In this document: piece by piece, positions 1 to 64,000 of the stretch
How the letters are laid out: every line of letters begins with the position of its first letter
Numbering within the stretch: position 1 is the first letter of the stretch
NCBI GenBank assembly: GCA_946410085.1
Contig: CAMJZA010000004.1
Coordinates: forward strand, 1-64,000
Direction of reading: 5' to 3'
DNA length: 64,000 nucleotides
Source of the DNA: an uncultured Treponema sp.
GTDB lineage: Bacteria; Spirochaetota; Spirochaetia; Treponematales; Treponemataceae
Notes under the pieces: generated by a model
The model's database searches: none
Told to the model about the DNA's origin: nothing
The model's input: only the letters and a program-made list of their open reading frames with translations
Position numbers and translations under genes: made by a program

Positions 1-709
1 TGCCGTTCAGGTAGCGGTCGGTCAGGAGGCCCTGCGCGAGGGGGCTGAAGATGATGAGGCCCTTGCCTGCCGTCCGTGCCGCTTCCAGCAGGCCGTTCCG
101 TTCGATCGTGCGGTCGAATATGGAATAGCGGTTCTGGTTGATGACGAAGGGGCAGTTGAGTTTTTCCAGGATTGCCGCCGCTTTCTGCATGGTCGGCCCG
201 TCGTAGTTGGAAATGCCGGCGTAGAGGGCCTTGCCGGACTTGACGGCTTGGTCCAGGGCGCCCATCGTCTCTTCGAGGGGGGTGTCGGGGTCCATCCGGT
301 GGTGGTAGAAGATGTCCACGTAGTCCAGCCCCAGGCGCGAGAGGCTCTGGTCCAGGCTTGCGAGCAGGTACTTCCTGCTGCCCCAGTTGCCGTAGGGACC
401 GGGCCACATGTCATAGCCCGCCTTCGTGCTGATGATCAGCTCATCGCGGTAGCCTGCCAGGTCTTCCCGCAGGATGCGGCCGAAGTTCTTTTCGGCGCTG
501 CCCGCCGCGGGCCCGTAGTTGTTTGCAAGGTCAAAGTGCGTTATGCCCGAGTCAAAGGCGGTGCATACGATGTCCTGCATCGTTGCATAGACGCCGCTGT
601 CGCCGAAGTTGTGCCAGAGGCCCAGGGAAACCGCCGGAAGCATGAGGCCGCTCCTGCCGCATCTCCGGTAGGGGATTGAGTCGTATCGTTTTTCTGAGGC
701 TGTGTACAT
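1..709 (-). CDS. aldo/keto reductase (YghZ-like), 3' end outside window
   Basis: Reverse strand reads MYTASEKRYDSIPYRRCGRSGLMLPAVSLGLWHNFGD...DLANNYGPAAGSAEKNFGRIL...STKAGYDMWPGPYG...LDYVDIFYHHRMDPDTPLEETMGAL; typical AKR motifs; frame open to the window edge. Confidence 0.9.
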   Translation of the reverse strand, partial: MYTASEKRYDSIPYRRCGRSGLMLPAVSLGLWHNFGDSGVYATMQDIVCTAFDSGITHFDLANNYGPAAGSAEKNFGRILREDLAGYRDELIISTKAGYDMWPGPYGNWGSRKYLLASLDQSLSRLGLDYVDIFYHHRMDPDTPLEETMGALDQAVKSGKALYAGISNYDGPTMQKAAAILEKLNCPFVINQNRYSIFDRTIERNGLLEAARTAGKGLIIFSPLAQGLLTDRYLNG

Positions 710-748
710 GCCTTGAGTATAAAGGAGGGACGGCGGGCTGTGCAAGGG

Positions 749-827
749 GGCGGCCGCCGGACAGGGGAGGGCCACAGGACTGGTCAAGGGGGGGACGCAT
801 TCGCTTGAGGCGGCCGCCGGACAGGGG
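749..827. repeat. Two 19-bp direct repeats GGCGGCCGCCGGACAGGGG (749-767 and 809-827), each with the palindrome GGCGGCCGCC
   Basis: Exact match of both copies, 60 bp apart, just upstream of the chemosensory promoter. Confidence 0.85.
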
Positions 828-856
828 CCGGAGCAGTCGGGGCGGCGATTTTACGC

Positions 857-884
857 TTGCATTTTTGCTATTTTATGCTACAAT
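857..884 (+). promoter_or_regulatory. Predicted sigma70 promoter of chemosensory operon: TTGCAT-N16-TACAAT
   Basis: -35 at 857-862, -10 at 879-884, start codon at 894. Confidence 0.6.
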
Positions 885-893
885 AAAGGAATT

Positions 894-2453
894 ATGGAAC
901 GGATTGGGTCAGACAGGGAGCTTCCTGACGGGAATGCCTTTCGCTTTTTCGTTATGCTTATTTTCCCCTCGACCTACTTCGGGGTCTTCTTTCTCCGGGT
1001 GTTCCATTACGGCTTCATCTATCAGCGGCCGTCTGCAATCATTTTTGAGTGCATTCCGACCGTCAGCATAACCTTCTTCCTTATACTGGGCTGCATTCTG
1101 GTGGAACGGCCCATCCTCCGCCGCTTCGAGGCGGTTATTGCCAGGGGGCGGAAGGACCGGTCCTCGCTGACGGAAGCGGACATTGCCGACTGCATGACCT
1201 GCTACCGGAAGTTCGATGTTGCCATCGCGGCGGGGGACGCAATCGGCTTCCTGCTGGGGGCGGGGTCCACGGCAATCATTGAAGCCGCCAAGGGGCTGGC
1301 CCCCTTTGATCCGCTTACCTTTTGCCTTATAGAACTGCAGAGCGTGGGCGTCGGTTTCCTGTGCTATACGATAAACGTGTTCCTCGTAAAAAAGCTGCTC
1401 ATGACGCGCCTGATGCGCGGAGTCGGGATTACCGTCAGCGACAACCTCTCCCGGACCCTCAACATCTCCGTCATAACCTGTATATACCTGTCCGTCATGA
1501 ATATGGCGACCGTGCCCTACGGCCTGCTCAAGAATCCCCCGGAAGACGGCTTTTCCCGCTTTGTGCTCTACTTTGTCATCGGGGCGGCCCTGAACTTCCT
1601 CGTGTGCTCTGCTGCCTTCTCCCTCCTCATCAAGCGGATTCAGAGCACGGAACAGAAGATAAGCAGGGATCTGTTCAAGGAGACCCAGAGCCTTGCCGTT
1701 GCAACCAAGGAGTCGGATGCGGCGAGCCATGACCAGTCGGCTGCCGTCAAGGAAATTGTCGCGACGATGCAGGATTCCACGGAACTTGCGGGCAACATCA
1801 GCGAGAAGGTCCGGCAGGTGACCGGCCTTGCGGAAAAGTCCCGCGATGCGGTCATGTCGGGCAGGGAGGCCCTGCAGAATAATGTGGACGAGCTGCTCAG
1901 GATAAAGGAGATGAACAAGCTCACGATAGAGGGGATCCGGGAGCTGAACAAGAAGATAGCCGGCATCTGGGATGTGGTGTCCATCATCAACGTCGTTGCC
2001 GACCAGACCAAGATCATCGCATTCAACGCGGAACTGGAGGCGAGTTCCTCCGGCGAGGCGGGCAAGAACTTCCACATTGTTGCGACGGAAATCCGCCGTC
2101 TGTCCGATAATATTATTGATAGTATCAGGGAAATAAAGGACTGCATTGACGAAATACAGAAGGCTTCCGACACGCTCATACTGGACAGCGAGAAGGGGAC
2201 GAGCCAGATTGATTCCGGCTACATGAGTGCGAAGAGCCTGGAAAGCGGCTTTGAGAGCATCATGCAGTCTTCGGAGGATACGGCGGGCAGTACCCGCGAG
2301 ATACTGGAATACGTCAGCCAGCTTTCGGGGTCGAGCGAGCAGATACTGCTTACGCTCAGGCAGATTGCGGACGGCATAGAGAATTTTTCAAGTTTTACGG
2401 CGAACATTTCCTCTTCGTCAGAAAACGTACGGCAGATAGCAAGCCTGTTATAA
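894..2453 (+). CDS. Methyl-accepting chemotaxis protein, multi-pass membrane N-terminus, atypical signalling tip
   Basis: Several hydrophobic segments, then VADQTKIIAFNAELEASSSGEAGKNFHIVATEIRRL hairpin region. Confidence 0.9.
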   Translation: MERIGSDRELPDGNAFRFFVMLIFPSTYFGVFFLRVFHYGFIYQRPSAIIFECIPTVSITFFLILGCILVERPILRRFEAVIARGRKDRSSLTEADIADCMTCYRKFDVAIAAGDAIGFLLGAGSTAIIEAAKGLAPFDPLTFCLIELQSVGVGFLCYTINVFLVKKLLMTRLMRGVGITVSDNLSRTLNISVITCIYLSVMNMATVPYGLLKNPPEDGFSRFVLYFVIGAALNFLVCSAAFSLLIKRIQSTEQKISRDLFKETQSLAVATKESDAASHDQSAAVKEIVATMQDSTELAGNISEKVRQVTGLAEKSRDAVMSGREALQNNVDELLRIKEMNKLTIEGIRELNKKIAGIWDVVSIINVVADQTKIIAFNAELEASSSGEAGKNFHIVATEIRRLSDNIIDSIREIKDCIDEIQKASDTLILDSEKGTSQIDSGYMSAKSLESGFESIMQSSEDTAGSTREILEYVSQLSGSSEQILLTLRQIADGIENFSSFTANISSSSENVRQIASLL

Positions 2454-2465
2454 TGGGAGCAGAGA

Positions 2466-5330
2466 ATGAAAAGTGAGGTGACCATGGCTGCGGAAGCAGG
2501 TAAGGAAGCGGACTCTGAAGGGGTAGTGACGTCAGCAGACGGCATGACGAAGCAGGAGTTTTTCCGCGCGTTCAGGGAAATTCCCAAGGCGGAGCTGCAC
2601 CTGCATCTGGAGGCGGTCATCAGCAAGGCCACCATCCGCAAGTTCTACATGCGCCGCTACCCCGGTTTGAACGAAGCCGAGGCAGACCTGGAAATTGCCA
2701 AAATCTTTAACTATTCGGACCTCAACGGCTTTATCCGGGCCTATCTGGCGGTGCAGGACCTCTACGACAGCGAGGACGACTTTGACTGCGTGTTTGCAGA
2801 CCTCAAGGACTACCTTGTCCGCAACGGGGTCTCCTACGCAGAGGTCTTTACGGCGCCGAGTGCTTTCATCAAGAAGGGCTTTGACTTCGGCAAGATGGTG
2901 GACATCTACCGCCGGAACATTCAGAAGATAAAGGCCGAGACCGGCAGGACGATCCGCATCCTCATCGATGTGTCCCGGACCTTCGGTATGGAGAACGCAC
3001 AGAAGAACCTGCAGCTTCTGCTTGCCTACCGGATTCCCGAAATCATCGGAATCGGTCTGGGCGGTTCGGAGGAAAAGGGACCCGCCAAGCTCTTCGGCAA
3101 GGTGTTTGAAAAGGCCCGGGAGAACAGCCTGTACACGGTCGCCCATGCAGGCGAGGACGTGGGGCCTGAGTCCGTCTGGGATGCAATCGACATCCTGCAT
3201 TCCGACCGGATCGGGCACGGCATTGCTTCCATGCACGACGAAAAGCTCATGAAGACCCTTGCCGAACGCAAGATTCCGCTGGAAGTAAGCCCGACGAGCA
3301 ATGTCTTTACCCGCAAGTTCGTGACCAAGCTGTCCGAGCATCCGATGAAGACCTTCTTTGACAAGGGCATCATCGTGACGCTGAACTCGGATGACCCCCT
3401 CTTCTTCGGTGTGGAGCTGCTGGACGAGTACTGGAACGCCTACACGCAGATGGGCTTCTCCCTGAACGAGCTCAAGCAGCTCATCAGGAATTCCTTCTCC
3501 GCTTCTTTCCTTGCCGAGGACCTCAAGGGTTCCTTCCTGGAGTCCGTGGAGACGGTCTGGGAAGGGCTTGCCCTGGAGCATAAAAAAAAAAGGACTTTTG
3601 AATTAGGCGCCGTCAAGCGCGCCATGCTGACCATCGGCGCGCCGGTTGCCGTCTTCTTCGTGCTCACGACGATAATCGCGGCGGAGCTGGTTTCCGGCTT
3701 TACCCGGAAGCAGACCTACGGGCTCATGGAGGAGCAGACGCAGGAGTGCGTCCTTAAGCTGGAAAAAGAGCTCGTTGCCCCGATGAAGATGACCGAGGCG
3801 ATTGCCTGGTTCTTTAAGGACGGCTTTTCCGATGACGATGAGGCAAACCGGAACGTCTTCGTCAAGATGTCCATGGCATATCCCAACCTGCCGGGCTTTT
3901 ACTGCGGGCTGACGAGCAAAAAGACCTACAGTTCGACCAACCTCGTCCTGCCCGACAGCTACGACCCCACGAGCCGGGGCTGGTACAGGGGGGCGGTCGA
4001 GCAGGGCGGCAGGATGTACTATTCCGACGTCTACCCTGACTCGCAGACGAACGAGCTGGTCATAACCCTGTCGCAGGCGGTCTACAAGTCGGGACGGCTC
4101 GACGGGGTCGTTGCCTTTGACTATACGCTGACGGAACTGCTGAACATACTGGCGGACAGCAAGGCTGACGCGGGCGATGAGTCCTTCATCCTTTCCCCGG
4201 AAGGGAAGTTTTTCATGCACGAGTCATATACCCCTGATGACAGCATGCTGGAGGTGGAAGGCGGTGCCTACCGGGACATCGCAGAAAAGATCCTGGCGGC
4301 AAAGAACGGCTTTGTCGAAGGGAAGTTCGGCAGCAGCAGGTACGTGTTCCGGGTTGCCGTCATGCCGACGACCGGCTGGTACTACGTGCTCGGCAAGCCG
4401 CTCAGCAGCGTCAACGCCTTTTCCAATAAGATGCGGCGCATCCTTTCCTTTGCCTTTTTCATCCTCTTTGTCATCATCATGACGATTACGACGCTCATCA
4501 TGAGCCGCATGCGGGCCAAGGAGCGGGGAGCGAGCGAACGGCTGCGGGATGAAACCCACAAGCTTGCCGACTCGTCCAAGCAGAACGCGGCGACCGCCCA
4601 GGACCAGTCCGCGGCAGTCAAGGAAATCGTCGCGACGATGGAAGACAACACTGCCCTGTCGGAGTCCATCTCCCGTAAGATACAGGACGTTTCCAGCGTG
4701 GCAAAGAAGACTTCCGGCGACGTTGCCGAGGGCGTGTCCTATCTGGAAGAAAACGTCCGCCACCTGCGCGAGATTTCCGCCGCAAACCGGTCGACCATCG
4801 AAGGCATAAAGGATCTGGGCGACAAGATAGAGAACATCTGGAACATCGTCACGCTCATCAACTCGGTCGCCGACCAGGCGAAGATCATCGCCTTCAATGC
4901 GGAGCTTGAGGCGTCTGCTGCAGGCGATGCGGGCAAGAACTTCCATATCGTCGCAAGCGAGATCCGCCGTCTTGCCAACGGCATCATCGACGGAACCAGG
5001 GAGATCAAGGAGCAGATCGGGGAAATCCAGCAGAGCTCCGATACCCTCATTCTGGCGAGCGAGAGCGGTACCGAGAAGATACAGCAGGGCGTGGACAACG
5101 CCAAGAGCCTTGAACTGCGCTTCGGCAGCATCAAGAACGCTTCGGAAATAACGGCGGACAGCGCGGGAGACATCACGACGATCGTCCAGCAGCAGACTGC
5201 CGCAAGCGAGCAGATGCTGATCACCCTCAAGCAGATAGCGTCCGGGGTCGAAAGCTTCAGCGGGGCGACCGAACGGATTTCCGTTGCGTCGCAGAATCTG
5301 CAGGGCATTGCGGAGGAACTTGCACGATGA
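2466..5330 (+). CDS. Adenosine deaminase - TM - dCache - TM - MCP fusion chemoreceptor
   Basis: N-term ADA motifs (KAELHLHLEA, AHAGEDVGPESVWDAID, DRIGHGI, VTLNSDDPLFF); dCache-like region (DPTSRGWYRGAVEQGGRMYYSDVY); C-term ADQAKIIAFNAELEASAAGDAGKNFHIVASEIRRL. Confidence 0.88.
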   Translation: MKSEVTMAAEAGKEADSEGVVTSADGMTKQEFFRAFREIPKAELHLHLEAVISKATIRKFYMRRYPGLNEAEADLEIAKIFNYSDLNGFIRAYLAVQDLYDSEDDFDCVFADLKDYLVRNGVSYAEVFTAPSAFIKKGFDFGKMVDIYRRNIQKIKAETGRTIRILIDVSRTFGMENAQKNLQLLLAYRIPEIIGIGLGGSEEKGPAKLFGKVFEKARENSLYTVAHAGEDVGPESVWDAIDILHSDRIGHGIASMHDEKLMKTLAERKIPLEVSPTSNVFTRKFVTKLSEHPMKTFFDKGIIVTLNSDDPLFFGVELLDEYWNAYTQMGFSLNELKQLIRNSFSASFLAEDLKGSFLESVETVWEGLALEHKKKRTFELGAVKRAMLTIGAPVAVFFVLTTIIAAELVSGFTRKQTYGLMEEQTQECVLKLEKELVAPMKMTEAIAWFFKDGFSDDDEANRNVFVKMSMAYPNLPGFYCGLTSKKTYSSTNLVLPDSYDPTSRGWYRGAVEQGGRMYYSDVYPDSQTNELVITLSQAVYKSGRLDGVVAFDYTLTELLNILADSKADAGDESFILSPEGKFFMHESYTPDDSMLEVEGGAYRDIAEKILAAKNGFVEGKFGSSRYVFRVAVMPTTGWYYVLGKPLSSVNAFSNKMRRILSFAFFILFVIIMTITTLIMSRMRAKERGASERLRDETHKLADSSKQNAATAQDQSAAVKEIVATMEDNTALSESISRKIQDVSSVAKKTSGDVAEGVSYLEENVRHLREISAANRSTIEGIKDLGDKIENIWNIVTLINSVADQAKIIAFNAELEASAAGDAGKNFHIVASEIRRLANGIIDGTREIKEQIGEIQQSSDTLILASESGTEKIQQGVDNAKSLELRFGSIKNASEITADSAGDITTIVQQQTAASEQMLITLKQIASGVESFSGATERISVASQNLQGIAEELAR

Positions 5331-7081
5331 ACAGTCAGGACAGCAAACGGCAGCGCAACAACAGAAAGCTCTTTCTCGGAGTCTTCCTCCCCCTCCTTGC
5401 GGTAACCTTCGTCGCCTGTACGGCTTTTGCCGTGCTTGCCCTGCGGATTACGAACCGCTATGTTTCCGCAGAGACTGCCCGCATTACGGGGCAGCTTGCC
5501 GACAGCATTGAGATGAAGTTCGTTCCGGCCGTCACCAACGTCGAGGACTTTGCGGTGACGGCCGCATATACTGATGACGGAGAGATCCTGAACATGGTCA
5601 TCCACATGATGGGGACTTCCATTCCCTATGCGCGGGGCATTTACTACGGAACGGGAACTTCCCGGCGGAACGGGGGCGTGTTCTATGACAGCGCAAACTG
5701 GGTGCCGCCCGAGGACTGGGATCCCTCGCAGCGCGGCTGGTATAAGGAAGCCATTGCCTGCAGGGGCGGGATAGCCTATTCGGTTCCCTACGTGGACGCG
5801 GACACGGGCCGCCTGTGTGTGGGCATTTCCCGGCATATCGTCGGGCCTTCCGGGGCGGTTACCGGGGTTGTCAGCGTGGACATCCTGCTGAACAGGCTGA
5901 CAGCGCTGATTGACGAAACAACCCCTCCTTCGGCGGGGGGCCGCATCTACATCGTGAACAATGACGGCACCTATCTGACCAATCCCGATATGTCCAGGAT
6001 AATGACCGCCAACTACTTTGACGAGTCGCCCATTCCCGTCAAGGCGGGGGACTATCTGAAAGCGGACGGGTCGGCATTTCAGGACAAGAGCCGCTACTAT
6101 GCCGCCAGCAAGATAGGCGAATCCCCCTGGTATGTCGTTGTGGAAGGTCCGCTTGCCGACTTTACCGGCCGGATCAAGCGGATCGTCTATATCTTTGAGT
6201 TTGCCCTCGTCGTCTTCTGCATTGTCTGTTCGCTCCTGAACCTGCGGAACTTCAAGGCGATGCGCCGGGGCGAACGGGAGACCGGCGAGCAGATTCTTGC
6301 CGAAACGCAGAACCTTGCGGTTGCCGCAAGGCAGAATGCCGCAACGGGTCAGGAGCAGAGCGCATCCATAAAGGAAATCGTCGCGACGATGGAAGACAAT
6401 AACGCCCTTGCGGAGAACATTTCGGTCAAGATACAGGACGTGGCCGGTGTCGCGGAAAAGACGAGCGGGGACGTTGCGGACGGGGTGAGTCACCTGGAGA
6501 AGAACGTTGCCCAGCTGCACGAGATTGCTGCCGCCAATCAGGATACGATAGACGGCATCAAGGTCCTGGGCGACAGGATAAACAACATCTGGGACATCGT
6601 GACCCTCATCAACTCGGTCGCAGACCAGGCGAAGATCATCGCCTTCAATGCGGAACTTGAGGCGTCGAGTGCAGGCGAGGCGGGCAAGAGCTTCCACATC
6701 GTCGCGACGGAAATCCGTCGCCTTGCCGACGGCATCATCGACGGCACGAAAGAGATCAAGGAGAAGATAAACGAGATCCAGCAGTCGTCCGACCGGCTCA
6801 TCATTGCGAGCGAGAGCGGGACGGAAAAGATACGCGAGGGCGTGGAGAACGCCAATGCCCTGGCGGAACGTTTCTTGAGCATACGGCATTCCTCGGAGAT
6901 GACGGCGGGCAGCGCGGGTGACATTACGTCGATCATCCGCCAGCAGGCGGCCTCGAGCGAGCAGATTCTTGCGACCCTCAGGCAGTTGGCGGCGGGCGTG
7001 GAAAGTTTTACCTCCGCGACGGAAGGCATCTCTGCTGCCTCGGAGAAGCTCAAGGACATAGCGGGACGGTTTGAAGGCTAG
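5327..7081 (+). CDS. Methyl-accepting chemotaxis protein, dCache, HAMP-less, atypical tip
   Basis: TM-dCache (WDPSQRGWYKEA)-TM-MCP domain (ADQAKIIAFNAELEASSAGEAGKSFHIVATEIRRL); start overlaps upstream stop. Confidence 0.9.
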   Translation: MNSQDSKRQRNNRKLFLGVFLPLLAVTFVACTAFAVLALRITNRYVSAETARITGQLADSIEMKFVPAVTNVEDFAVTAAYTDDGEILNMVIHMMGTSIPYARGIYYGTGTSRRNGGVFYDSANWVPPEDWDPSQRGWYKEAIACRGGIAYSVPYVDADTGRLCVGISRHIVGPSGAVTGVVSVDILLNRLTALIDETTPPSAGGRIYIVNNDGTYLTNPDMSRIMTANYFDESPIPVKAGDYLKADGSAFQDKSRYYAASKIGESPWYVVVEGPLADFTGRIKRIVYIFEFALVVFCIVCSLLNLRNFKAMRRGERETGEQILAETQNLAVAARQNAATGQEQSASIKEIVATMEDNNALAENISVKIQDVAGVAEKTSGDVADGVSHLEKNVAQLHEIAAANQDTIDGIKVLGDRINNIWDIVTLINSVADQAKIIAFNAELEASSAGEAGKSFHIVATEIRRLADGIIDGTKEIKEKINEIQQSSDRLIIASESGTEKIREGVENANALAERFLSIRHSSEMTAGSAGDITSIIRQQAASSEQILATLRQLAAGVESFTSATEGISAASEKLKDIAGRFEG

Positions 7082-7141
7082 CCTGCGGCGGCAGGCGAAG
7101 ACAGGCGAAGTGCAGGTGCAGTATAGAAGGAATCCAACTGT

Positions 7142-8914
7142 ATGAAGTTTACGGGTATGAAGGGTGTTTTTGGGAGAACGGACACGAGGAATGACTCAAA
7201 GATGCTCCGCCGGATTACGGCGATTATTGTCGGATCAATGACGTTCGGCATGCTGAGCGTCGTTACGCTGTCCATCATCGTGTTCAGCATCTGTTACATG
7301 CGGAACACGCAGAATTTGATCGTCCATACGGCCAATGGGGCGATGGGCATCATGAACGACTGGGCCCTGACGCTCAAGAGCCTGACTTCTTCCGCCGCCG
7401 TCCGCCCCGACCTGGTGCAGGCCGTGCGCGAGGGGGACCGGACGCAGCTGGAGGAGATCATATCATCCTTTTCGGATTCCTCCGATGTGGAACTCTTTGC
7501 ATTTACGGACCGGAACGGAGTCGTCCTGCCGGGCGGAGGCTACAGCATCGATGCAGGTACGGACATCCGGGAGCATACGGGTGTGGCGGACGCGCTGGCG
7601 GGCCGCGAGGGGCTGACCTATGAGCCGCTGGGAGACATGGGCTATGCCGTGGCCTATTCCTTTCCTGTCCGCGATTCCGACGGCAGCCTGCTGGGGGCGG
7701 CGGTTTCTGCCTATGACCTGACGACCGGTTCCTTCGTGGAGCTCATGAAAGACGGCTTTGACGTGGAATGTACGGTGTTCCACGGCGGCGAACGCATGGA
7801 AACGACGCTTGCCGTGGGAGCCGGCAGCAGGCTGGACAATACGGCCATCCTGCATGAGGTGCTGGACGAGCATAATATCTTTGTCGGCCGGAACAGGGTT
7901 GACGGCATAGCCTACCTGTCCGTGTACGAGCCGCTCAAGTCGGACCGCGGGGATGTGACCGGCATGCTGTTCATTGCGAAGAATCTTTCCGAAGTGTACG
8001 GCATTTCAAACCGGGTAATCCTCTTTGTCGTTCCCTACACCCTGCTGATGGTCATCGTTTCCGGCCTCGTCATCTCGTTTGCGATGAACAGGATGAGCAG
8101 GCGCGAGCGTTCGGTGAGCGAATCGCTGTTTTCCGAGACTGAAAAGCTTGCTGCCTCCGCCAAGCAGAACGCAGCGACTGCCCAGGACCAGACAGCCTCG
8201 GTCAAGGAAATCGTTGCGACGATGGAAGACAACAACGAGCTTTCGGAGAATATATCCCAGAAGATCAAGGACGTGTCCGGCGTGGCGGAAAAGACGAGCG
8301 GGGACGTCTCCGAAGGAGTGTCCTATCTGGCGGCGAATGTCCGCCAGCTGCACGAGATTGCCGCCGCCAACCAGAACACGATAGACGGCATTAAGTCGCT
8401 CGGCGACAAGATAAGCAACATCTGGGACATCGTAACGCTGATCAACTCGGTCGCAGACCAGGCGAAAATCATCGCCTTCAATGCGGAACTTGAGGCGTCG
8501 AGCGCGGGTGAGGCGGGCAAGAACTTCCACATCGTTGCAACGGAAATCCGCCGCCTTGCCGACGGCATCATCGACGGTACGAAAGAGATCAAGGAGAAGA
8601 TAAACGAGATCCAGCAGTCGTCCGACCGGCTCATCATTGCGAGTGAGAGCGGGACGGAAAAGATAAATGAGGGCGTAGCGGGTGCAATGGGCCTGTCCGA
8701 GCGCTTCGAGCGCATCAAGAATGCCTCGGAGGTGACGGCGACGAGCGCGGGTGCCATAACGACGATTATCCAGCAGCAGGCCGCCTCGAGTGAGCAGATG
8801 CTGCAGACCCTCAGGCAGATAGCGGGCGGAGTGGAAAGCTTCAGCGTGGCGACCGAAGCAATTTCCGTTGCATCGCAGAAGCTGCAGCTCATTGCAGAGG
8901 AACTTGCAACATAA
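7142..8914 (+). CDS. Methyl-accepting chemotaxis protein, Cache-type sensor, atypical tip
   Basis: TM-periplasmic-TM-MCP; same hairpin as neighbours. Confidence 0.9.
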   Translation: MKFTGMKGVFGRTDTRNDSKMLRRITAIIVGSMTFGMLSVVTLSIIVFSICYMRNTQNLIVHTANGAMGIMNDWALTLKSLTSSAAVRPDLVQAVREGDRTQLEEIISSFSDSSDVELFAFTDRNGVVLPGGGYSIDAGTDIREHTGVADALAGREGLTYEPLGDMGYAVAYSFPVRDSDGSLLGAAVSAYDLTTGSFVELMKDGFDVECTVFHGGERMETTLAVGAGSRLDNTAILHEVLDEHNIFVGRNRVDGIAYLSVYEPLKSDRGDVTGMLFIAKNLSEVYGISNRVILFVVPYTLLMVIVSGLVISFAMNRMSRRERSVSESLFSETEKLAASAKQNAATAQDQTASVKEIVATMEDNNELSENISQKIKDVSGVAEKTSGDVSEGVSYLAANVRQLHEIAAANQNTIDGIKSLGDKISNIWDIVTLINSVADQAKIIAFNAELEASSAGEAGKNFHIVATEIRRLADGIIDGTKEIKEKINEIQQSSDRLIIASESGTEKINEGVAGAMGLSERFERIKNASEVTATSAGAITTIIQQQAASSEQMLQTLRQIAGGVESFSVATEAISVASQKLQLIAEELAT

Positions 8915-8926
8915 GCGGCCCGCTTT

Positions 8927-10735
8927 ATGTATGTGGGAAGAGGTGTGAATATGAGTAAAGGAGAAAAAACGGTACTGATGAGCAGGAGCATCATCGTGTC
9001 CGCCGGGCTGATGGTTGCCGCCGTCGTTGCGTGCGTGGTATTCATATCCGTGTCCGCACGGAGGAACTTTGTACGGTCCGCACAGGAGGAACTCGTCCAG
9101 ACACAGCACAGTATGTCGCTCAGCTTTGCGGTCAGCCTCAATGAGCAGAAGATCCTTGTCCTCCAGATGGCAAAGTCCAATACCATTGTGGCATACATGG
9201 AATCCCCTGATGACGTGGCCCTGAGTACCCTGGCCGTGAACGAGTTTGAGTCCTACCGGAGCTCCTTTCTGAGCAATTCGGTGTTCTGGACGTCGGACCA
9301 AAACCGCATTTTCTATACGGATGCCGAGCCGATGTATGTCGTTGATCCGGATAATCCCGATAATTACTGGTACAGGATGACCTTGGAGGGCAGGACACCC
9401 TACAACTTCAATATAAACTTCAACGAAGTACTCAACATAACAAACCTGTGGGTGAACGCCGTCGTCAAGAATGCAGCCGGTCAGTCGGTGGGCATGGTCG
9501 GTTCGGGGATCCCGCTTTCCAATTTCGTGGATACGATGTACTCCAAGCTGCCGGGGGACTGCAGGATGTTCCTGTACAACAACGAGCTTGAAACCACCGG
9601 TTCCCTTGACTTGAAGCATCTGGAACAGAAGAAGCCCATCACGGACCTGATTCCGGATTTCCGCGGCCGCGAGGAGCTTCTGAAGTCGGATGGCAATCAG
9701 ATGATGCTCATCGGCAATGTCATGTATTCCCTTGCTTCACTCGGGGAAATCGGCTGGCATATCATCCTGTTCAAGGAGTACAACTTTGACGAGTTCCGGA
9801 AGGGGGCCGTCCCGTCCTTTATGATAAGCGTTCTGGTCATCGTTCTGATTGCGGCGGGAATCTTCGTCTTCTTCCGCCTGCGGGCGGTCCGGGAGAAGGA
9901 GCTGGAGACGGCCGGAAAACTCCTGAGTGAGACCCAAAACCTTGCCGAGTCTGCCAGGGAGAATGCGGCAACTGCACAGGATCAGAGCGCGGCAGTCAAG
10001 GAGATCGTCGCGACGATGGAGGACAACAACGCCCTGTCGGAGTCCATTTCCCTGAAAATCAAGGACGTAGCCGGTGTGGCGGAAAAGACGAGCGGCGACG
10101 TTTCTGACGGTGTGAGCCACCTGGAGCTGAACGTCGCCCAGCTGCGGGAGATAGCAGAGGCGAACAAGACGACCATAAACGGCATCAAGGCGCTCGGTGA
10201 CAAGATAAACAACATCTGGGACATCGTAACCCTCATCAACTCGGTCGCAGATCAGGCCAAGATCATCGCCTTCAATGCGGAACTTGAGGCTTCGAGTGCG
10301 GGCGAGGCGGGCAAGAACTTCCATATAGTTGCAACGGAGATCCGCCGCCTGGCAGACGGCATCATCGACGGCACGAAGGAAATCAAGGAGAAGATAAACG
10401 AGATCCAGCAGTCGTCGGACAGCCTGATCCTCGCGAGCGAGAACGGGACCGTGAAGATCGAGGAGGGCTGCGATACGGCAAAAACCCTGAAGGAACGCTT
10501 TGACAGCATCAAGAATGCGTCGGAGGTGACGGCGGCAAGCTCCGGGGACATCACGACGATCATCCAGCAGCAGGCGGCAGCGACGGAGCAGATTTTGACC
10601 ACGCTCAAGCAGATAGCGGCGGGCGTGGAAAACTTCAGTTCCGCAACGGAGAGCATTTCGACGGCATCGCAGAACCTGAAGGCGATTGCGATGGAGATGA
10701 ACCGGCAGACTGTCCGGCAGGACGACGGACAGTAA
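8927..10735 (+). CDS. Methyl-accepting chemotaxis protein, dCache-like sensor, atypical tip
   Basis: TM-periplasmic-TM-MCP; same hairpin as neighbours. Confidence 0.9.
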   Translation: MYVGRGVNMSKGEKTVLMSRSIIVSAGLMVAAVVACVVFISVSARRNFVRSAQEELVQTQHSMSLSFAVSLNEQKILVLQMAKSNTIVAYMESPDDVALSTLAVNEFESYRSSFLSNSVFWTSDQNRIFYTDAEPMYVVDPDNPDNYWYRMTLEGRTPYNFNINFNEVLNITNLWVNAVVKNAAGQSVGMVGSGIPLSNFVDTMYSKLPGDCRMFLYNNELETTGSLDLKHLEQKKPITDLIPDFRGREELLKSDGNQMMLIGNVMYSLASLGEIGWHIILFKEYNFDEFRKGAVPSFMISVLVIVLIAAGIFVFFRLRAVREKELETAGKLLSETQNLAESARENAATAQDQSAAVKEIVATMEDNNALSESISLKIKDVAGVAEKTSGDVSDGVSHLELNVAQLREIAEANKTTINGIKALGDKINNIWDIVTLINSVADQAKIIAFNAELEASSAGEAGKNFHIVATEIRRLADGIIDGTKEIKEKINEIQQSSDSLILASENGTVKIEEGCDTAKTLKERFDSIKNASEVTAASSGDITTIIQQQAAATEQILTTLKQIAAGVENFSSATESISTASQNLKAIAMEMNRQTVRQDDGQ

Positions 10736-10761
10736 ATTACCTTTTCTTATTGTCCGGTGTA

Positions 10762-10770
10762 TGCTATAAT
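10762..10770 (+). promoter_or_regulatory. Possible internal extended -10 promoter element TGCTATAAT
   Basis: TGnTATAAT in the 91-bp gap before the 10827 gene. Confidence 0.45.
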
Positions 10771-10826
10771 GAAGAAATTAGGAATAGAAAACAAGGAATA
10801 GTATATAGAGGAGTTTTAAGGAATAT

Positions 10827-12611
10827 ATGAAGAAGAAATTTGTGCAGCTTTCCTTCAAGCAGTTTGTGGTCAGTGTCATACCGTATGCGGTCATTGCCCT
10901 GTATGTTTCCATCTCGTTTGCCTATCTGGTGAACGCATTGATCGAAAAGCAGGTGCACAATGACACGGTGGCACTGGCGAAGAGTGCGGAATACGAGGTT
11001 CGCCTCAGGTTTGAGACCCCGTCCATTGCGCTTAATTCCCTCGTCGGTGCCCTGGAAAAGGATTCGGGCCGTGACTACGATTCCGTCAAGGCGCTCGTTA
11101 CGAGCATGGGCGATCAGTATCCCCAGTGCTCGGCCTTTTATCTTGCGGCACTGGACGGCTTTGGTTCCAGGGACGGCACGGTAGTGATGAGCAACGGGGC
11201 GGACACGATTTCGGACAGGCAGCGGCTTGAGCAGTTCTTTGCAGCACCGATTGCTGCCAAGGGAGCGCTGTATTCCAGCGAATCGCAGGATACGGTTACC
11301 GGCAAGCCGGTCATCGCATTTACGCGGGCAGTCTACGACCAGGGAAGCCATAAGCTGATCGGCGTTGCGGGCTGCTACCTGCTGCTGGATCAGCTGGCTG
11401 CCGGTCTTGAGCCGCTGACGACCTCCGATCAGGAGCACATAAACGTCGTCGATCAGAACGGCGTGTTCCTGACCCATTCGGACGCCAGTTACGTAAAGAC
11501 CAAGAACTACTTTGATGTGTCTCCGCTCGGAAAGAAGTACAAGGCTTCCGAGTATCTTGACGGGACTGAGCGCGTTCTGAACGAGGGCGGCCACTACTAC
11601 GGGGTGCGTAAGCTCGGTGAGAGCCCCTGGTTCGTCATTATCGAAGGGCCGACCTCCATCTTTACGGGAAAATCGTATTTCTGGATGATCATCATCAACG
11701 CCGTTACCATCTTCCTGATCCTGCAGGCGATCGTCTATACTACCTGGTACATGAACCGGATGCGGGGCAAGGAGCGGGAGCTGGGCGACAAGATGTTTAC
11801 CGAAACCCAGAACCTTGCGGTTGCCGCCAAGGAGAACGCGGCGACGAGCCAGGACCAGTCTGCGGCGGTCAAGGAGATTGTCGCAACGATGGAAGACAAC
11901 AATGCCCTGTCGGAGAACATCGCGGTAAAGATAAAGGACGTGTCGTCCGTGGCGGGCAAGACCTCTTCCGACGTTGCCGACGGTGTGAGCCACCTGGAGC
12001 TGAACGTCGCTCAGCTGCGGGAGATAGCAGAGGCAAACAAGAACACGATAAGCGGCATCAAGAACCTGAGCGAGAAGATAGACAACATCTGGGACATCGT
12101 TACCCTCATCAACTCGGTCGCAGACCAGGCGAAGATCATCGCCTTCAACGCGGAGCTTGAGGCTTCGAGCGCAGGCGAGGCGGGCAAGAACTTCCACATT
12201 GTCGCGACGGAAATCCGCCGCCTGGCGGACGGCATCATCGACGGTACGAAGGAAATCAAGGAGAAGATAAACGAAATCCAGCAGTCTTCGGACAGCCTGA
12301 TCCTCGCAAGCGAGAACGGGACCGTGAAGATCGAGGAGGGCTGCGACACCGCCCGGAGCCTTGAGGAGCGTTTCGAGAGCATCAAGAATGCGTCGGAGGT
12401 GACGGCGGCGAGTGCGAGTGACATCACGACGATCATCCAGCAGCAGGCGGCGGCGAGCGAGCAGATCCTGATAACGCTCAAGCAGATAGCGGCGGGCGTG
12501 GAAAACTTTACGGCGGCAACGGAGAGCATCTCGTCGGCATCGCAGAACCTGAAGGCGATTGCGGTAGAGCTGAACGAGCAGACTGCCCAGCAGGGTGGCG
12601 GACAGGAATAG
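10827..12611 (+). CDS. Methyl-accepting chemotaxis protein, Cache-type sensor, atypical tip
   Basis: TM-periplasmic-TM-MCP; same hairpin as neighbours. Confidence 0.9.
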   Translation: MKKKFVQLSFKQFVVSVIPYAVIALYVSISFAYLVNALIEKQVHNDTVALAKSAEYEVRLRFETPSIALNSLVGALEKDSGRDYDSVKALVTSMGDQYPQCSAFYLAALDGFGSRDGTVVMSNGADTISDRQRLEQFFAAPIAAKGALYSSESQDTVTGKPVIAFTRAVYDQGSHKLIGVAGCYLLLDQLAAGLEPLTTSDQEHINVVDQNGVFLTHSDASYVKTKNYFDVSPLGKKYKASEYLDGTERVLNEGGHYYGVRKLGESPWFVIIEGPTSIFTGKSYFWMIIINAVTIFLILQAIVYTTWYMNRMRGKERELGDKMFTETQNLAVAAKENAATSQDQSAAVKEIVATMEDNNALSENIAVKIKDVSSVAGKTSSDVADGVSHLELNVAQLREIAEANKNTISGIKNLSEKIDNIWDIVTLINSVADQAKIIAFNAELEASSAGEAGKNFHIVATEIRRLADGIIDGTKEIKEKINEIQQSSDSLILASENGTVKIEEGCDTARSLEERFESIKNASEVTAASASDITTIIQQQAAASEQILITLKQIAAGVENFTAATESISSASQNLKAIAVELNEQTAQQGGGQE

Positions 12612-12620
12612 CGGGGCAGT

Positions 12621-13124
12621 ATGAACGAAGACCTGATAAACGTAATAAGCGAGAGTCAGAAGGCGAGCGAAGCCCAGGAAGTGGAAAAGAAGACCACCGT
12701 ATGGCTCATTTTCTCCATCGCGGGCAAGAAGTATGCCATGCGGTCGGCGGACGTGCTGGAGATAATCCGTGACGTGCCGATCTACAAGCTGCCCTTCATG
12801 CCCGCCTACATCGAGGGCGTGATAAACCGGCGCGGCGACCCCTTTACCGTCATCAATCCGCTGGCAGTGTTCGGGGATACGGATGCCAAGCCGCCGGAGG
12901 AACCGCTCTTCCTGATAATGAAGCGGGACGACGACCAGCTTTCCATCCACATCTCGGACATACTCCAGTTTACGGAAATGGCGGAATCCGACCTGAACCT
13001 CATTCCCAACGGAGGGGACGAGGACTTCTTCCTGGGCACGCTCAGCTACGGACATGAGGAAGTTCCCGCCATAAACCCCGGCTCGTTCGAGCTGCTCATA
13101 AGGAAAGACCTTGGAAGCGCGTAG
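12621..13124 (+). CDS. cheW: Chemotaxis adaptor CheW
   Basis: FSIAGKKYAMRSADVLEIIRDVPIYKLPFMPAYIEGVINRRGDPFTVINPLAVFG. Confidence 0.88.
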   Translation: MNEDLINVISESQKASEAQEVEKKTTVWLIFSIAGKKYAMRSADVLEIIRDVPIYKLPFMPAYIEGVINRRGDPFTVINPLAVFGDTDAKPPEEPLFLIMKRDDDQLSIHISDILQFTEMAESDLNLIPNGGDEDFFLGTLSYGHEEVPAINPGSFELLIRKDLGSA

Positions 13125-13617
13125 TCACTTTACCTGCATCGCATACAATACGGTAGACTTCCTCATTCAGAGCTGTTATGTGGTTTCGGGCATATACCTG
13201 CAGGTAGACAGGGGCGTGCGGAGCATCTCCTTTAACCAGGAAACCCTGCCCCACATCTACATCGGCGACCTTTTGACCAAGAGCTTCGGCTGCACTGCGA
13301 AGGACGCCTACAATGTCGTCCTCGTGATGAAGATGCAGGACTTCGTAAAGGATGTGAGCGCCAAGATAGTCGACTACACCAAGACGGCCTTTCCCGCGTC
13401 CGGGAACCTCGCCCTGTCCGTGGACGGTGCCATCAGCAGCAAGCTCCTTGACATGAGCGGCTTCCGGCTGTATCCGGGAAGCATCCGGGCCAGGCTGTGG
13501 GAATGCGGCATCTGCGCGATCGACTATTCCGACAAGGGGCGCAGGCGCATCCTGATTTCGCCCGACCTGCTGATGAAGAAATTCTTCTCCACCGGAATGC
13601 TCAAGGCGGCGGAGTAG
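13111..13617 (+). CDS. Putative divergent CheW-like adaptor (function uncertain)
   Basis: Overlaps cheW by 14 bp; faint CheW-like pattern (FTCIAYNTVDFLIQSCYVV...LPHIYIGDLLTKSFG...YNVVLVMKM) without the GVINxRG motif. Confidence 0.5.
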   Translation: MEARSHFTCIAYNTVDFLIQSCYVVSGIYLQVDRGVRSISFNQETLPHIYIGDLLTKSFGCTAKDAYNVVLVMKMQDFVKDVSAKIVDYTKTAFPASGNLALSVDGAISSKLLDMSGFRLYPGSIRARLWECGICAIDYSDKGRRRILISPDLLMKKFFSTGMLKAAE

Positions 13618-13627
13618 GGGGAAGCGG

Positions 13628-14656
13628 ATGAAGCTCATAATCGCCGACGATTCCGCGGTCGTCAGGGCAATACTGGACCAGAACCTCACCAAAACGGGCA
13701 GGATAGAAATCATCGCTTCCGTCTCCAACGGACGGCGGGCCATCGATGCCGCGAAAGGCGAATGGCCCGACGCAGTAGTCAGCGACATAGACATGCCGGA
13801 GATGGACGGGCTTGAGGCAACGAAGATTCTGTCCAAGTCCATGCACATACCGGTTATCCTCCTGTCGGAGGATCCTGCCAAGGCAGTTGCTGCCAGGGCA
13901 GCCGGGGCGGCTGAAGTCCTGACCAAGCCCCGGGTCAACGAGTATGACAAGGCCTTCTTTGACGAGCTCATGGAGCGGCTGGAAGCCGTCGTGTCTGCGT
14001 CTTCCCGTCCGGATCATACTGACCGGGGCAGCAGGGCCAAACCCTTCCGCGGCTACCGTGTCCTCTGCATCGGGGCTTCTACGGGCGGGCCGACCGCCGT
14101 CGCGGAGGTCCTGAAGGGCCTGGGGCGGGGCTTTCCCCTGCCGATCCTGTATGCCCAGCACGTTGAAGTCGGTGCGGACGGAAACCTTGCAGCCTGGCTG
14201 AACGGCAGCTGCGACAACCTGACGGTACGCCTTGCCCGGGACGGCGAGGAGGCCCTGCCCGGCACGGTCTACATGGCACCGGCGGACCGGCACCTGGTCG
14301 TCGACTTCGTGAAGGGCAATTCCCATCCGGTCCTGCGGATTTCCGATGAGCCGCCGGAGCGCTTCCTCCGGCCCGCCGTGAACATGCTCTTCCGGAGCGC
14401 AGCCCGGCTGTACGGCAAGTCCTGCCTCGCCGTGCTCCTGACGGGCATGGGGCGTGACGGTGCGGAAGGCTGCAAGCTTATCCGCGACGGCGGCGGCTGG
14501 ACGATCGTGGAAGACCAGTCCACCTGCGCCGTATTCGGCATGCCGGCGGCGGCCATAGAAGTCGGCGGCGCCTGCGAGGTGCATCCCCGGGGCGAGATTG
14601 CCGGAAGGATCCTGGACCTTGCGGGCGGATCCGGTACGAGGGGGGCTGCGGTATGA
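13628..14656 (+). CDS. cheB: Protein-glutamate methylesterase CheB
   Basis: Receiver (LIIADDSAVVR, VSDIDMPEMDGLEA) plus methylesterase (CIGASTGGPTAV, LLTGMGRDGAEG). Confidence 0.93.
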   Translation: MKLIIADDSAVVRAILDQNLTKTGRIEIIASVSNGRRAIDAAKGEWPDAVVSDIDMPEMDGLEATKILSKSMHIPVILLSEDPAKAVAARAAGAAEVLTKPRVNEYDKAFFDELMERLEAVVSASSRPDHTDRGSRAKPFRGYRVLCIGASTGGPTAVAEVLKGLGRGFPLPILYAQHVEVGADGNLAAWLNGSCDNLTVRLARDGEEALPGTVYMAPADRHLVVDFVKGNSHPVLRISDEPPERFLRPAVNMLFRSAARLYGKSCLAVLLTGMGRDGAEGCKLIRDGGGWTIVEDQSTCAVFGMPAAAIEVGGACEVHPRGEIAGRILDLAGGSGTRGAAV

Positions 14657-15498
14657 CGGTAAGCGACGAAAGCCTCCTTCTGATAATCGACCTCATCACG
14701 ATGACGACGGGCATCATCCCCCGTTCGAGCCACCGGGAAGGAATCCGCACCTACCTGTCCGGCAAGCTGGATGCGCTGGGCATTGCATCCGTAAAGGAAT
14801 ACGCAGACAAGGTCAGGACGGACAAGAGCCTCCTGATGGAGCTCATAAACGAAAGCACCGTCAACGAGACCTACTTCTTCCGGGAAGAGAAGCAGTTTGC
14901 GTTCGTGCGCTCCAAGGTCCTTCCCGCATGGCTTGCCCGGCACGGCAGCCAGCCGATCAAGATATGGAGTGCGGCGTGCTCCTACGGCGAGGAAGCCTAT
15001 TCCCTTGCCCTGCTGGCAAGAGACTGCGGGGTACGGGCGCACATAACGGCGAGCGACATAAACACGGCGGTACTGAGCCACTGTGCGGCGGGGGTGTTCA
15101 ACGCCTCCTCCATGCGGGTCGGGGATGGAGTATCGTTCCAGGAACTCCTGTATCCCTACCGGGCGCCCAATGCGAAGATAGCATTCAGCGATGAAATTCG
15201 CAGCTACATAACGACGCGGCAGATAAATCTTGCGGAGATGGACAATCCTGCATTCGAAGGTATCCTCCCCAAGATGCAGGATGTCGTGTTCATCAGGAAT
15301 GTGTTCATCTATTTCAGCCAGGAGCTGCGTGCCAGAATCCTCAAGGTGATTGCAGACAAGTGCATGGGTGAGGACAGCATCCTGTTCGTTTCCATGAGCG
15401 AGATTGCCCAGATAGACCAGAGCGTCATGCCCGCGTCGCTGGAGAAGGTCGCCGACGGCAACGTATTTTACTTTAAGAAGAAGAAGACGGAGGTTTAG
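14653..15498 (+). CDS. cheR: MCP methyltransferase CheR
   Basis: ESTVNETYFFREEKQF, WSAACSYGEEAYSLAL, VVFIRNVFIYFSQELRARIL. Confidence 0.93.
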   Translation: MTVSDESLLLIIDLITMTTGIIPRSSHREGIRTYLSGKLDALGIASVKEYADKVRTDKSLLMELINESTVNETYFFREEKQFAFVRSKVLPAWLARHGSQPIKIWSAACSYGEEAYSLALLARDCGVRAHITASDINTAVLSHCAAGVFNASSMRVGDGVSFQELLYPYRAPNAKIAFSDEIRSYITTRQINLAEMDNPAFEGILPKMQDVVFIRNVFIYFSQELRARILKVIADKCMGEDSILFVSMSEIAQIDQSVMPASLEKVADGNVFYFKKKKTEV

Positions 15499-15501
15499 GA
15501 G

Positions 15502-17607
15502 ATGGCGAAGGTTTCATCCGACATTACCGAAAGTTTCCTCTCCGAGGTTTCGGAACTGCTGGAGGAGGCGCGCAAGGACGTGCTTGCCCTCAAGGCGGAC
15601 CCCAAGGATAAGGACACGCTCTCAAGGCTGCTGCGCAACCTGCATACGATAAAGGGCAACTCCCGCATGCTCGGGCACTCGACGATAGAAAAGCTGTCCC
15701 ATGCCGTCGAGGACATATACAAGGGCGTCAAGGACGGGCAGGTAAAGAACAGCGACCGCCTGGTCCGCCTGGTCTTCTTTGTTGCCGACAAGATAGCCGA
15801 GTGTGCGGCTGCCGTCCGCAAGAAGGGCACCGACGAGATGAACGTTGACCTCTACCTCCAGTCCTGCGACAAGCTGGCGGCAGGTGAACTGGTGGACATA
15901 GACTCCATCGCCGAGCAGATCCGCCGGGAGAAAGAGGACAAGTTCCAGGGCGATGAGGACGAGGAGGATGAGGACGACCAGCAGATTTCCGACATCCAGT
16001 CCATCCGCATCAAGCTCAGCCGCATCAACGAGATAATCAGCTCCTTCGACACGATGATTACGCGGGAGTTCCGCCTCAAGCACCAGCTGGATCAGCTGCG
16101 GGTCATCGAGGAGGAAACCGACAACCACGAGCTTTCCAAGATACGCAAGCAGTTCGAGTCGGACATCTTTGCGCTGGAAACGTCGATATTCAGCGTGCAG
16201 AGCCAGGTTTTTGACCTGCGGATGCTGCCCATCGGCATTGTCCTGCGGCCCTTCGAGAACACGATAGCATTGGAGTCCATGCAGCTGGGCAAGGCTGTCC
16301 GGGCCAACATCCCCGAAACCGAGGTCGCAATCGACAAGGTTATCCTTGAACAGCTCAACGACATCCTCATGCATCTGGTCCGCAACGCCCTTGACCACGG
16401 CATAGAGACCCCGGAGGAGCGCCGGGCCGCCGGAAAGGACGAGCAGGGCGTCATCTCGATTACCTGCAAGCGGGAGACAAAGCACATCGAGCTGACCGTC
16501 AGCGATGACGGACGGGGAATCGACTTTGAGAAAATCCGTGCCAAGGCATCCCGCCTGTACGTGGAGCGGGCGGACGAAATAAAGGATATGGGCGAGAAGG
16601 AACTGTCCCAGTTCCTCTTCATGTCGGGCTTCTCCACAAAGGACAAGGTGACGGAGCTTTCCGGCCGCGGCGTCGGTCTTGACGTCGTGTGGACCAACGT
16701 GGAAAAGATAAAGGGCCGGGTCAGGCTCGAGAGCACCTTCGGCAAGGGGACGTCGTTTATCCTGCACTTCCCCCTCTCGCTTTCTACCCTGCAGGGCCTG
16801 TTCGTCATGTCCAATCAGGACAAGTTCCTCATCCCGTCCCAGCACATCGTGGACGTCATTTACCGCAAGAAGAGCGAGTACGTCACGCTCCAGAACCAGA
16901 CCTACATCAAGTTCGAGGGGCAGCTGGTTCCGGTCTTCTCCCTGTCCACCCTGTTCAAGGACCACAAGGGCGGATCCATCACGGATGCGGACTCCATCCT
17001 CATTGCCGAATACATGGAGCAGCGGATCGGCATCGTCGTTGAGCAGGTACAGCAGTACGTGTCGCTTGTCGTCAAGCCCCTGCCGCCTGCGTTCAAGAAC
17101 TTCACGATCCTGCAGGGCATCGTCTTTGACGAGCACTACGACATCGTTCCGATCCTGCACGTGCCGGAAATCCTCAAGAAGTTCAAGTCCCTGCGCGGCT
17201 ATGACATCAAGAAGTACGAGGCTGCCACCAAGCCGCGCACCGTCCGCGTCCTGGTCGTTGATGACTCCGATACGACCCGGCAGATTGAAAAGTCCATCCT
17301 TGAAGGCAGCGGCTTTTCCGTCGATACGGCGGTTGACGGCATAGACGGACTGGAGAAGCTCAAGGCGAAGCAGTACGACATCATCGTGACCGACAAGGAT
17401 ATGCCGCGCATGAACGGTCTGGTCCTGCTGGACAACCTGCGCCACATGGAAAAGTATGCGACGGTGCCGGTCATTGCCGTGTCCGCCGACCTGAACCCGA
17501 CGGTGGTTGATCAGTTCAAGAAATCCGGGGTGAGCGCGTTCATCGCCAAGGGCGACTTTAAGCGCGGCAACCTCATCAATGCGGTAAAGGAGTTGGTAAA
17601 TGAGTAA
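15502..17607 (+). CDS. cheA: Histidine kinase CheA with C-terminal receiver (CheA-REC hybrid), apparently no P2 domain
   Basis: HPt LHTIKGNSRMLG; catalytic LVRNALDHGIE, DDGRGID, SGRGVGLDVV; P5 CheW-like; C-term VLVVDDSDTTR...TDKDMPRMNG. Confidence 0.92.
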   Translation: MAKVSSDITESFLSEVSELLEEARKDVLALKADPKDKDTLSRLLRNLHTIKGNSRMLGHSTIEKLSHAVEDIYKGVKDGQVKNSDRLVRLVFFVADKIAECAAAVRKKGTDEMNVDLYLQSCDKLAAGELVDIDSIAEQIRREKEDKFQGDEDEEDEDDQQISDIQSIRIKLSRINEIISSFDTMITREFRLKHQLDQLRVIEEETDNHELSKIRKQFESDIFALETSIFSVQSQVFDLRMLPIGIVLRPFENTIALESMQLGKAVRANIPETEVAIDKVILEQLNDILMHLVRNALDHGIETPEERRAAGKDEQGVISITCKRETKHIELTVSDDGRGIDFEKIRAKASRLYVERADEIKDMGEKELSQFLFMSGFSTKDKVTELSGRGVGLDVVWTNVEKIKGRVRLESTFGKGTSFILHFPLSLSTLQGLFVMSNQDKFLIPSQHIVDVIYRKKSEYVTLQNQTYIKFEGQLVPVFSLSTLFKDHKGGSITDADSILIAEYMEQRIGIVVEQVQQYVSLVVKPLPPAFKNFTILQGIVFDEHYDIVPILHVPEILKKFKSLRGYDIKKYEAATKPRTVRVLVVDDSDTTRQIEKSILEGSGFSVDTAVDGIDGLEKLKAKQYDIIVTDKDMPRMNGLVLLDNLRHMEKYATVPVIAVSADLNPTVVDQFKKSGVSAFIAKGDFKRGNLINAVKELVNE

Positions 17608-19441
17608 GAAGATTCTTGTGCTTGAGACCTCCGTCACCCTCCAGAAGCTGTTTACGACGACGCTCGGCGACGAGCATAACGTGCAGTTTATCGGCGACGG
17701 CAAGGAGGCCCTGTACCGCCTCTTCGAGCTGTCCCCCGACCTCTTCCTGCTGAATGCGGAGTTCGAGGAGCCGCGCAGCTTTGACCTGGTGCGCGTGGTC
17801 CGTTCCATTCCCTGCTTCAAGGATCTGTCCATCGGCATGTATGCGACCGGTCCCTTCCCCTTCGATGAGGCGATGGCCAAGGGCTGCGGGGCGAACTCCT
17901 TTGTCCGCATTGACCAGAAGACGATGGCGCTGAACATAGAGGAGCTGGCGCAGATGCCTTCTTCCCGCCTGGACAAGCTGGAGCTGACCCAAGCCCGGAA
18001 GGATCTGGACGACGGCAGGCTCTTCCAGAACGCCCTGAGCCTGCTCAAGGACGGCTCGTTCAAGAACGTCGTGCTGGAAAAGATCATCGAGATGTCCAAC
18101 TCAATGGAGTCCGTCAATGCAATCGTGACGGACTTCCTCTCGCTCATCGTGTCCATCTGCGAGATTCCGGCGGCGGGCCTGTTCATCGTCGAAAACGACG
18201 GGCCGCACGGCTACTACGTGGCCGCGTCCGGCATGAGCGAGCGGGAACTGGGGGACTTCCTCAAGGTCTGCGCTGCGGACTTTGAGCAGGTAATGGGCGA
18301 CTACAATGTGTCCAAGCTGGTTCCGCAGAAGCTGGAGTGCCGCCAGAACATAGACGGCTTCTACTCCAAGGACGTGCAGCTGTCGGCCTATTCAAACGGC
18401 GAGCTGCGCTCGTTTGACGGCAAGGAATGCTTCGGCACGGTGCACATCGTTTCCGGCGGCAACTTTACCAAGGATAAGACCGACCTGTTCAACTACTGCA
18501 TCAAGGAGTCGGGCGTCCTCTTTGACAAGATGCTGATTGTCGAAAAGAAGATATTCTTTGAGCGGAGGATCCGCAAGGCGTTCAGCCGCTTTGTCCCGGA
18601 GCAGATTATCGACGAACTGGTAACCAACTCCGACGCAAGCCAGAAGGTGAGCGTGGGAGAAAAGCGGGCGGTCGCCATCCTCTTCTCCGACATCCGCTCC
18701 TTTACGAGCATCAGCGAGCTGAACCGGCCGGAAACGATGGTTTCCTTCCTGAACCGCTACTTCACCGCGATGGTGAACGTAATAAAGAAGCACGGCGGTA
18801 CGATCGACAAGTTCATCGGTGACGCAATCATGGCACTGTTTGGTGCGCCGGTCAGCTACGAGGACAACGCCCGCCGGGCCGCCGCGGCCGCCTGCGAGAT
18901 GCGCGAGGTGCTGCCGTCCGTGGAGCTGGGGGACCTGGTGCTGCCCGAAGGCATGAAGTTCAACATCGGTATCGGCATTCACTACGGTGACGTTACCGTC
19001 GGCTCGCTCGGTTCGGCGGACAAGACCGACTACACCTGTATCGGCGACACGGTCAACCTGGCCTCCCGTCTGGAAGGCCTGACCAAGGTCTACGGATCGA
19101 TGGTCCTCGTCAGTGAGAGCGTCAAGGACGACTGCCCCGAGGGCGAGTTCACCTTCCGCTATCTGGACGACGTGCGCGTCAAGGGTAAGGCGAAGGCGGT
19201 CCCGATTTTTGCGGTTGACCGCAGTCCCGACGAGTTCCCGCCTGCCTACAAGGACGCCTATACCAAGGGCATGGAGCTGTACAAGCAGGGCATCTGGAAT
19301 TTGGGCAAGGAGTACTTTGAGAAGGCGCTCGCCGCCGTGAACGGCGATAAGGCTGCCAAGCTCATGCTTTCCCGCTGCGAGGAGTTCATTGCCAATCCGC
19401 CCGACCACTGGGACGGTGCGATAGCCTTTACGACAAAATAG
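17600..19441 (+). CDS. Degenerate receiver + middle sensor-like region + class III adenylate cyclase
   Basis: ILFSDIRSFTSISE, DKFIGDAIMALFGAP, TCIGDTVNLASRLEGL; N-terminus looks like REC but with LLNAEF at the phospho-acceptor position; overlaps cheA by 8 bp. Confidence 0.88.
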   Translation: MSKKILVLETSVTLQKLFTTTLGDEHNVQFIGDGKEALYRLFELSPDLFLLNAEFEEPRSFDLVRVVRSIPCFKDLSIGMYATGPFPFDEAMAKGCGANSFVRIDQKTMALNIEELAQMPSSRLDKLELTQARKDLDDGRLFQNALSLLKDGSFKNVVLEKIIEMSNSMESVNAIVTDFLSLIVSICEIPAAGLFIVENDGPHGYYVAASGMSERELGDFLKVCAADFEQVMGDYNVSKLVPQKLECRQNIDGFYSKDVQLSAYSNGELRSFDGKECFGTVHIVSGGNFTKDKTDLFNYCIKESGVLFDKMLIVEKKIFFERRIRKAFSRFVPEQIIDELVTNSDASQKVSVGEKRAVAILFSDIRSFTSISELNRPETMVSFLNRYFTAMVNVIKKHGGTIDKFIGDAIMALFGAPVSYEDNARRAAAAACEMREVLPSVELGDLVLPEGMKFNIGIGIHYGDVTVGSLGSADKTDYTCIGDTVNLASRLEGLTKVYGSMVLVSESVKDDCPEGEFTFRYLDDVRVKGKAKAVPIFAVDRSPDEFPPAYKDAYTKGMELYKQGIWNLGKEYFEKALAAVNGDKAAKLMLSRCEEFIANPPDHWDGAIAFTTK

Positions 19442-19453
19442 GACAGGTAGTTT

Positions 19454-21412
19454 ATGAACGAATATTCGACTTCTGAACATCTGCGTCCGGTCGTGCGTGT
19501 TGATCCCGAAAAATGCTGCAACTGTCACCGCTGTATCAGCGTCTGCCCCGTCAAGATGTGCAACAACGGGGCGGGTGACCATGTGTCCGTCAACCATGAC
19601 CTCTGCATCGGCTGCGGTACCTGCATCGATGCCTGCGTGCACGGAGCGAGGACGGGCATTGACGATATGGACGCCTTCTTCTATGACCTCAAGTCCGGCA
19701 CCCCGATGGTTGCCATCGTCGCCCCTGCCGTTGCCGTCAACTTTAAGGGCCGGGACCTGGAGCTGAACGGCTGGCTCAAGTCCATCGGTGTGAGGGCGGT
19801 CTTTGACGTCGCTTTCGGGGCAGAGCTGACGACCAAGAGCTACGTCGAGCAGATAAAGAAAGAGAACCCGCCCCTCATGATTTCCCAGCCCTGCCCCGCC
19901 CTGGTCAGCTTTGTCGAAGTATACCAGCCCCAGCTCCTGAAGTACCTTGCCAAAGGTGACAGCCCCATGGCGCACATGGTCGAATGCATCCGCCACTTCT
20001 ACCCCGCCTACCGGGGCTGTAAGATTGCGGTCATCTCTCCCTGCTTCGCCAAGCGGCGCGAGTTCGACGAGAACGGCAGGGGCGACTACAACGTGACGAT
20101 GAAGAGCCTGAACGGCTACTTTACGGAGCACGGCATAGACCTGTCCACCTTCCCCAAGGTTCCCTACGAGAATCCCCTCGCCGAGCGGGCCGTCCTGTAT
20201 TCCACACCGGGCGGCCTCATGCGCACGGCAGAACGCTTTGTGCCGGGCATTTCCGCCCAGACCCGCAAGATAGAGGGGCAGCCCGCCGTGTTCGAGTACC
20301 TGGTCGGCCTGAACCGCTCGCTTTCATCCGGGGGAAAGCCCTATTACCGGCTCGTGGACTGCCTGAACTGCGAGAAGGGCTGTAACCGCGGCGGCGGTAC
20401 GACGAACCACAAGATGCCCCTTGACGAACTGGAGGAGCTGGTTGAACGGCGTGCCCGGGACCGGCAGGAGCAGTGGAATACCGCAGGTCCCCGGAAGAAC
20501 CGGCTGGCGCTCAGGAAGCTTGAGAAGACCGTGAATGCCTACTGGAAGCCCGGCATCTACGAGCGCAGCTACCATGACCGCAGTGCGGTGAGGCAGAAGT
20601 TCATCAAGACTCCGCCCCGGGAGAAGCTGCAGGAGATTTATGCCAGCATGGAAAAGTACTCCCGGGCCGACCTCTACGACTGCGGTGCCTGCGGCTACAA
20701 CGGCTGCGAGCAGATGGCGGTCGCCATATACAACGGCCTGAACCGGCGGGAGAACTGCCACCACTACGTCCTGCACCTTGCCAAACAGAACCACGAGAAG
20801 GAGATCCGCGAGGCCGTCAACGGCATTGCCGGCGCAATCCGGTCCGGCAGTGAGGCCCTGCGGAGCAATCTGCGTGACCTGCAGGAAATCAGGAATGCGA
20901 ATACGCTCACGATCGAAGGCATCAAGGACCTGAACAAGAAGATAAACGGCATCTGGGACATCGTGGGCATCATAAGCACCGTCGCCGACCAGACCAAGAT
21001 CATCGCCTTCAATGCCGAACTTGAAGCTGCCAGTTCCGGCGAGGCCGGCAAGAACTTCCACATCGTCGCGACGGAAATCCGCCGCCTGTCCGACAACATC
21101 ATCGACAGCATCAAGGAAATCAAGACGGTCATCGACGAAATACAGCATGCTTCCGACCGCCTTATCCTTGACAGCGAGAAGGGAACCCGGCAGATCGATG
21201 CGGGCCTTGAGAGTGCGAAGTCGCTTGAAGGGGGCTTTGAGGAACTCATGGCCGCTGCCCAGTCAGGCGCCGACAGCCCGGGTGACATCCAGAAGCGCGC
21301 AGGGCAGATAAGTTCTTCGGGTGAGCAGATTTTTTCCAACCTGCAGCAGATTGCGCAGGGCATCGAGAAATTTTCCCAGAATACGGCAGGTATTTCTTCC
21401 GTGAACGATTGA
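19454..21412 (+). CDS. Soluble [FeFe]-hydrogenase-like sensor fused to MCP signalling domain (atypical tip)
   Basis: 2x4Fe-4S ferredoxin (CCNCHRCISVCP, CIGCGTCIDAC), H-cluster motifs SQPCPA / SPCFAKRREF / DCLNCEKGCNRGGG, CGACGYNGCEQMAVAIYNGLNRRENC, then VADQTKIIAFNAELEAASSGEAGKNFHIVATEIRRL. Confidence 0.9.
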   Translation: MNEYSTSEHLRPVVRVDPEKCCNCHRCISVCPVKMCNNGAGDHVSVNHDLCIGCGTCIDACVHGARTGIDDMDAFFYDLKSGTPMVAIVAPAVAVNFKGRDLELNGWLKSIGVRAVFDVAFGAELTTKSYVEQIKKENPPLMISQPCPALVSFVEVYQPQLLKYLAKGDSPMAHMVECIRHFYPAYRGCKIAVISPCFAKRREFDENGRGDYNVTMKSLNGYFTEHGIDLSTFPKVPYENPLAERAVLYSTPGGLMRTAERFVPGISAQTRKIEGQPAVFEYLVGLNRSLSSGGKPYYRLVDCLNCEKGCNRGGGTTNHKMPLDELEELVERRARDRQEQWNTAGPRKNRLALRKLEKTVNAYWKPGIYERSYHDRSAVRQKFIKTPPREKLQEIYASMEKYSRADLYDCGACGYNGCEQMAVAIYNGLNRRENCHHYVLHLAKQNHEKEIREAVNGIAGAIRSGSEALRSNLRDLQEIRNANTLTIEGIKDLNKKINGIWDIVGIISTVADQTKIIAFNAELEAASSGEAGKNFHIVATEIRRLSDNIIDSIKEIKTVIDEIQHASDRLILDSEKGTRQIDAGLESAKSLEGGFEELMAAAQSGADSPGDIQKRAGQISSSGEQIFSNLQQIAQGIEKFSQNTAGISSVND

Positions 21413-21436
21413 TTTTTCCCGAAAGCGTGTTATAAT
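21409..21436 (+). promoter_or_regulatory. Predicted promoter TTGATT-N16-TATAAT between the two hydrogenase sensors
   Basis: -35 21409-21414, -10 21431-21436. Confidence 0.5.
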
Positions 21437-21457
21437 ACAGACAGTATATTGAACATA

Positions 21458-21485
21458 CGGCTCTGCGGAGCCGTTATTTTTTTTT
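21458..21485 (+). terminator. Intrinsic terminator/attenuator CGGCTC-TGCG-GAGCCG + T-run
   Basis: Perfect 6-bp stem, 4-nt loop, followed by TTATTTTTTTTT. Confidence 0.75.
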
Positions 21486-21505
21486 GTGGCTTTCAGGTGA
21501 GAATT

Positions 21506-23599
21506 ATGAACGAGTACTCCAATTCCGAACATCTCCGCCCGGTCGTGTACGTTGACCCGGAGAAATGCTGCAACTGTCACCGCTGCATCAGCGTGTGTCC
21601 CGTCAAGATGTGCAACAACGGATCGGGCAACCATGTGTCCGTGAACCACGACCTCTGCATCGGCTGCGGTACCTGCATCGACGCCTGCGTACACGGGGCA
21701 CGGACCGGCATTGACGACATGCAGGCTTTCTTTGATGACCTCAAGGCGGGTACGCCGATGGTTGCCATCGTTGCACCCGCCGTTGCCGTCAACTTTAAGG
21801 GCAGGGACCTGGAGCTGAACGGCTGGCTCAAGTCCATCGGCGTGAAGGCGGTCTTTGACGTGGCTTTCGGGGCGGAACTCACGACCAAGAGCTATGTCGA
21901 GCAGATAAAGAAAGAGAATCCGACGATCATGGTTTCCCAGCCCTGTCCGGCGCTCGTCAGCTTCATCGAAATATACCGGCCTCAGCTCATTGAACACCTT
22001 GCCAAGGGGGACAGCCCCATGGCGCATACGGTCGAATGCATCCGTCACTTCTACCCCGCCTACCGGGGCTGTAAGATTGCGGTCATATCCCCCTGTTTTG
22101 CCAAGCGGCGCGAGTTTGACGAGAACGGCCGCGGCGACTACAACGTAACGATGAAGAACCTGGACCTCTACTTCAAGGAGCAGGGTATAGACCTGTCTGC
22201 ATTCCCCAAGACGCCCTATGAAAACCCGCCCGCCGAGCGGGCCGTCCTGTACTCCACGCCGGGCGGCCTCATGCGGACTGCCGAGCGCTTTGTGCCGGGC
22301 ATTTCCGCCCAGACCCGCAAGATAGAAGGGCAGCCTGCCGTATTCGAGTACCTGTCCGGCCTTGACAGTTCGCTTTCGTCCGGGGTCAAGCCCTACTACC
22401 GGCTCGTGGACTGCCTGAACTGCGAGAAGGGCTGCAACAGGGGGGGCGGTACGACGAACAACAACATGCCCCTCGATGAACTGGAAGCACTCGTGGAAAG
22501 CAGGGCCCAGGCCCGGCAGGAACTGTGGAAGACGAGCGGCTACAAGAACAGCAAGGCTGCGCTCAAGAAGCTGGAAAAGACCGTGGACGCCTACTGGAAG
22601 CCCGGCATCTATGAGCGCAAGTACCATGACCGAAGTGCAGCGATGAGGAAGTTCATCAAGACCCCGACCAAAGAGGAACTGCATGAGATTTTCCTCAGCA
22701 TGGAAAAGCGCTCCAAGACAGACCTCTACGACTGCGGGGCCTGCGGCTACACCGGCTGTGAGCAGATGGCCGTTGCCATCTTTAACGGACTGAACCGCCG
22801 GGAGAACTGCCACCACTACGTCCTGCACCTTGCCAACAAGGACCATGAGCGGAAGATCCGCGAAGCCGTCAACGGCATTACGAGCGAGAGCGTCAAGCTT
22901 CTGGAAGGCACCCGTGCCAGCGTGGAACGCCTGACCGGCGAAACCGGCAGGATGGCAAAGGATGTGGCGTCTTCCTCTTCCGCCATCGAGGAGATGGTCA
23001 GCAACATCACGTCCATAACCGCTATTGTTGACAAGAACTTTCAGATTGTCAACGAACTGGAAGAAGCGACCAAGGGCGGGCGGCTCAAGCTGTCCGAGGT
23101 GGACAAGCTTGTCGGTGCGATCGAAAAGGAATCCTCTTCCCTTATGGAAATGAGCGGTGCCATCCAGAAGATTGCAAGCCAGACGAACCTGCTTGCGATG
23201 AATGCCGCAATCGAAGCCGCCCACGCCGGAGAATTCGGTGCAGGCTTTTCCGTCGTTGCCGACGAAATCCGCAATCTGGCGGAAGATTCCGGCAGCGAGG
23301 CAAAGAAAATCAGCGAGGTCCTCAAGAGCATCAAGGGCATGGTGGACGGCGCCTACAGCAAGTCCAGCGAGGTGAGCCATGACTTTGAGAACGTCGTTAC
23401 CCTGATGGAGAACGTCAAGGAGCACGAGCTTGAGGTGAAGAGCTCCATGGCCGAGCAGAGCGAGGGCAACAAGCAGCTGCTCCACAGCCTTGCGCAGATG
23501 AAGGAAGGTACCCGTGCCGTCGAGGATGCGGCGGCAAAGCTCAGCAGCAACACGGACAGCGTCATACAGGCCGTGGAAAACATCGGCCAGGGCAACTAG
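21506..23599 (+). CDS. Soluble [FeFe]-hydrogenase-like sensor fused to MCP signalling domain (canonical tip)
   Basis: N-terminal ~450 aa closely matches the upstream paralogue; C-term ASQTNLLAMNAAIEAAHAGEFGAGFSVVADEIRNLAEDS; ATG at 21506 preceded by AGGTGA. Confidence 0.9.
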   Translation: MNEYSNSEHLRPVVYVDPEKCCNCHRCISVCPVKMCNNGSGNHVSVNHDLCIGCGTCIDACVHGARTGIDDMQAFFDDLKAGTPMVAIVAPAVAVNFKGRDLELNGWLKSIGVKAVFDVAFGAELTTKSYVEQIKKENPTIMVSQPCPALVSFIEIYRPQLIEHLAKGDSPMAHTVECIRHFYPAYRGCKIAVISPCFAKRREFDENGRGDYNVTMKNLDLYFKEQGIDLSAFPKTPYENPPAERAVLYSTPGGLMRTAERFVPGISAQTRKIEGQPAVFEYLSGLDSSLSSGVKPYYRLVDCLNCEKGCNRGGGTTNNNMPLDELEALVESRAQARQELWKTSGYKNSKAALKKLEKTVDAYWKPGIYERKYHDRSAAMRKFIKTPTKEELHEIFLSMEKRSKTDLYDCGACGYTGCEQMAVAIFNGLNRRENCHHYVLHLANKDHERKIREAVNGITSESVKLLEGTRASVERLTGETGRMAKDVASSSSAIEEMVSNITSITAIVDKNFQIVNELEEATKGGRLKLSEVDKLVGAIEKESSSLMEMSGAIQKIASQTNLLAMNAAIEAAHAGEFGAGFSVVADEIRNLAEDSGSEAKKISEVLKSIKGMVDGAYSKSSEVSHDFENVVTLMENVKEHELEVKSSMAEQSEGNKQLLHSLAQMKEGTRAVEDAAAKLSSNTDSVIQAVENIGQGN

Positions 23600-23753
23600 C
23601 GCGAAGCGCGGACTCCTTTCCCCATAGCCCGGGTCGGGCAGCCGTCAGCTGCGGGGCAGCGGGGACGCTCCGGGCTGCGCCTGTCCCGTACCCTTGACAG
23701 GGCAGTCCCCTGTCCTTGCGGGGCAGGGCCTTTTCTACTATAATAGGCTGTCT

Positions 23754-25598
23754 ATGGTTCGCATCGCGGTGGAAAATGCCGGGCCGGGGGAGGACAGCCG
23801 GGTAACGCCCGACGTGGTCCAGAACCGATTCGGCACTGTTTACGGAAAATACACGCTCCTGGAGCTGGAGGAAGGGGGGAGGATCCTCTTTGTCCCCCTC
23901 CACGTTGAAGGGCAGGCGGCCCGGCTGGGCCTCTTCCTGTCGGACGCTTCCTCTGCTACTCTTGCAGAGCTGTGCCGTTTTGTATTTTCGCAGTTCCCCG
24001 TCAGGCGGATAGACTGGGACTGCTCCCTTGCCCCCCTCGGCCGCTGCTATGTCCGCCGGAACCATCCTGCCAACCACTGGAAAGTCACCCTCCCCGCAAG
24101 TAACGAAGAGCTGTGGGCCCGCATGTCCCGCAAGTCCCGCTACAACAGGCGGCGGGAAGAGAAGCTCCTGCTGGACCGCCTTGCCGGGGATGCCGGGAAT
24201 GCGGACGCGCCCGGCGGCGGGGACTGCACTGGTGCCCTCGTGATGACCGAGTACGAAGGGGCGGATCATATACCGGCTTCCGTCGTCGAAACATTCTTTT
24301 CGTTCAAGAAGCGGCTGATGGGCCGGGACTACGGTCTGTCGCCCGCCGCTTACCTGTCGCACTACCACGTGACGAATGCCTACACCTGGACCTGCGGGGA
24401 CCGGATCGTTGCCATCGTGTTCAGCTGTGAGCAGGGGCAGAACGTCTTCCTTGAAAACCTGACCTATGACCCGGAACTGGAAGAATACTCGCCGGGCTTT
24501 CACCTCTACGCCCTTGTGCTGGAACGGCTCATTCAGAAGGGCAGGACCGCCCTCTTCCTTGGCGGCGGTCAGCAGCCCTACAAGAGCCGCTTCGGCGGCG
24601 TTGAAGATGCCTGCTATAATGTTGAAGCATACCGGTCTCCGCTTGCAGCCCTGCCGTTTTATGCGGCGAAACTGTTCCGCCGCATTCCGGGGGCCGGTCC
24701 GGCAGTCCGTTTTTGCGGTAAAGGTGCCCGCTTCGTCAAACGGGGCTGCCGCTTTATCCGCGTCCGTGTTAAATGGGCGGCGCAGAAATGCTTCTTTTCC
24801 CTCGTGCCGGTCGGCGATGCCCTGAACACGGAACGACGGGACTTTTCCATTACCATATCGCTCACGAGCTTCCCGCCCCGCCTTGCCACCCTGCACCTGT
24901 GCATCAAGTCGCTCATGCGGCAGACGATGAAGCCGGACCGGATTGTCCTGTACCTGGGGGCGGACTGCGAAGGCATTCCCCTGCCCAAACGACTGCGTGC
25001 TCTGACGGCGAAAGGCCTTGCGGTTCGGTACGTCGGGGGGGACCTGCGCCCGCACAAGAAGTACGTGTATGCAATGCAGGAGTTCCCGGACGATTTCATC
25101 ATTACCGTGGACGATGACCTGCTGTTCCGCCGGGACATGGTGGCGGGCCTGTGGCAGGCGCATGAGAAATATCCTGACGCACTCATTGCCAGCCGCGTGC
25201 ACCTGATGCGGCAGGCGGACGGCCGCATCCTGCCCTACCGCGACTGGCTGCAGGAAACCGGGACGGTACGGGAGCCGACACACGCCCTCCTTTCCACGAA
25301 CGGAGCGGGAAGCCTCTTTCCCCCGCACTGCCTGCCGCCCGAAGCCCTGGACGCCGGCCTTATTCACACGCTCTGCCTGAACGCCGACGACATCTGGCTC
25401 AAGTTCATGCTGATCCGCGGCGGAACAAAAGTCCTGTGGGCGGGAAAGCGGACGGGCATGCCCGACGAGATACGGATACAGGCAAAAAAGAAGCAGGCCC
25501 TGATGGACGGCAACCTGACGAATGACGGCAACGACGGCTACATCGCCGCAATGGAGTCGTATTTTGCGATGAATCTTGCGGACTACTGCGGGGACTGA
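23754..25598 (+). CDS. FemAB/GNAT-like acyltransferase domain fused to glycosyltransferase-like domain
   Basis: N-term SRKSRYNRRREEKL...SFKKRLMGRDYG; C-term ISLTSFPPRLATLHLCIKSLMRQTMKPDRIVLYLG...IITVDDDLLFRRDMV. Confidence 0.65.
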   Translation: MVRIAVENAGPGEDSRVTPDVVQNRFGTVYGKYTLLELEEGGRILFVPLHVEGQAARLGLFLSDASSATLAELCRFVFSQFPVRRIDWDCSLAPLGRCYVRRNHPANHWKVTLPASNEELWARMSRKSRYNRRREEKLLLDRLAGDAGNADAPGGGDCTGALVMTEYEGADHIPASVVETFFSFKKRLMGRDYGLSPAAYLSHYHVTNAYTWTCGDRIVAIVFSCEQGQNVFLENLTYDPELEEYSPGFHLYALVLERLIQKGRTALFLGGGQQPYKSRFGGVEDACYNVEAYRSPLAALPFYAAKLFRRIPGAGPAVRFCGKGARFVKRGCRFIRVRVKWAAQKCFFSLVPVGDALNTERRDFSITISLTSFPPRLATLHLCIKSLMRQTMKPDRIVLYLGADCEGIPLPKRLRALTAKGLAVRYVGGDLRPHKKYVYAMQEFPDDFIITVDDDLLFRRDMVAGLWQAHEKYPDALIASRVHLMRQADGRILPYRDWLQETGTVREPTHALLSTNGAGSLFPPHCLPPEALDAGLIHTLCLNADDIWLKFMLIRGGTKVLWAGKRTGMPDEIRIQAKKKQALMDGNLTNDGNDGYIAAMESYFAMNLADYCGD

Positions 25599-25634
25599 GC
25601 GCTGTTCACTGTTTGCAGCCGCCTCGTCCCTGCG

Positions 25635-25663
25635 TTGATTCTGGGGCGGGAAAACGCTACAAT
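25635..25663 (+). promoter_or_regulatory. Predicted promoter TTGATT-N17-TACAAT
   Basis: -10 ends 7 nt before ATG at 25671. Confidence 0.6.
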
Positions 25664-25670
25664 CTGAGCT

Positions 25671-26615
25671 ATGTTCGGGATAAAGACACGGATTATGAGG
25701 CTGCTTGCGGGACCGGTCTACCGCCGGCAGTATGCGCCGACCGGAAAAAAAACGCTCGCGGACCTGCGCCTGTACCGGAAGTTCCGCCTGGATATTCCCA
25801 CCTATGACGGCTGCGGACAGCTCGTACACCCGGACATCTTCTTTGACCGTTCAATCGGTAAATACGTCCTTTCGTTCACGCCCTATCCCTTCAACGATGA
25901 CAGCCATGAAAACCCCTGCATCGCCGTTTCGGACGACGGCATCCACTTCCGCGAAGAGCGGGAAGGGCTCAATCCGCTGGCCCGTCCGCCGGAAAAAGAC
26001 CACAACGACGACCCCGACATCTCGCTGCATGACGGCGTGTACAGCCTTGTCTACCTTGAAACCGTCCGCCCGGACTACCAGAACATCGTTGCCCTCCGGA
26101 GCACGGACCGCCTGAACTGGGAGCGGAAGGTCCTGTACCGGCAGAACCTTGCGGGCAGCGGGGACATTATCCTGTCCCCTGCCGTCATCTGGACCGGGGA
26201 AGGCTGCCGCTGCTTCTTCGTCATGGGGAACTACGGGAAGGGGCACCGCATCCTTGTTGCCGGACCGGCGGCGGGCCTTGAGGCGCTTGATTTTGCGGGG
26301 GCGGTCCCGGTGAACATAGCAGGCATTCCCAAAGGCCTCATGCCCTGGCATCTGGACGTGTTTCCCGACGGGGAGGGCGGCTTTGTCATGCTGCTGTGCC
26401 TGGTTGCCCACCATAAGGACGGCAAGGGTGGCCGCTACTTCCTCCACATCGTCCGCAGCCGCAATCTCACGGACTGGAAGCTCGACCCTGCTCCCGTCCT
26501 GAACAACTGCTACCGCTCGTCCGGCTTCGTGAAGGACTGCATCCTGTACATTTACTTTTCATCGAACTTCTGGGGCGACGAATGGAAAACCGGCCTGTAT
26601 AAGGTGAAACTCTGA
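25671..26615 (+). CDS. Beta-propeller glycosidase-like protein (GH43/GH130-type fold)
   Basis: VHPDIFFDRSIGKYVLSFTPYP...NPCIAVSDDGIHF...DISLHDGVYSLVY. Confidence 0.6.
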   Translation: MFGIKTRIMRLLAGPVYRRQYAPTGKKTLADLRLYRKFRLDIPTYDGCGQLVHPDIFFDRSIGKYVLSFTPYPFNDDSHENPCIAVSDDGIHFREEREGLNPLARPPEKDHNDDPDISLHDGVYSLVYLETVRPDYQNIVALRSTDRLNWERKVLYRQNLAGSGDIILSPAVIWTGEGCRCFFVMGNYGKGHRILVAGPAAGLEALDFAGAVPVNIAGIPKGLMPWHLDVFPDGEGGFVMLLCLVAHHKDGKGGRYFLHIVRSRNLTDWKLDPAPVLNNCYRSSGFVKDCILYIYFSSNFWGDEWKTGLYKVKL

Positions 26616-26710
26616 CGGAAGAGCAGTGTGCCCCGTTGAGAAGGGCAGCATGTCCCGCGGGGAAGGCCTGCGTTGGCCTTTCTGCAGCGTTCCCCTGCCT
26701 GCGGGAGGCC

Positions 26711-27730
26711 TTAGCGGTAGAGCCCTGTCTTGATGTCTTCCAGAATGAGGAGGTCCTGAATGCCCGTGTCGATCGGCGACTTGAGCGAATCCGTTCCGTC
26801 CAGAAAATCAACGGCGTTCTGAATCATGTTTGCAAAGTAGCGCGTCTTTTCCGGCAGCACTGCCGCCTCATCCGTCACGAGCGAGAAGAAGCCCGTGTAG
26901 AGGGGCGAGTCCTTCCTGCGGTAGAACTTGAGGTAGGAGTTTCCGATGCAGATCCGCCCTTCGGTTCCGTTTATCTGAATCTCAAAAGCAAAATAGCGTG
27001 AGCGGCCGCTCATCGTCACCGTGATGTCGGGGCAGCCTTCCGTTGCCCAGTGGGCGCTCAGCTGCCTGATGCCGCTCTTGTCGTCCTTATAGATGCCGGT
27101 CAGCAGCGGCTGTTCCGGCTTTGCGGGATCCCCGAGGAAGAACATCACCGCGTCAATCAGGTGGGTGCCGTCGTGAAAGAGGCTGAATGCCCCCGTGGAC
27201 TCGCTCTTGCGGTCGTAGAGGCAGAGGCTTGATGACAGGGACGCGTAGATGCTCTGCAGTTTCCCGATTTCCTTCATATACGCTTTCGCGCTCCTGAAGT
27301 CCTCGGCGAAGCGGCGTTCATGATTAATCATGACGGGCACCCCGTGTTCAACGGCGGCAGTCTGGATTGCCTGTGCTTCCCGGGAGTTGAGCGCAACGGG
27401 CTTTTCCAGTATGACCAGGCGGGGATGCGCCTGGATTGCGGCGATTGCTTCGCTCTTGTGGAACTCCTCCGGCACGGCGACGGTGATGATGTCGGGATGC
27501 ACATCCCGGTACATGTCCGCGCTGCGCTGGTAGCTGCCTGCCTGCGGAACCGCCTTGTGCCAGACGGAAAGCTTTCCGATATCGCTGTCACAGCCCGCGA
27601 TGATCTTGATCCGCGGGTTGGCACGGAGCGCCATCGTATGGCTTGCCGGCTGTTCCCGCTTGCTGTCAAGCCCGAGGCTGTAGCCGATCCGCCCGCAGCC
27701 GACAAGGGCCGCCGTGTACTGCCCGTTCAC
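26711..27730 (-). CDS. Gfo/Idh/MocA family oxidoreductase
   Basis: ALVGCGRIGYSLG...PDIITVAVPEEFHKSEAIAAIQAHPRLVILEKPVALN. Confidence 0.88.
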   Translation of the reverse strand: MNGQYTAALVGCGRIGYSLGLDSKREQPASHTMALRANPRIKIIAGCDSDIGKLSVWHKAVPQAGSYQRSADMYRDVHPDIITVAVPEEFHKSEAIAAIQAHPRLVILEKPVALNSREAQAIQTAAVEHGVPVMINHERRFAEDFRSAKAYMKEIGKLQSIYASLSSSLCLYDRKSESTGAFSLFHDGTHLIDAVMFFLGDPAKPEQPLLTGIYKDDKSGIRQLSAHWATEGCPDITVTMSGRSRYFAFEIQINGTEGRICIGNSYLKFYRRKDSPLYTGFFSLVTDEAAVLPEKTRYFANMIQNAVDFLDGTDSLKSPIDTGIQDLLILEDIKTGLYR

Positions 27731-27741
27731 CGCCGGAACTC

Positions 27742-29184
27742 CTAGGACCGGTTCTTTTCGAGCCCTTCCATGAGGGCCTGATATTTCTTTGCAAGGCGGC
27801 GGGACTTCGTGTCGGCAAGGCCGTGGTAGTTTGCCGGATGCTCAAAGAAGGATTCGGGATTGGCGATACCGAGCTTTTCGAGCTGGGCGGTTATCTTGGC
27901 GAAGGCATCGGTGTGGGTCTTGAGGACCTCGAAGAAACTCTTGCCGGACTTTTCCGCCTCGAGCGTAATTTTGCGGATAACCTCGTGGCCGTCATTGACG
28001 CCCGCCTCGCCCAGCAGGATGTAGGCAGGTTCGGCGAGGACGCCGCCCTTTACCTTGCCGCCCGCTCCGTCAAGATTGCGGGCCATGCTCTCCTTGTCCG
28101 CCTGCAGGCCGGAAACGACCGACTGCATCCGGTCCACCGCCATCGTGAATCCCGCTACGTAGTCAGCGATGAAGCGCTGGCTGGCCGAGTTGGTCAGGTC
28201 GCGCTGGTGCTCGGAAATCTGATCCATGTAGAAGGTAAGCACGCGGGGGCTCATCGCCTTCCACAGGGACTTGACGTGCTCGCTGTTCCAGGGGTTGCGC
28301 TTCTGCGGCATCGTGGAAGAACCGACCTGGGTCGAAGCGAAGTATTCGAAGACTTCGCCGATTTCGCTCCGCTGCAGGTTGCGCAGGTCGTCAGCGAGGT
28401 TTGCGATGATGCCGAATGCGACGTTGAACTCAAGCAGGAGGCGGAGGAGGTATTCCGGTTCGACGAGCTGGTTGGAGTATTCCGACGGTTCAAGGCCCAG
28501 GAAGTGCATGTATTCTGCTTCGAGCTGCTCGGGATCCTTGACGATCATGCTCGGCCCGTTGTAGGAGCCGACGGGACCTGCGAGCTTGCCCTTGAGCTGG
28601 CGGGAGAGCTCGTCGATGCGGAGGATGGACTTGCCCAGGCGGGAGACGAACTCCGCGATGGACCAGCCGAAGGTGATCGGGACGGCGTGCTGTCCGTGCG
28701 TTCTGCCCACCTGCGGGGTTTCCGCTTCCCGGTCGGCGATGGCGCACAGGGACTTCTCGAGTGCGATGAGGGAGGGGAGGACGACCTTCTGCGTGACGTC
28801 CCGCATGCGGCAGGAGAGGGCGGTGTCCAGGATGTCAACGCTCGTTGCGCCCAGGTGGACGAGGGGGCCGAGTTCGGCCGGCATCTTGGTCTTCATTACG
28901 TTGACGAGGGCGCGGATGTTGTGCTTTGTCTTTTCCTCTTCCCGGTAGACTTCGTCCGGTTCGATCGAGTCGGCGATGGCATCGAGCTGTTTTTCAAGTT
29001 CGGCGGTCAGCTGTCCCCTGACCTTGAGGTGGGCCTTGACGAGTGCGGCCTCGCATCTGGCGCAGCTTCTGATGCCGGCGGCTTCCGAAATATATGTTGA
29101 AAGGCCCTCGAAGGCCTTACGCTCTGAAAGTGAATAGCGGTGGTCAACCGGAGAAAGGTTCTCAAAAATCGTACGTGTTTCCAT
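27742..29184 (-). CDS. purB: Adenylosuccinate lyase
   Basis: GRTHGQHAVPITFGW, GSSTMPQKRNPWNSEHVKSLWKAM. Confidence 0.9.
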   Translation of the reverse strand: METRTIFENLSPVDHRYSLSERKAFEGLSTYISEAAGIRSCARCEAALVKAHLKVRGQLTAELEKQLDAIADSIEPDEVYREEEKTKHNIRALVNVMKTKMPAELGPLVHLGATSVDILDTALSCRMRDVTQKVVLPSLIALEKSLCAIADREAETPQVGRTHGQHAVPITFGWSIAEFVSRLGKSILRIDELSRQLKGKLAGPVGSYNGPSMIVKDPEQLEAEYMHFLGLEPSEYSNQLVEPEYLLRLLLEFNVAFGIIANLADDLRNLQRSEIGEVFEYFASTQVGSSTMPQKRNPWNSEHVKSLWKAMSPRVLTFYMDQISEHQRDLTNSASQRFIADYVAGFTMAVDRMQSVVSGLQADKESMARNLDGAGGKVKGGVLAEPAYILLGEAGVNDGHEVIRKITLEAEKSGKSFFEVLKTHTDAFAKITAQLEKLGIANPESFFEHPANYHGLADTKSRRLAKKYQALMEGLEKNRS

Positions 29185-29232
29185 GGCTACAGTATCATTT
29201 AAAAGGAAAAAAAAATCAACGGCACGGGCTTT

Positions 29233-29994
29233 TCAGCTGCCGAATCCGGAAAGGACGATGCGGAAGCCTATGAATTCACCGCCGTAGTATGCATAGTAGT
29301 AGGTCTTGTTCGAGAAGGTATTTACCGGACTGCAGTTGAGGTTGCCGTAATACCAGCAGCCGCCGCGGAAAAAGCGTCTGACGGGGTCTTTCCAGTACGG
29401 ATCCCAGACCCACTCCCAGACGTTGCCGCTCATGTCATACAGGCCGTAGCCGTTTGCCTTCTTCTGCGCCACCGGATGCGTACTGCCGCCGCTGTTGACG
29501 GAATACCAGCCTACCTCGTCCAGGTCGTCGCTGCCCGCATAGCGGTATGACTGTCCGCCCCATGCGGCATACTCCCATTCATCATCGGTAGGAAGGCGGA
29601 AGCCGGTCGCATTCTCATTCTGCGTGATTGCTCCGGCAATGCGGTCTCCCTTGTGCGGGGTGTAGCCCCATTTTGCCACGTCCGTCACACCGTCCACGGA
29701 GTAGACAGGGCTGTAGTTCGCCGCAAGGCTGAGCTTGTTGCAGAAATAAATGGCATCGTACCAGCTTACCTGCTCTACGGGAAGGTTTCCGCCCTTGAAC
29801 TTGCTGGGGTTCTCCCCCATGACAGCCTCATATTGTGCCTGGGTCACCTCAGTCACGCCCATGTATGAACCTGCGACTTCCTTGAACATATAGTTTGTTC
29901 CAAGGAGTTCAACGGTGACGGTTATCCGGGAATCCTGGGAAAAAGCCGCTGCCGCAAGCAGCAGGCCGGCAAGTAAAGCGATTACTTTTCTCAT
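29233..29994 (-). CDS. SUMF1/FGE-sulfatase-domain exported protein
   Basis: Signal peptide; GVTEVTQAQYEAVMG, GFRLPTDDEWEYAAWGG, YDMSGNVWEWVWD. Confidence 0.88.
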   Translation of the reverse strand: MRKVIALLAGLLLAAAAFSQDSRITVTVELLGTNYMFKEVAGSYMGVTEVTQAQYEAVMGENPSKFKGGNLPVEQVSWYDAIYFCNKLSLAANYSPVYSVDGVTDVAKWGYTPHKGDRIAGAITQNENATGFRLPTDDEWEYAAWGGQSYRYAGSDDLDEVGWYSVNSGGSTHPVAQKKANGYGLYDMSGNVWEWVWDPYWKDPVRRFFRGGCWYYGNLNCSPVNTFSNKTYYYAYYGGEFIGFRIVLSGFGS

Positions 29995-30205
29995 ACCGTA
30001 TGTCTCCTCTGTTTTGTTTTAAAACCGGTTTCTTTTGCTTAATGGTAATGGCTCCCGCTGCAGCTGTCAAGGCAGACATTTCGGTGGTATCTATTATGCT
30101 GTGCAGAAACCTGCAAAAAGGTGAACCCGAAACGGCAGAAGACTGACTGCAGGCCGTTAGAAAAGTGCCCAAAAGACGGCAGAACGCCTGCGGAACCTTC
30201 TCGCT

Positions 30206-30367
30206 AGGCTTGCAGAATGTTTCAGACAGCCTTGCCGAATGTTTCGACAAGGCTTGTGGAATGTTTCAGACAGGCTTGCAGAATCTTTTTACAAGGCTTG
30301 TAGAATGTTTCGGACAGCCTTGCAGAATGTTTCGACAAGGCTTACAGAATGTTTCGGAAAGGCTTGT
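30206..30367. repeat. 22-bp tandem array (7 units plus partial), unit ~ AGGCTTGCAGAATGTTTCAGAC
   Basis: Seven consecutive 22-mers without indels, aligned by eye; CCTTG...CAAGG inverted arms within units. Confidence 0.85.
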
Positions 30368-30644
30368 TTTGAATTATCCCTATAAAAGTGTCATTCTCGA
30401 GATGTGAAGCGGCTTTTATACAGTATTTTACGAGGAGTTCTCTTCCTCGATGTCGGACTTCAGGAGCGAGCCCCGCTTTGACAATCTGCCGCTCTATGCC
30501 GTGCGGAGCTGGTTCTTTGGAGGTGCATATGAGAAGAGGAGCTTTCACAGCCTTATCTTGCTTCCCTTCTTGTCCGATGTATTTTTTTTGGCAATGAAAA
30601 AAATTGAAAAACATGCTATAATTTTGATGTTTAGGAGGTGTAGA

Positions 30645-30866
30645 ATGTCATACGAAGCTGTTATTGAACAAGTTCGGACTCTCCCAGAATCACTTTTGAT
30701 ATCAGTTTCAGCTTTTATAAAGCTACTTGAAGCTGAACAAGGTGAAGTTTTTACAGTGCAAACAAATCCTCAAACAAGCAAGAAACAGGCTTTTTTTGAT
30801 TTAGCAGGCAAGGTGCACCTTGATTCAGCCTCAGTTACAGAACTTCGCGAGGCAAGCCTTTTATGA
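30645..30866 (+). CDS. Small antitoxin-like protein (DUF2281-like)
   Basis: MSYEAVIEQVRTLPESLLISVSAFIKLLE; TTTAGGAGG RBS; overlaps PIN gene. Confidence 0.6.
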   Translation: MSYEAVIEQVRTLPESLLISVSAFIKLLEAEQGEVFTVQTNPQTSKKQAFFDLAGKVHLDSASVTELREASLL

Positions 30867-31243
30867 TACTTGTAGATACAAATGTTATAATTGACTTTTG
30901 GAATAAACCTACTGAAGGCTCTAAAAAGATTTTTGAAGAAAAAGATATAGCTATTTGTGGTGTTATAAAGACAGAACTTCTTCGAGGCAGTAATTCAGAG
31001 AAGCAGTTTTCTCAAATGGAAGAGGCATTGAACTGTTTTACATATTTGTCTTTTTTTGAAAAAGATTGGATTTTGCTTGCAAAACAGTTTCTAACCTTAA
31101 AACAGAATGGTCTTGTAGTTCCTTTCCAGGATGTAATGATTGCTTATCTTGCCATTAGGAATAATTGTGAAGTTTGGACAAATGATAAGCATTTCAAATT
31201 GATGCAAGTGGTTTTACCTGAATTGAAATTGTTTAATCAGTAA
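30863..31243 (+). CDS. PIN-domain (VapC-type) toxin
   Basis: MILVDTNVIIDFWN, VIKTELLRGS, PFQDVMIAYLAIRNNCEVWTNDKHF. Confidence 0.88.
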   Translation: MILVDTNVIIDFWNKPTEGSKKIFEEKDIAICGVIKTELLRGSNSEKQFSQMEEALNCFTYLSFFEKDWILLAKQFLTLKQNGLVVPFQDVMIAYLAIRNNCEVWTNDKHFKLMQVVLPELKLFNQ

Positions 31244-31262
31244 AAATGACGCCTAACTGCGG

Positions 31263-31355
31263 TACAAAACTGACGGGTTTTAAAGTGCAAAACTGACGGG
31301 TTTTGAAGTGCAAAACTGACGGGTTTTGAAGTGCAAAACTCAGCAGCTTTTGAAG
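31263..31355. repeat. 23-bp tandem array (about 4 units), unit TGCAAAACTGACGGGTTTTGAAG
   Basis: Units at 31263, 31286, 31309, 31332; AAAAC...GTTTT arms. Confidence 0.9.
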
Positions 31356-31455
31356 GCAAAACCCGGATAGTGCGCAAACTCCGCCCGGGCGAAACCCGGA
31401 ATCGTCAGTCCGGTAGCTCAAGCTCCGCCTGAGGCCGCGGACTCAGCCGGTTGCC

Positions 31456-31797
31456 TCAACGTTCGCCGGGATGACTGACTGACAGCTGCGCCAGCGCCTG
31501 ATCAACAGCTTCCTTTACCTGCCGGACCAGTTTCTGTGTTATGGCATCGTATACTTCCTTCGCAGAATCGCTTTCCCCCGCAGCCGGGATGAAGAACTCG
31601 TACACGTCTACCTCAAGGGCATTTGCAAGCTTCACGATGGTTCCCTTCGTCAGCCAGCGCCGCCGCCCCTCAATGTCGTTCATCATCTGCCGGGAGATGT
31701 CCGCCTTGTCGGCAAGCCGTTCCTGGGAAAGGCCCCGCTTCTTGCGCAGGGTCCGTATATTCGCTATGACCCGCGTCTGCAATTCGTCCTCTGTCAT
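31456..31797 (-). CDS. XRE-family HTH transcriptional regulator
   Basis: RKKRGLSQERLADKADISRQMMNDIEGRRRWLTKGTIVKLANAL. Confidence 0.85.
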   Translation of the reverse strand: MTEDELQTRVIANIRTLRKKRGLSQERLADKADISRQMMNDIEGRRRWLTKGTIVKLANALEVDVYEFFIPAAGESDSAKEVYDAITQKLVRQVKEAVDQALAQLSVSHPGER

Positions 31798-31963
31798 AGC
31801 TATAACTGTACGCAAGGATTCCCGTTTGGATAACTTGCAGTCATGCGTCATTATTCGGCATGATGTCAACTGAATGCTGTGTTGTCAGGATAAAATCCCT
31901 GCGGATTGCATGAACTGCACGGGCAGCAGCGGGCAGGGGAGATCCTGCACTGCCGGGCAGCTT

Positions 31964-32542
31964 TCATTTGCTGCCCAGGACGGGAAGGCCGGCATCATCA
32001 AGAAGGGTATTCAGTTCTTCAAGGTTCTGCTTCATCTTTATGCTGTTCCGTGCAAGCAGGGACAGGGCATCCGACGGCAGGAAGCAGTAGCCCGCAGTTT
32101 TGAGCAGGGCATTGGTTTCGTAGATGTTCATGCCGAGTGCAACGCACAGGGCTATGACGGTTTCACGGCTGGGAACGCACTTGCCCGATATGACCTTGGA
32201 GTATGCCTGCTTGCTCAGGCCTGCAGCCTTGTACAGGTCTACGTCCGTAAGCTGCCTGGAATTGCGGGCTTCCCGGAGCAGGTCGGCAAACTGCAGTTCA
32301 TTGCGTCCGCGTATTTCGTTCAGGGTATCTTCATAGACGCCGTAGCTGAGCATGAGAACCTGTTCAACCGTGAGCTGCCTGTATTCCCTGTACAGCCCCA
32401 GACAGCGGTTGTTTTCTTCCAGCTGGCGCAGGGAATTGTCTACAACAGCCCGTATCTGCTTTTCCAGGTCTGGCGGCAAGGCTTCCGGGGCTGCTGAATC
32501 GGACGCGGACGTTTCTTCCTTTTCCATGCCGTTTCCCGTCAC
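31964..32542 (-). CDS. HTH DNA-binding protein, coupled to the nitrilase gene
   Basis: DVDLYKAAGLSKQAYSKVISGKCVPSRETVIALCVALGM; GTGA overlap with upstream gene stop. Confidence 0.75.
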   Translation of the reverse strand: MTGNGMEKEETSASDSAAPEALPPDLEKQIRAVVDNSLRQLEENNRCLGLYREYRQLTVEQVLMLSYGVYEDTLNEIRGRNELQFADLLREARNSRQLTDVDLYKAAGLSKQAYSKVISGKCVPSRETVIALCVALGMNIYETNALLKTAGYCFLPSDALSLLARNSIKMKQNLEELNTLLDDAGLPVLGSK

Positions 32543-33876
32543 ATGCTTTCAATGAGCCATTCGACGTTCTTGCGCCAGGCTTTCTTCATGTAGGTTTCGA
32601 GTGTTCCCTTGACATCATACTTATGGTACTTCCAGATTGCTTCGGGGCCGCCCATCCGGGAAAGGGCAAGGCCGAACCTGCCGCCGACGGACCGTACCAC
32701 CTGCACCGTCTTGCTTTTACTTACCTGAATGCACTTGGTCATGGTGCCGGAAGTCAGAATGACCGCACAGAAATTCTGCATGGCGTGGACTTTCAGGATA
32801 AGCGAAAGCTGCTTCTCGTAAAAATCCATGTCCACCGTGTCCCAGCGGTTGATTATGAGGTATTTCTTTTTGGGAAGGTCTGCCAGTTCCCGCGCATACA
32901 AAAGCTTCAGGACGCTTTCGGGTTTCATGATGGCATCCCCTTCTATGAGGCACATGACAAGGTTCCGGCCGTCAACGGGAAGGACCCGGAGGTTTTCCTT
33001 TACCAGCCGTCCCTGCATGTAGAACTCCAGAATCCCGTCTGCGGCAACAAAGAGGTCTTCGTCCCTGCTGGGGTTTTCCTGCTGCCGTGCGCTCGGGTCG
33101 CGTTCCGGAGTTCCGTCGCTATCGGCAGTATCGTAGACGTATATGCCGTCAGGGAAGTTCCGCTTTCCATTATCCTTACCGTTCAGCAGGACGGGGGTCA
33201 TTTCCTTTCCTGCCGGGGTAAAGCCGAACACAAAGTTGCGGTCCGTCTTCCACATGTGTCCCATCGTCACGAAGGTGAAGCAGGAATTCTCAATGGCGCG
33301 GGCCTTGTTGTACTTGTACCATTTGTCCTTTTCCACATCGCCGCCCGTACAGTTTACGATGACGTCTACCCCGTTCAGGCCGTACTTTCTGCTGAACATT
33401 GCATGATTGCAGTCGTAGCAGGCTGTCATGCCTATCCGGTATCCCCTGTAGTGTATGGGCGTGAAAGCTTCTTCTGCGTATGCGGGGTAGGCGTCATCCA
33501 GCTGGCAGGCCGACCAGCCCGTCATCGTGTGCTTTATGTAGTTCTTGCACCTGGTTTCACCGTCCGCTACGAAGGCGTTTGCCCAGATGCATACTATCAT
33601 GCCTTTCCTGTCGTTGTTGCAGATGACGACGGCCCTGCCTATGTCCCTGCTGAATGCAAGCGTCCGTTCATATATGTCGGCAAGCTGCTGTTTGTCCAGA
33701 AGGTCTGCATTGTGAAAGGTTTCCTCAAACGGCACGCGGGAGAATTCCGGCAGGACCAGAAAGTCTATGTCTGACTGCCGGACGGCTGCCATCGCCCTGT
33801 CAAAGCCCCCGTTCAGGCAGTCCGCTGCCTTGCCCTGCAGGTACAGGCCTATCTTAAGGGATTTCGTAGCATGCAT
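32539..33876 (-). CDS. Nitrilase/carbon-nitrogen hydrolase with additional C-terminal domain
   Basis: Putative E-K-C triad in LVLPEFSR, KNYIKHTMTG, GMTACYDCNHAMF; about 190 aa C-terminal extension. Confidence 0.75.
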   Translation of the reverse strand: MHATKSLKIGLYLQGKAADCLNGGFDRAMAAVRQSDIDFLVLPEFSRVPFEETFHNADLLDKQQLADIYERTLAFSRDIGRAVVICNNDRKGMIVCIWANAFVADGETRCKNYIKHTMTGWSACQLDDAYPAYAEEAFTPIHYRGYRIGMTACYDCNHAMFSRKYGLNGVDVIVNCTGGDVEKDKWYKYNKARAIENSCFTFVTMGHMWKTDRNFVFGFTPAGKEMTPVLLNGKDNGKRNFPDGIYVYDTADSDGTPERDPSARQQENPSRDEDLFVAADGILEFYMQGRLVKENLRVLPVDGRNLVMCLIEGDAIMKPESVLKLLYARELADLPKKKYLIINRWDTVDMDFYEKQLSLILKVHAMQNFCAVILTSGTMTKCIQVSKSKTVQVVRSVGGRFGLALSRMGGPEAIWKYHKYDVKGTLETYMKKAWRKNVEWLIESM

Positions 33877-34054
33877 GAAAAAGCCTCCCGTTGTATTCCT
33901 TTGCAATGTGCAGGGCTGGTGTCCAGTAATCCCTGCGTTCTCCTTACAGTTTACCATCAAGCCCTGCAAAACGCAAGTTTTCCTGCCGGATTGCGTCCGG
34001 GAAGGGCTGCCGTACATGGCGTGAACGGCCTGCAGGCATCCGGTCCGGTAACCG

Positions 34055-34414
34055 CTATTTCCCGCTGACGAGTGGCTGCAGGAGCCTGAGTGCGTTTGCT
34101 TCTGCCCTGCGTATGTCATCCTCCGTTACATGCAGGCTTTCAGAAATCTCGGACATCGTATAGGAGCTGCCTTCTTCAAGCCAGAACCGCATTTCAAGGA
34201 TTTTCCGGTCGGGCTCCGGCAGTCTTTGCAGAATGTGCTGCAGGAAGCGCTGGAGGGTTGCAAAGGCCCTTTCACCGTCACTGGAACTGTCAGCAGCGTC
34301 CGGGACTTCTGGAAGCCCGGCGGTCCAGTCCGGTACGGCTACCCTTTTCCCGCAGGCAAAGCAGAACACGGCATCATCAACCAGGGCTTCTCCGCAGTAT
34401 GAGCAGTACATCAT
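34055..34414 (-). CDS. Zinc-ribbon protein with sigma-70 region-4-like HTH
   Basis: MMYCSYCGEALVDDAVFCFACGKRV; LPEPDRKILEMRFWLEEGSSYTMSEISESLHVTEDDIRRAEANALRLL. Confidence 0.65.
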   Translation of the reverse strand: MMYCSYCGEALVDDAVFCFACGKRVAVPDWTAGLPEVPDAADSSSDGERAFATLQRFLQHILQRLPEPDRKILEMRFWLEEGSSYTMSEISESLHVTEDDIRRAEANALRLLQPLVSGK

Positions 34415-34457
34415 GGCTTTCCTCCTTGTTTTCCTCGCCATGTGGTAAACAGGCAGG

Positions 34458-35228
34458 CTACTTGGACAGAAAGGCAGTGCTGGTTTTTTCAGTATAGGGG
34501 TCTAATATCCAGTACTTGCGGTTTGCAGTTACCCCTAAGACCCAATCTCGTCCATGTTCGTTTCTTTGTAGACCTGTCGTTGTCAATTTAGCCTTTATGG
34601 TTACCTTACTTCTGTCGTGACCTGAGGTACTGACGGATGACTTGCACTTGCTGTAGTCAATGGTTACGGCGCAACTGCGGGTATCCCCGCTCGGAACAAT
34701 TGATGCTACCACGCCGTCGGGGTCTTCTTCAACCGACCACAAGATTGTCTCTCCGGACAGGGCTATGGCTTCATCTGTCGCTGCTTTCATTTGCGCTTCA
34801 GTGGGACTACTATCCGGACCATAATCTTCATAAGTTTCGCCTCCTGCATACCAACGGGGTATTCCATCAATATAAATGATTCTTCCTTCCGAATAGAGGT
34901 CCGGTGCCCATGTCATATCCGCATGCAGGGTGTAAGTCTTGTTGGCGGTCAGTACTTCTCTTCCCGTCATCCGCTTCCAGTTCCAGATTGAGTCAGTGTC
35001 ATAATGGTTAATAACTAAAAAACCATTCCAAATTGCTTTGCCTTCTCTACGAGAACCAGTTGTTGTATCAAATGGACCTCCTGATCCGAAACTGCCTGCC
35101 GACTGGGGGTCACTTCCTTGGTTCTTATACCAGTCTTCGTTCCAATAGTCACACGAGCTGAACATACTGGCCGTGCACGCAAGGGCAGCCCCAAGGACGA
35201 CAAGCCTGAACAATGCTGTTTTCTTCAT
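34458..35228 (-). CDS. Hypothetical lipoprotein
   Basis: MKKTALFRLVVLGAALACTASMFSSC lipobox; GGAGG RBS. Confidence 0.6.
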   Translation of the reverse strand: MKKTALFRLVVLGAALACTASMFSSCDYWNEDWYKNQGSDPQSAGSFGSGGPFDTTTGSRREGKAIWNGFLVINHYDTDSIWNWKRMTGREVLTANKTYTLHADMTWAPDLYSEGRIIYIDGIPRWYAGGETYEDYGPDSSPTEAQMKAATDEAIALSGETILWSVEEDPDGVVASIVPSGDTRSCAVTIDYSKCKSSVSTSGHDRSKVTIKAKLTTTGLQRNEHGRDWVLGVTANRKYWILDPYTEKTSTAFLSK

Positions 35229-35347
35229 AATATCCTCCAAACAGTCAGAAACTATGCCCCTATGATAGCGGAAACAAATCTGCCTGCGGTAAACTGCCGG
35301 TTGACTTTTCAGCGGGGAGCAGCTGGTCAGGGAGGACGAGCTTACAG

Positions 35348-35563
35348 ATGCAACTCCGCTGTCCGTGTACAAGGATAAATATGTGTGAGGTTTTGGACAG
35401 GTATTGGAACAGCGGACTCGCCAAAGGCAGGGAGGAAGGTCTGGCAGCAGGAAGACAGGAACGTGCCGTTGAAACCGCCCGGATATTAAAGAATTCCGGC
35501 ATAGACACAGAACTGATTGCCAAATCTACAGGACTTTCAGCGGAAGAAGTCAGAAAGCTCTGA
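35348..35563 (+). pseudogene. Remnant of Rpn/PD-(D/E)XK-transposase-type protein C-terminus
   Basis: YWNSGLAKGREEGLAAGRQERAVETARILKNSGIDTELIAKSTGLSAEEVRKL resembles Rpn C-termini; N-terminal nuclease part absent. Confidence 0.5.
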
Positions 35564-35675
35564 GGCGGATAAAATCAACGCTGGAACACTAATACTGGCA
35601 CGGGGAGGCTACAGGATGTTTCCGGGATGAAGCCTTTTTCCGCCTGCGGGCAGCTCCGATTCCTTGTTTTCCCAG

Positions 35676-35933
35676 CTATTCATAATGGTATTTGCAGGAG
35701 GCAATCAGCAACTCATCTTTTTCGACCTTGTAAACCAGACGATGTTCTTCAGTAATTCTTCGAGACCAAAAACCTGAAAGCTCGTGTTTCAGCGGTTCTG
35801 GTTTTCCAGTTCCGATAAAGGGAGTCCTAAGAATTTCCTTTATCAGGCTATTTATCTTCTTAAAAACGGTCTTGTCGCTCCTCGCCCAATTCTGATAATC
35901 CTCAAAGGCAGGCTGTGTAAATGAAACAATCAC
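35676..35933 (-). CDS. yoeB: Txe/YoeB family toxin
   Basis: FEDYQNWARSDKTVFKKINSLIKEILRTPFIGTGKPEPLKHELSGFWSRRITEEHRLVYKV...KYHYE. Confidence 0.9.
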   Translation of the reverse strand: MIVSFTQPAFEDYQNWARSDKTVFKKINSLIKEILRTPFIGTGKPEPLKHELSGFWSRRITEEHRLVYKVEKDELLIASCKYHYE

Positions 35934-36154
35934 AGAGCCCCTTCCTCTATGCTAACGAGATTCTCACGATTTTTCAGTTCAGAGATGGACTCAAGCAGAT
36001 GCTTTTTGTTCGCAGGGGAAGAAAGGAGGTAGTCTGTTTCATCTTCCACCTCGTGTATGTTGATTTCAATTTCCTTGTCTTTGAACATGGCCTGGATTGC
36101 GCGTATAAAATCAAGCGTAAGCTCTGAAGGTCTTACCGTATACGTGCTAGTCAT
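35930..36154 (-). CDS. Antitoxin partner of YoeB-type toxin
   Basis: Position (4-bp overlap with toxin), size, C-term SISELKNRENLVSIEEG. Confidence 0.75.
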   Translation of the reverse strand: MTSTYTVRPSELTLDFIRAIQAMFKDKEIEINIHEVEDETDYLLSSPANKKHLLESISELKNRENLVSIEEGAL

Positions 36155-36193
36155 AAATCAATTCCTCCAACAATAAACATAGGTTAGGCAGGT

Positions 36194-36227
36194 CAATTTG
36201 TCAAGAATATGCTTTTTTGACAAATTG
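36194..36227 (-). promoter_or_regulatory. Inverted repeat CAATTTGTCAA / TTGACAAATTG over predicted -35 of the TA operon
   Basis: Perfect 11-bp arms at 36194-36204 and 36217-36227, just upstream of antitoxin start. Confidence 0.6.
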
Positions 36228-36502
36228 CCTGTCGAAAACTAACGATGATTACAGAATAACACAGAAGAAACATTTATGTTACTCAAACTTCCCACATGAA
36301 AAAAGTGGATTAATTCATAAAAACAAGGCAGAATCCCCCTAAACATGGTATAATACATGTGACAAAACACCAGAAAGGATGAATCCAACCATGATCACTA
36401 TAACCGAAACGAATGAGAATGAAAAGAGGATGATAGGCGCTTCCCTGAAAAAATTCTTCGACGATAACCTCTATAATCTTTTTTTCTTACTGGCAGGGCC
36501 AT

Positions 36503-36850
36503 TTACACAATTTTTGTGACAGGCTCGTTTTTTGTGATAGGGTTTAATACTTTTCGCAAAAAGCTTAAGGCTTTTTTTATCACAAAAACGGAATCCTCCA
36601 GTCGAAGAGAATAACCTGCCGAGGAAAGCAGGACTTCTGTATCTTTTGCGCCTAGGTTCAGAATGACAGCGAATGTCATTATCGTTTCACGCTTGGGATT
36701 AACTTTTTCTGACCGTATCTTTGAGTATGCCTGTTTACTGATGCCGGCCTTCTTGTACAGGTCTACCTCACTCATGCCCCGATATTCCCGGTATGCGCGG
36801 AGAGTTTCAAAGAAATTACCTCCCGAATTTTTGATTTTGTTCCCATACAA
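36503..36850 (-). CDS. HTH DNA-binding protein (paralogue of 31964 HTH)
   Basis: SEVDLYKKAGISKQAYSKIRSEKVNPKRETIMTFAVILNL. Confidence 0.75.
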   Translation of the reverse strand: MYGNKIKNSGGNFFETLRAYREYRGMSEVDLYKKAGISKQAYSKIRSEKVNPKRETIMTFAVILNLGAKDTEVLLSSAGYSLRLEDSVFVIKKALSFLRKVLNPITKNEPVTKIV

Positions 36851-36940
36851 AATTTCGGGACTTAATTCCTCTGGACCTTTGAATTGAGAATACTTATCAC
36901 CAAAATGTTCTGTCAGAAGCCGTATGCCATTATATCCCCA

Positions 36941-36987
36941 ATAATTAGTGCCTGCTGAAAAAGACTTTTTCAGCAGGCACTAATTAT
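36941..36987. repeat. Perfect 23-bp inverted repeat with 1-nt centre
   Basis: ATAATTAGTGCCTGCTGAAAAAG-A-CTTTTTCAGCAGGCACTAATTAT. Confidence 0.9.
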
Positions 36988-37064
36988 ACCATACTACAGA
37001 GATAATATGGTATACAATCCAGAAAATTTTATGGCAGGCAGATCTTTTGTCTTTCAGGTTACAA

Positions 37065-37664
37065 CTACCGGATATAGCTGCTGAACACCCGTACCCAGTA
37101 GGCTTCGGTGTCGTCATAGGCCCTGTTATAGCACCTGCCCCAGGCCACCTTCATGTCATGAGTCCCTGCGACCGTAAAGCTTGGTTCAACGGACCACCAG
37201 CCGTAGCCGGGCAGGTATATCTGGACAAACATGTGGTTCATCTTTTCGGTCTGCTGCTGGCACAGCCTGATGCTGAGGCTGTACTGCTTTTTCCACTTGA
37301 TGCAGAATGCTGTCGCCTTGTCACAGCAGTTTACGATGCCGTTTCCGTCGTAGTCCCTGATTCCCTCCTGCTGGCATTTCTGCCATATCCAGTTTATCTG
37401 TACATCCACATCACTGGCGGCTTTTGTCATATATACGTCGTTGGGGGCCGAAGCCAGCGACGCCGTTGTGACTTGCCGGGTCGGCGTATACGATGACGAA
37501 GGTGAAGTGCTTTCTTCTGAAGCATAGTAATCGGTATAGTAACCGCTTGCATAGTTTAACTCCGTCGCGATGGATTTCATCATCGCCACGCAGGACGTAA
37601 GCAGCAGCACGGATGCTCCGATGCACCCTGTCCAGCCTGCACGAATGACCGTTCTTTTCTTCAT
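37065..37664 (-). CDS. Lipoprotein with transglutaminase-like domain
   Basis: Signal with LLTSC; NCCDKATAFCIKWKK...MNHMFVQIYLPGYGWWSVEPS. Confidence 0.6.
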   Translation of the reverse strand: MKKRTVIRAGWTGCIGASVLLLTSCVAMMKSIATELNYASGYYTDYYASEESTSPSSSYTPTRQVTTASLASAPNDVYMTKAASDVDVQINWIWQKCQQEGIRDYDGNGIVNCCDKATAFCIKWKKQYSLSIRLCQQQTEKMNHMFVQIYLPGYGWWSVEPSFTVAGTHDMKVAWGRCYNRAYDDTEAYWVRVFSSYIR

Positions 37665-37813
37665 ACGCTATCCTCCTGTAGCCCGCTCCAGGCTACAAGA
37701 GGAGAATAGCATGGGAAGACGGCAACGGGGTAAACTGCCGGTTGACTTTTTACGGGGAAATTTGGTCTTGCTACCCGTGATTGCAAAAGCGAAGGAGCAA
37801 AGCCGTCCTCAAT

Positions 37814-37839
37814 AAAAAAGGCGGGACAGTCTGCCCGCC
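37814..37839 (-). terminator. Intrinsic terminator of the 37932 gene
   Basis: Minus strand GGCGGG-CAGACTGT-CCCGCC-TTTTTT. Confidence 0.75.
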
Positions 37840-37931
37840 GTGATAAGTTGAACCTGGGCCTTTCGACCAGCTCATTTATCTGAATATAAACCGATTGCTG
37901 CAAAATGGCAAGAAGGGTTTTAAACTTTTGA

Positions 37932-39146
37932 TTACAAAAAAAGTCGAGCGAAGAGGACGAGAAGAAGGAGGATAACTCCTGCGATAACCCAAAGTGTTAT
38001 GGCGAATGTTTTCACAGGCTTGATGATTTTCTGTCTTCTTTCAGATGCAACTTCTGAGGATGCCTGAGACAGCATTTTATCTACAAGCTTATCTTTAATC
38101 TCAGAGTCTTTTATTTCCCCGAGGTTATAATCATTAATCTTTTCAATAAACTTTTCTGCTACTTCCATATCAGGTTCACCTGCGACATCTTTACTCCAGC
38201 CATACAGTGAGAATGGCATTCTATCAGCCATGTAGCTCAAAACAAAAGGCTGTACGGAATCAAAACTGTCCCCGACGGATTCGAACTCTTTCATCTGTAG
38301 CTGCGACAGATTTGCATCGGTTTTATGAAACTGATTGTGGATTTTTTCCCAAAATAGTATTTCTTCGGCACTGAAGTCTGAATTCTCTGCCGAAAAAGAT
38401 AATGACGGTGCGGGTTGATAAGCTGGCTTGTCAATCATGGGAATAACCCTGCACTTTATGAAGCTCTCCGCGAAAAGGTCAAATTCATCAGTGACATTGT
38501 ATCTTTCGCCCATATTCTTAAAGAGCCCTGGACCTTCATGTATTAGTGTTCGTATGATTACATGGGAGTTTCTTTTTTGTGCGCTTATGTCAGACGCAAG
38601 GCTTTCCCCGCTGTCATAGAGGGCACGGAGGCGGGCGATGGCCTGTGTGTCCCCGTCTGTAATCATGCGGATGTACCTGACTGCGGCACGGAAGGGATTC
38701 TTCTGCACGCCACGTCCTTCCGCAAAACACTGGGCTACATTGAGGCTTGCTCCGGTAAATCCGTTCGCTTCTGCAGCACGGAATAAGGAAAATGCGGCTT
38801 CATCGCTTTTTTCAGTTCCAATTCCATTGGCATAGCAGCATGCGAGGGCGTACTGGGCGGCAGGGTGCTTCTGGGATGAAGCTTTTTCCAGCCAGCGGAC
38901 GGCCTCATTGTAATCCTTGGGAGCTCCGTTCGTACCGGAGAAATAGCTGTCTCCTATCTGCCACGCAAGCTCGGCGGAAGGGGCTTCTTTTTCCTTTGCG
39001 AGCATGGCAGCCAGGGTTGTTTCAGCAATGACTGTACCAGCTTCTGAATGGGCATTTTTCCCTTCTGCACTAACCCGCTTCCCACAAGCAGAACAGAACG
39101 CGGCATCATCCTCAAGGGCTTTTCCGCAATATATGCAGTATATCAT
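37932..39146 (-). CDS. Zinc-ribbon / Sel1-repeat protein with C-terminal TM
   Basis: MIYCIYCGKALEDDAAFCSACGKRV; Sel1-like AAQYALACCYANGIGTEKSDEAAFSLFRAAEANG; C-term TM. Confidence 0.75.
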   Translation of the reverse strand: MIYCIYCGKALEDDAAFCSACGKRVSAEGKNAHSEAGTVIAETTLAAMLAKEKEAPSAELAWQIGDSYFSGTNGAPKDYNEAVRWLEKASSQKHPAAQYALACCYANGIGTEKSDEAAFSLFRAAEANGFTGASLNVAQCFAEGRGVQKNPFRAAVRYIRMITDGDTQAIARLRALYDSGESLASDISAQKRNSHVIIRTLIHEGPGLFKNMGERYNVTDEFDLFAESFIKCRVIPMIDKPAYQPAPSLSFSAENSDFSAEEILFWEKIHNQFHKTDANLSQLQMKEFESVGDSFDSVQPFVLSYMADRMPFSLYGWSKDVAGEPDMEVAEKFIEKINDYNLGEIKDSEIKDKLVDKMLSQASSEVASERRQKIIKPVKTFAITLWVIAGVILLLLVLFARLFL

Positions 39147-39167
39147 AGAACCTCCGTGGTGTGCTTC

Positions 39168-39743
39168 TTATATTCGCCACGTTTTTCGAATACCGCTCTC
39201 GCCAAGCAAATGGGCGACATTCTTTGATAACTCGCTGTCTCCGAGTGTTTCAACTTTCTTTGAAAGGCTTTCCATCGCCCGAATATCTTCCCATTTTTCT
39301 TCAATATTTTCATCTTCCATTTCAAACAAAGCCTTTATAACGAAAAACTCTTTTCCGTCAATCAATTCCTTCTCTATCCAGTTTTCTTCGAGTCTCCAAT
39401 TTGCAACCCATTTTTCAGCTTCTCCTTTATCGATTCCCCGTTCGGTCAATTCATCGAGAGAAACTTTATCACCGACTTCCGGGTATTTTCCGAACATCTT
39501 ATAAAACAAGGGTTCATCAGGATATCCAAGCTTATTGTAGCAGAGATTCCGTATAAAAACCTTCAATTCAGGAGAAAGAATCTTGTCAAGACAATCCATT
39601 GCAATGCCGTACGCCTTTTCTTTTTGGTCACACAAATACTTGAAGAAATCGCTGGCAGTCTCAAAATCTTTTTCGTCCAGCCGATTTTCAAATTTACGCT
39701 TCAACTCTTCCGTGTATTTGCTCATTATTCCTTCTACATTCAT
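39168..39743 (-). CDS. Hypothetical protein
   Basis: Complete ORF between co-directional genes with short gaps. Confidence 0.6.
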   Translation of the reverse strand: MNVEGIMSKYTEELKRKFENRLDEKDFETASDFFKYLCDQKEKAYGIAMDCLDKILSPELKVFIRNLCYNKLGYPDEPLFYKMFGKYPEVGDKVSLDELTERGIDKGEAEKWVANWRLEENWIEKELIDGKEFFVIKALFEMEDENIEEKWEDIRAMESLSKKVETLGDSELSKNVAHLLGESGIRKTWRI

Positions 39744-39754
39744 TTACGACACTC

Positions 39755-40081
39755 CTAATAACCAAATTTCCCAAGTAATCTATGCTTGCAAGTGTTCTCC
39801 TTACCAGAGTAATGATCACAGCAACCTAGTATGATAGTCTCCGAATTACCATCATTATCTTTTGAGTATTGATAGATTAATCTATTCTTTCTATCTATTC
39901 TTCTGGAATAGCATCCTTTATAATTGTTTTTTAACAATTCTGGATTTCCCTCACCACCGAGAGGTCCATTTCTCTGTATTGAAATTATCAATTGATTAAT
40001 AAACTTGTATTTTTCTTTATCCTTCTTTAACCAATCTCTATAATCGCTAAAACCATTCTTGTCAAAAACGGTATAATCCAT
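39755..40081 (-). CDS. YoeB-like toxin without adjacent canonical antitoxin
   Basis: FSDYRDWLKKDKEKYKFINQLIISIQRNGPLGGEGNPELLKNNYKGCYSRRIDRKNRLIYQY...CCDHY. Confidence 0.8.
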   Translation of the reverse strand: MDYTVFDKNGFSDYRDWLKKDKEKYKFINQLIISIQRNGPLGGEGNPELLKNNYKGCYSRRIDRKNRLIYQYSKDNDGNSETIILGCCDHYSGKENTCKHRLLGKFGY

Positions 40082-40123
40082 AGAACTCCTTCCAACCTCA
40101 CCAATTATATATACTGCAATTCT

Positions 40124-40969
40124 TTAGTTTGCAAGACATGAACGAACAACTCGGAATCCCAACGGATTCTCATAATACCCCGGATTATCAGAACCAACTC
40201 CATCAGGAGGCTCATAACTACGATAATCAATACGATAGGTATCAAATTTCTCTATATACCTGCCATCATAGAATACGCGTCCCGTACAACTGCCACCTCT
40301 GACAACTTTATATAAACCTGCTACTGTTCCACAAGGATTTGACTGGGGCTTTGTCGGATACGAATCATACCAATCCCAGCACCATTCACACACATTTCCA
40401 GTCATATCATAAATTCCAAGTTCATTCGGAGCCTTCATCATGACATCATGAGTTCTTGCATCGTTATACCAAGCAACACCAGTTATATAATCGCTGCCAC
40501 TGAAATCGGTATCAAGATAGCATTTAACACCACCCCTTGCCGCATATTCCCATTCTGCTTCCGTTGGAAGACGATAGCCATTGGCCTTGAAATCACAGGT
40601 ATAACCTTTGTTTCGACTACCTCTGTAACAAGGTGTAAGTCCTTCTGCAAGACTTCTTCGAACACAATATTCTACTGCTTCATACCAAGTAACCCACTCC
40701 ACAGGGGGATTCCGACCCTTGTAATAGCTTGATATAGAGCCCATTATGCTATAGTATTCAGCTTGTGTCACCTCGTGAATGCACATATAAAAACTGTCAA
40801 CAGTTACATTATGGACAGGTTTTTCATCTTCATCTCCATTCTCACTGCCCATAGGAAACGTTCCGCCTTCTACAAAAACGAAGTCCCAACCGATGTTACT
40901 TTCTGCAAAAGCAGGAACAAAAAAAGAGATAAGAATGAAAATAACTGCAATTAGATTATTCTTTTTCAT
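40124..40969 (-). CDS. SUMF1/FGE-sulfatase-domain exported protein
   Basis: VEGGTFPMGSENGDEDEKPVHNVTVDSFYMCIHEVTQAEY; GYRLPTEAEWEYAARGG; LGFRVVRS. Confidence 0.92.
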   Translation of the reverse strand: MKKNNLIAVIFILISFFVPAFAESNIGWDFVFVEGGTFPMGSENGDEDEKPVHNVTVDSFYMCIHEVTQAEYYSIMGSISSYYKGRNPPVEWVTWYEAVEYCVRRSLAEGLTPCYRGSRNKGYTCDFKANGYRLPTEAEWEYAARGGVKCYLDTDFSGSDYITGVAWYNDARTHDVMMKAPNELGIYDMTGNVCEWCWDWYDSYPTKPQSNPCGTVAGLYKVVRGGSCTGRVFYDGRYIEKFDTYRIDYRSYEPPDGVGSDNPGYYENPLGFRVVRSCLAN

Positions 40970-41156
40970 TTATCTACCACCTCTCTTGAAAGCAATGAGT
41001 TTTCTAACTACAGTATGAGTGTTTTCCGAGTCATCAGTTTCGATTCCATGTATACTAAGCATCCATATATACAGCCTTGTCAGGTGTGATGCAATAGTTT
41101 GTCCGCATGCCGTCCTAGTTGCCTTCTTCCATCGCATCGTCGAACAGATTTACTTT

Positions 41157-41909
41157 TCAAGCTTCCCCCCCATCGGTGTCAAACTGCGGGAGCTCCATCG
41201 AACCATCTTTACATATTACTCCATCAGTAGGAACGTTTTTGTTCCAATGCTTACCTTTTTCTATCTCTTCCCACTGCTTCTTTGTTCCTGTGTAGTTGAT
41301 TTCTGAAAGTGATACACAGCCTGAAAACGCATTTTCACCTATCTTTATTACCCCTGTATTCATTGAGTATAAATCCTTTTTCGCAAATTCAGGTGCAGGA
41401 ATTTCTATGGATTTGAGAGCCGTGCAACCATAAAATGCACAATCATCTATTATCTCTACGCTGCTTGGTATTACAACAGATTCAAGAGATGTACAGAAAC
41501 CAAACGCAGAAAAATTTATCTTTTTAACCTTTTTAGGTATAACCACTGATACAAGAGATGTACAGTAAGAAAATGTTTCCCATTCAATTGATGTAATTCG
41601 ACTTGGAAGCCTTATGGATTTCAAAGCCGAACAATCACTAAAAGCAAAGGATTCTATTATCGTGACACTATCAGGAATTTCAATTGACTTAAGCGAACTA
41701 CACTCCTGAAATGCAGATTCCCCTATTTTTGTTACGCTAGCAGGAATGACAACAGATACAAGTGTTTTACAAGTCAAAAAAGTTTCTTCGCCTATTTCTT
41801 TAACACCATCAGGAATCACCAATGATACAGGAGGTGTACAACCTTTTTTTACAGAAACTAGCTTCTTCATATCATCAGAATACTCAATTCCATCTATAAT
41901 TTTAGACAT
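41157..41909 (-). CDS. BspA-type leucine-rich repeat protein
   Basis: Repeated LVSVVIPxSVTKIGESAFQECSSLKSIEIP units. Confidence 0.9.
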   Translation of the reverse strand: MSKIIDGIEYSDDMKKLVSVKKGCTPPVSLVIPDGVKEIGEETFLTCKTLVSVVIPASVTKIGESAFQECSSLKSIEIPDSVTIIESFAFSDCSALKSIRLPSRITSIEWETFSYCTSLVSVVIPKKVKKINFSAFGFCTSLESVVIPSSVEIIDDCAFYGCTALKSIEIPAPEFAKKDLYSMNTGVIKIGENAFSGCVSLSEINYTGTKKQWEEIEKGKHWNKNVPTDGVICKDGSMELPQFDTDGGEA

Positions 41910-42172
41910 TTTCTCTATTCCTCCTTCTCTATGTTTAGGTTCGGTTTTGATTTTACGACATAATCTTGAATCAATTTGCAGGGGTTTCAACACAAAAATA
42001 TCCTATCATTTCATTTTACTATTCAAATCCGCAAAAAACAAGGTTCCCTGCTGAATCTGTTGTTTTCTGAGTATGTTCCAAAAACTCACTGAAAAAACCG
42101 TGGAAGCATCCGGAAACAGGCTCGTTCCTCTAAACTGGAAACAAGCTTAACTTTTGACCCCTTTTTAAAAAT

Positions 42173-42348
42173 TCTACGGTGTAACAGTGGCCAATCTACG
42201 GTGCAGATGCATCCAATCTGCACTGTACTTTCATGTAATCTGCGCCGTAGATTCAACGCATCTACAGCGTAGATTCTGCGCATTTGCAGCGTAGATTCGG
42301 CTCATGCATGCCGTACATGCAACCGGTCTGCACGGTAAACGCTCCAGT
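42173..42348. repeat. 22-bp degenerate tandem array, 8 units, conserved half TCTRCNNNGTA + variable half
   Basis: Eight consecutive 22-mers aligned by eye without indels. Confidence 0.8.
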
Positions 42349-42399
42349 TCCATACCGGTCATGCCTTGCCCGCAGGCTGTGCGTCCGCATCTGTTCCCC

Positions 42400-42837
42400 C
42401 TACTTTCCGCCGTTGCGGAATTCTTTTGGGGAATCCAAATCGATGCAGCCGCTGCTTATATAGCCGAATACGACACAGTTCAGGTGGGGGAGCAGGTCCT
42501 TGTAATAGTCCCGGCCGCCGAAGATATAGAAGACCGTGTCCTTCAGGTCGTACTTCCCGCGCAGCTTAGCAAGGACCGTTTCTGCCCATTCCTTCTTGTA
42601 TTCGGACGACTGGTGTCCCAGGTACATGTCGTAATAGGGAATCTCCTCGTCCTTGTCCAGCAGGTTGTATTTTGCGGACAGGATGTGAAAGTCTTCGCAG
42701 CCGAAACGGCTCTTGTACGCAGCCTTTGATTTTTTAAAGGTATTCCCCGTGTAGATGTCCTGCGACTTGAATTTCCTGTCCGGGCAGTCTGCTCCGAGTT
42801 TCTTCTTGCTGCAGGCGATTAATGCGATTTTCTTCAT
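42400..42837 (-). CDS. DUF6884/YaaA-like protein
   Basis: MKKIALIACSKKKLGADCPDRKFKSQDIYTGNTFKKSKAAYKS...FHILSAKYNLLDKDEEIPYYD. Confidence 0.7.
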   Translation of the reverse strand: MKKIALIACSKKKLGADCPDRKFKSQDIYTGNTFKKSKAAYKSRFGCEDFHILSAKYNLLDKDEEIPYYDMYLGHQSSEYKKEWAETVLAKLRGKYDLKDTVFYIFGGRDYYKDLLPHLNCVVFGYISSGCIDLDSPKEFRNGGK

Positions 42838-42871
42838 ATGTGGTTTATCCTCCAGTTCCTTTTGTGCCGTT

Positions 42872-43411
42872 TTATTTGCTTGCCGTGCGGAGGGCACTGA
42901 GCTTTTTCCGTATGGGCTTTGCAAGGGGATGCTTGTTCTCCTGTATGTTCAGGAGCCTCAGATGTTCCGAAAGCAGCCGGCGTTCAATGTCATGCAGTTC
43001 CTCCTTCGCTTCCTCGGACTTTACGGGATGCCCGCTGTAGAACCATTCGGCGTACAGCCTGTCAACAAAAGAGTCCGTGCTTTCCTTGTCATACTGGTTA
43101 TGGGCAATGATGCTTGCAAGGCTCTGGCGGAAGGTAGAAAGCGTTCCGTTCTTTACCTGCGTGGCGGTGTGCGGATCGTTCACGTGCCAGTTTAGCCGGT
43201 TCCGTACGGATTCCTTCACGGCGATGCCTACGTAGATGCAGAACATGCCGTCTTTTTCCTCAAGGGCCTGTCCCACTTCCGCAAAGCTGACGTTCAGCCC
43301 GTTCAGCAGGACGTCCAGTTCCGGTCTTTTTGCCCACCACTTGTAGTAGCCCGGCTTGTCCTCGACGGTGAGCAGGGCTTCTTTCTTCCTGAATTCACGT
43401 GCCTGTGTCAT
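42872..43411 (-). CDS. GIY-YIG-like nuclease/DNA-associated protein
   Basis: FCIYVGIAVKESVRNRLNWHVND...DRLYAEWF pattern. Confidence 0.5.
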   Translation of the reverse strand: MTQAREFRKKEALLTVEDKPGYYKWWAKRPELDVLLNGLNVSFAEVGQALEEKDGMFCIYVGIAVKESVRNRLNWHVNDPHTATQVKNGTLSTFRQSLASIIAHNQYDKESTDSFVDRLYAEWFYSGHPVKSEEAKEELHDIERRLLSEHLRLLNIQENKHPLAKPIRKKLSALRTASK

Positions 43412-43517
43412 TGCTATGCTCCTCCTCTCTTGGTTTTCTGGTGAAAATGATGTTTATACGGCGTGGAAAACAGCACGGAGGATAAGAGCAGGGCAACTGC
43501 AATAGTTACACTGCGCT

Positions 43518-43772
43518 TTACCAAAACTGTGCCAGCCTCCCCACCTTCCAGAAAACCCAGAACATGAATATCCATCCTGCCACACCAATCACGCCAAGTA
43601 TTGTTTCACCTATGTCTATAGGCGGCCGCATGGTTGACATGATATGCCTGTCAGCCCTGTCGTTAATCACCATCCGCTGGAATGGGTCAACGCTGTTCAT
43701 CAGTGCATGGCCCTCAACCATATGGACATTCATTACACTCACGTGTACACTTGCCACGCTTCTTCCTGTCAT
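43518..43772 (-). CDS. Small hypothetical protein with one TM
   Basis: IGETILGVIGVAGWIFMFWVFWKVG; ORF only. Confidence 0.3.
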   Translation of the reverse strand: MTGRSVASVHVSVMNVHMVEGHALMNSVDPFQRMVINDRADRHIMSTMRPPIDIGETILGVIGVAGWIFMFWVFWKVGRLAQFW

Positions 43773-44074
43773 GGCACATCACTTCGTTCCATGCCATCGC
43801 TTCAAGCTCTGCATTGGAAAGCGTATGACCGGCTCCCGATTCATGCATTTGAAGTACCCGTCCCATCTTTTTCCTCCTGTTCATCGTCCAGTGACTTCCC
43901 TGTATTCGTAGGGAAGTTTGATTGAATTATAACAGATAGCAGATGTAGTATAGCATATTGTCGCAGAAACGCAAGCTTTTATACCGTCCTGCCTGCTGTT
44001 ATGCCCGAATCATAGCACGGGGAGGCCGCCCTGCGGTAAATTGCCGGTTGACTTTTTACGGAGGATCAGACTTT

Positions 44075-44173
44075 TTATCCCCAGAAAAGTGTATCAATGC
44101 AGGCAAATTATCCCTAGAAAAGTGTCATGATATGCTTGATTTATCCCCAGAAAAATGCTGTTTTGAGCTGTGA
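44075..44173. repeat. 33-nt tandem repeat x3 (TTATCCCCAGAAAAGTGT...)
   Basis: Units begin at 44075, 44108, 44141; related copy near 30374. Confidence 0.85.
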
Positions 44174-44270
44174 AGCGGATTTTATGCAGTCGCTTGCCGG
44201 AATGGAAGAACTCAAAGACAGCCCGAGTACCATCAGCTGGGGGCATAATACGATATGCATGGGAGGGGGT

Positions 44271-44306
44271 GACCCGCAGAAACATTTATTTCTGCGGGTC
44301 TTTTTT
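44271..44306 (+). terminator. Strong intrinsic terminator GACCCGCAGAAA/TTTCTGCGGGTC + T6
   Basis: Perfect 12-bp stem then TTTTTT on + strand. Confidence 0.85.
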
Positions 44307-44323
44307 ATGCTTGTACCACGAAC

Positions 44324-46132
44324 TCAGCCTAAGGCCGCGAACTCAGCCTTGACCAGCTCCTGTATGCGGGCGGCTGCCTCGTCGAGCGGGACAAGCTCGG
44401 CCTCTGCCTCACGGCGCAGCTTGATCTCCACCTTGGGCAGGTTCTTGTCGCCGACGGTCACGCGGACGGGGAAGCCGATGAGGTCGGCATCGTTAAACTT
44501 GACGCCCGGCCGCTCGTCGCGGTCGTCGAGCAGGACTTCAACGCCGGCCGCCATAAGCTCCTCGTAGAGCTTGTCCGCGGCGTCCTTCATCGCGTCCTTG
44601 TACTTAATGGGAACGATGCAGACCGTCATGGGGGCAACGCTGACCGGCCAGATGATTCCCTTGTCGTCGTGGTTTGCCTCGATGATGCTGGCAAGCACGC
44701 GGTCAACGCCGATGCCGTAGCAGCCCATCGTCGGGACGGCCGCCTTGCCGTTCTTGTCCAGGTAGCTTACGCCCATGCTCTCGGTATACTTCTTGCCGAG
44801 CTTGAAGATGTGTCCCAGCTCGTTGCCTCTGGTCGTGTAGAACTTACCGCCGCAGACCGGGCAGGTGTCGCCCTCCTTCGCCGTGCGCACGTCCGCCTTG
44901 AGCCAGGGGCTATAGTCGCGGTCCGGTTCCACGTGCCTGATGTGGAATCCGTCCTTGCCCGCGCCGGTGATCGCGTCGTGCATGTCCTCGACGGACAGGT
45001 CCTGCAGGACGGGGCACCTGACGGTCAGGGGACCGACAAAGCCGTGTCCTGCTCCCGCCCACTTGCGCACCTCTTCGTCATCGGCAAGGCAGACCTCGCT
45101 CGCCTTAAGGGCGCCCGCGAGCTTTGCCTCGTTCACCTCAAGGTCGCCGCGGATGGCGACGCAGACGTAGGAGACCGGGTAGAAGGTGAGGTTTCCGTCC
45201 TTGACCGCCTTGAGCTCCTTGCCGCCGGGCGCGCTGCCCATGTCGAGTGTGGAGTTTATGACGCGGTAAATCAGCGATTTGATGAAGGTCTTGGGAGTCG
45301 CATTAAAGAACTTCTCCATGTCCTCAATCGAGAACACGTTGGGGGTCGCGACTTCCTCTACGGCAAGGTCGGTTTTGACCTGGGGCTTGCCGTCATTGCC
45401 CAGCGCCGGGTCGGGCTTGCAGGCGGCCTTCTCCACGTTGGCGGCATAATCGCAGCCGTGGCAGAGGATGAGCGTGTCGTCGCCGATGGAACTTTCCACC
45501 ATGAACTCCTCGCTGCCGCTGCCGCCCATGCTGCCGGTGTCTGCCTTGACGACGATCACCTTGAGGCCCAGGCGCTTGAAGATTGCAAGGTAGGCGTCCG
45601 CATAGGCGCGGTAGGACTGGTCGAGCGACTCGTCATCGGCATTGAAGGTATAGCCGTCCATCATATTGAACTCACGGCCCCGCATGACCCCGTAGCGGGG
45701 GCGGATCTCGTCGCGGTACTTCGTGTTTATCTGGTAGCAGTTTATGGGAAGCTGCTTGTAGCTGGTCAGGCCCTGCGCCATGATCGCGGTAAAGGCCTCC
45801 TCCGCCGTCGGGGAGACGACCATGTCCTGCTCCTGCCGGTTCTTGGCGGTCAGCATCTGCGGGCCCATCGTGTCCCAGCGACCACTCGCTTTCCAGATTT
45901 CGCCGGGAACGATGACGGTGGGCTTGAATTCCAGCGCGCCGGACTTCTCCAGCTCCTGCTTGATGATTGCCTCGAGCTTGCGGTAGCTCTTGAGGCCGAG
46001 CGGCATGTATGTGTAAAGGCCGTTGCCCAGCTTGCGGATTAAGTCAGCCCTGAGCATGAGCTGCTGGCTTGCGATGGTCGCCTCCGCCGGGGCTTCCCTC
46101 AGCGTGCGAAGTGGAATCTGCGATACTTTCAT
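44324..46132 (-). CDS. proS: Prolyl-tRNA synthetase
   Basis: MKVSQIPLRTLREAPAEATIASQQLMLRADLIRKLGNGLYTYMPLG...IRPRYGVMRGREFNMMDGYTF. Confidence 0.97.
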   Translation of the reverse strand: MKVSQIPLRTLREAPAEATIASQQLMLRADLIRKLGNGLYTYMPLGLKSYRKLEAIIKQELEKSGALEFKPTVIVPGEIWKASGRWDTMGPQMLTAKNRQEQDMVVSPTAEEAFTAIMAQGLTSYKQLPINCYQINTKYRDEIRPRYGVMRGREFNMMDGYTFNADDESLDQSYRAYADAYLAIFKRLGLKVIVVKADTGSMGGSGSEEFMVESSIGDDTLILCHGCDYAANVEKAACKPDPALGNDGKPQVKTDLAVEEVATPNVFSIEDMEKFFNATPKTFIKSLIYRVINSTLDMGSAPGGKELKAVKDGNLTFYPVSYVCVAIRGDLEVNEAKLAGALKASEVCLADDEEVRKWAGAGHGFVGPLTVRCPVLQDLSVEDMHDAITGAGKDGFHIRHVEPDRDYSPWLKADVRTAKEGDTCPVCGGKFYTTRGNELGHIFKLGKKYTESMGVSYLDKNGKAAVPTMGCYGIGVDRVLASIIEANHDDKGIIWPVSVAPMTVCIVPIKYKDAMKDAADKLYEELMAAGVEVLLDDRDERPGVKFNDADLIGFPVRVTVGDKNLPKVEIKLRREAEAELVPLDEAAARIQELVKAEFAALG

Positions 46133-46386
46133 AGGAAGGCATTATAGTGAAAAGGGGCGGGGCTTTCAACACAGGCCCGGCGCGCGTGTTTCCCCGTCCG
46201 GCCTTTTCCTCTTGTCAAAGGGGCTGCTTTGCGACTATATTTAGGGAGAGCAGCATTGTTCTGCTTTGCGTTTTTACGTTTATGATTTTACGGCGGTGCG
46301 GGCGGCCGCGCTTTCCCGGTTGCAGTCTGCAGGCTGCGGCTGGTACGGCAGGACTGCCCGCACGGACTACAGGAGGCATACGGTTT

Positions 46387-47082
46387 ATGGATGAATATGC
46401 AAATATCGGGTACGCAGCTGAGCGCGAGAGCGCACAGAAGAAATTCCTGACGGGAACTTACGGCTGGATGGCCGTTGCCCTGCTCATCAGTGCGGCGTCG
46501 GCATTTGTTACGGCGAACAGCTACACCCTGCTCAAGCTCATCTTTACGGGCTGGCACTACTGGGTGCTGGTTATCGGCGAGCTTGCCCTGGTCTGGTGGC
46601 TGTCTGCGTCCATCCGCAGGATAAGCCTTGCGACGGCGGTGATCGGCTTCCTGGGCTATTCGGTGCTGAACGGCATGACGCTCGCGAGCATTTTCTTTGT
46701 CTATTCCCAGGAGTCGCTGACGGTTGTGTTCATCACCTGTGCAGCGATGTTTGCAGGTATGGCGCTCTACGGACTCAGGACGAAGAGCAACCTGTCCGGC
46801 TACGGGCAGTACCTGATTATGGCGGTCTGGGGCATCATCGTTGCGTCCCTGCTGAACATCCTGTTCAAGTCAAGCGGGCTCACGCTGATCATCTCGCTCG
46901 TGTCCGTCGCGGTCTTTGCGGGACTGACTGCCTACGACAGCCAGAAGCTGCTTGCCATCTCTGCACATGCCGACGACAGCGAGGCATACCGCAAGGTTTC
47001 CATCCTCGGTGCGCTGGAACTGTATCTTGACTTCATCAATATGTTCCTCGCCCTCCTGCGCATCTTCGGCAGGCGGCGCTAG
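46387..47082 (+). CDS. Bax inhibitor-1/YccA family membrane protein
   Basis: Seven-TM profile, TAYDSQKLLAIS...LGALELYLDFINMFLALLRIFG. Confidence 0.92.
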   Translation: MDEYANIGYAAERESAQKKFLTGTYGWMAVALLISAASAFVTANSYTLLKLIFTGWHYWVLVIGELALVWWLSASIRRISLATAVIGFLGYSVLNGMTLASIFFVYSQESLTVVFITCAAMFAGMALYGLRTKSNLSGYGQYLIMAVWGIIVASLLNILFKSSGLTLIISLVSVAVFAGLTAYDSQKLLAISAHADDSEAYRKVSILGALELYLDFINMFLALLRIFGRRR

Positions 47083-47169
47083 AACTGAATGGACGCGTAT
47101 AGAAGCACGGACCGGCGCTGGTGCTGGATAGATGCGTAGAAGCAGAGTCCGGCGCCGCAGGCTGCATGC

Positions 47170-47856
47170 TCATATCTGACTGAAGCAGTTTTCCGTCGGA
47201 TTTCCGTGCCCGTAATACAGGGTCCGCTCTCCGAGTGCCCTGATTTTTTCGGCGCTGTTCCTGAGTGCTTCCAGATCCGTGTAGAGGTGCCCGGTTGCGG
47301 GGCATTTCCAGTTGTCGAGGGCGTCGCCGACGAGGAGGCTGCTTCCGGCAACATCGACGCCGACGGAACCCTTCGTGTGGCCCGGCAGTTCAATGATTTT
47401 CGCGTCCACTCCGTAGGGCGCAAGGTCGTCTCCTTCCCTGACGGTCACGAGCGTTTCGGGTTTTTTGACGCTCGTGTTCCGCAGGACCTTGAGCGACAGG
47501 CCGAGTACGACGCGGCCGACCAGCCCGTAGGACTTGAGGGGCTGCCGGTCAAAGCTTTCGAACAGTTCAAGGTCGGCCTCGTGCACGGCGACGGGAATGC
47601 CGAAGTGCTTCGCAAGCCGGGCAGCGTTTTCTGCATGGTCAAAGTGTACGTGCGTCAGGACAATGAGCTTCATCGCATACTCACTGCATGCAGCGAGTAC
47701 CTTTTCGTAGCCTGCCGCACTGCAGGTGTCAACAAGGATGGCGTTGCAGGCTTTTCCGCCCTCCTTTTCGTCTTCCTGTGCATTTCCCTGTGCGACAATA
47801 TAGCAGTTGTCCGTTCCGCACTGTATGCGGCGTATCGTGCATCCGGTCCGGTTCAT
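47170..47856 (-). CDS. MBL-fold metallo-hydrolase
   Basis: LTHVHFDHAENAARLA, LPGHTKGSVGVDV, VGDAL. Confidence 0.9.
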   Translation of the reverse strand: MNRTGCTIRRIQCGTDNCYIVAQGNAQEDEKEGGKACNAILVDTCSAAGYEKVLAACSEYAMKLIVLTHVHFDHAENAARLAKHFGIPVAVHEADLELFESFDRQPLKSYGLVGRVVLGLSLKVLRNTSVKKPETLVTVREGDDLAPYGVDAKIIELPGHTKGSVGVDVAGSSLLVGDALDNWKCPATGHLYTDLEALRNSAEKIRALGERTLYYGHGNPTENCFSQI

Positions 47857-48938
47857 GGCTTACTCCGTATTCCCAGGACGAACCAGCGGTATACGGGTAT
47901 CCGTGAGATGAGTCCGTTCAGGAGATAGCCGCCGGTAAATCCTGCCAGCAGGCTCAGGGCGTACACGGCGGGCGCGGGAAGCAGGCCCGGTTTTCCGATG
48001 AAGAGCCCGACGGCAGAAATGCCCAGGTAATGGAATACGTACAGGCCGAAGCTCCGCCGGTGCATCCAGCGGGTAAAGCCCGTGCTGACGTCGCCGTATT
48101 TTGCCGTTCCGCCGATGATTGCAAGGCAGGCGGCATAGCCGTAGCTGATGAACAGGGGCGAGCGGTAGACCGGGTTGTCCGCATAGTTCCTGCCGAACGT
48201 GCGGAGGCAGAATGCCGTACCGAGTGCGAGGGCTGCTGCAAGGAAGAGGGGAAAGCACCTGCACAGGACAGCCGTTACTGCATCGTGGGACAGGACAAAG
48301 TAGCCGAGCAGGAAGACGAATCCGTAGAGACCGAAGCGGTACACGACGATGAGCGGCGTGTTCAATACCTGTGCGGCCCCGTAGACCGGCAGGAGCAGGG
48401 CGATGAGGAGGGGAAGGGCCGCCCGGTCACATGCCTTTCCGCAGGCCTGCCAGAGCCGGTCCTTTTCGAGCCCCCGCAGGGGCACGAGCAGGAGTGAAAA
48501 GACCCAGAGGATCTGAATGTACCAGAGGACGCCGATGCCGCTCAATACGGCGATGACGAACTTTGCGGCAGCCGGTATAGCCGGATTGCGTTCCAGGACG
48601 CCCGAAATCGAGGCATTGATGAAGCCCTGGATGAACTGGAAGGCAAGCAGGCCGAGCGTGGACGGTACGAGCAGCTTCCTCGTCCTGCTCCGTATGAATT
48701 CCCGGCCGGTATGCTTTTCCAGATACAGGCGGGAACTGATGCCCGACACCATGAACAGGAGCATCATGATCCAGGGGTAGACGATGTACTGGAACAGATC
48801 CTGATACTGCACGTCCAGATCCGTAATCCTGCCGACTACCCCGACAATGCCTTCCGCATTGTACATGTAGACGACGTGATACAGGACCACGATGACGACC
48901 GTTGCCCACCTGATGTTGTCCAGATAGTGCTTTCTCAT
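47853..48938 (-). CDS. Acyltransferase family 3 membrane protein
   Basis: MRKHYLDNIRWATVVIVVLYHVVYMYN...FMVSGISSRLYLEK. Confidence 0.85.
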   Translation of the reverse strand: MRKHYLDNIRWATVVIVVLYHVVYMYNAEGIVGVVGRITDLDVQYQDLFQYIVYPWIMMLLFMVSGISSRLYLEKHTGREFIRSRTRKLLVPSTLGLLAFQFIQGFINASISGVLERNPAIPAAAKFVIAVLSGIGVLWYIQILWVFSLLLVPLRGLEKDRLWQACGKACDRAALPLLIALLLPVYGAAQVLNTPLIVVYRFGLYGFVFLLGYFVLSHDAVTAVLCRCFPLFLAAALALGTAFCLRTFGRNYADNPVYRSPLFISYGYAACLAIIGGTAKYGDVSTGFTRWMHRRSFGLYVFHYLGISAVGLFIGKPGLLPAPAVYALSLLAGFTGGYLLNGLISRIPVYRWFVLGIRSKP

Positions 48939-49618
48939 GCCTTTTCTATGTTCTTGAAGTCAACCTGCTTGACTTCCCAGCGGTCGCCTGAGCGGGCGAC
49001 GGTGAGCCAGACGTAATTGCCGTCGGCAAGGGGGCCGGGGTTTATGACGGTCGTTCCGCCGATTTTCGAACTGCCCGCGCTCTCGTGGATATGGCCGGTT
49101 ACGACGGCGAGGGGCTTGTAGTCTTCAATGAACTTCCGCAGGCCGGCACTTCCGACGTGTGCACCGCTTTCTACCCGGTCGCAGTCCGTGTCCTTGGGCG
49201 GGTTGTGCATGATCGCGATGAGGTTGTTCCACTCGCCTTCGCCCTGCTGCGTCACGAGCGCAAGGTCGGAGACCAGTTCCTCATCCGTCCGCTCAAAGGG
49301 CGTTGCCCCGGAGAACTTGCTGCCGCCGCCGCTTCCGATGATGGAAAGCCCGTCGTGGCTTGCGAGTATCTTTTCCACCGAGATGTCGCGCTTTTCGAGT
49401 TCCGCAAGGAACGAAGGTTCGTCGCAGTTGCCGATGACCGCAAACAGGGAGTCGTGCATTGCGTGCAGCTTTTCCAGCGCGGGCAGGCCCGTTGCGCTTT
49501 CGCCGAACTTGGCAAAGTCTCCGGCGAAGAGGACAGCGTCGGCTTCCTTAAAAACAGCTTCCATTTTGTCCAGCACGTCCAGGTTGCCGTGCAGGTCGCT
49601 TATGACCAGAAATTTCAT
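48935..49618 (-). CDS. Metallophosphoesterase
   Basis: ISDLHGNLDVLDKM, FAGDFAKFGES, IGNCDE, VTGHIHES. Confidence 0.88.
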   Translation of the reverse strand: MKFLVISDLHGNLDVLDKMEAVFKEADAVLFAGDFAKFGESATGLPALEKLHAMHDSLFAVIGNCDEPSFLAELEKRDISVEKILASHDGLSIIGSGGGSKFSGATPFERTDEELVSDLALVTQQGEGEWNNLIAIMHNPPKDTDCDRVESGAHVGSAGLRKFIEDYKPLAVVTGHIHESAGSSKIGGTTVINPGPLADGNYVWLTVARSGDRWEVKQVDFKNIEKA

Positions 49619-49691
49619 GTGCGGATTCCTCCTGTCTCTTTCAATTATTTGAATGCCTATCTAGAATGCCTTTTTCAGCACTGCCATCCGT

Positions 49692-50873
49692 TCAGCGGGC
49701 GAGAGCCTTTTTCAGTTCCGCCATCTGCTGCGGACTGCCGATCGTGATGCGCACGAAGTCTTCTATGCCCGGCGTGGCGAAATGGCGGATGAGGATGCCT
49801 GCATCGCGTGCCTGCTCATAGAGTTCCCTGCCGCTCATGCCGTCCTTGCGGGCAAAGACGAAGTTCGTCGTGCTGTCGATGACAAAGAAGCCCTGCTCCC
49901 GCAGGAAGGCGGTCAGCGATTCGCGCTCGCTTATAATCCGGCGGGCGTTTTGTGCATAGTAGCCTGCGGCCCGGCAGGAGGCAATGGCCGCCGTCTTGGC
50001 AACGAAGTCGACCGGGAAGTGGTTGAACGAGTTCTTGACACGGAAGACCGCCTGCACCAGCTCGGGATCGGCGACGATGTAGCCCAGCCGCATGCCTGCG
50101 AAGGAGAGGGACTTGCTGAATGTCCTGACGATGACGAGGTTCCTGTGGGTCTTGAGCAGGGGCAGGCAGCTTTCGCCGCCGAAGTCGCAGTAGGCTTCGT
50201 CAACCGCGACGACCTGTCCTGCCGGTGCGGCATTGAGCAGCGCTTCCACCTGGGAGCGCGTCAGGGCAAGCCCCGTCGGTGCGTTGGGGTTTGCAAAGAT
50301 GATGCTGCTCTTCGTCCTGTTTGCGTGGGCGAGCATCGTGTCCGTGTCGAGCGTCCAGTCGGGGCGCAGGGGAACGCGGTCCATCGGTATCTGGTAGTAG
50401 CCGCAGTAAACCGGGTAAAAGCTGTAGGTGTGCTCGGGGAACACGAGCGGCCTGTCGGAGTCAAAGAAGCTGTAAAAGACGAAGCTCAGTACCTCGTCGC
50501 TGCCGTTTCCGCAGAAAATCATGTCCGGCGTAATCTCGAATCCCAGCTCGTCTTCCGGGGCAGGGGAACAGGCGCTGGTGGCAACGTCATTGGTTGCGCA
50601 GCAACCTGTGGAACATCGGGTGCGGGCAAGGACGCCGCCGGTCGCGTTGAGCATCCGGGCAATCTCCGTCCGCAGTTCCGTCACGTCCGGGTCAGGGTAG
50701 AGGCTGAGCTTTTCCGGATGGGAGGAAAGCGCGTCGTTAACTGCCGCAATGACGCTGGGGTGCGGCGGATAGGGGTTCTCGTTTGCGTTGAGCTTTATGT
50801 AGACACGGTCCGTCGGCTGTTCGCCGGGGACATAGGGGTGCAGGTTTTCGAGCCGTTTTAAAACAAATTCCAT
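49692..50873 (-). CDS. hisC: Histidinol-phosphate aminotransferase
   Basis: KLNANENPYPPHPSV...FCGNGSDEVLSF...VVDEAYCDFGGES...FSKSLSFAGMRLGY. Confidence 0.92.
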   Translation of the reverse strand: MEFVLKRLENLHPYVPGEQPTDRVYIKLNANENPYPPHPSVIAAVNDALSSHPEKLSLYPDPDVTELRTEIARMLNATGGVLARTRCSTGCCATNDVATSACSPAPEDELGFEITPDMIFCGNGSDEVLSFVFYSFFDSDRPLVFPEHTYSFYPVYCGYYQIPMDRVPLRPDWTLDTDTMLAHANRTKSSIIFANPNAPTGLALTRSQVEALLNAAPAGQVVAVDEAYCDFGGESCLPLLKTHRNLVIVRTFSKSLSFAGMRLGYIVADPELVQAVFRVKNSFNHFPVDFVAKTAAIASCRAAGYYAQNARRIISERESLTAFLREQGFFVIDSTTNFVFARKDGMSGRELYEQARDAGILIRHFATPGIEDFVRITIGSPQQMAELKKALAR

Positions 50874-51151
50874 GCCCTTATTCTATAGAAAACAACAGGC
50901 ATGGACAAGGGCAGGCGGGGCCGTCAGCATCGGCAGGCGGGGCAGGAATCCGGCGCTGTCCGCCGGTCGAACTGGGAGGCGTACCCGCGGCAATAACGCG
51001 CAGTCGGTGGCCGGAAGGTCCTCAGTCCGGCGTTGAAGCAGAGGGACAGGCTTCGGCAGGCCTACGGGCCGGCGTTCGGCCATTTTGTCCCGTCGGAAGC
51101 TGTTCTTGAGACCTGATACTCATATTAGTAACAGAAAAACGCCAAAAGTCC

Positions 51152-51181
51152 TTGACAGGCAGGAAAGGGAAATGCTATAAA
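51152..51181 (+). promoter_or_regulatory. Predicted promoter TTGACA-N18-TATAAA for amino-acid ABC transporter operon
   Basis: -35 51152-51157, -10 51176-51181. Confidence 0.7.
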
Positions 51182-51273
51182 CAGTATACCTAGTAAACCA
51201 CTGGTAAAATCAACAACCCCGATGCAGCGCGTCGGGGGATGAGACTATTGTCACGAATAACAAGGAGGCTTTT

Positions 51274-52167
51274 ATGAAAAAACTGATGACCCTGACTGCC
51301 GCCGTTCTGGCTGCAGCCGCACTCTTTGCCGCGGAACCCAAATCCGGTGCAATTGACAAAAAGGCGTTTGATGCAATTGTTTCTTCCGGCGTCACTGCAA
51401 GCGATGCGGAGATCGCCGCAAGCGAATGGGCTTCTGCCGTCAGGAAGGCCGGCGTGCTCCGTGTCGGCGGAACCAGGACGAGTTACCTGTTCAGCCAGCT
51501 GGACGAGACGGACAACAAGGTCCGCGGCTTTGATGCCGGTCTGTACCAGCTGCTTGCCCGCTATATCCTTGGCGATGCATCCAAATACGAGCTGACCCAG
51601 GTCAATTCCAGTACCCGTGAGTCCGTCCTGCGTACGGATCAGGTAGACTGCGTGTTCGCCACCTATTCCATTACGCCTGCACGGCAGGAAGTCATTTCCT
51701 TTGCCGGTCCCTACTACGTGTCCAAACAGGCAATCCTCGTGAAGAACAAGTACAAGAAAATCAAGGGCGTTGCCGACCTCGCCGGAAAGACGGTCGCCAC
51801 ACAAGCAGGATCAACCGGTCCTGCACTGCTCAAGGAGTATGCACCCAAGGCAAAGATACAGGAATTCGCCACCGACCAGGAAGCCCGCACGGCGCTTGAG
51901 CAGGGCCGCGTGAACGCCTACGTCACCGACTATACCCTCCTGCTGAATGCAATGGTGAAGAACCCCGGGGCCTACCAGATCGCCGGGGACGTCTTTGGCC
52001 CCGAGGACAGCTACGGAATCGGCGTTCCGCTCGGATCCGATGCGGTTGCGTTCATCAACGGCTTCCTGAAGAAGATTGAGGCGGACGGAACCTGGGAAAA
52101 GCTGTGGAAGGTGTCGCTCGGTGACCGCACCGGCATAAAGACCGCTCCCAAGGCTCCCCAGCTGTAA
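51274..52167 (+). CDS. Amino-acid ABC transporter substrate-binding protein
   Basis: Signal peptide; RGFDAGLYQLLARY...STRESVLRTDQVDCVFATYSITPARQEVISFAGPYY. Confidence 0.92.
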   Translation: MKKLMTLTAAVLAAAALFAAEPKSGAIDKKAFDAIVSSGVTASDAEIAASEWASAVRKAGVLRVGGTRTSYLFSQLDETDNKVRGFDAGLYQLLARYILGDASKYELTQVNSSTRESVLRTDQVDCVFATYSITPARQEVISFAGPYYVSKQAILVKNKYKKIKGVADLAGKTVATQAGSTGPALLKEYAPKAKIQEFATDQEARTALEQGRVNAYVTDYTLLLNAMVKNPGAYQIAGDVFGPEDSYGIGVPLGSDAVAFINGFLKKIEADGTWEKLWKVSLGDRTGIKTAPKAPQL

Positions 52168-52304
52168 GGGAATCCGGAACTGAGGCGGCGGGGCGTCCCC
52201 TGCTGCGGCAGCGGCGAAGTACGGTGATACGGAATGCCGGAGACCGCTGCTGCCTGGGAGGACGCCCTTTCCGCCTTGTTCCCGTGCCCGCTACCGACTG
52301 CCCT

Positions 52305-52964
52305 ATGAGCATAGCGCAATTACTTTCAGAATACGGACTGGACTACCTCGTCAGCTATCTTACGACACTCCACCTGACCGCCCTTGCATTCGTGCTGGCG
52401 TTCGTGCTGGGAATTGCCATTACGGTCATGCGGATCTGCCCGGTAAAGCCCCTGCGCAGGTTCGGGGATTTTTACGTGCAGGTGTTCAGGAACATTCCGG
52501 GGGCTGCCCTCCTGATCCTGCTCGTCTACGCACTTCCCTACCTGAATCTCGTCCTGTCCTACTACCTCTGCCTCCTGATAGCCATTACCCTCATTCCCTC
52601 TGCGTTCATGTCCGAGCACCTTATTTCCGGCATCAACACGATTGACCGGGGGCAGGTGGAAGCCGCCCGTTCGCTCGGCCTGCGTTTCTTTCAGATTATA
52701 CGGAAAATCATCATGCCGCAGGCTCTGCGGGCTACCGTCCTTCCCATGACGAACCTCCTCATTGCAACGATGCTGACGACTGCATTGGGGAGCCAGGTTC
52801 CGCTTGATCCGAGGGAACTGACGGGACTTGTTGCCCACATCAATACCTATGCCGTCGGCGGCATAAAGGCGTTCGTCATCACGGCCTTTTTTTACTGCCT
52901 GACGGCCTTCCTGATTGCCTTTGCCGGCAACAGGCTTGACCGGAAGGTAAGGAGGCTCGGATGA
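52305..52964 (+). CDS. Amino-acid ABC transporter permease
   Basis: HisM/GlnP-like: EAARSLGLRFFQIIRKIIMPQALRATVLPMTN. Confidence 0.9.
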   Translation: MSIAQLLSEYGLDYLVSYLTTLHLTALAFVLAFVLGIAITVMRICPVKPLRRFGDFYVQVFRNIPGAALLILLVYALPYLNLVLSYYLCLLIAITLIPSAFMSEHLISGINTIDRGQVEAARSLGLRFFQIIRKIIMPQALRATVLPMTNLLIATMLTTALGSQVPLDPRELTGLVAHINTYAVGGIKAFVITAFFYCLTAFLIAFAGNRLDRKVRRLG

Positions 52965-53767
52965 AGCGGGATACGGGCGTTCTGTCCGCGCTCTTTGAGG
53001 AACCGGGCCCGCGGACCCGGAAGAAGATTGCGTTCTATACGGTCCTCTCGCTGCTGCTGCTTGCCGTTGCCTTTGCGCTGCTGGTCCGGCAGTTCTACGA
53101 GACGGGGCAGCTTTCTTCCCGCTACTGGGACTTCTTCCTGCGGAAGACGACCTGGATCTTTTTGGGAAAGGGGCTCCTCGGTACCGTGTGCGTCGCACTC
53201 GTTGCCGTCTGCCTTACCCTCGCGATGGGCTTTCTGATGATGCTCGCCCGCGTCCGGGGGAACCGGGCCTGGGGCTTTGCCGGACGGCTCATGACGGACT
53301 TTACGCGCGGGGTGCCGACCCTGCTTTTCATCTATTTCTTCTTTTTCGTCACCCCTCAGCTGGGGATAAAGCTGTCCGCATTCTGGAAGATAACGCTGCC
53401 GGTTGCGATTTCGGCCAGCGGCTCCGTTGCCGAAGTACTGCGCGGCGGCGTGAACGCCGTACACCGGGGGCAGCGGGAGGCAGCCCTGTCACTCGGGCTG
53501 AGCGAAAACCGGACCTTCTTCAAGATCATTTTCCCGCAGGCCTTCGCATACGTCATTCCTTCCCTCATTTCGGAACTGGTCATCATCCTGAAGGACACGA
53601 CCTTTGCCTACATTGTCTCCTTCAACGACCTGATGCAGAATGCGAGCGTCCTCATATCGAACTATGACGCACTCCTTTCCGTGTATCTTGTGGTCGCCGT
53701 CATATACATACTCATCAACTACCTGCTGAACAGGCTCTCGGTGGCTCTGGCGGGCACGAGGAGGTAA
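52961..53767 (+). CDS. Amino-acid ABC transporter permease
   Basis: RGVPTLLFIYF...GQREAALSLGLSENRTFFKIIFPQAFAYVIPSLISELVIILKDTTF. Confidence 0.9.
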   Translation: MKRDTGVLSALFEEPGPRTRKKIAFYTVLSLLLLAVAFALLVRQFYETGQLSSRYWDFFLRKTTWIFLGKGLLGTVCVALVAVCLTLAMGFLMMLARVRGNRAWGFAGRLMTDFTRGVPTLLFIYFFFFVTPQLGIKLSAFWKITLPVAISASGSVAEVLRGGVNAVHRGQREAALSLGLSENRTFFKIIFPQAFAYVIPSLISELVIILKDTTFAYIVSFNDLMQNASVLISNYDALLSVYLVVAVIYILINYLLNRLSVALAGTRR

Positions 53768-53769
53768 TC

Positions 53770-54573
53770 ATGGAAACACCGACAGCATCTGCGGCCCCGG
53801 CTGCGTCCGGAGCGTCAGCCGCAGCAGAGACAGCGGAAACACCGGTCATAGAACTGCGCCACTTGGACAGGCATTTCGGTTCCCTCCACGTCCTGAACGA
53901 CGTGAGCCTGAAGGTATACCGGGGAGAAGTGGTTGCGGTCATCGGCCCGTCGGGATCAGGGAAATCAACCCTCTGCCGGACAATCAACCGGCTGGAAACG
54001 GTCGCATCCGGTGAAATCCTCATTGACGGCGAACCCCTTCCCCAGGAAGGAAAGGAACTTGCCCGGCTCCGTTCGGAGGTGGGCATGGTGTTCCAGTCCT
54101 TCAACCTCTTTGCCCACATGACGGTGCTGGACAACGTGATGCTTGCCCCGGTAGACGTGCTGAAGCGGAAGAAGAGCGAGGTCCGGGAAGAAGCGATGGA
54201 ACTGCTGCGCCGGGTCGGTGTGGAAAGCGAGGCCGGCAAATATCCGCAGCAGCTTTCCGGCGGTCAGCAGCAGCGGGTTGCCATTGCCCGCTCGCTCATA
54301 ATGCGGCCCAAGGCGATGCTTTTTGACGAGCCGACGAGTGCGCTTGATCCCGAGATGATCGGGGAAGTGCTCGCCGTCATCCGGGAACTGGCGGACGACG
54401 GCATGACGATGCTGATTGTCACGCACGAGATGGGCTTTGCAAAAGAAGTTGCCGACCGGATTGTGTTCATGGAAAAGGGGCGTGCCCTTGCTGACGAACG
54501 GACGGCGGATTTCTTTGAAAAGCAGACGAACCCGAGAATCCTGTCCTTCCTGAGCAAGATAGAGGGCGTCTGA
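53770..54573 (+). CDS. Amino-acid ABC transporter ATP-binding protein
   Basis: Walker A IGPSGSGKSTLCRTINRLE; LSGGQQQRVAIARSL; MLFDEPTSALDPEMIGEVL. Confidence 0.95.
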   Translation: METPTASAAPAASGASAAAETAETPVIELRHLDRHFGSLHVLNDVSLKVYRGEVVAVIGPSGSGKSTLCRTINRLETVASGEILIDGEPLPQEGKELARLRSEVGMVFQSFNLFAHMTVLDNVMLAPVDVLKRKKSEVREEAMELLRRVGVESEAGKYPQQLSGGQQQRVAIARSLIMRPKAMLFDEPTSALDPEMIGEVLAVIRELADDGMTMLIVTHEMGFAKEVADRIVFMEKGRALADERTADFFEKQTNPRILSFLSKIEGV

Positions 54574-54577
54574 CGGC

Positions 54578-55276
54578 CTAGCTGCGGGCGATCAGCGAAA
54601 CGATATAGTCAAAGAAGGGGCCGTCCAGCGCTTCCGGGTGCCACTGGACGGCGAGGATCCGGTCCCCTTCAATGCCTTCTACGATGCCGTCTTCCGAGAC
54701 GGCGCTTGCCCGGAGTCCTTCTCCCAGTTTCTTTATGCCCTGATGGTGCAGGCTGTTTACGCAGATGCTTTCAGATCCGTATGCCTCTTGCAGGCGGGAG
54801 CCTCCTGCAAGCTTGACCTTGTGGACGCCCTCGTAGGGCGAGTCCTTGCGCATGTGGACGATGGAACCGGGACGTTCCTGTGCGATGTCCTGATAGAGTG
54901 AGCCGCCGAGCGCGACGTTGATGCCCTGAAATCCCCGGCAGATGCCGAACAGCCACTTTCCCATCCGGCGGGCCGTTTTGATGAGGGCCATCTGGTAGCT
55001 GTCCATCTTTGCGAGCGGACATTCCGTACAGGTTTTCTTTGCTTCATGGTAGTATGCCGGATCAAGGTCCATGCCGCCGGGAATCAGTACGGCGGAAAAG
55101 GGGGCAAGGAGTTCTTCAATGCGGTCCTCGGACAGATAGGGGAGTATGACGGGCAGGGCACCGGCTTCCGCCAGCCGCCGCGGATAGGCTTCGTTCAGGA
55201 AACACTCGTTATAGTTCCATACGATGTTTGCGTCGGGCCTCCTGAGCAGCCCCGCAACCGCAACCAATGCTTTCAT
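54578..55276 (-). CDS. Gamma-glutamyl-gamma-aminobutyrate hydrolase family (class I GATase-like)
   Basis: VLIPGGMDLDPAYY, LFGICRGFQGINVALGGSLYQDI, VQWHPEAL. Confidence 0.9.
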   Translation of the reverse strand: MKALVAVAGLLRRPDANIVWNYNECFLNEAYPRRLAEAGALPVILPYLSEDRIEELLAPFSAVLIPGGMDLDPAYYHEAKKTCTECPLAKMDSYQMALIKTARRMGKWLFGICRGFQGINVALGGSLYQDIAQERPGSIVHMRKDSPYEGVHKVKLAGGSRLQEAYGSESICVNSLHHQGIKKLGEGLRASAVSEDGIVEGIEGDRILAVQWHPEALDGPFFDYIVSLIARS

Positions 55277-55445
55277 GACGGCAGACAGTATAGCGCAAAA
55301 CGCAGAAGCCGACAACGGGCCGCAGACGCACCGGGCCATGCGGCGGCGGGGCGGTCCTGCGCCGGGACCTGTCCTCCACAGACGGTGACGGACGCTTCAT
55401 TTCCCTATGGCGGTTTTTTTCATCATGTGCTATAATTGAACCATT

Positions 55446-56243
55446 ATGAACGGACCTTCTCAAATAGCACAGAACTATGTTAACGTCGGCGTCGGAAAAA
55501 CCCGTTACGGCTTGCTCAAGACCTTCTCGCTCGGCATTATGGCGGGCGCATTCATAGCGATGGGAGCGCTCGGAAGCACGATCGGTTCCGTGGGGATCCA
55601 GCCTGCGGGCCTGTCCCGGGTTGTCAGCGCGCTGATTTTCCCGATCGGCCTCGTGCTCGTCCTCTGCGCGGGAGGAGAGCTGTTCACCGGCAACTCCCTC
55701 GTCCTCATTCCGGTCCTTGAAAAGCGGATAAAGCTCTCTGACATGCTGAAGAACTGGGGGCTCGCATACGCAGGGAACCTCGTGGGCAGCATCGTCATTG
55801 CCGAACTGGTCGTCCTGAGCGGTACGCTCAACCTGTACCCCGACCTTGCGCCTGCCGTCGTGCGGACTGCCGCTTCAAAATGCAGCATTTCCGTCCATGC
55901 GGCCCTCATCAAGGGCGTCCTGTGTAACTTCATGGTCTGCCTTGCGGTCTGGACCTCCTTCGGCGCAAATGAGATGTCGGGCAAGATAAAGGCCTGCTAC
56001 CTGCCGATTTTCCTCTTTGTCCTCTGCGGATTTGAGCACTGCGTTGCAAACATGTACTTCATTCCGGTCGGCATCTTTACGAGCTACGTCCATCCCGAGA
56101 TTGCAGAAGCGGTGGGAGCTGCCGGTCTGGGCTGGTTCAACTTCCTGCTGCGGAATCTCATTCCCGTCACGATCGGCAACATCGTCGGCGGCGGTGTCTG
56201 TGTCGGCTGCGTGTACTGGGCAGCGTACCTTAAGAAGAAATGA
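55446..56243 (+). CDS. Formate/nitrite transporter family protein
   Basis: LGIMAGAFIAMGALGSTIG, GGELFTGNSLVL, KGVLCNFMVCLAVW, GFEHCVANMYFIP. Confidence 0.95.
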   Translation: MNGPSQIAQNYVNVGVGKTRYGLLKTFSLGIMAGAFIAMGALGSTIGSVGIQPAGLSRVVSALIFPIGLVLVLCAGGELFTGNSLVLIPVLEKRIKLSDMLKNWGLAYAGNLVGSIVIAELVVLSGTLNLYPDLAPAVVRTAASKCSISVHAALIKGVLCNFMVCLAVWTSFGANEMSGKIKACYLPIFLFVLCGFEHCVANMYFIPVGIFTSYVHPEIAEAVGAAGLGWFNFLLRNLIPVTIGNIVGGGVCVGCVYWAAYLKKK

Positions 56244-57337
56244 GCGGAAAGTCCCGGAAAAAGAGCGGCGACATCGCAGCGGGCATAGTCCTGCTGTTCC
56301 TTATCAGCTTCCTTTCCGGGCGAATTTTCTGTGCAGGCTGGGATGAGTTCAGCGCCAGGACCGAATTCATCGGCGTTTCCCAGCCTGCATGCGAGCTGGT
56401 TGACGTTGACCGGACGAGGGCTGCCCTTGTTCCGGGCGGAAGCATGGTCGCAGAGCCGCCCTCCCTGTGGGCGGCGGATTCCCCCCTTTCGGCAGAGGCC
56501 GGGGGGCGTCTGGACATCCGCTGCCTCGCCTATTTTCAGCGGGCCTATCCCGACGTCAACTTTGCCCGGAGCTGGGATCCGCTGCTGGAGGACTGGCTTA
56601 TTACGCTGACGGTTCCCGCAGACGGCAGGGGCAGTAAGGTCAGGACGACGGACCTGTACTGGGTCGGCGGTGCCCTGATTCCTGCGGACGAACTGGCCAA
56701 TGCGGACAGCTACCGGCCCGTCTTCTATGACTACCCGAAGGAACTTGCCGATCCTGCTGCCATGACGGAAGAGGAACGGGAGGCTATCCGCCGCTATTCT
56801 TCTGCGGAAAACCGCAGGAACGGAGCGGGAACGTCCATGTTTTTCTTTGACTTCCTCTATCAGTCCGACACGCGCGGCCATCTTGAAGCCCACCTGACCA
56901 GCATTTCCTTTCTGAAGCACCGGGCAAACGTGCACGAGCGGATGACCGGTCCCCTTGCCCGCGTGGAAAAGAGGATTCTTGACCTTGCCGACCGGGACAG
57001 GGAGGTTGCGGCTTTTCTTGCCGGCATCAAGTCCAACGATTCCTACCTCTGGCGCATCATCGCCGGAACCAAACGGAAATCCTTCCATTCCCTTGGCATC
57101 GCGGTTGACGTGCTGCCCAAAAGTCAGGGCGGCAAGCAGATTTTCTGGAGCTGGGCAAAGGACAAGCACCCCAATGACTGGATGCTCATTCCCCTCAGGC
57201 GGCGCTGGATGCCGCCCGTTTCCGTCATCGAAGCATTCGAGGCGGAAGGCTTCATCTGGGGCGGCAAGTGGGCCATCTGGGACAACATGCACTTTGAGTA
57301 CCGCCCGGAGCTGATTGAGTATAACTTCAGGCGCTGA
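56240..57337 (+). CDS. M15-family peptidase-like (D,D-carboxypeptidase-like) protein
   Basis: SFHSLGIAVDVLP...WGGKWAIWDNMHFEYRPELIEYN. Confidence 0.7.
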   Translation: MSGKSRKKSGDIAAGIVLLFLISFLSGRIFCAGWDEFSARTEFIGVSQPACELVDVDRTRAALVPGGSMVAEPPSLWAADSPLSAEAGGRLDIRCLAYFQRAYPDVNFARSWDPLLEDWLITLTVPADGRGSKVRTTDLYWVGGALIPADELANADSYRPVFYDYPKELADPAAMTEEEREAIRRYSSAENRRNGAGTSMFFFDFLYQSDTRGHLEAHLTSISFLKHRANVHERMTGPLARVEKRILDLADRDREVAAFLAGIKSNDSYLWRIIAGTKRKSFHSLGIAVDVLPKSQGGKQIFWSWAKDKHPNDWMLIPLRRRWMPPVSVIEAFEAEGFIWGGKWAIWDNMHFEYRPELIEYNFRR

Positions 57338-57360
57338 AGCGGGTTTCGTGTAATATAGCT

Positions 57361-58284
57361 ATGGAAGACGAGTTTTTTCCCGAGTTCAAGGCACTCATTG
57401 CCGCCATGCTCGACAACATCACGCCCCGCTACACCCCCCTTACCCAGCTGGCCCGCTGGCAGCTCATCAAGCTCGTCGCCATTGCCGTCATTGCCCTCCT
57501 GGTCCTGTACGGTGCGTTCAGACTGTTCGTGTACCTCCGCATGCGGAAGAAGGACCGGCGGCGGCTGGCGCAGTTCCGGCAGATTCTCGCGGACGTGGAA
57601 GGCATCCTGTGCGGTCCAACGGACGTGGCGGCAGCCAGGGGCGGCAGTCCGGCGGCCGAGGATGTCAGTTCCTCGGGCGGTTCGGCCGGAGGCGGTACAG
57701 GCGGGTCTGTCCCGGATAAGGCCCCATCCTTTGTCCGCCAGTGCGCCGCCCTGGGCGAACAGATTGACCGCCACACGAACCGGCCCATGAACTCCAGGCT
57801 CGTTGCCATGCTTTCCTGGCGCATCGCCTGCGGAACGAAAATGAATGCGGAACAGGCCGCCATCTGCTTCTGCAGTGCCCTCACCGCCGATATCGGCCTG
57901 CTGGACCTGCCGCGCTCCCTTTTCTTCCGCGAACACCTGACGAAGAAGGAACGGAAGCTGCTCAGGACCCAGGTACAGCGCGCCGTCGGTTCCATCAGTT
58001 CCGTCGGCTTCATTCCTGTCGCCTACCTGCCCTTCTTCATCGGGAGCTGCCTGTACCGGCGGGAAAACTATGACGGTTCAGGCTACCCGGAAGGCCTTGC
58101 CGGCAGCGCCATCCCTGTCCTTGCCCGCATTGTCCGTGCGGTGGAAGACTACACCGCCATGACTGAGTGGCGTGTGTACGGGCACATTGCCCCCCTCTCC
58201 CCGCGGGCCGCCGTGCGGGAACTGAAAAAATCGGCCGGCATCTATGACCAGCGGATTGTCAGCATCATTGAAAAACTCGTATGA
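57361..58284 (+). CDS. Membrane-anchored degenerate HD-GYP-like protein
   Basis: TADIGLLDLP...RRENYDGSGYPEGLAGSAIPVLARIVRAVEDYTAMT. Confidence 0.7.
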   Translation: MEDEFFPEFKALIAAMLDNITPRYTPLTQLARWQLIKLVAIAVIALLVLYGAFRLFVYLRMRKKDRRRLAQFRQILADVEGILCGPTDVAAARGGSPAAEDVSSSGGSAGGGTGGSVPDKAPSFVRQCAALGEQIDRHTNRPMNSRLVAMLSWRIACGTKMNAEQAAICFCSALTADIGLLDLPRSLFFREHLTKKERKLLRTQVQRAVGSISSVGFIPVAYLPFFIGSCLYRRENYDGSGYPEGLAGSAIPVLARIVRAVEDYTAMTEWRVYGHIAPLSPRAAVRELKKSAGIYDQRIVSIIEKLV

Positions 58285-58388
58285 AATACGGTAGAATCAG
58301 GATAAGCGTTCTGAAAATGAATGCTGAGTTTACGTGCGGAGGCTGCAGGCCTTCGTGAGCCGGCAGCATACCGGTTCAGGGGAATTGT

Positions 58389-60239
58389 ATGTGCGGAATC
58401 GTTGGATATATCGGAGTTAAGGATGTAACGCCCGTCCTGATTGACGGGCTCAAGAAGCTCGAATACCGGGGCTACGACAGTGCAGGTATTGCGGTCTACG
58501 ACGGCCAGGACATCCTTGTGCGCAAGGTCAAGGGTGCCATCAAGTTCCTTGAGGAAAAGCTTGCCAAGGAGACGGTGCGCGGCTGCCTGGGAATCGGCCA
58601 CACGCGCTGGGCAACCCACGGGGAACCGAGCGACGTCAATGCGCACCCCCAGGTGAACGAAAGCGGCAGCATCGCCGTCGTGCACAACGGCATCATCGAA
58701 AACTACCTGCCCCTCAAGTCCTGGCTGCAGGGCAAGGGCATTGTCTTCCGCAGTCAGACCGACACCGAGGTCATCGCCCATCTGGTCAACTACTACTACG
58801 AGAAGGACCGGGACATCTTCAAGGCAGTTCAGAAGAGCCTTGAACGGCTCGAAGGCAGCTACGCCCTCGGCGTCATCTGCAAGGACTTCCCCGACCGCAT
58901 CATCGCGGCCCGCAAGGAAAGCCCCCTCATCGTGGGCCTGGGCACGGGCGAAAACTTCATTGCAAGCGACGTGCCCGCCGTGCTCCCCTATACGCGGGAA
59001 GTCTACTTCCTGGACCAGAAGCAGCTCGCCGTCCTGTATGCCGACCACGTGGACCTCTTTGACGGGAACGGCAACAAGGTCATCAAGACCCCCTATCATG
59101 TGGACTGGGACCTTTCTTCCGCCGAGAAGGGCGGCTGGGAGCACTTCATGCTCAAGGAAATCCACGAGCAGCCCAAGGCCCTGACCGATACCATGCGGCC
59201 CCGCTTCGTCAAGGGGGCGGACGGCAAAATCGCCGACATCGCATTTGAGGAAATCAGGAAGAACGACGAGGACTTCTGGAAGAATGCCCGCCGCATCGTC
59301 ATCACGGCCTGCGGAACTGCCTACCATGCGGGCATCGTCGCCAAGTACGCCTTCGAGAAGTTTGCCCGCATCCCGGTCGTCGTGGACGTGGCGAGCGAGT
59401 TCCGCTACCGGAACCCGATCCTGAACAAGGATGACGTGTTCATCGTCATAAGCCAGTCGGGCGAAACTGCCGACACCCTTGCCGCCCTGCGCCTTGCCAA
59501 GGCGGCGGGCGTACACGTCATCGCGATAACGAACTGCGTCGGTTCGACGGTAAGCCGCGAGGCGGACGACATCGTGTACACCTGGGCGGGGCCGGAAATC
59601 GCGGTCGCTTCGACGAAGGCCTACACGACCCAGCTTGCCTGCCTGTACATGCTCGCCCTCAAGAGCGCGCACATCCGGGGCATCCTTCCCGACGGGGAGT
59701 ACGCGCGGCTCCTGGGAGAACTTGCTGCCCTGCCCGACAAGGTCCAGAAGATACTGGAAGACAAGGCGGTCATCCAGAAGTTCGTGGCGCATCACTTCAA
59801 CAAGGACAAGGTTTTCTTCATCGGCCGTCAGTTTGACAGCGCGACGAGCCTTGAGTGCGCGCTCAAGCTCAAGGAAGTGTCCTACATGCACTCGGAGGCC
59901 TTTGCCGCCGGCGAGCTCAAGCACGGGCCGATCGCCCTCATGGATCCTGCAACGCTCGTCGTTGCAACCGCAACGCAGGAAGAGATGTACGAGAAGCTGG
60001 CGAGCAACATCGTCGAAGTCAAGACGCGCGGGGCGGCAACGCTCGTCATCACGCAGGACACGACGGGGGCATTCAAGGAGGCCGCAGACGAAACCTTCAT
60101 CATTCCGGCCTGCGACAGTGCCCTTGCACCGGTTCTTTCCATCGTACCCGCCCAGCTCTTTGCCTACTACTGTGCGGTATTGAGGGGCAACGACCCCGAT
60201 AAGCCGCGGAACCTCGCAAAGTCGGTCACGGTAGAGTAA
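58389..60239 (+). CDS. glmS: Glutamine-fructose-6-phosphate aminotransferase (isomerizing)
   Basis: MCGIVGYIGVKDVTPVLIDGLKKLEYRGYDSAG...SQSGETADTLAALR...KSVTVE. Confidence 0.97.
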   Translation: MCGIVGYIGVKDVTPVLIDGLKKLEYRGYDSAGIAVYDGQDILVRKVKGAIKFLEEKLAKETVRGCLGIGHTRWATHGEPSDVNAHPQVNESGSIAVVHNGIIENYLPLKSWLQGKGIVFRSQTDTEVIAHLVNYYYEKDRDIFKAVQKSLERLEGSYALGVICKDFPDRIIAARKESPLIVGLGTGENFIASDVPAVLPYTREVYFLDQKQLAVLYADHVDLFDGNGNKVIKTPYHVDWDLSSAEKGGWEHFMLKEIHEQPKALTDTMRPRFVKGADGKIADIAFEEIRKNDEDFWKNARRIVITACGTAYHAGIVAKYAFEKFARIPVVVDVASEFRYRNPILNKDDVFIVISQSGETADTLAALRLAKAAGVHVIAITNCVGSTVSREADDIVYTWAGPEIAVASTKAYTTQLACLYMLALKSAHIRGILPDGEYARLLGELAALPDKVQKILEDKAVIQKFVAHHFNKDKVFFIGRQFDSATSLECALKLKEVSYMHSEAFAAGELKHGPIALMDPATLVVATATQEEMYEKLASNIVEVKTRGAATLVITQDTTGAFKEAADETFIIPACDSALAPVLSIVPAQLFAYYCAVLRGNDPDKPRNLAKSVTVE

Positions 60240-60411
60240 GGCAGGGGAACCGGCCGGCGGGTAGGGGTGGAGGGCGTTTTGCGTCCCCTGCCCGCCGCTC
60301 GGCAAGCCCACTGTTCCGACAGGGACGTGTCCTGCGGGTTTCCCTTGTCTTTTCCCGAATCCGCTGTTATACTGAATAAAATTTCAGTGAAAACTTTTTC
60401 AGTATAGGGAA

Positions 60412-60437
60412 CCTCGAAAAAACTCAGTTTTTCGAGG
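60412..60437 (+). promoter_or_regulatory. Perfect 10-bp hairpin CCTCGAAAAA/TTTTTCGAGG just upstream of ATPase start
   Basis: Arms 60412-60421 and 60428-60437, loop ACTCAG. Confidence 0.7.
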
Positions 60438-60449
60438 TATGGGGTGCGT

Positions 60450-61820
60450 ATGTTTATAGGCAGGAAAAAGGAGCTTTCGGCGCTGCGGGGGCAGTTTGCG
60501 TCCTCCAAAAAGACGGCCGTGCTCGTGTACGGTAAGCGGCGGATAGGGAAGTCGACCCTCATACAGGAAGCCGCGAGGGGCTTTGACGGGACGGTGATAA
60601 GTCACCTGTGCTCCAAGACGACCTACAAGGGGAACCTCGACCTTCTGTGCAGGAGCGTGTGCGTCTCGCTGGGGCTTCCGTCAGCCTCGTTCGCGACGAT
60701 ATTCGACCTGTTCGACTTCCTCAAGGCGCAGGGAAGGCGTATCCTCCTTGTCATTGACGAATACCAGTACTTCAAGCAGTCCTCCAGGGACACCTCCATA
60801 GACTCCTCCATGCAGATACTGATCGATTCCCTGCCGGAGAACATCAAGCTTGTCCTCTGCGGTTCCTACATTTCCATCATGAAGGAACTGCTGACGGAAT
60901 CCAATCCGCTCTTCGGCCGCTTTACGCTGACCCTGCGGCTGGAGGAGTTCGATTATTACGAAGCCGCGCTCTTCTACCCGGAACTTGCGGAACGGGATAA
61001 AATCGCCTTCTACGCGGTGTTCGGAGGCTCGCCCTACGTGCTTTCCAGCATCGACGCGGGGAAGAGCCTTTCGGAGAACATAACTGCCCTGCTGATAAAC
61101 CAGAACAGCCTGCTCCGCACCTACATAGAGAACGTCATGCTCAGCGAGATACAGCAGACCTTTGATGTCCGCGTGTTCGAGGTAATCGGCAATGGCAAGC
61201 GGCGCTATTCGGAAATCGTCGCGGCCCTGGGGAACGGAGACAACGGGCTTCTGGACAAGCAGCTCAAGAACCTCATCGCGATGGACTCGCTTGCAAAGCT
61301 TGCCCCCGTGAACAGACCCGATGACAAGAAACGGCAGTTTTACGAGATAAAGGACAACCTGATGCGCTTCTACTTTTCCTATGTGTTCGGGAACGACAGC
61401 CTTATTTCAAAGTTCGGAGAGGAATATTTTTTCAGGACATACATCAAGAAAAGCCTTGCGACCTTCATCAGCTATCGCTTTGAGGGCATGGTGCAGCAGT
61501 ATTTCATGCGGCTCGTGCGGGGCGGCAGGCTTGAGGGCGTGCTTGATGTCGGCTCCTACTGGTATGATGACAAGGCAAGCCGGAAGAACGGACAGTTTGA
61601 CTGCGTCCTGAAAATGGCGGACGGCTATGACTTCTATGAGGTAAAGTATTATGCCTCGCCCATGCAGGAAGCGGAGTGCAGGCGTGAGGAGGAACAGGTG
61701 CGGAAGCTTGCCGAGCTGGACTGCCGGAACGTAGGCTTTCTGTGCAGTTCCGGCTTTGCCTTTGCTGGCGGAGCCTATACCCTGCTTACTGCCCGGGACC
61801 TGTACGCCCCGGGACTGTGA
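60450..61820 (+). CDS. P-loop ATPase, archaeal-ATPase/DUF234 type
   Basis: MFIGRKKELSALRGQF...VLVYGKRRIGKSTLIQEAAR...LVIDEYQYF; C-term nuclease-like YDFYEVKYY. Confidence 0.88.
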   Translation: MFIGRKKELSALRGQFASSKKTAVLVYGKRRIGKSTLIQEAARGFDGTVISHLCSKTTYKGNLDLLCRSVCVSLGLPSASFATIFDLFDFLKAQGRRILLVIDEYQYFKQSSRDTSIDSSMQILIDSLPENIKLVLCGSYISIMKELLTESNPLFGRFTLTLRLEEFDYYEAALFYPELAERDKIAFYAVFGGSPYVLSSIDAGKSLSENITALLINQNSLLRTYIENVMLSEIQQTFDVRVFEVIGNGKRRYSEIVAALGNGDNGLLDKQLKNLIAMDSLAKLAPVNRPDDKKRQFYEIKDNLMRFYFSYVFGNDSLISKFGEEYFFRTYIKKSLATFISYRFEGMVQQYFMRLVRGGRLEGVLDVGSYWYDDKASRKNGQFDCVLKMADGYDFYEVKYYASPMQEAECRREEEQVRKLAELDCRNVGFLCSSGFAFAGGAYTLLTARDLYAPGL

Positions 61821-61821
61821 G

Positions 61822-62112
61822 TCAGTTTGCGATAATCTTGTCGATGATATTGTTTATGCTGGATTTGAGCTCGCTCTTGATGTCGGCATTTGACCGCGAG
61901 CTGTCGCGGAGGAACAAATCTGCAGGGTGAACTCCCAGTGCCTCTGCGAATTTCTCGATGGTATCGAATGACGGCTTTACCCGCCCCGCCTCGATGTTCC
62001 CGATGAGGGAGTTTGAGCAGTCCGCCTGTACGGCAAGGTCCAGCTGCGAATAACCCTTCTTTTCACGGTAGAACTTAAGGTTCATCCGAAAATCATCAAA
62101 AACTGAGTGCAT
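61822..62112 (-). CDS. XRE-family HTH regulator
   Basis: FYREKKGYSQLDLAVQADCSNSLIGNIEAGRVKPSFDTIEKFAEALGV. Confidence 0.9.
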   Translation of the reverse strand: MHSVFDDFRMNLKFYREKKGYSQLDLAVQADCSNSLIGNIEAGRVKPSFDTIEKFAEALGVHPADLFLRDSSRSNADIKSELKSSINNIIDKIIAN

Positions 62113-62149
62113 ACCTCTATTCTAAGGAAGTAAAACAGGGAAATTTATC

Positions 62150-62178
62150 TTGACAGGAAGTGAAAGCGCTAATATACT
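62150..62178 (+). promoter_or_regulatory. Predicted promoter TTGACA-N17-TATACT
   Basis: Near-consensus; divergent from XRE gene. Confidence 0.7.
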
Positions 62179-62299
62179 TCTTTAAAAGAAAGAAAACACC
62201 TTTTTCACTTATGCAGAAGAAGTGCGAAATGGGATGAGTAAGTCGTCTCTAGGCGACTTATTTTGAGTTAACAAAGCCAGATTAAAAAAGGAGCTGTTT

Positions 62300-62599
62300 A
62301 TGAATCTTTTGCTATTCATTGTCCAGGCAATATGGGGCATTGAAGCATTCCCGAACGTATTCGCTGTGGTAGCGGTGCTGAATATCATAGTTTGTATTAT
62401 TGTAGGCCTACTAGAAGGCGGTTTTGGGTTCCTCGGTGTAGCATTTAATATTATTCTGTGGATTATTTTTGCACATACAGGCTATCCAATAAAACCCATG
62501 TTGTGGTGTTATCTGATTGCTTCAATTGTAGGACTGCAACCCCTCGATGCCGTAGCAAATATCATAGGTATGATTCTTTTCTATAATTGTTGCTTCTAG
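62300..62599 (+). CDS. Small hydrophobic membrane protein
   Basis: ORF with several hydrophobic segments and GGAG RBS. Confidence 0.5.
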   Translation: MNLLLFIVQAIWGIEAFPNVFAVVAVLNIIVCIIVGLLEGGFGFLGVAFNIILWIIFAHTGYPIKPMLWCYLIASIVGLQPLDAVANIIGMILFYNCCF

Positions 62600-62618
62600 C
62601 CGTAAAGGTGGTAACCTG

Positions 62619-64000
62619 ATGAAGAAATTCTTGTCCCTGACGCTGTTTTCCCTTTTCTCCTGTTTTCTTTTTGCGGCGGAGCCGACCCCTGGGCAGAAAC
62701 AAGCTGTTTTCATGATGAACTATGCCCAGTATGTCACATATAAGCTCTTAACCTACAATAATATCCTTGCCCTTGAAGAAGAATATAAGAACCTCAAGGA
62801 CAATATGAATTTTGAAACGATCAAGGATGAGGATAGCATTGATACAATAAATCGTCTCATGGACTCAATCCATAATGAGAGGAAGAATCATAAAAACCGG
62901 GAAAGGCTGGAGCAGTCCGTCGAGCGCAGGATGAACAAAGCCCTGTTCAATTCCATCCCGCAGGTTACGACCATCGTGAGCGGAAGACTTGATCCGCTTT
63001 CGCTTGCGGTAAACGCCGCACGAACGGCAGGCGGAATTTTCGTGAGCTACCAGCAGTACAAGGAACAGCTTTCCGAAGAATACGACGCGAAGATGTTTGA
63101 GTATGAGACTTTGACAGACGATTTCCTCAATAACATTTACAAGGACTTGAATACGTATACTTATGGGTTGGTGCAGAAATATGAAATTCCTGATGAGTGG
63201 AGGCTCAATGAAACGGAATTAAAGAAGATATTCGAGTATCTGAAAGATACTAACCGCCAAAGGGCCTATACAAACCTAAAAAACATGAGCACAGACCGAT
63301 TCGTGCAGCATTTTCCGATGTTCTGGTATCATCTTGCAAAGCTTGCCCATGAGACGGAAGATGAATCGGCGGCATTACGGTATTATGCGCGGTTTGAAAA
63401 CGAGAATATAGAAATCTTTAGGTACGATACGACCGCCGTGGATGCATATAAAGGAGAAATATCCCTTCTTCTGAAAAATCCGGGCAGTCCCAGAAGCGAG
63501 ATAATTTCAAAGCTTAGCTTCATCGAAAGAAATAAAACATCATGGAATGACTATTATTTTTGTGCCCTTGTATATGCACAGCTGCGGGATACGCAAAATG
63601 CGAAACGACTTTTGGAGAGAAACATAAGCGAGCTTTCAAGCAGCGTGGACCAACAGTTCTTGGAAGGTGCATACCTGGACAAGATTCTGAATGAGGGTGG
63701 TGGAAGCAAGAAATCATCAGGTTTTTTTGGTCTTTTTGGCGGTGATAAAAAAAATCCCGATGAAGGGAGCTCTGCTTTTGAGTCTGCCGGAAGTTCAGAT
63801 TATGACGGGCTTGAGCTGAGCCGTGCATTATTGAAGAAGTTGGGTGACGATGAAAATATTTCTGTTCAATCGATTGAAGATCAATATAAAAGAAACACAC
63901 AAAGCGTCAATGAAATTCTTTGGTGGTTCGGCGTAACCCCTGCCTCCTATGTAATAAAGAATTCGGCGAAAGATATAAGGGAAGTTCTTGTGACGATGAA
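62619..64000 (+). CDS. Hypothetical exported protein, 3' end outside window
   Basis: ATG at 62619 after AAGGTGG; signal peptide MKKFLSLTLFSLFSCFLFAAEP; frame open to window end. Confidence 0.65.
   Translation, partial: MKKFLSLTLFSLFSCFLFAAEPTPGQKQAVFMMNYAQYVTYKLLTYNNILALEEEYKNLKDNMNFETIKDEDSIDTINRLMDSIHNERKNHKNRERLEQSVERRMNKALFNSIPQVTTIVSGRLDPLSLAVNAARTAGGIFVSYQQYKEQLSEEYDAKMFEYETLTDDFLNNIYKDLNTYTYGLVQKYEIPDEWRLNETELKKIFEYLKDTNRQRAYTNLKNMSTDRFVQHFPMFWYHLAKLAHETEDESAALRYYARFENENIEIFRYDTTAVDAYKGEISLLLKNPGSPRSEIISKLSFIERNKTSWNDYYFCALVYAQLRDTQNAKRLLERNISELSSSVDQQFLEGAYLDKILNEGGGSKKSSGFFGLFGGDKKNPDEGSSAFESAGSSDYDGLELSRALLKKLGDDENISVQSIEDQYKRNTQSVNEILWWFGVTPASYVIKNSAKDIREVLVTM

Follow-up and report, generated by a model that had tools for sequence, protein, structure and literature searches.

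A pseudo-receiver adenylate cyclase encoded next to CheA, a candidate contact-controlled output of a Treponema chemosensory array

Main finding

A chemosensory operon from an uncultured Treponema sp. encodes, directly downstream of cheA, an adenylate cyclase (AC) with a degenerate response regulator receiver, and in one tier of its relatives the adjoining CheA has lost its kinase while the cyclase is retained. In the window, by which we mean the whole stretch of 64,000 nucleotides that was analysed, AC would be the output enzyme of the array, with its pseudo-receiver docking on the array and the state of the lattice gating the cyclase by contact, a reading to which we assign a probability of about 0.6.

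The cyclase gene and its operon

All genes described here lie on the forward (+) strand. Receptor (MCP) genes with array-specific tips were identified at 894–2453 and 5327–7081 (both by tip), 7142–8914 and 8927–10735 (open reading frame and tip) and 10827–12611 (dCache sensor; Pfam and tip), together with an adenosine deaminase-dCache-MCP fusion at 2466–5330 that also has the array-specific tip (Pfam A_deaminase, 245 bits). They are followed by cheW (12621–13124; Pfam), cheB (13628–14656; receiver with DD/D/K intact here by Pfam and residues), cheR (14653–15498; Pfam) and cheA (15502–17607). The window CheA has the order Hpt (H48), P3, HATPase, P5 and receiver (REC, DD/D/K intact), and its Hpt with His, HATPase and CheW-like P5 (Pfam, residues) identify it as a CheA proper. 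Between cheW and cheB a 168-residue frame (ORF168, 13111–13617), which is CheW-like by eye and has no Pfam match, is conserved in the window's tier of the family described below; its BLAST matches are confined to that tier and locus L069, and it is possibly a diverged second CheW.

The cyclase gene (17600–19441, 613 residues) begins within the end of cheA, as the initial annotation had proposed: its ATG at 17600 (ATGAGTAA) precedes the cheA stop codon, TAA at 17607, giving an 8-nt overlap, and a Shine-Dalgarno sequence, AAAGGAG, lies inside cheA (17586–17592), seven bases before the start codon. Pfam called only Guanylate_cyc in the window protein (96 bits, residues 354–533). An AlphaFold prediction whose input included 13 relatives placed a receiver fold first, then helices and a GAF-like domain, followed by a long helix that precedes the cyclase and, at the C-terminus, a TPR-like tail, with a mean pLDDT of 81 and a low pTM of 0.47, at which the arrangement of the domains is not reliable. 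We accordingly delimited a pseudo-receiver (residues 1–117; 17600–17950), a helical linker with the GAF-like domain (126–290; 17975–18469; AlphaFold, with weak Pfam GAF matches in 2 of 14 members), a putative long signalling helix into the cyclase (291–342; 18470–18625; predicted helices 291–329 and 334–342), the class III cyclase domain (354–540; 18659–19219) and the TPR-like helical tail (548–598; 19241–19393; AlphaFold, with weak TPR matches in relatives).

Pseudo-receiver and active site

The N-terminus of AC reads KILVLETS at the site of the CheY-like xxxxDDS and LLNAEF at the Asp site, so that the acidic pair is E9/T10 and the phospho-Asp position N52; there is also no conserved Lys. Pfam made no receiver call in the window protein. 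Residues 1–70 matched the MtrA receiver by phmmer (E 1e-4), Pfam Response_reg matched 9 of the 14 scanned family members, and in the AlphaFold model residues 1–117 form a complete (beta-alpha)5 fold. By fold and sequence homology AC therefore belongs with the response regulator receivers, and by acidic pair, phospho-Asp and Lys it does not. The Asp site is Asn in 39/42 cyclases of the window's tier and in 21/22 of the kinase-less tier; in the third tier it is Asp in just 7/28, and there the acidic pair is broken all the same. With a single locus (L072) set apart, all 91 Treponemataceae cyclases scored have a pseudo-receiver. These data bear out the initial annotation, which had called the N-terminus receiver-like and unlikely to be phosphorylated; judged by its residues, this receiver is unable to accept phosphate by the usual route. 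Misalignment as the source of the degenerate appearance was ruled out by the fold, the Pfam matches in relatives and canonical homologues with the expected residues at identical columns.

The cyclase domain, which matched CyaC, CyaB and OaPAC in sequence and fold comparisons with the PDB, contains the motifs LFSDIRSFT and KFIGDAIMALFG. Both metal-binding Asp residues, whose retention the same annotation had noted, proved invariant (D364 and D408, 92/92 cyclases from Treponema-like genomes), as did the adenine-specifying K404 and the transition-state residues N486 and R490 (92/92); the adenine-specifying position 479, T479 in the window, is T or S in all 92. Since the full catalytic set is kept, AC is predicted to be active with ATP as substrate.

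Linkage to cheA across the family

The first 347 residues of AC, used as query against 274 genomes from the window's family, matched a homologue in 135, and by identity these fall into three tiers: the window's (41–100%), a second (34–41%) and a third (about 20–27%). In 70/70 loci examined, the window included, cheA is followed immediately by the cyclase in the same orientation. When the search was instead started from CheA, this CheA type turned up in 131 genomes, and among the loci opened to find exceptions none had such a cheA without an adjoining cyclase; the candidate exceptions G165, G090, G073 and G265 were rejected on finding a diverged cyclase in each. In total the cyclase lies directly 3′ of cheA in more than 100 loci, which rules out chance or artefact as the origin of the gene and its features. 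The two genes overlap in 71/101 pairs, most commonly by 8 nt, and lie within 20 nt of each other in 95/101. This conservation supports the view that AC would be a dedicated output of its array. Named relatives comprised at least 13 Treponema loci, from Treponema MAGs of which several are of rumen or reticulum origin; no such cyclase was found among the non-Treponema matches listed in the named-genome scan.

Loss of the CheA kinase in relatives

The CheA proteins of the second tier are only about 500–570 residues long. In all 21 inspected the phospho-His is missing, as are about 178 of the 188 columns that the kinase domain (P4) occupies in the alignment, so that they do not qualify as CheA by HATPase and phospho-His, while P5 is kept in 21/21 and the receiver Asp in nearly all. 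In five of them Pfam found CheW-like and receiver domains and neither HATPase nor Hpt. The AlphaFold prediction for the kinase-less CheA retains P3-like helices, P5 and REC; the receivers of this tier carry a deletion in the alpha4 region. The cyclase is still the next gene. Judged by open-frame length, about 40 genomes carry a kinase-less CheA. For the closest pair (L063/L067) dN/dS was 0.050 in the kinase-less CheA and 0.041 in the adjoining cyclase, and other kinase-less pairs gave about 0.09–0.14 with dS nearly saturated: the kinase-less CheA is under strong purifying selection. Assembly error was ruled out for the group by its recurrence in 21 loci, of which three lie in named public contigs, and by the dN/dS of 0.05; the CheA frames of L018 and L058 look frameshifted or interrupted by stops, and no conclusion was drawn from these two by themselves. 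Genomes with only second-tier systems have one further CheA-type ATPase, a main CheA of about 800–850 residues (G246, with two, is the exception).

A separate case occurs within the window's own tier. In L069 (genome G271, 3733–5835) CheA is full length, with Arg in place of the phospho-His, no N-box Asn, Ala in place of the receiver Asp and no HATPase recognised by Pfam; the acidic pair of CheB is damaged, and the cyclase active site is intact. These substitutions indicate that kinase function is lost independently in this locus. As to CheB elsewhere, its receiver is intact in 19/20 kinase-less loci; its phospho-Asp is lost in 10/18 loci of the window's tier (e.g. L043), even though these loci have a complete CheA kinase.

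Ancestral state of the receiver

A profile search over 393 genomes of Spirochaetota clearly separated full-length matches (E < 1e-36) from receiver-only matches. From the former we sampled 16 full-length loci in other families, orders and classes of the phylum. In every one of the 16 the cyclase gene is immediately preceded by a cheA whose product retains its ATPase and receiver residues as well as the Hpt His. A canonical receiver, with acidic pair, Asp and also Lys, is present in 14/16 of these non-Treponemataceae cyclases; Pfam called both receiver and cyclase in 4/4 outgroup cyclases tested. In a cyclase tree built without the receiver (quick method, SH-aLRT support, midpoint root), the 91 Treponemataceae pseudo-receiver cyclases all fell on one side of a branch with 99% support, and L072, the one Treponemataceae locus with a canonical receiver, grouped with the outsiders. 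Given these canonical receivers and the split in the tree, the ancestral system was most likely an ordinary phosphorelay from CheA to a receiver-cyclase with cAMP output, comparable to Wsp apart from the messenger, and the phospho-site of the receiver would have been lost on the branch to Treponema with the catalytic residues retained.

Receptor tips and the two arrays of the cell

Besides the window's CheA-cyclase system, its genome carries a second one at G000:C2; the main CheA, of 825 residues, is encoded separately, beside a 502-residue CheW-domain protein at G000:C15. When the 28 receptors of this genome were sorted by tip, 15 carried the main-array tip QTNLLAMNAAIEAAHAGE, 7, all within the window, the tip Q[AT]KIIAFNAELEAS.[SA]GEAGKNFHIVA or a close variant, and 4, at the second cyclase locus, a tip related to that of the cyclase array. 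Receptor tips in the kinase-less loci are almost invariant (DQAKIIAFNAELEASSAGEAGKSFRIVANEIRRL). Downstream of the cyclase two receptors with a [FeFe]-hydrogenase-like sensor stand in tandem (Pfam, tip and comparison): HydMCP1 (19454–21412) has the tip of the cyclase array, and HydMCP2 (21506–23599), with a nearly identical sensor, that of the main (F2-like) array. Since the tips assign them to different arrays, one hydrogenase-like sensor seems to feed both. H2 or amino acids, under which the initial annotation had proposed to follow cAMP levels, may be inputs of the cyclase array, to which HydMCP1 belongs by its tip.

Candidate mechanism and alternatives

In the reading we favour, receptors with a private tip would form an array with CheW and CheA, CheB and CheR would adapt it, and the cyclase would convert its state to cAMP, to be read by the cNMP-binding proteins of the cell, which are present. 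We infer that the receiver fold was retained as a dock holding the cyclase on the CheA/CheW lattice, and that the conformation of the lattice would pass by contact through the GAF-like domain and the long helix to the cyclase dimer. The loss of the receiver phospho-site, together with loss of the kinase in relatives that keep the cyclase, makes contact control well supported, though short of proven, at the level of the family, and in the kinase-less relatives the array probably relies on protein contact, not phosphate, for its signal; the kinase-less relatives offer strong natural evidence that the state of the array may be read without phosphorylation by CheA. The initial annotation had suggested that AC docks on the array by protein contact and converts receptor state to cAMP. 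This proposal gains from the kinase-less relatives and the conserved linkage and is weakened by the window's own CheA, whose kinase and receiver are complete: with both intact, contact under phosphate control is possible in the window, where contact without phosphate would be one of two live options. The stricter version, in which receptors, CheW and a kinase-less CheA gate the cyclase with no phosphotransfer at all and the window is an intermediate stage, falls a little short of even odds in our judgement. Against a pure contact reading stand the intact CheA receiver Asp and CheB receiver of the kinase-less loci, where phosphorylation from elsewhere, for example by the main CheA, may matter; the cyclase could also answer a small ligand through its GAF-like domain instead.

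The most serious competitor, though an unlikely one, leaves contact as the last step and makes phosphate the carrier of the signal, the phosphorylated C-terminal receiver of CheA binding the pseudo-receiver and switching the cyclase, with another kinase supplying the phosphate in kinase-less loci. Such a switch would be in line with the pairing of one receiver with another, a well-established mode in two-component proteins, and with the intact DD/D/K of the CheA receiver, which is kept in the window and almost throughout the loci, complete kinase-less ones included; L069, however, keeps its cyclase without the CheA receiver Asp, the Hpt His or the N box, and the alpha4-region deletion of the kinase-less CheA receivers also tells against it. 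We think it rather improbable that the kinase-less CheA works in the manner of CheV, as a CheW-receiver scaffold that takes phosphate from the main flagellar CheA and thereby lets the cyclase array integrate signals of the main array. Its P3-P5-REC make-up with intact Asp, the intact CheB receiver and the main CheA being nearly always the sole CheA-type kinase left in those genomes are all as this would predict, but the idea fails to explain the window, where CheA brings a kinase of its own; the two arrays also differ clearly in their receptor tips, and L069 could not use such a route. Least credible to us is a cyclase that is constitutive, or governed by a ligand of its GAF-like domain, and tied to the array through shared expression only: the domain is indeed present, but linkage to cheA specifically is phylum-wide, the canonical ancestral receiver implies signalling from CheA, and array and cyclase were both retained after the kinase was lost.

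Relation to known systems

Wsp-type (ACF) systems (MCP, CheA-REC, CheR-TPR, CheB and WspR) likewise join a chemosensory array to a second-messenger cyclase output bearing a receiver, WspR being a receiver-diguanylate cyclase. By its content the window operon is ACF/Wsp-like, with a second-messenger output linked to CheA-REC and no motor CheY, and CheR is a CheR-TPR in the deep relative and the tier-3 locus scanned. Unlike Wsp, with its GGDEF output, the output here is a class III cyclase (cAMP), the receiver in Treponema is dead and the kinase is gone in some lineages. Earlier work had already pointed out chemosensory clusters with CheR-TPR that encode receiver-mononucleotidyl cyclase regulators (PMC3447774).

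In Pseudomonas aeruginosa, CyaB is not known to be encoded in the chemosensory operon or to have a receiver, and ChpA retains kinase and Hpt activity. The window cyclase, in contrast to CyaB, lies in the chemosensory operon and bears a receiver; what the two would share is chemosensory control of cAMP through an adenylate cyclase, possibly by contact, as Pil-Chp controls CyaB and raises cAMP, possibly via protein contact (FimL; PMC3019171). Treponema has been described with an F2 chemotaxis system, which has a CheW-CheR-like fusion (PMC7666581). The window operon has the organism type, MCP, CheW and CheA in common with F2, but it is not an F2-type operon: it has no CheW-CheR-like fusion, its CheA bears a C-terminal receiver, and the receptors with the main-array tip are not part of it.

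A 2023 survey of 13,673 CheA proteins, which may have selected for the domain, reported an ATPase domain in every one, with HATPase and phospho-His as core domains in all CheA surveyed, and described a non-functional kinase region in Rhodobacter sphaeroides CheA3 (PMC10782961). CheA3 retains a working phospho-His served by the kinase CheA4, whereas the kinase-less Treponema CheA has neither His nor ATPase and no bipartite partner was found; a bipartite arrangement was ruled out for genomes with only second-tier systems, where the sole CheA-type ATPase is the main CheA (G246 excepted). The kinase-less Treponema CheA contrasts with the survey in that the domain is absent while its place in a conserved array operon is kept under purifying selection. 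A search of the openly accessible literature found no description of a Treponema CheA-adenylate cyclase system or of a CheA without an ATPase domain. If the cyclase is gated by contact, the array would be an allosteric device independent of a histidine kinase.

The living relatives provide a stepwise evolutionary series from a phosphorelay to none. An ancestral CheA would have phosphorylated a receiver-GAF-cyclase, the phospho-site of that receiver would then have been lost in Treponema, and CheA kinase function would have been lost in one lineage and once more independently. Tandem duplication is suggested by G239:C4 and G050:C9, where the same genome carries a kinase-bearing CheA-cyclase system and a kinase-less one separated by about 15 kb.
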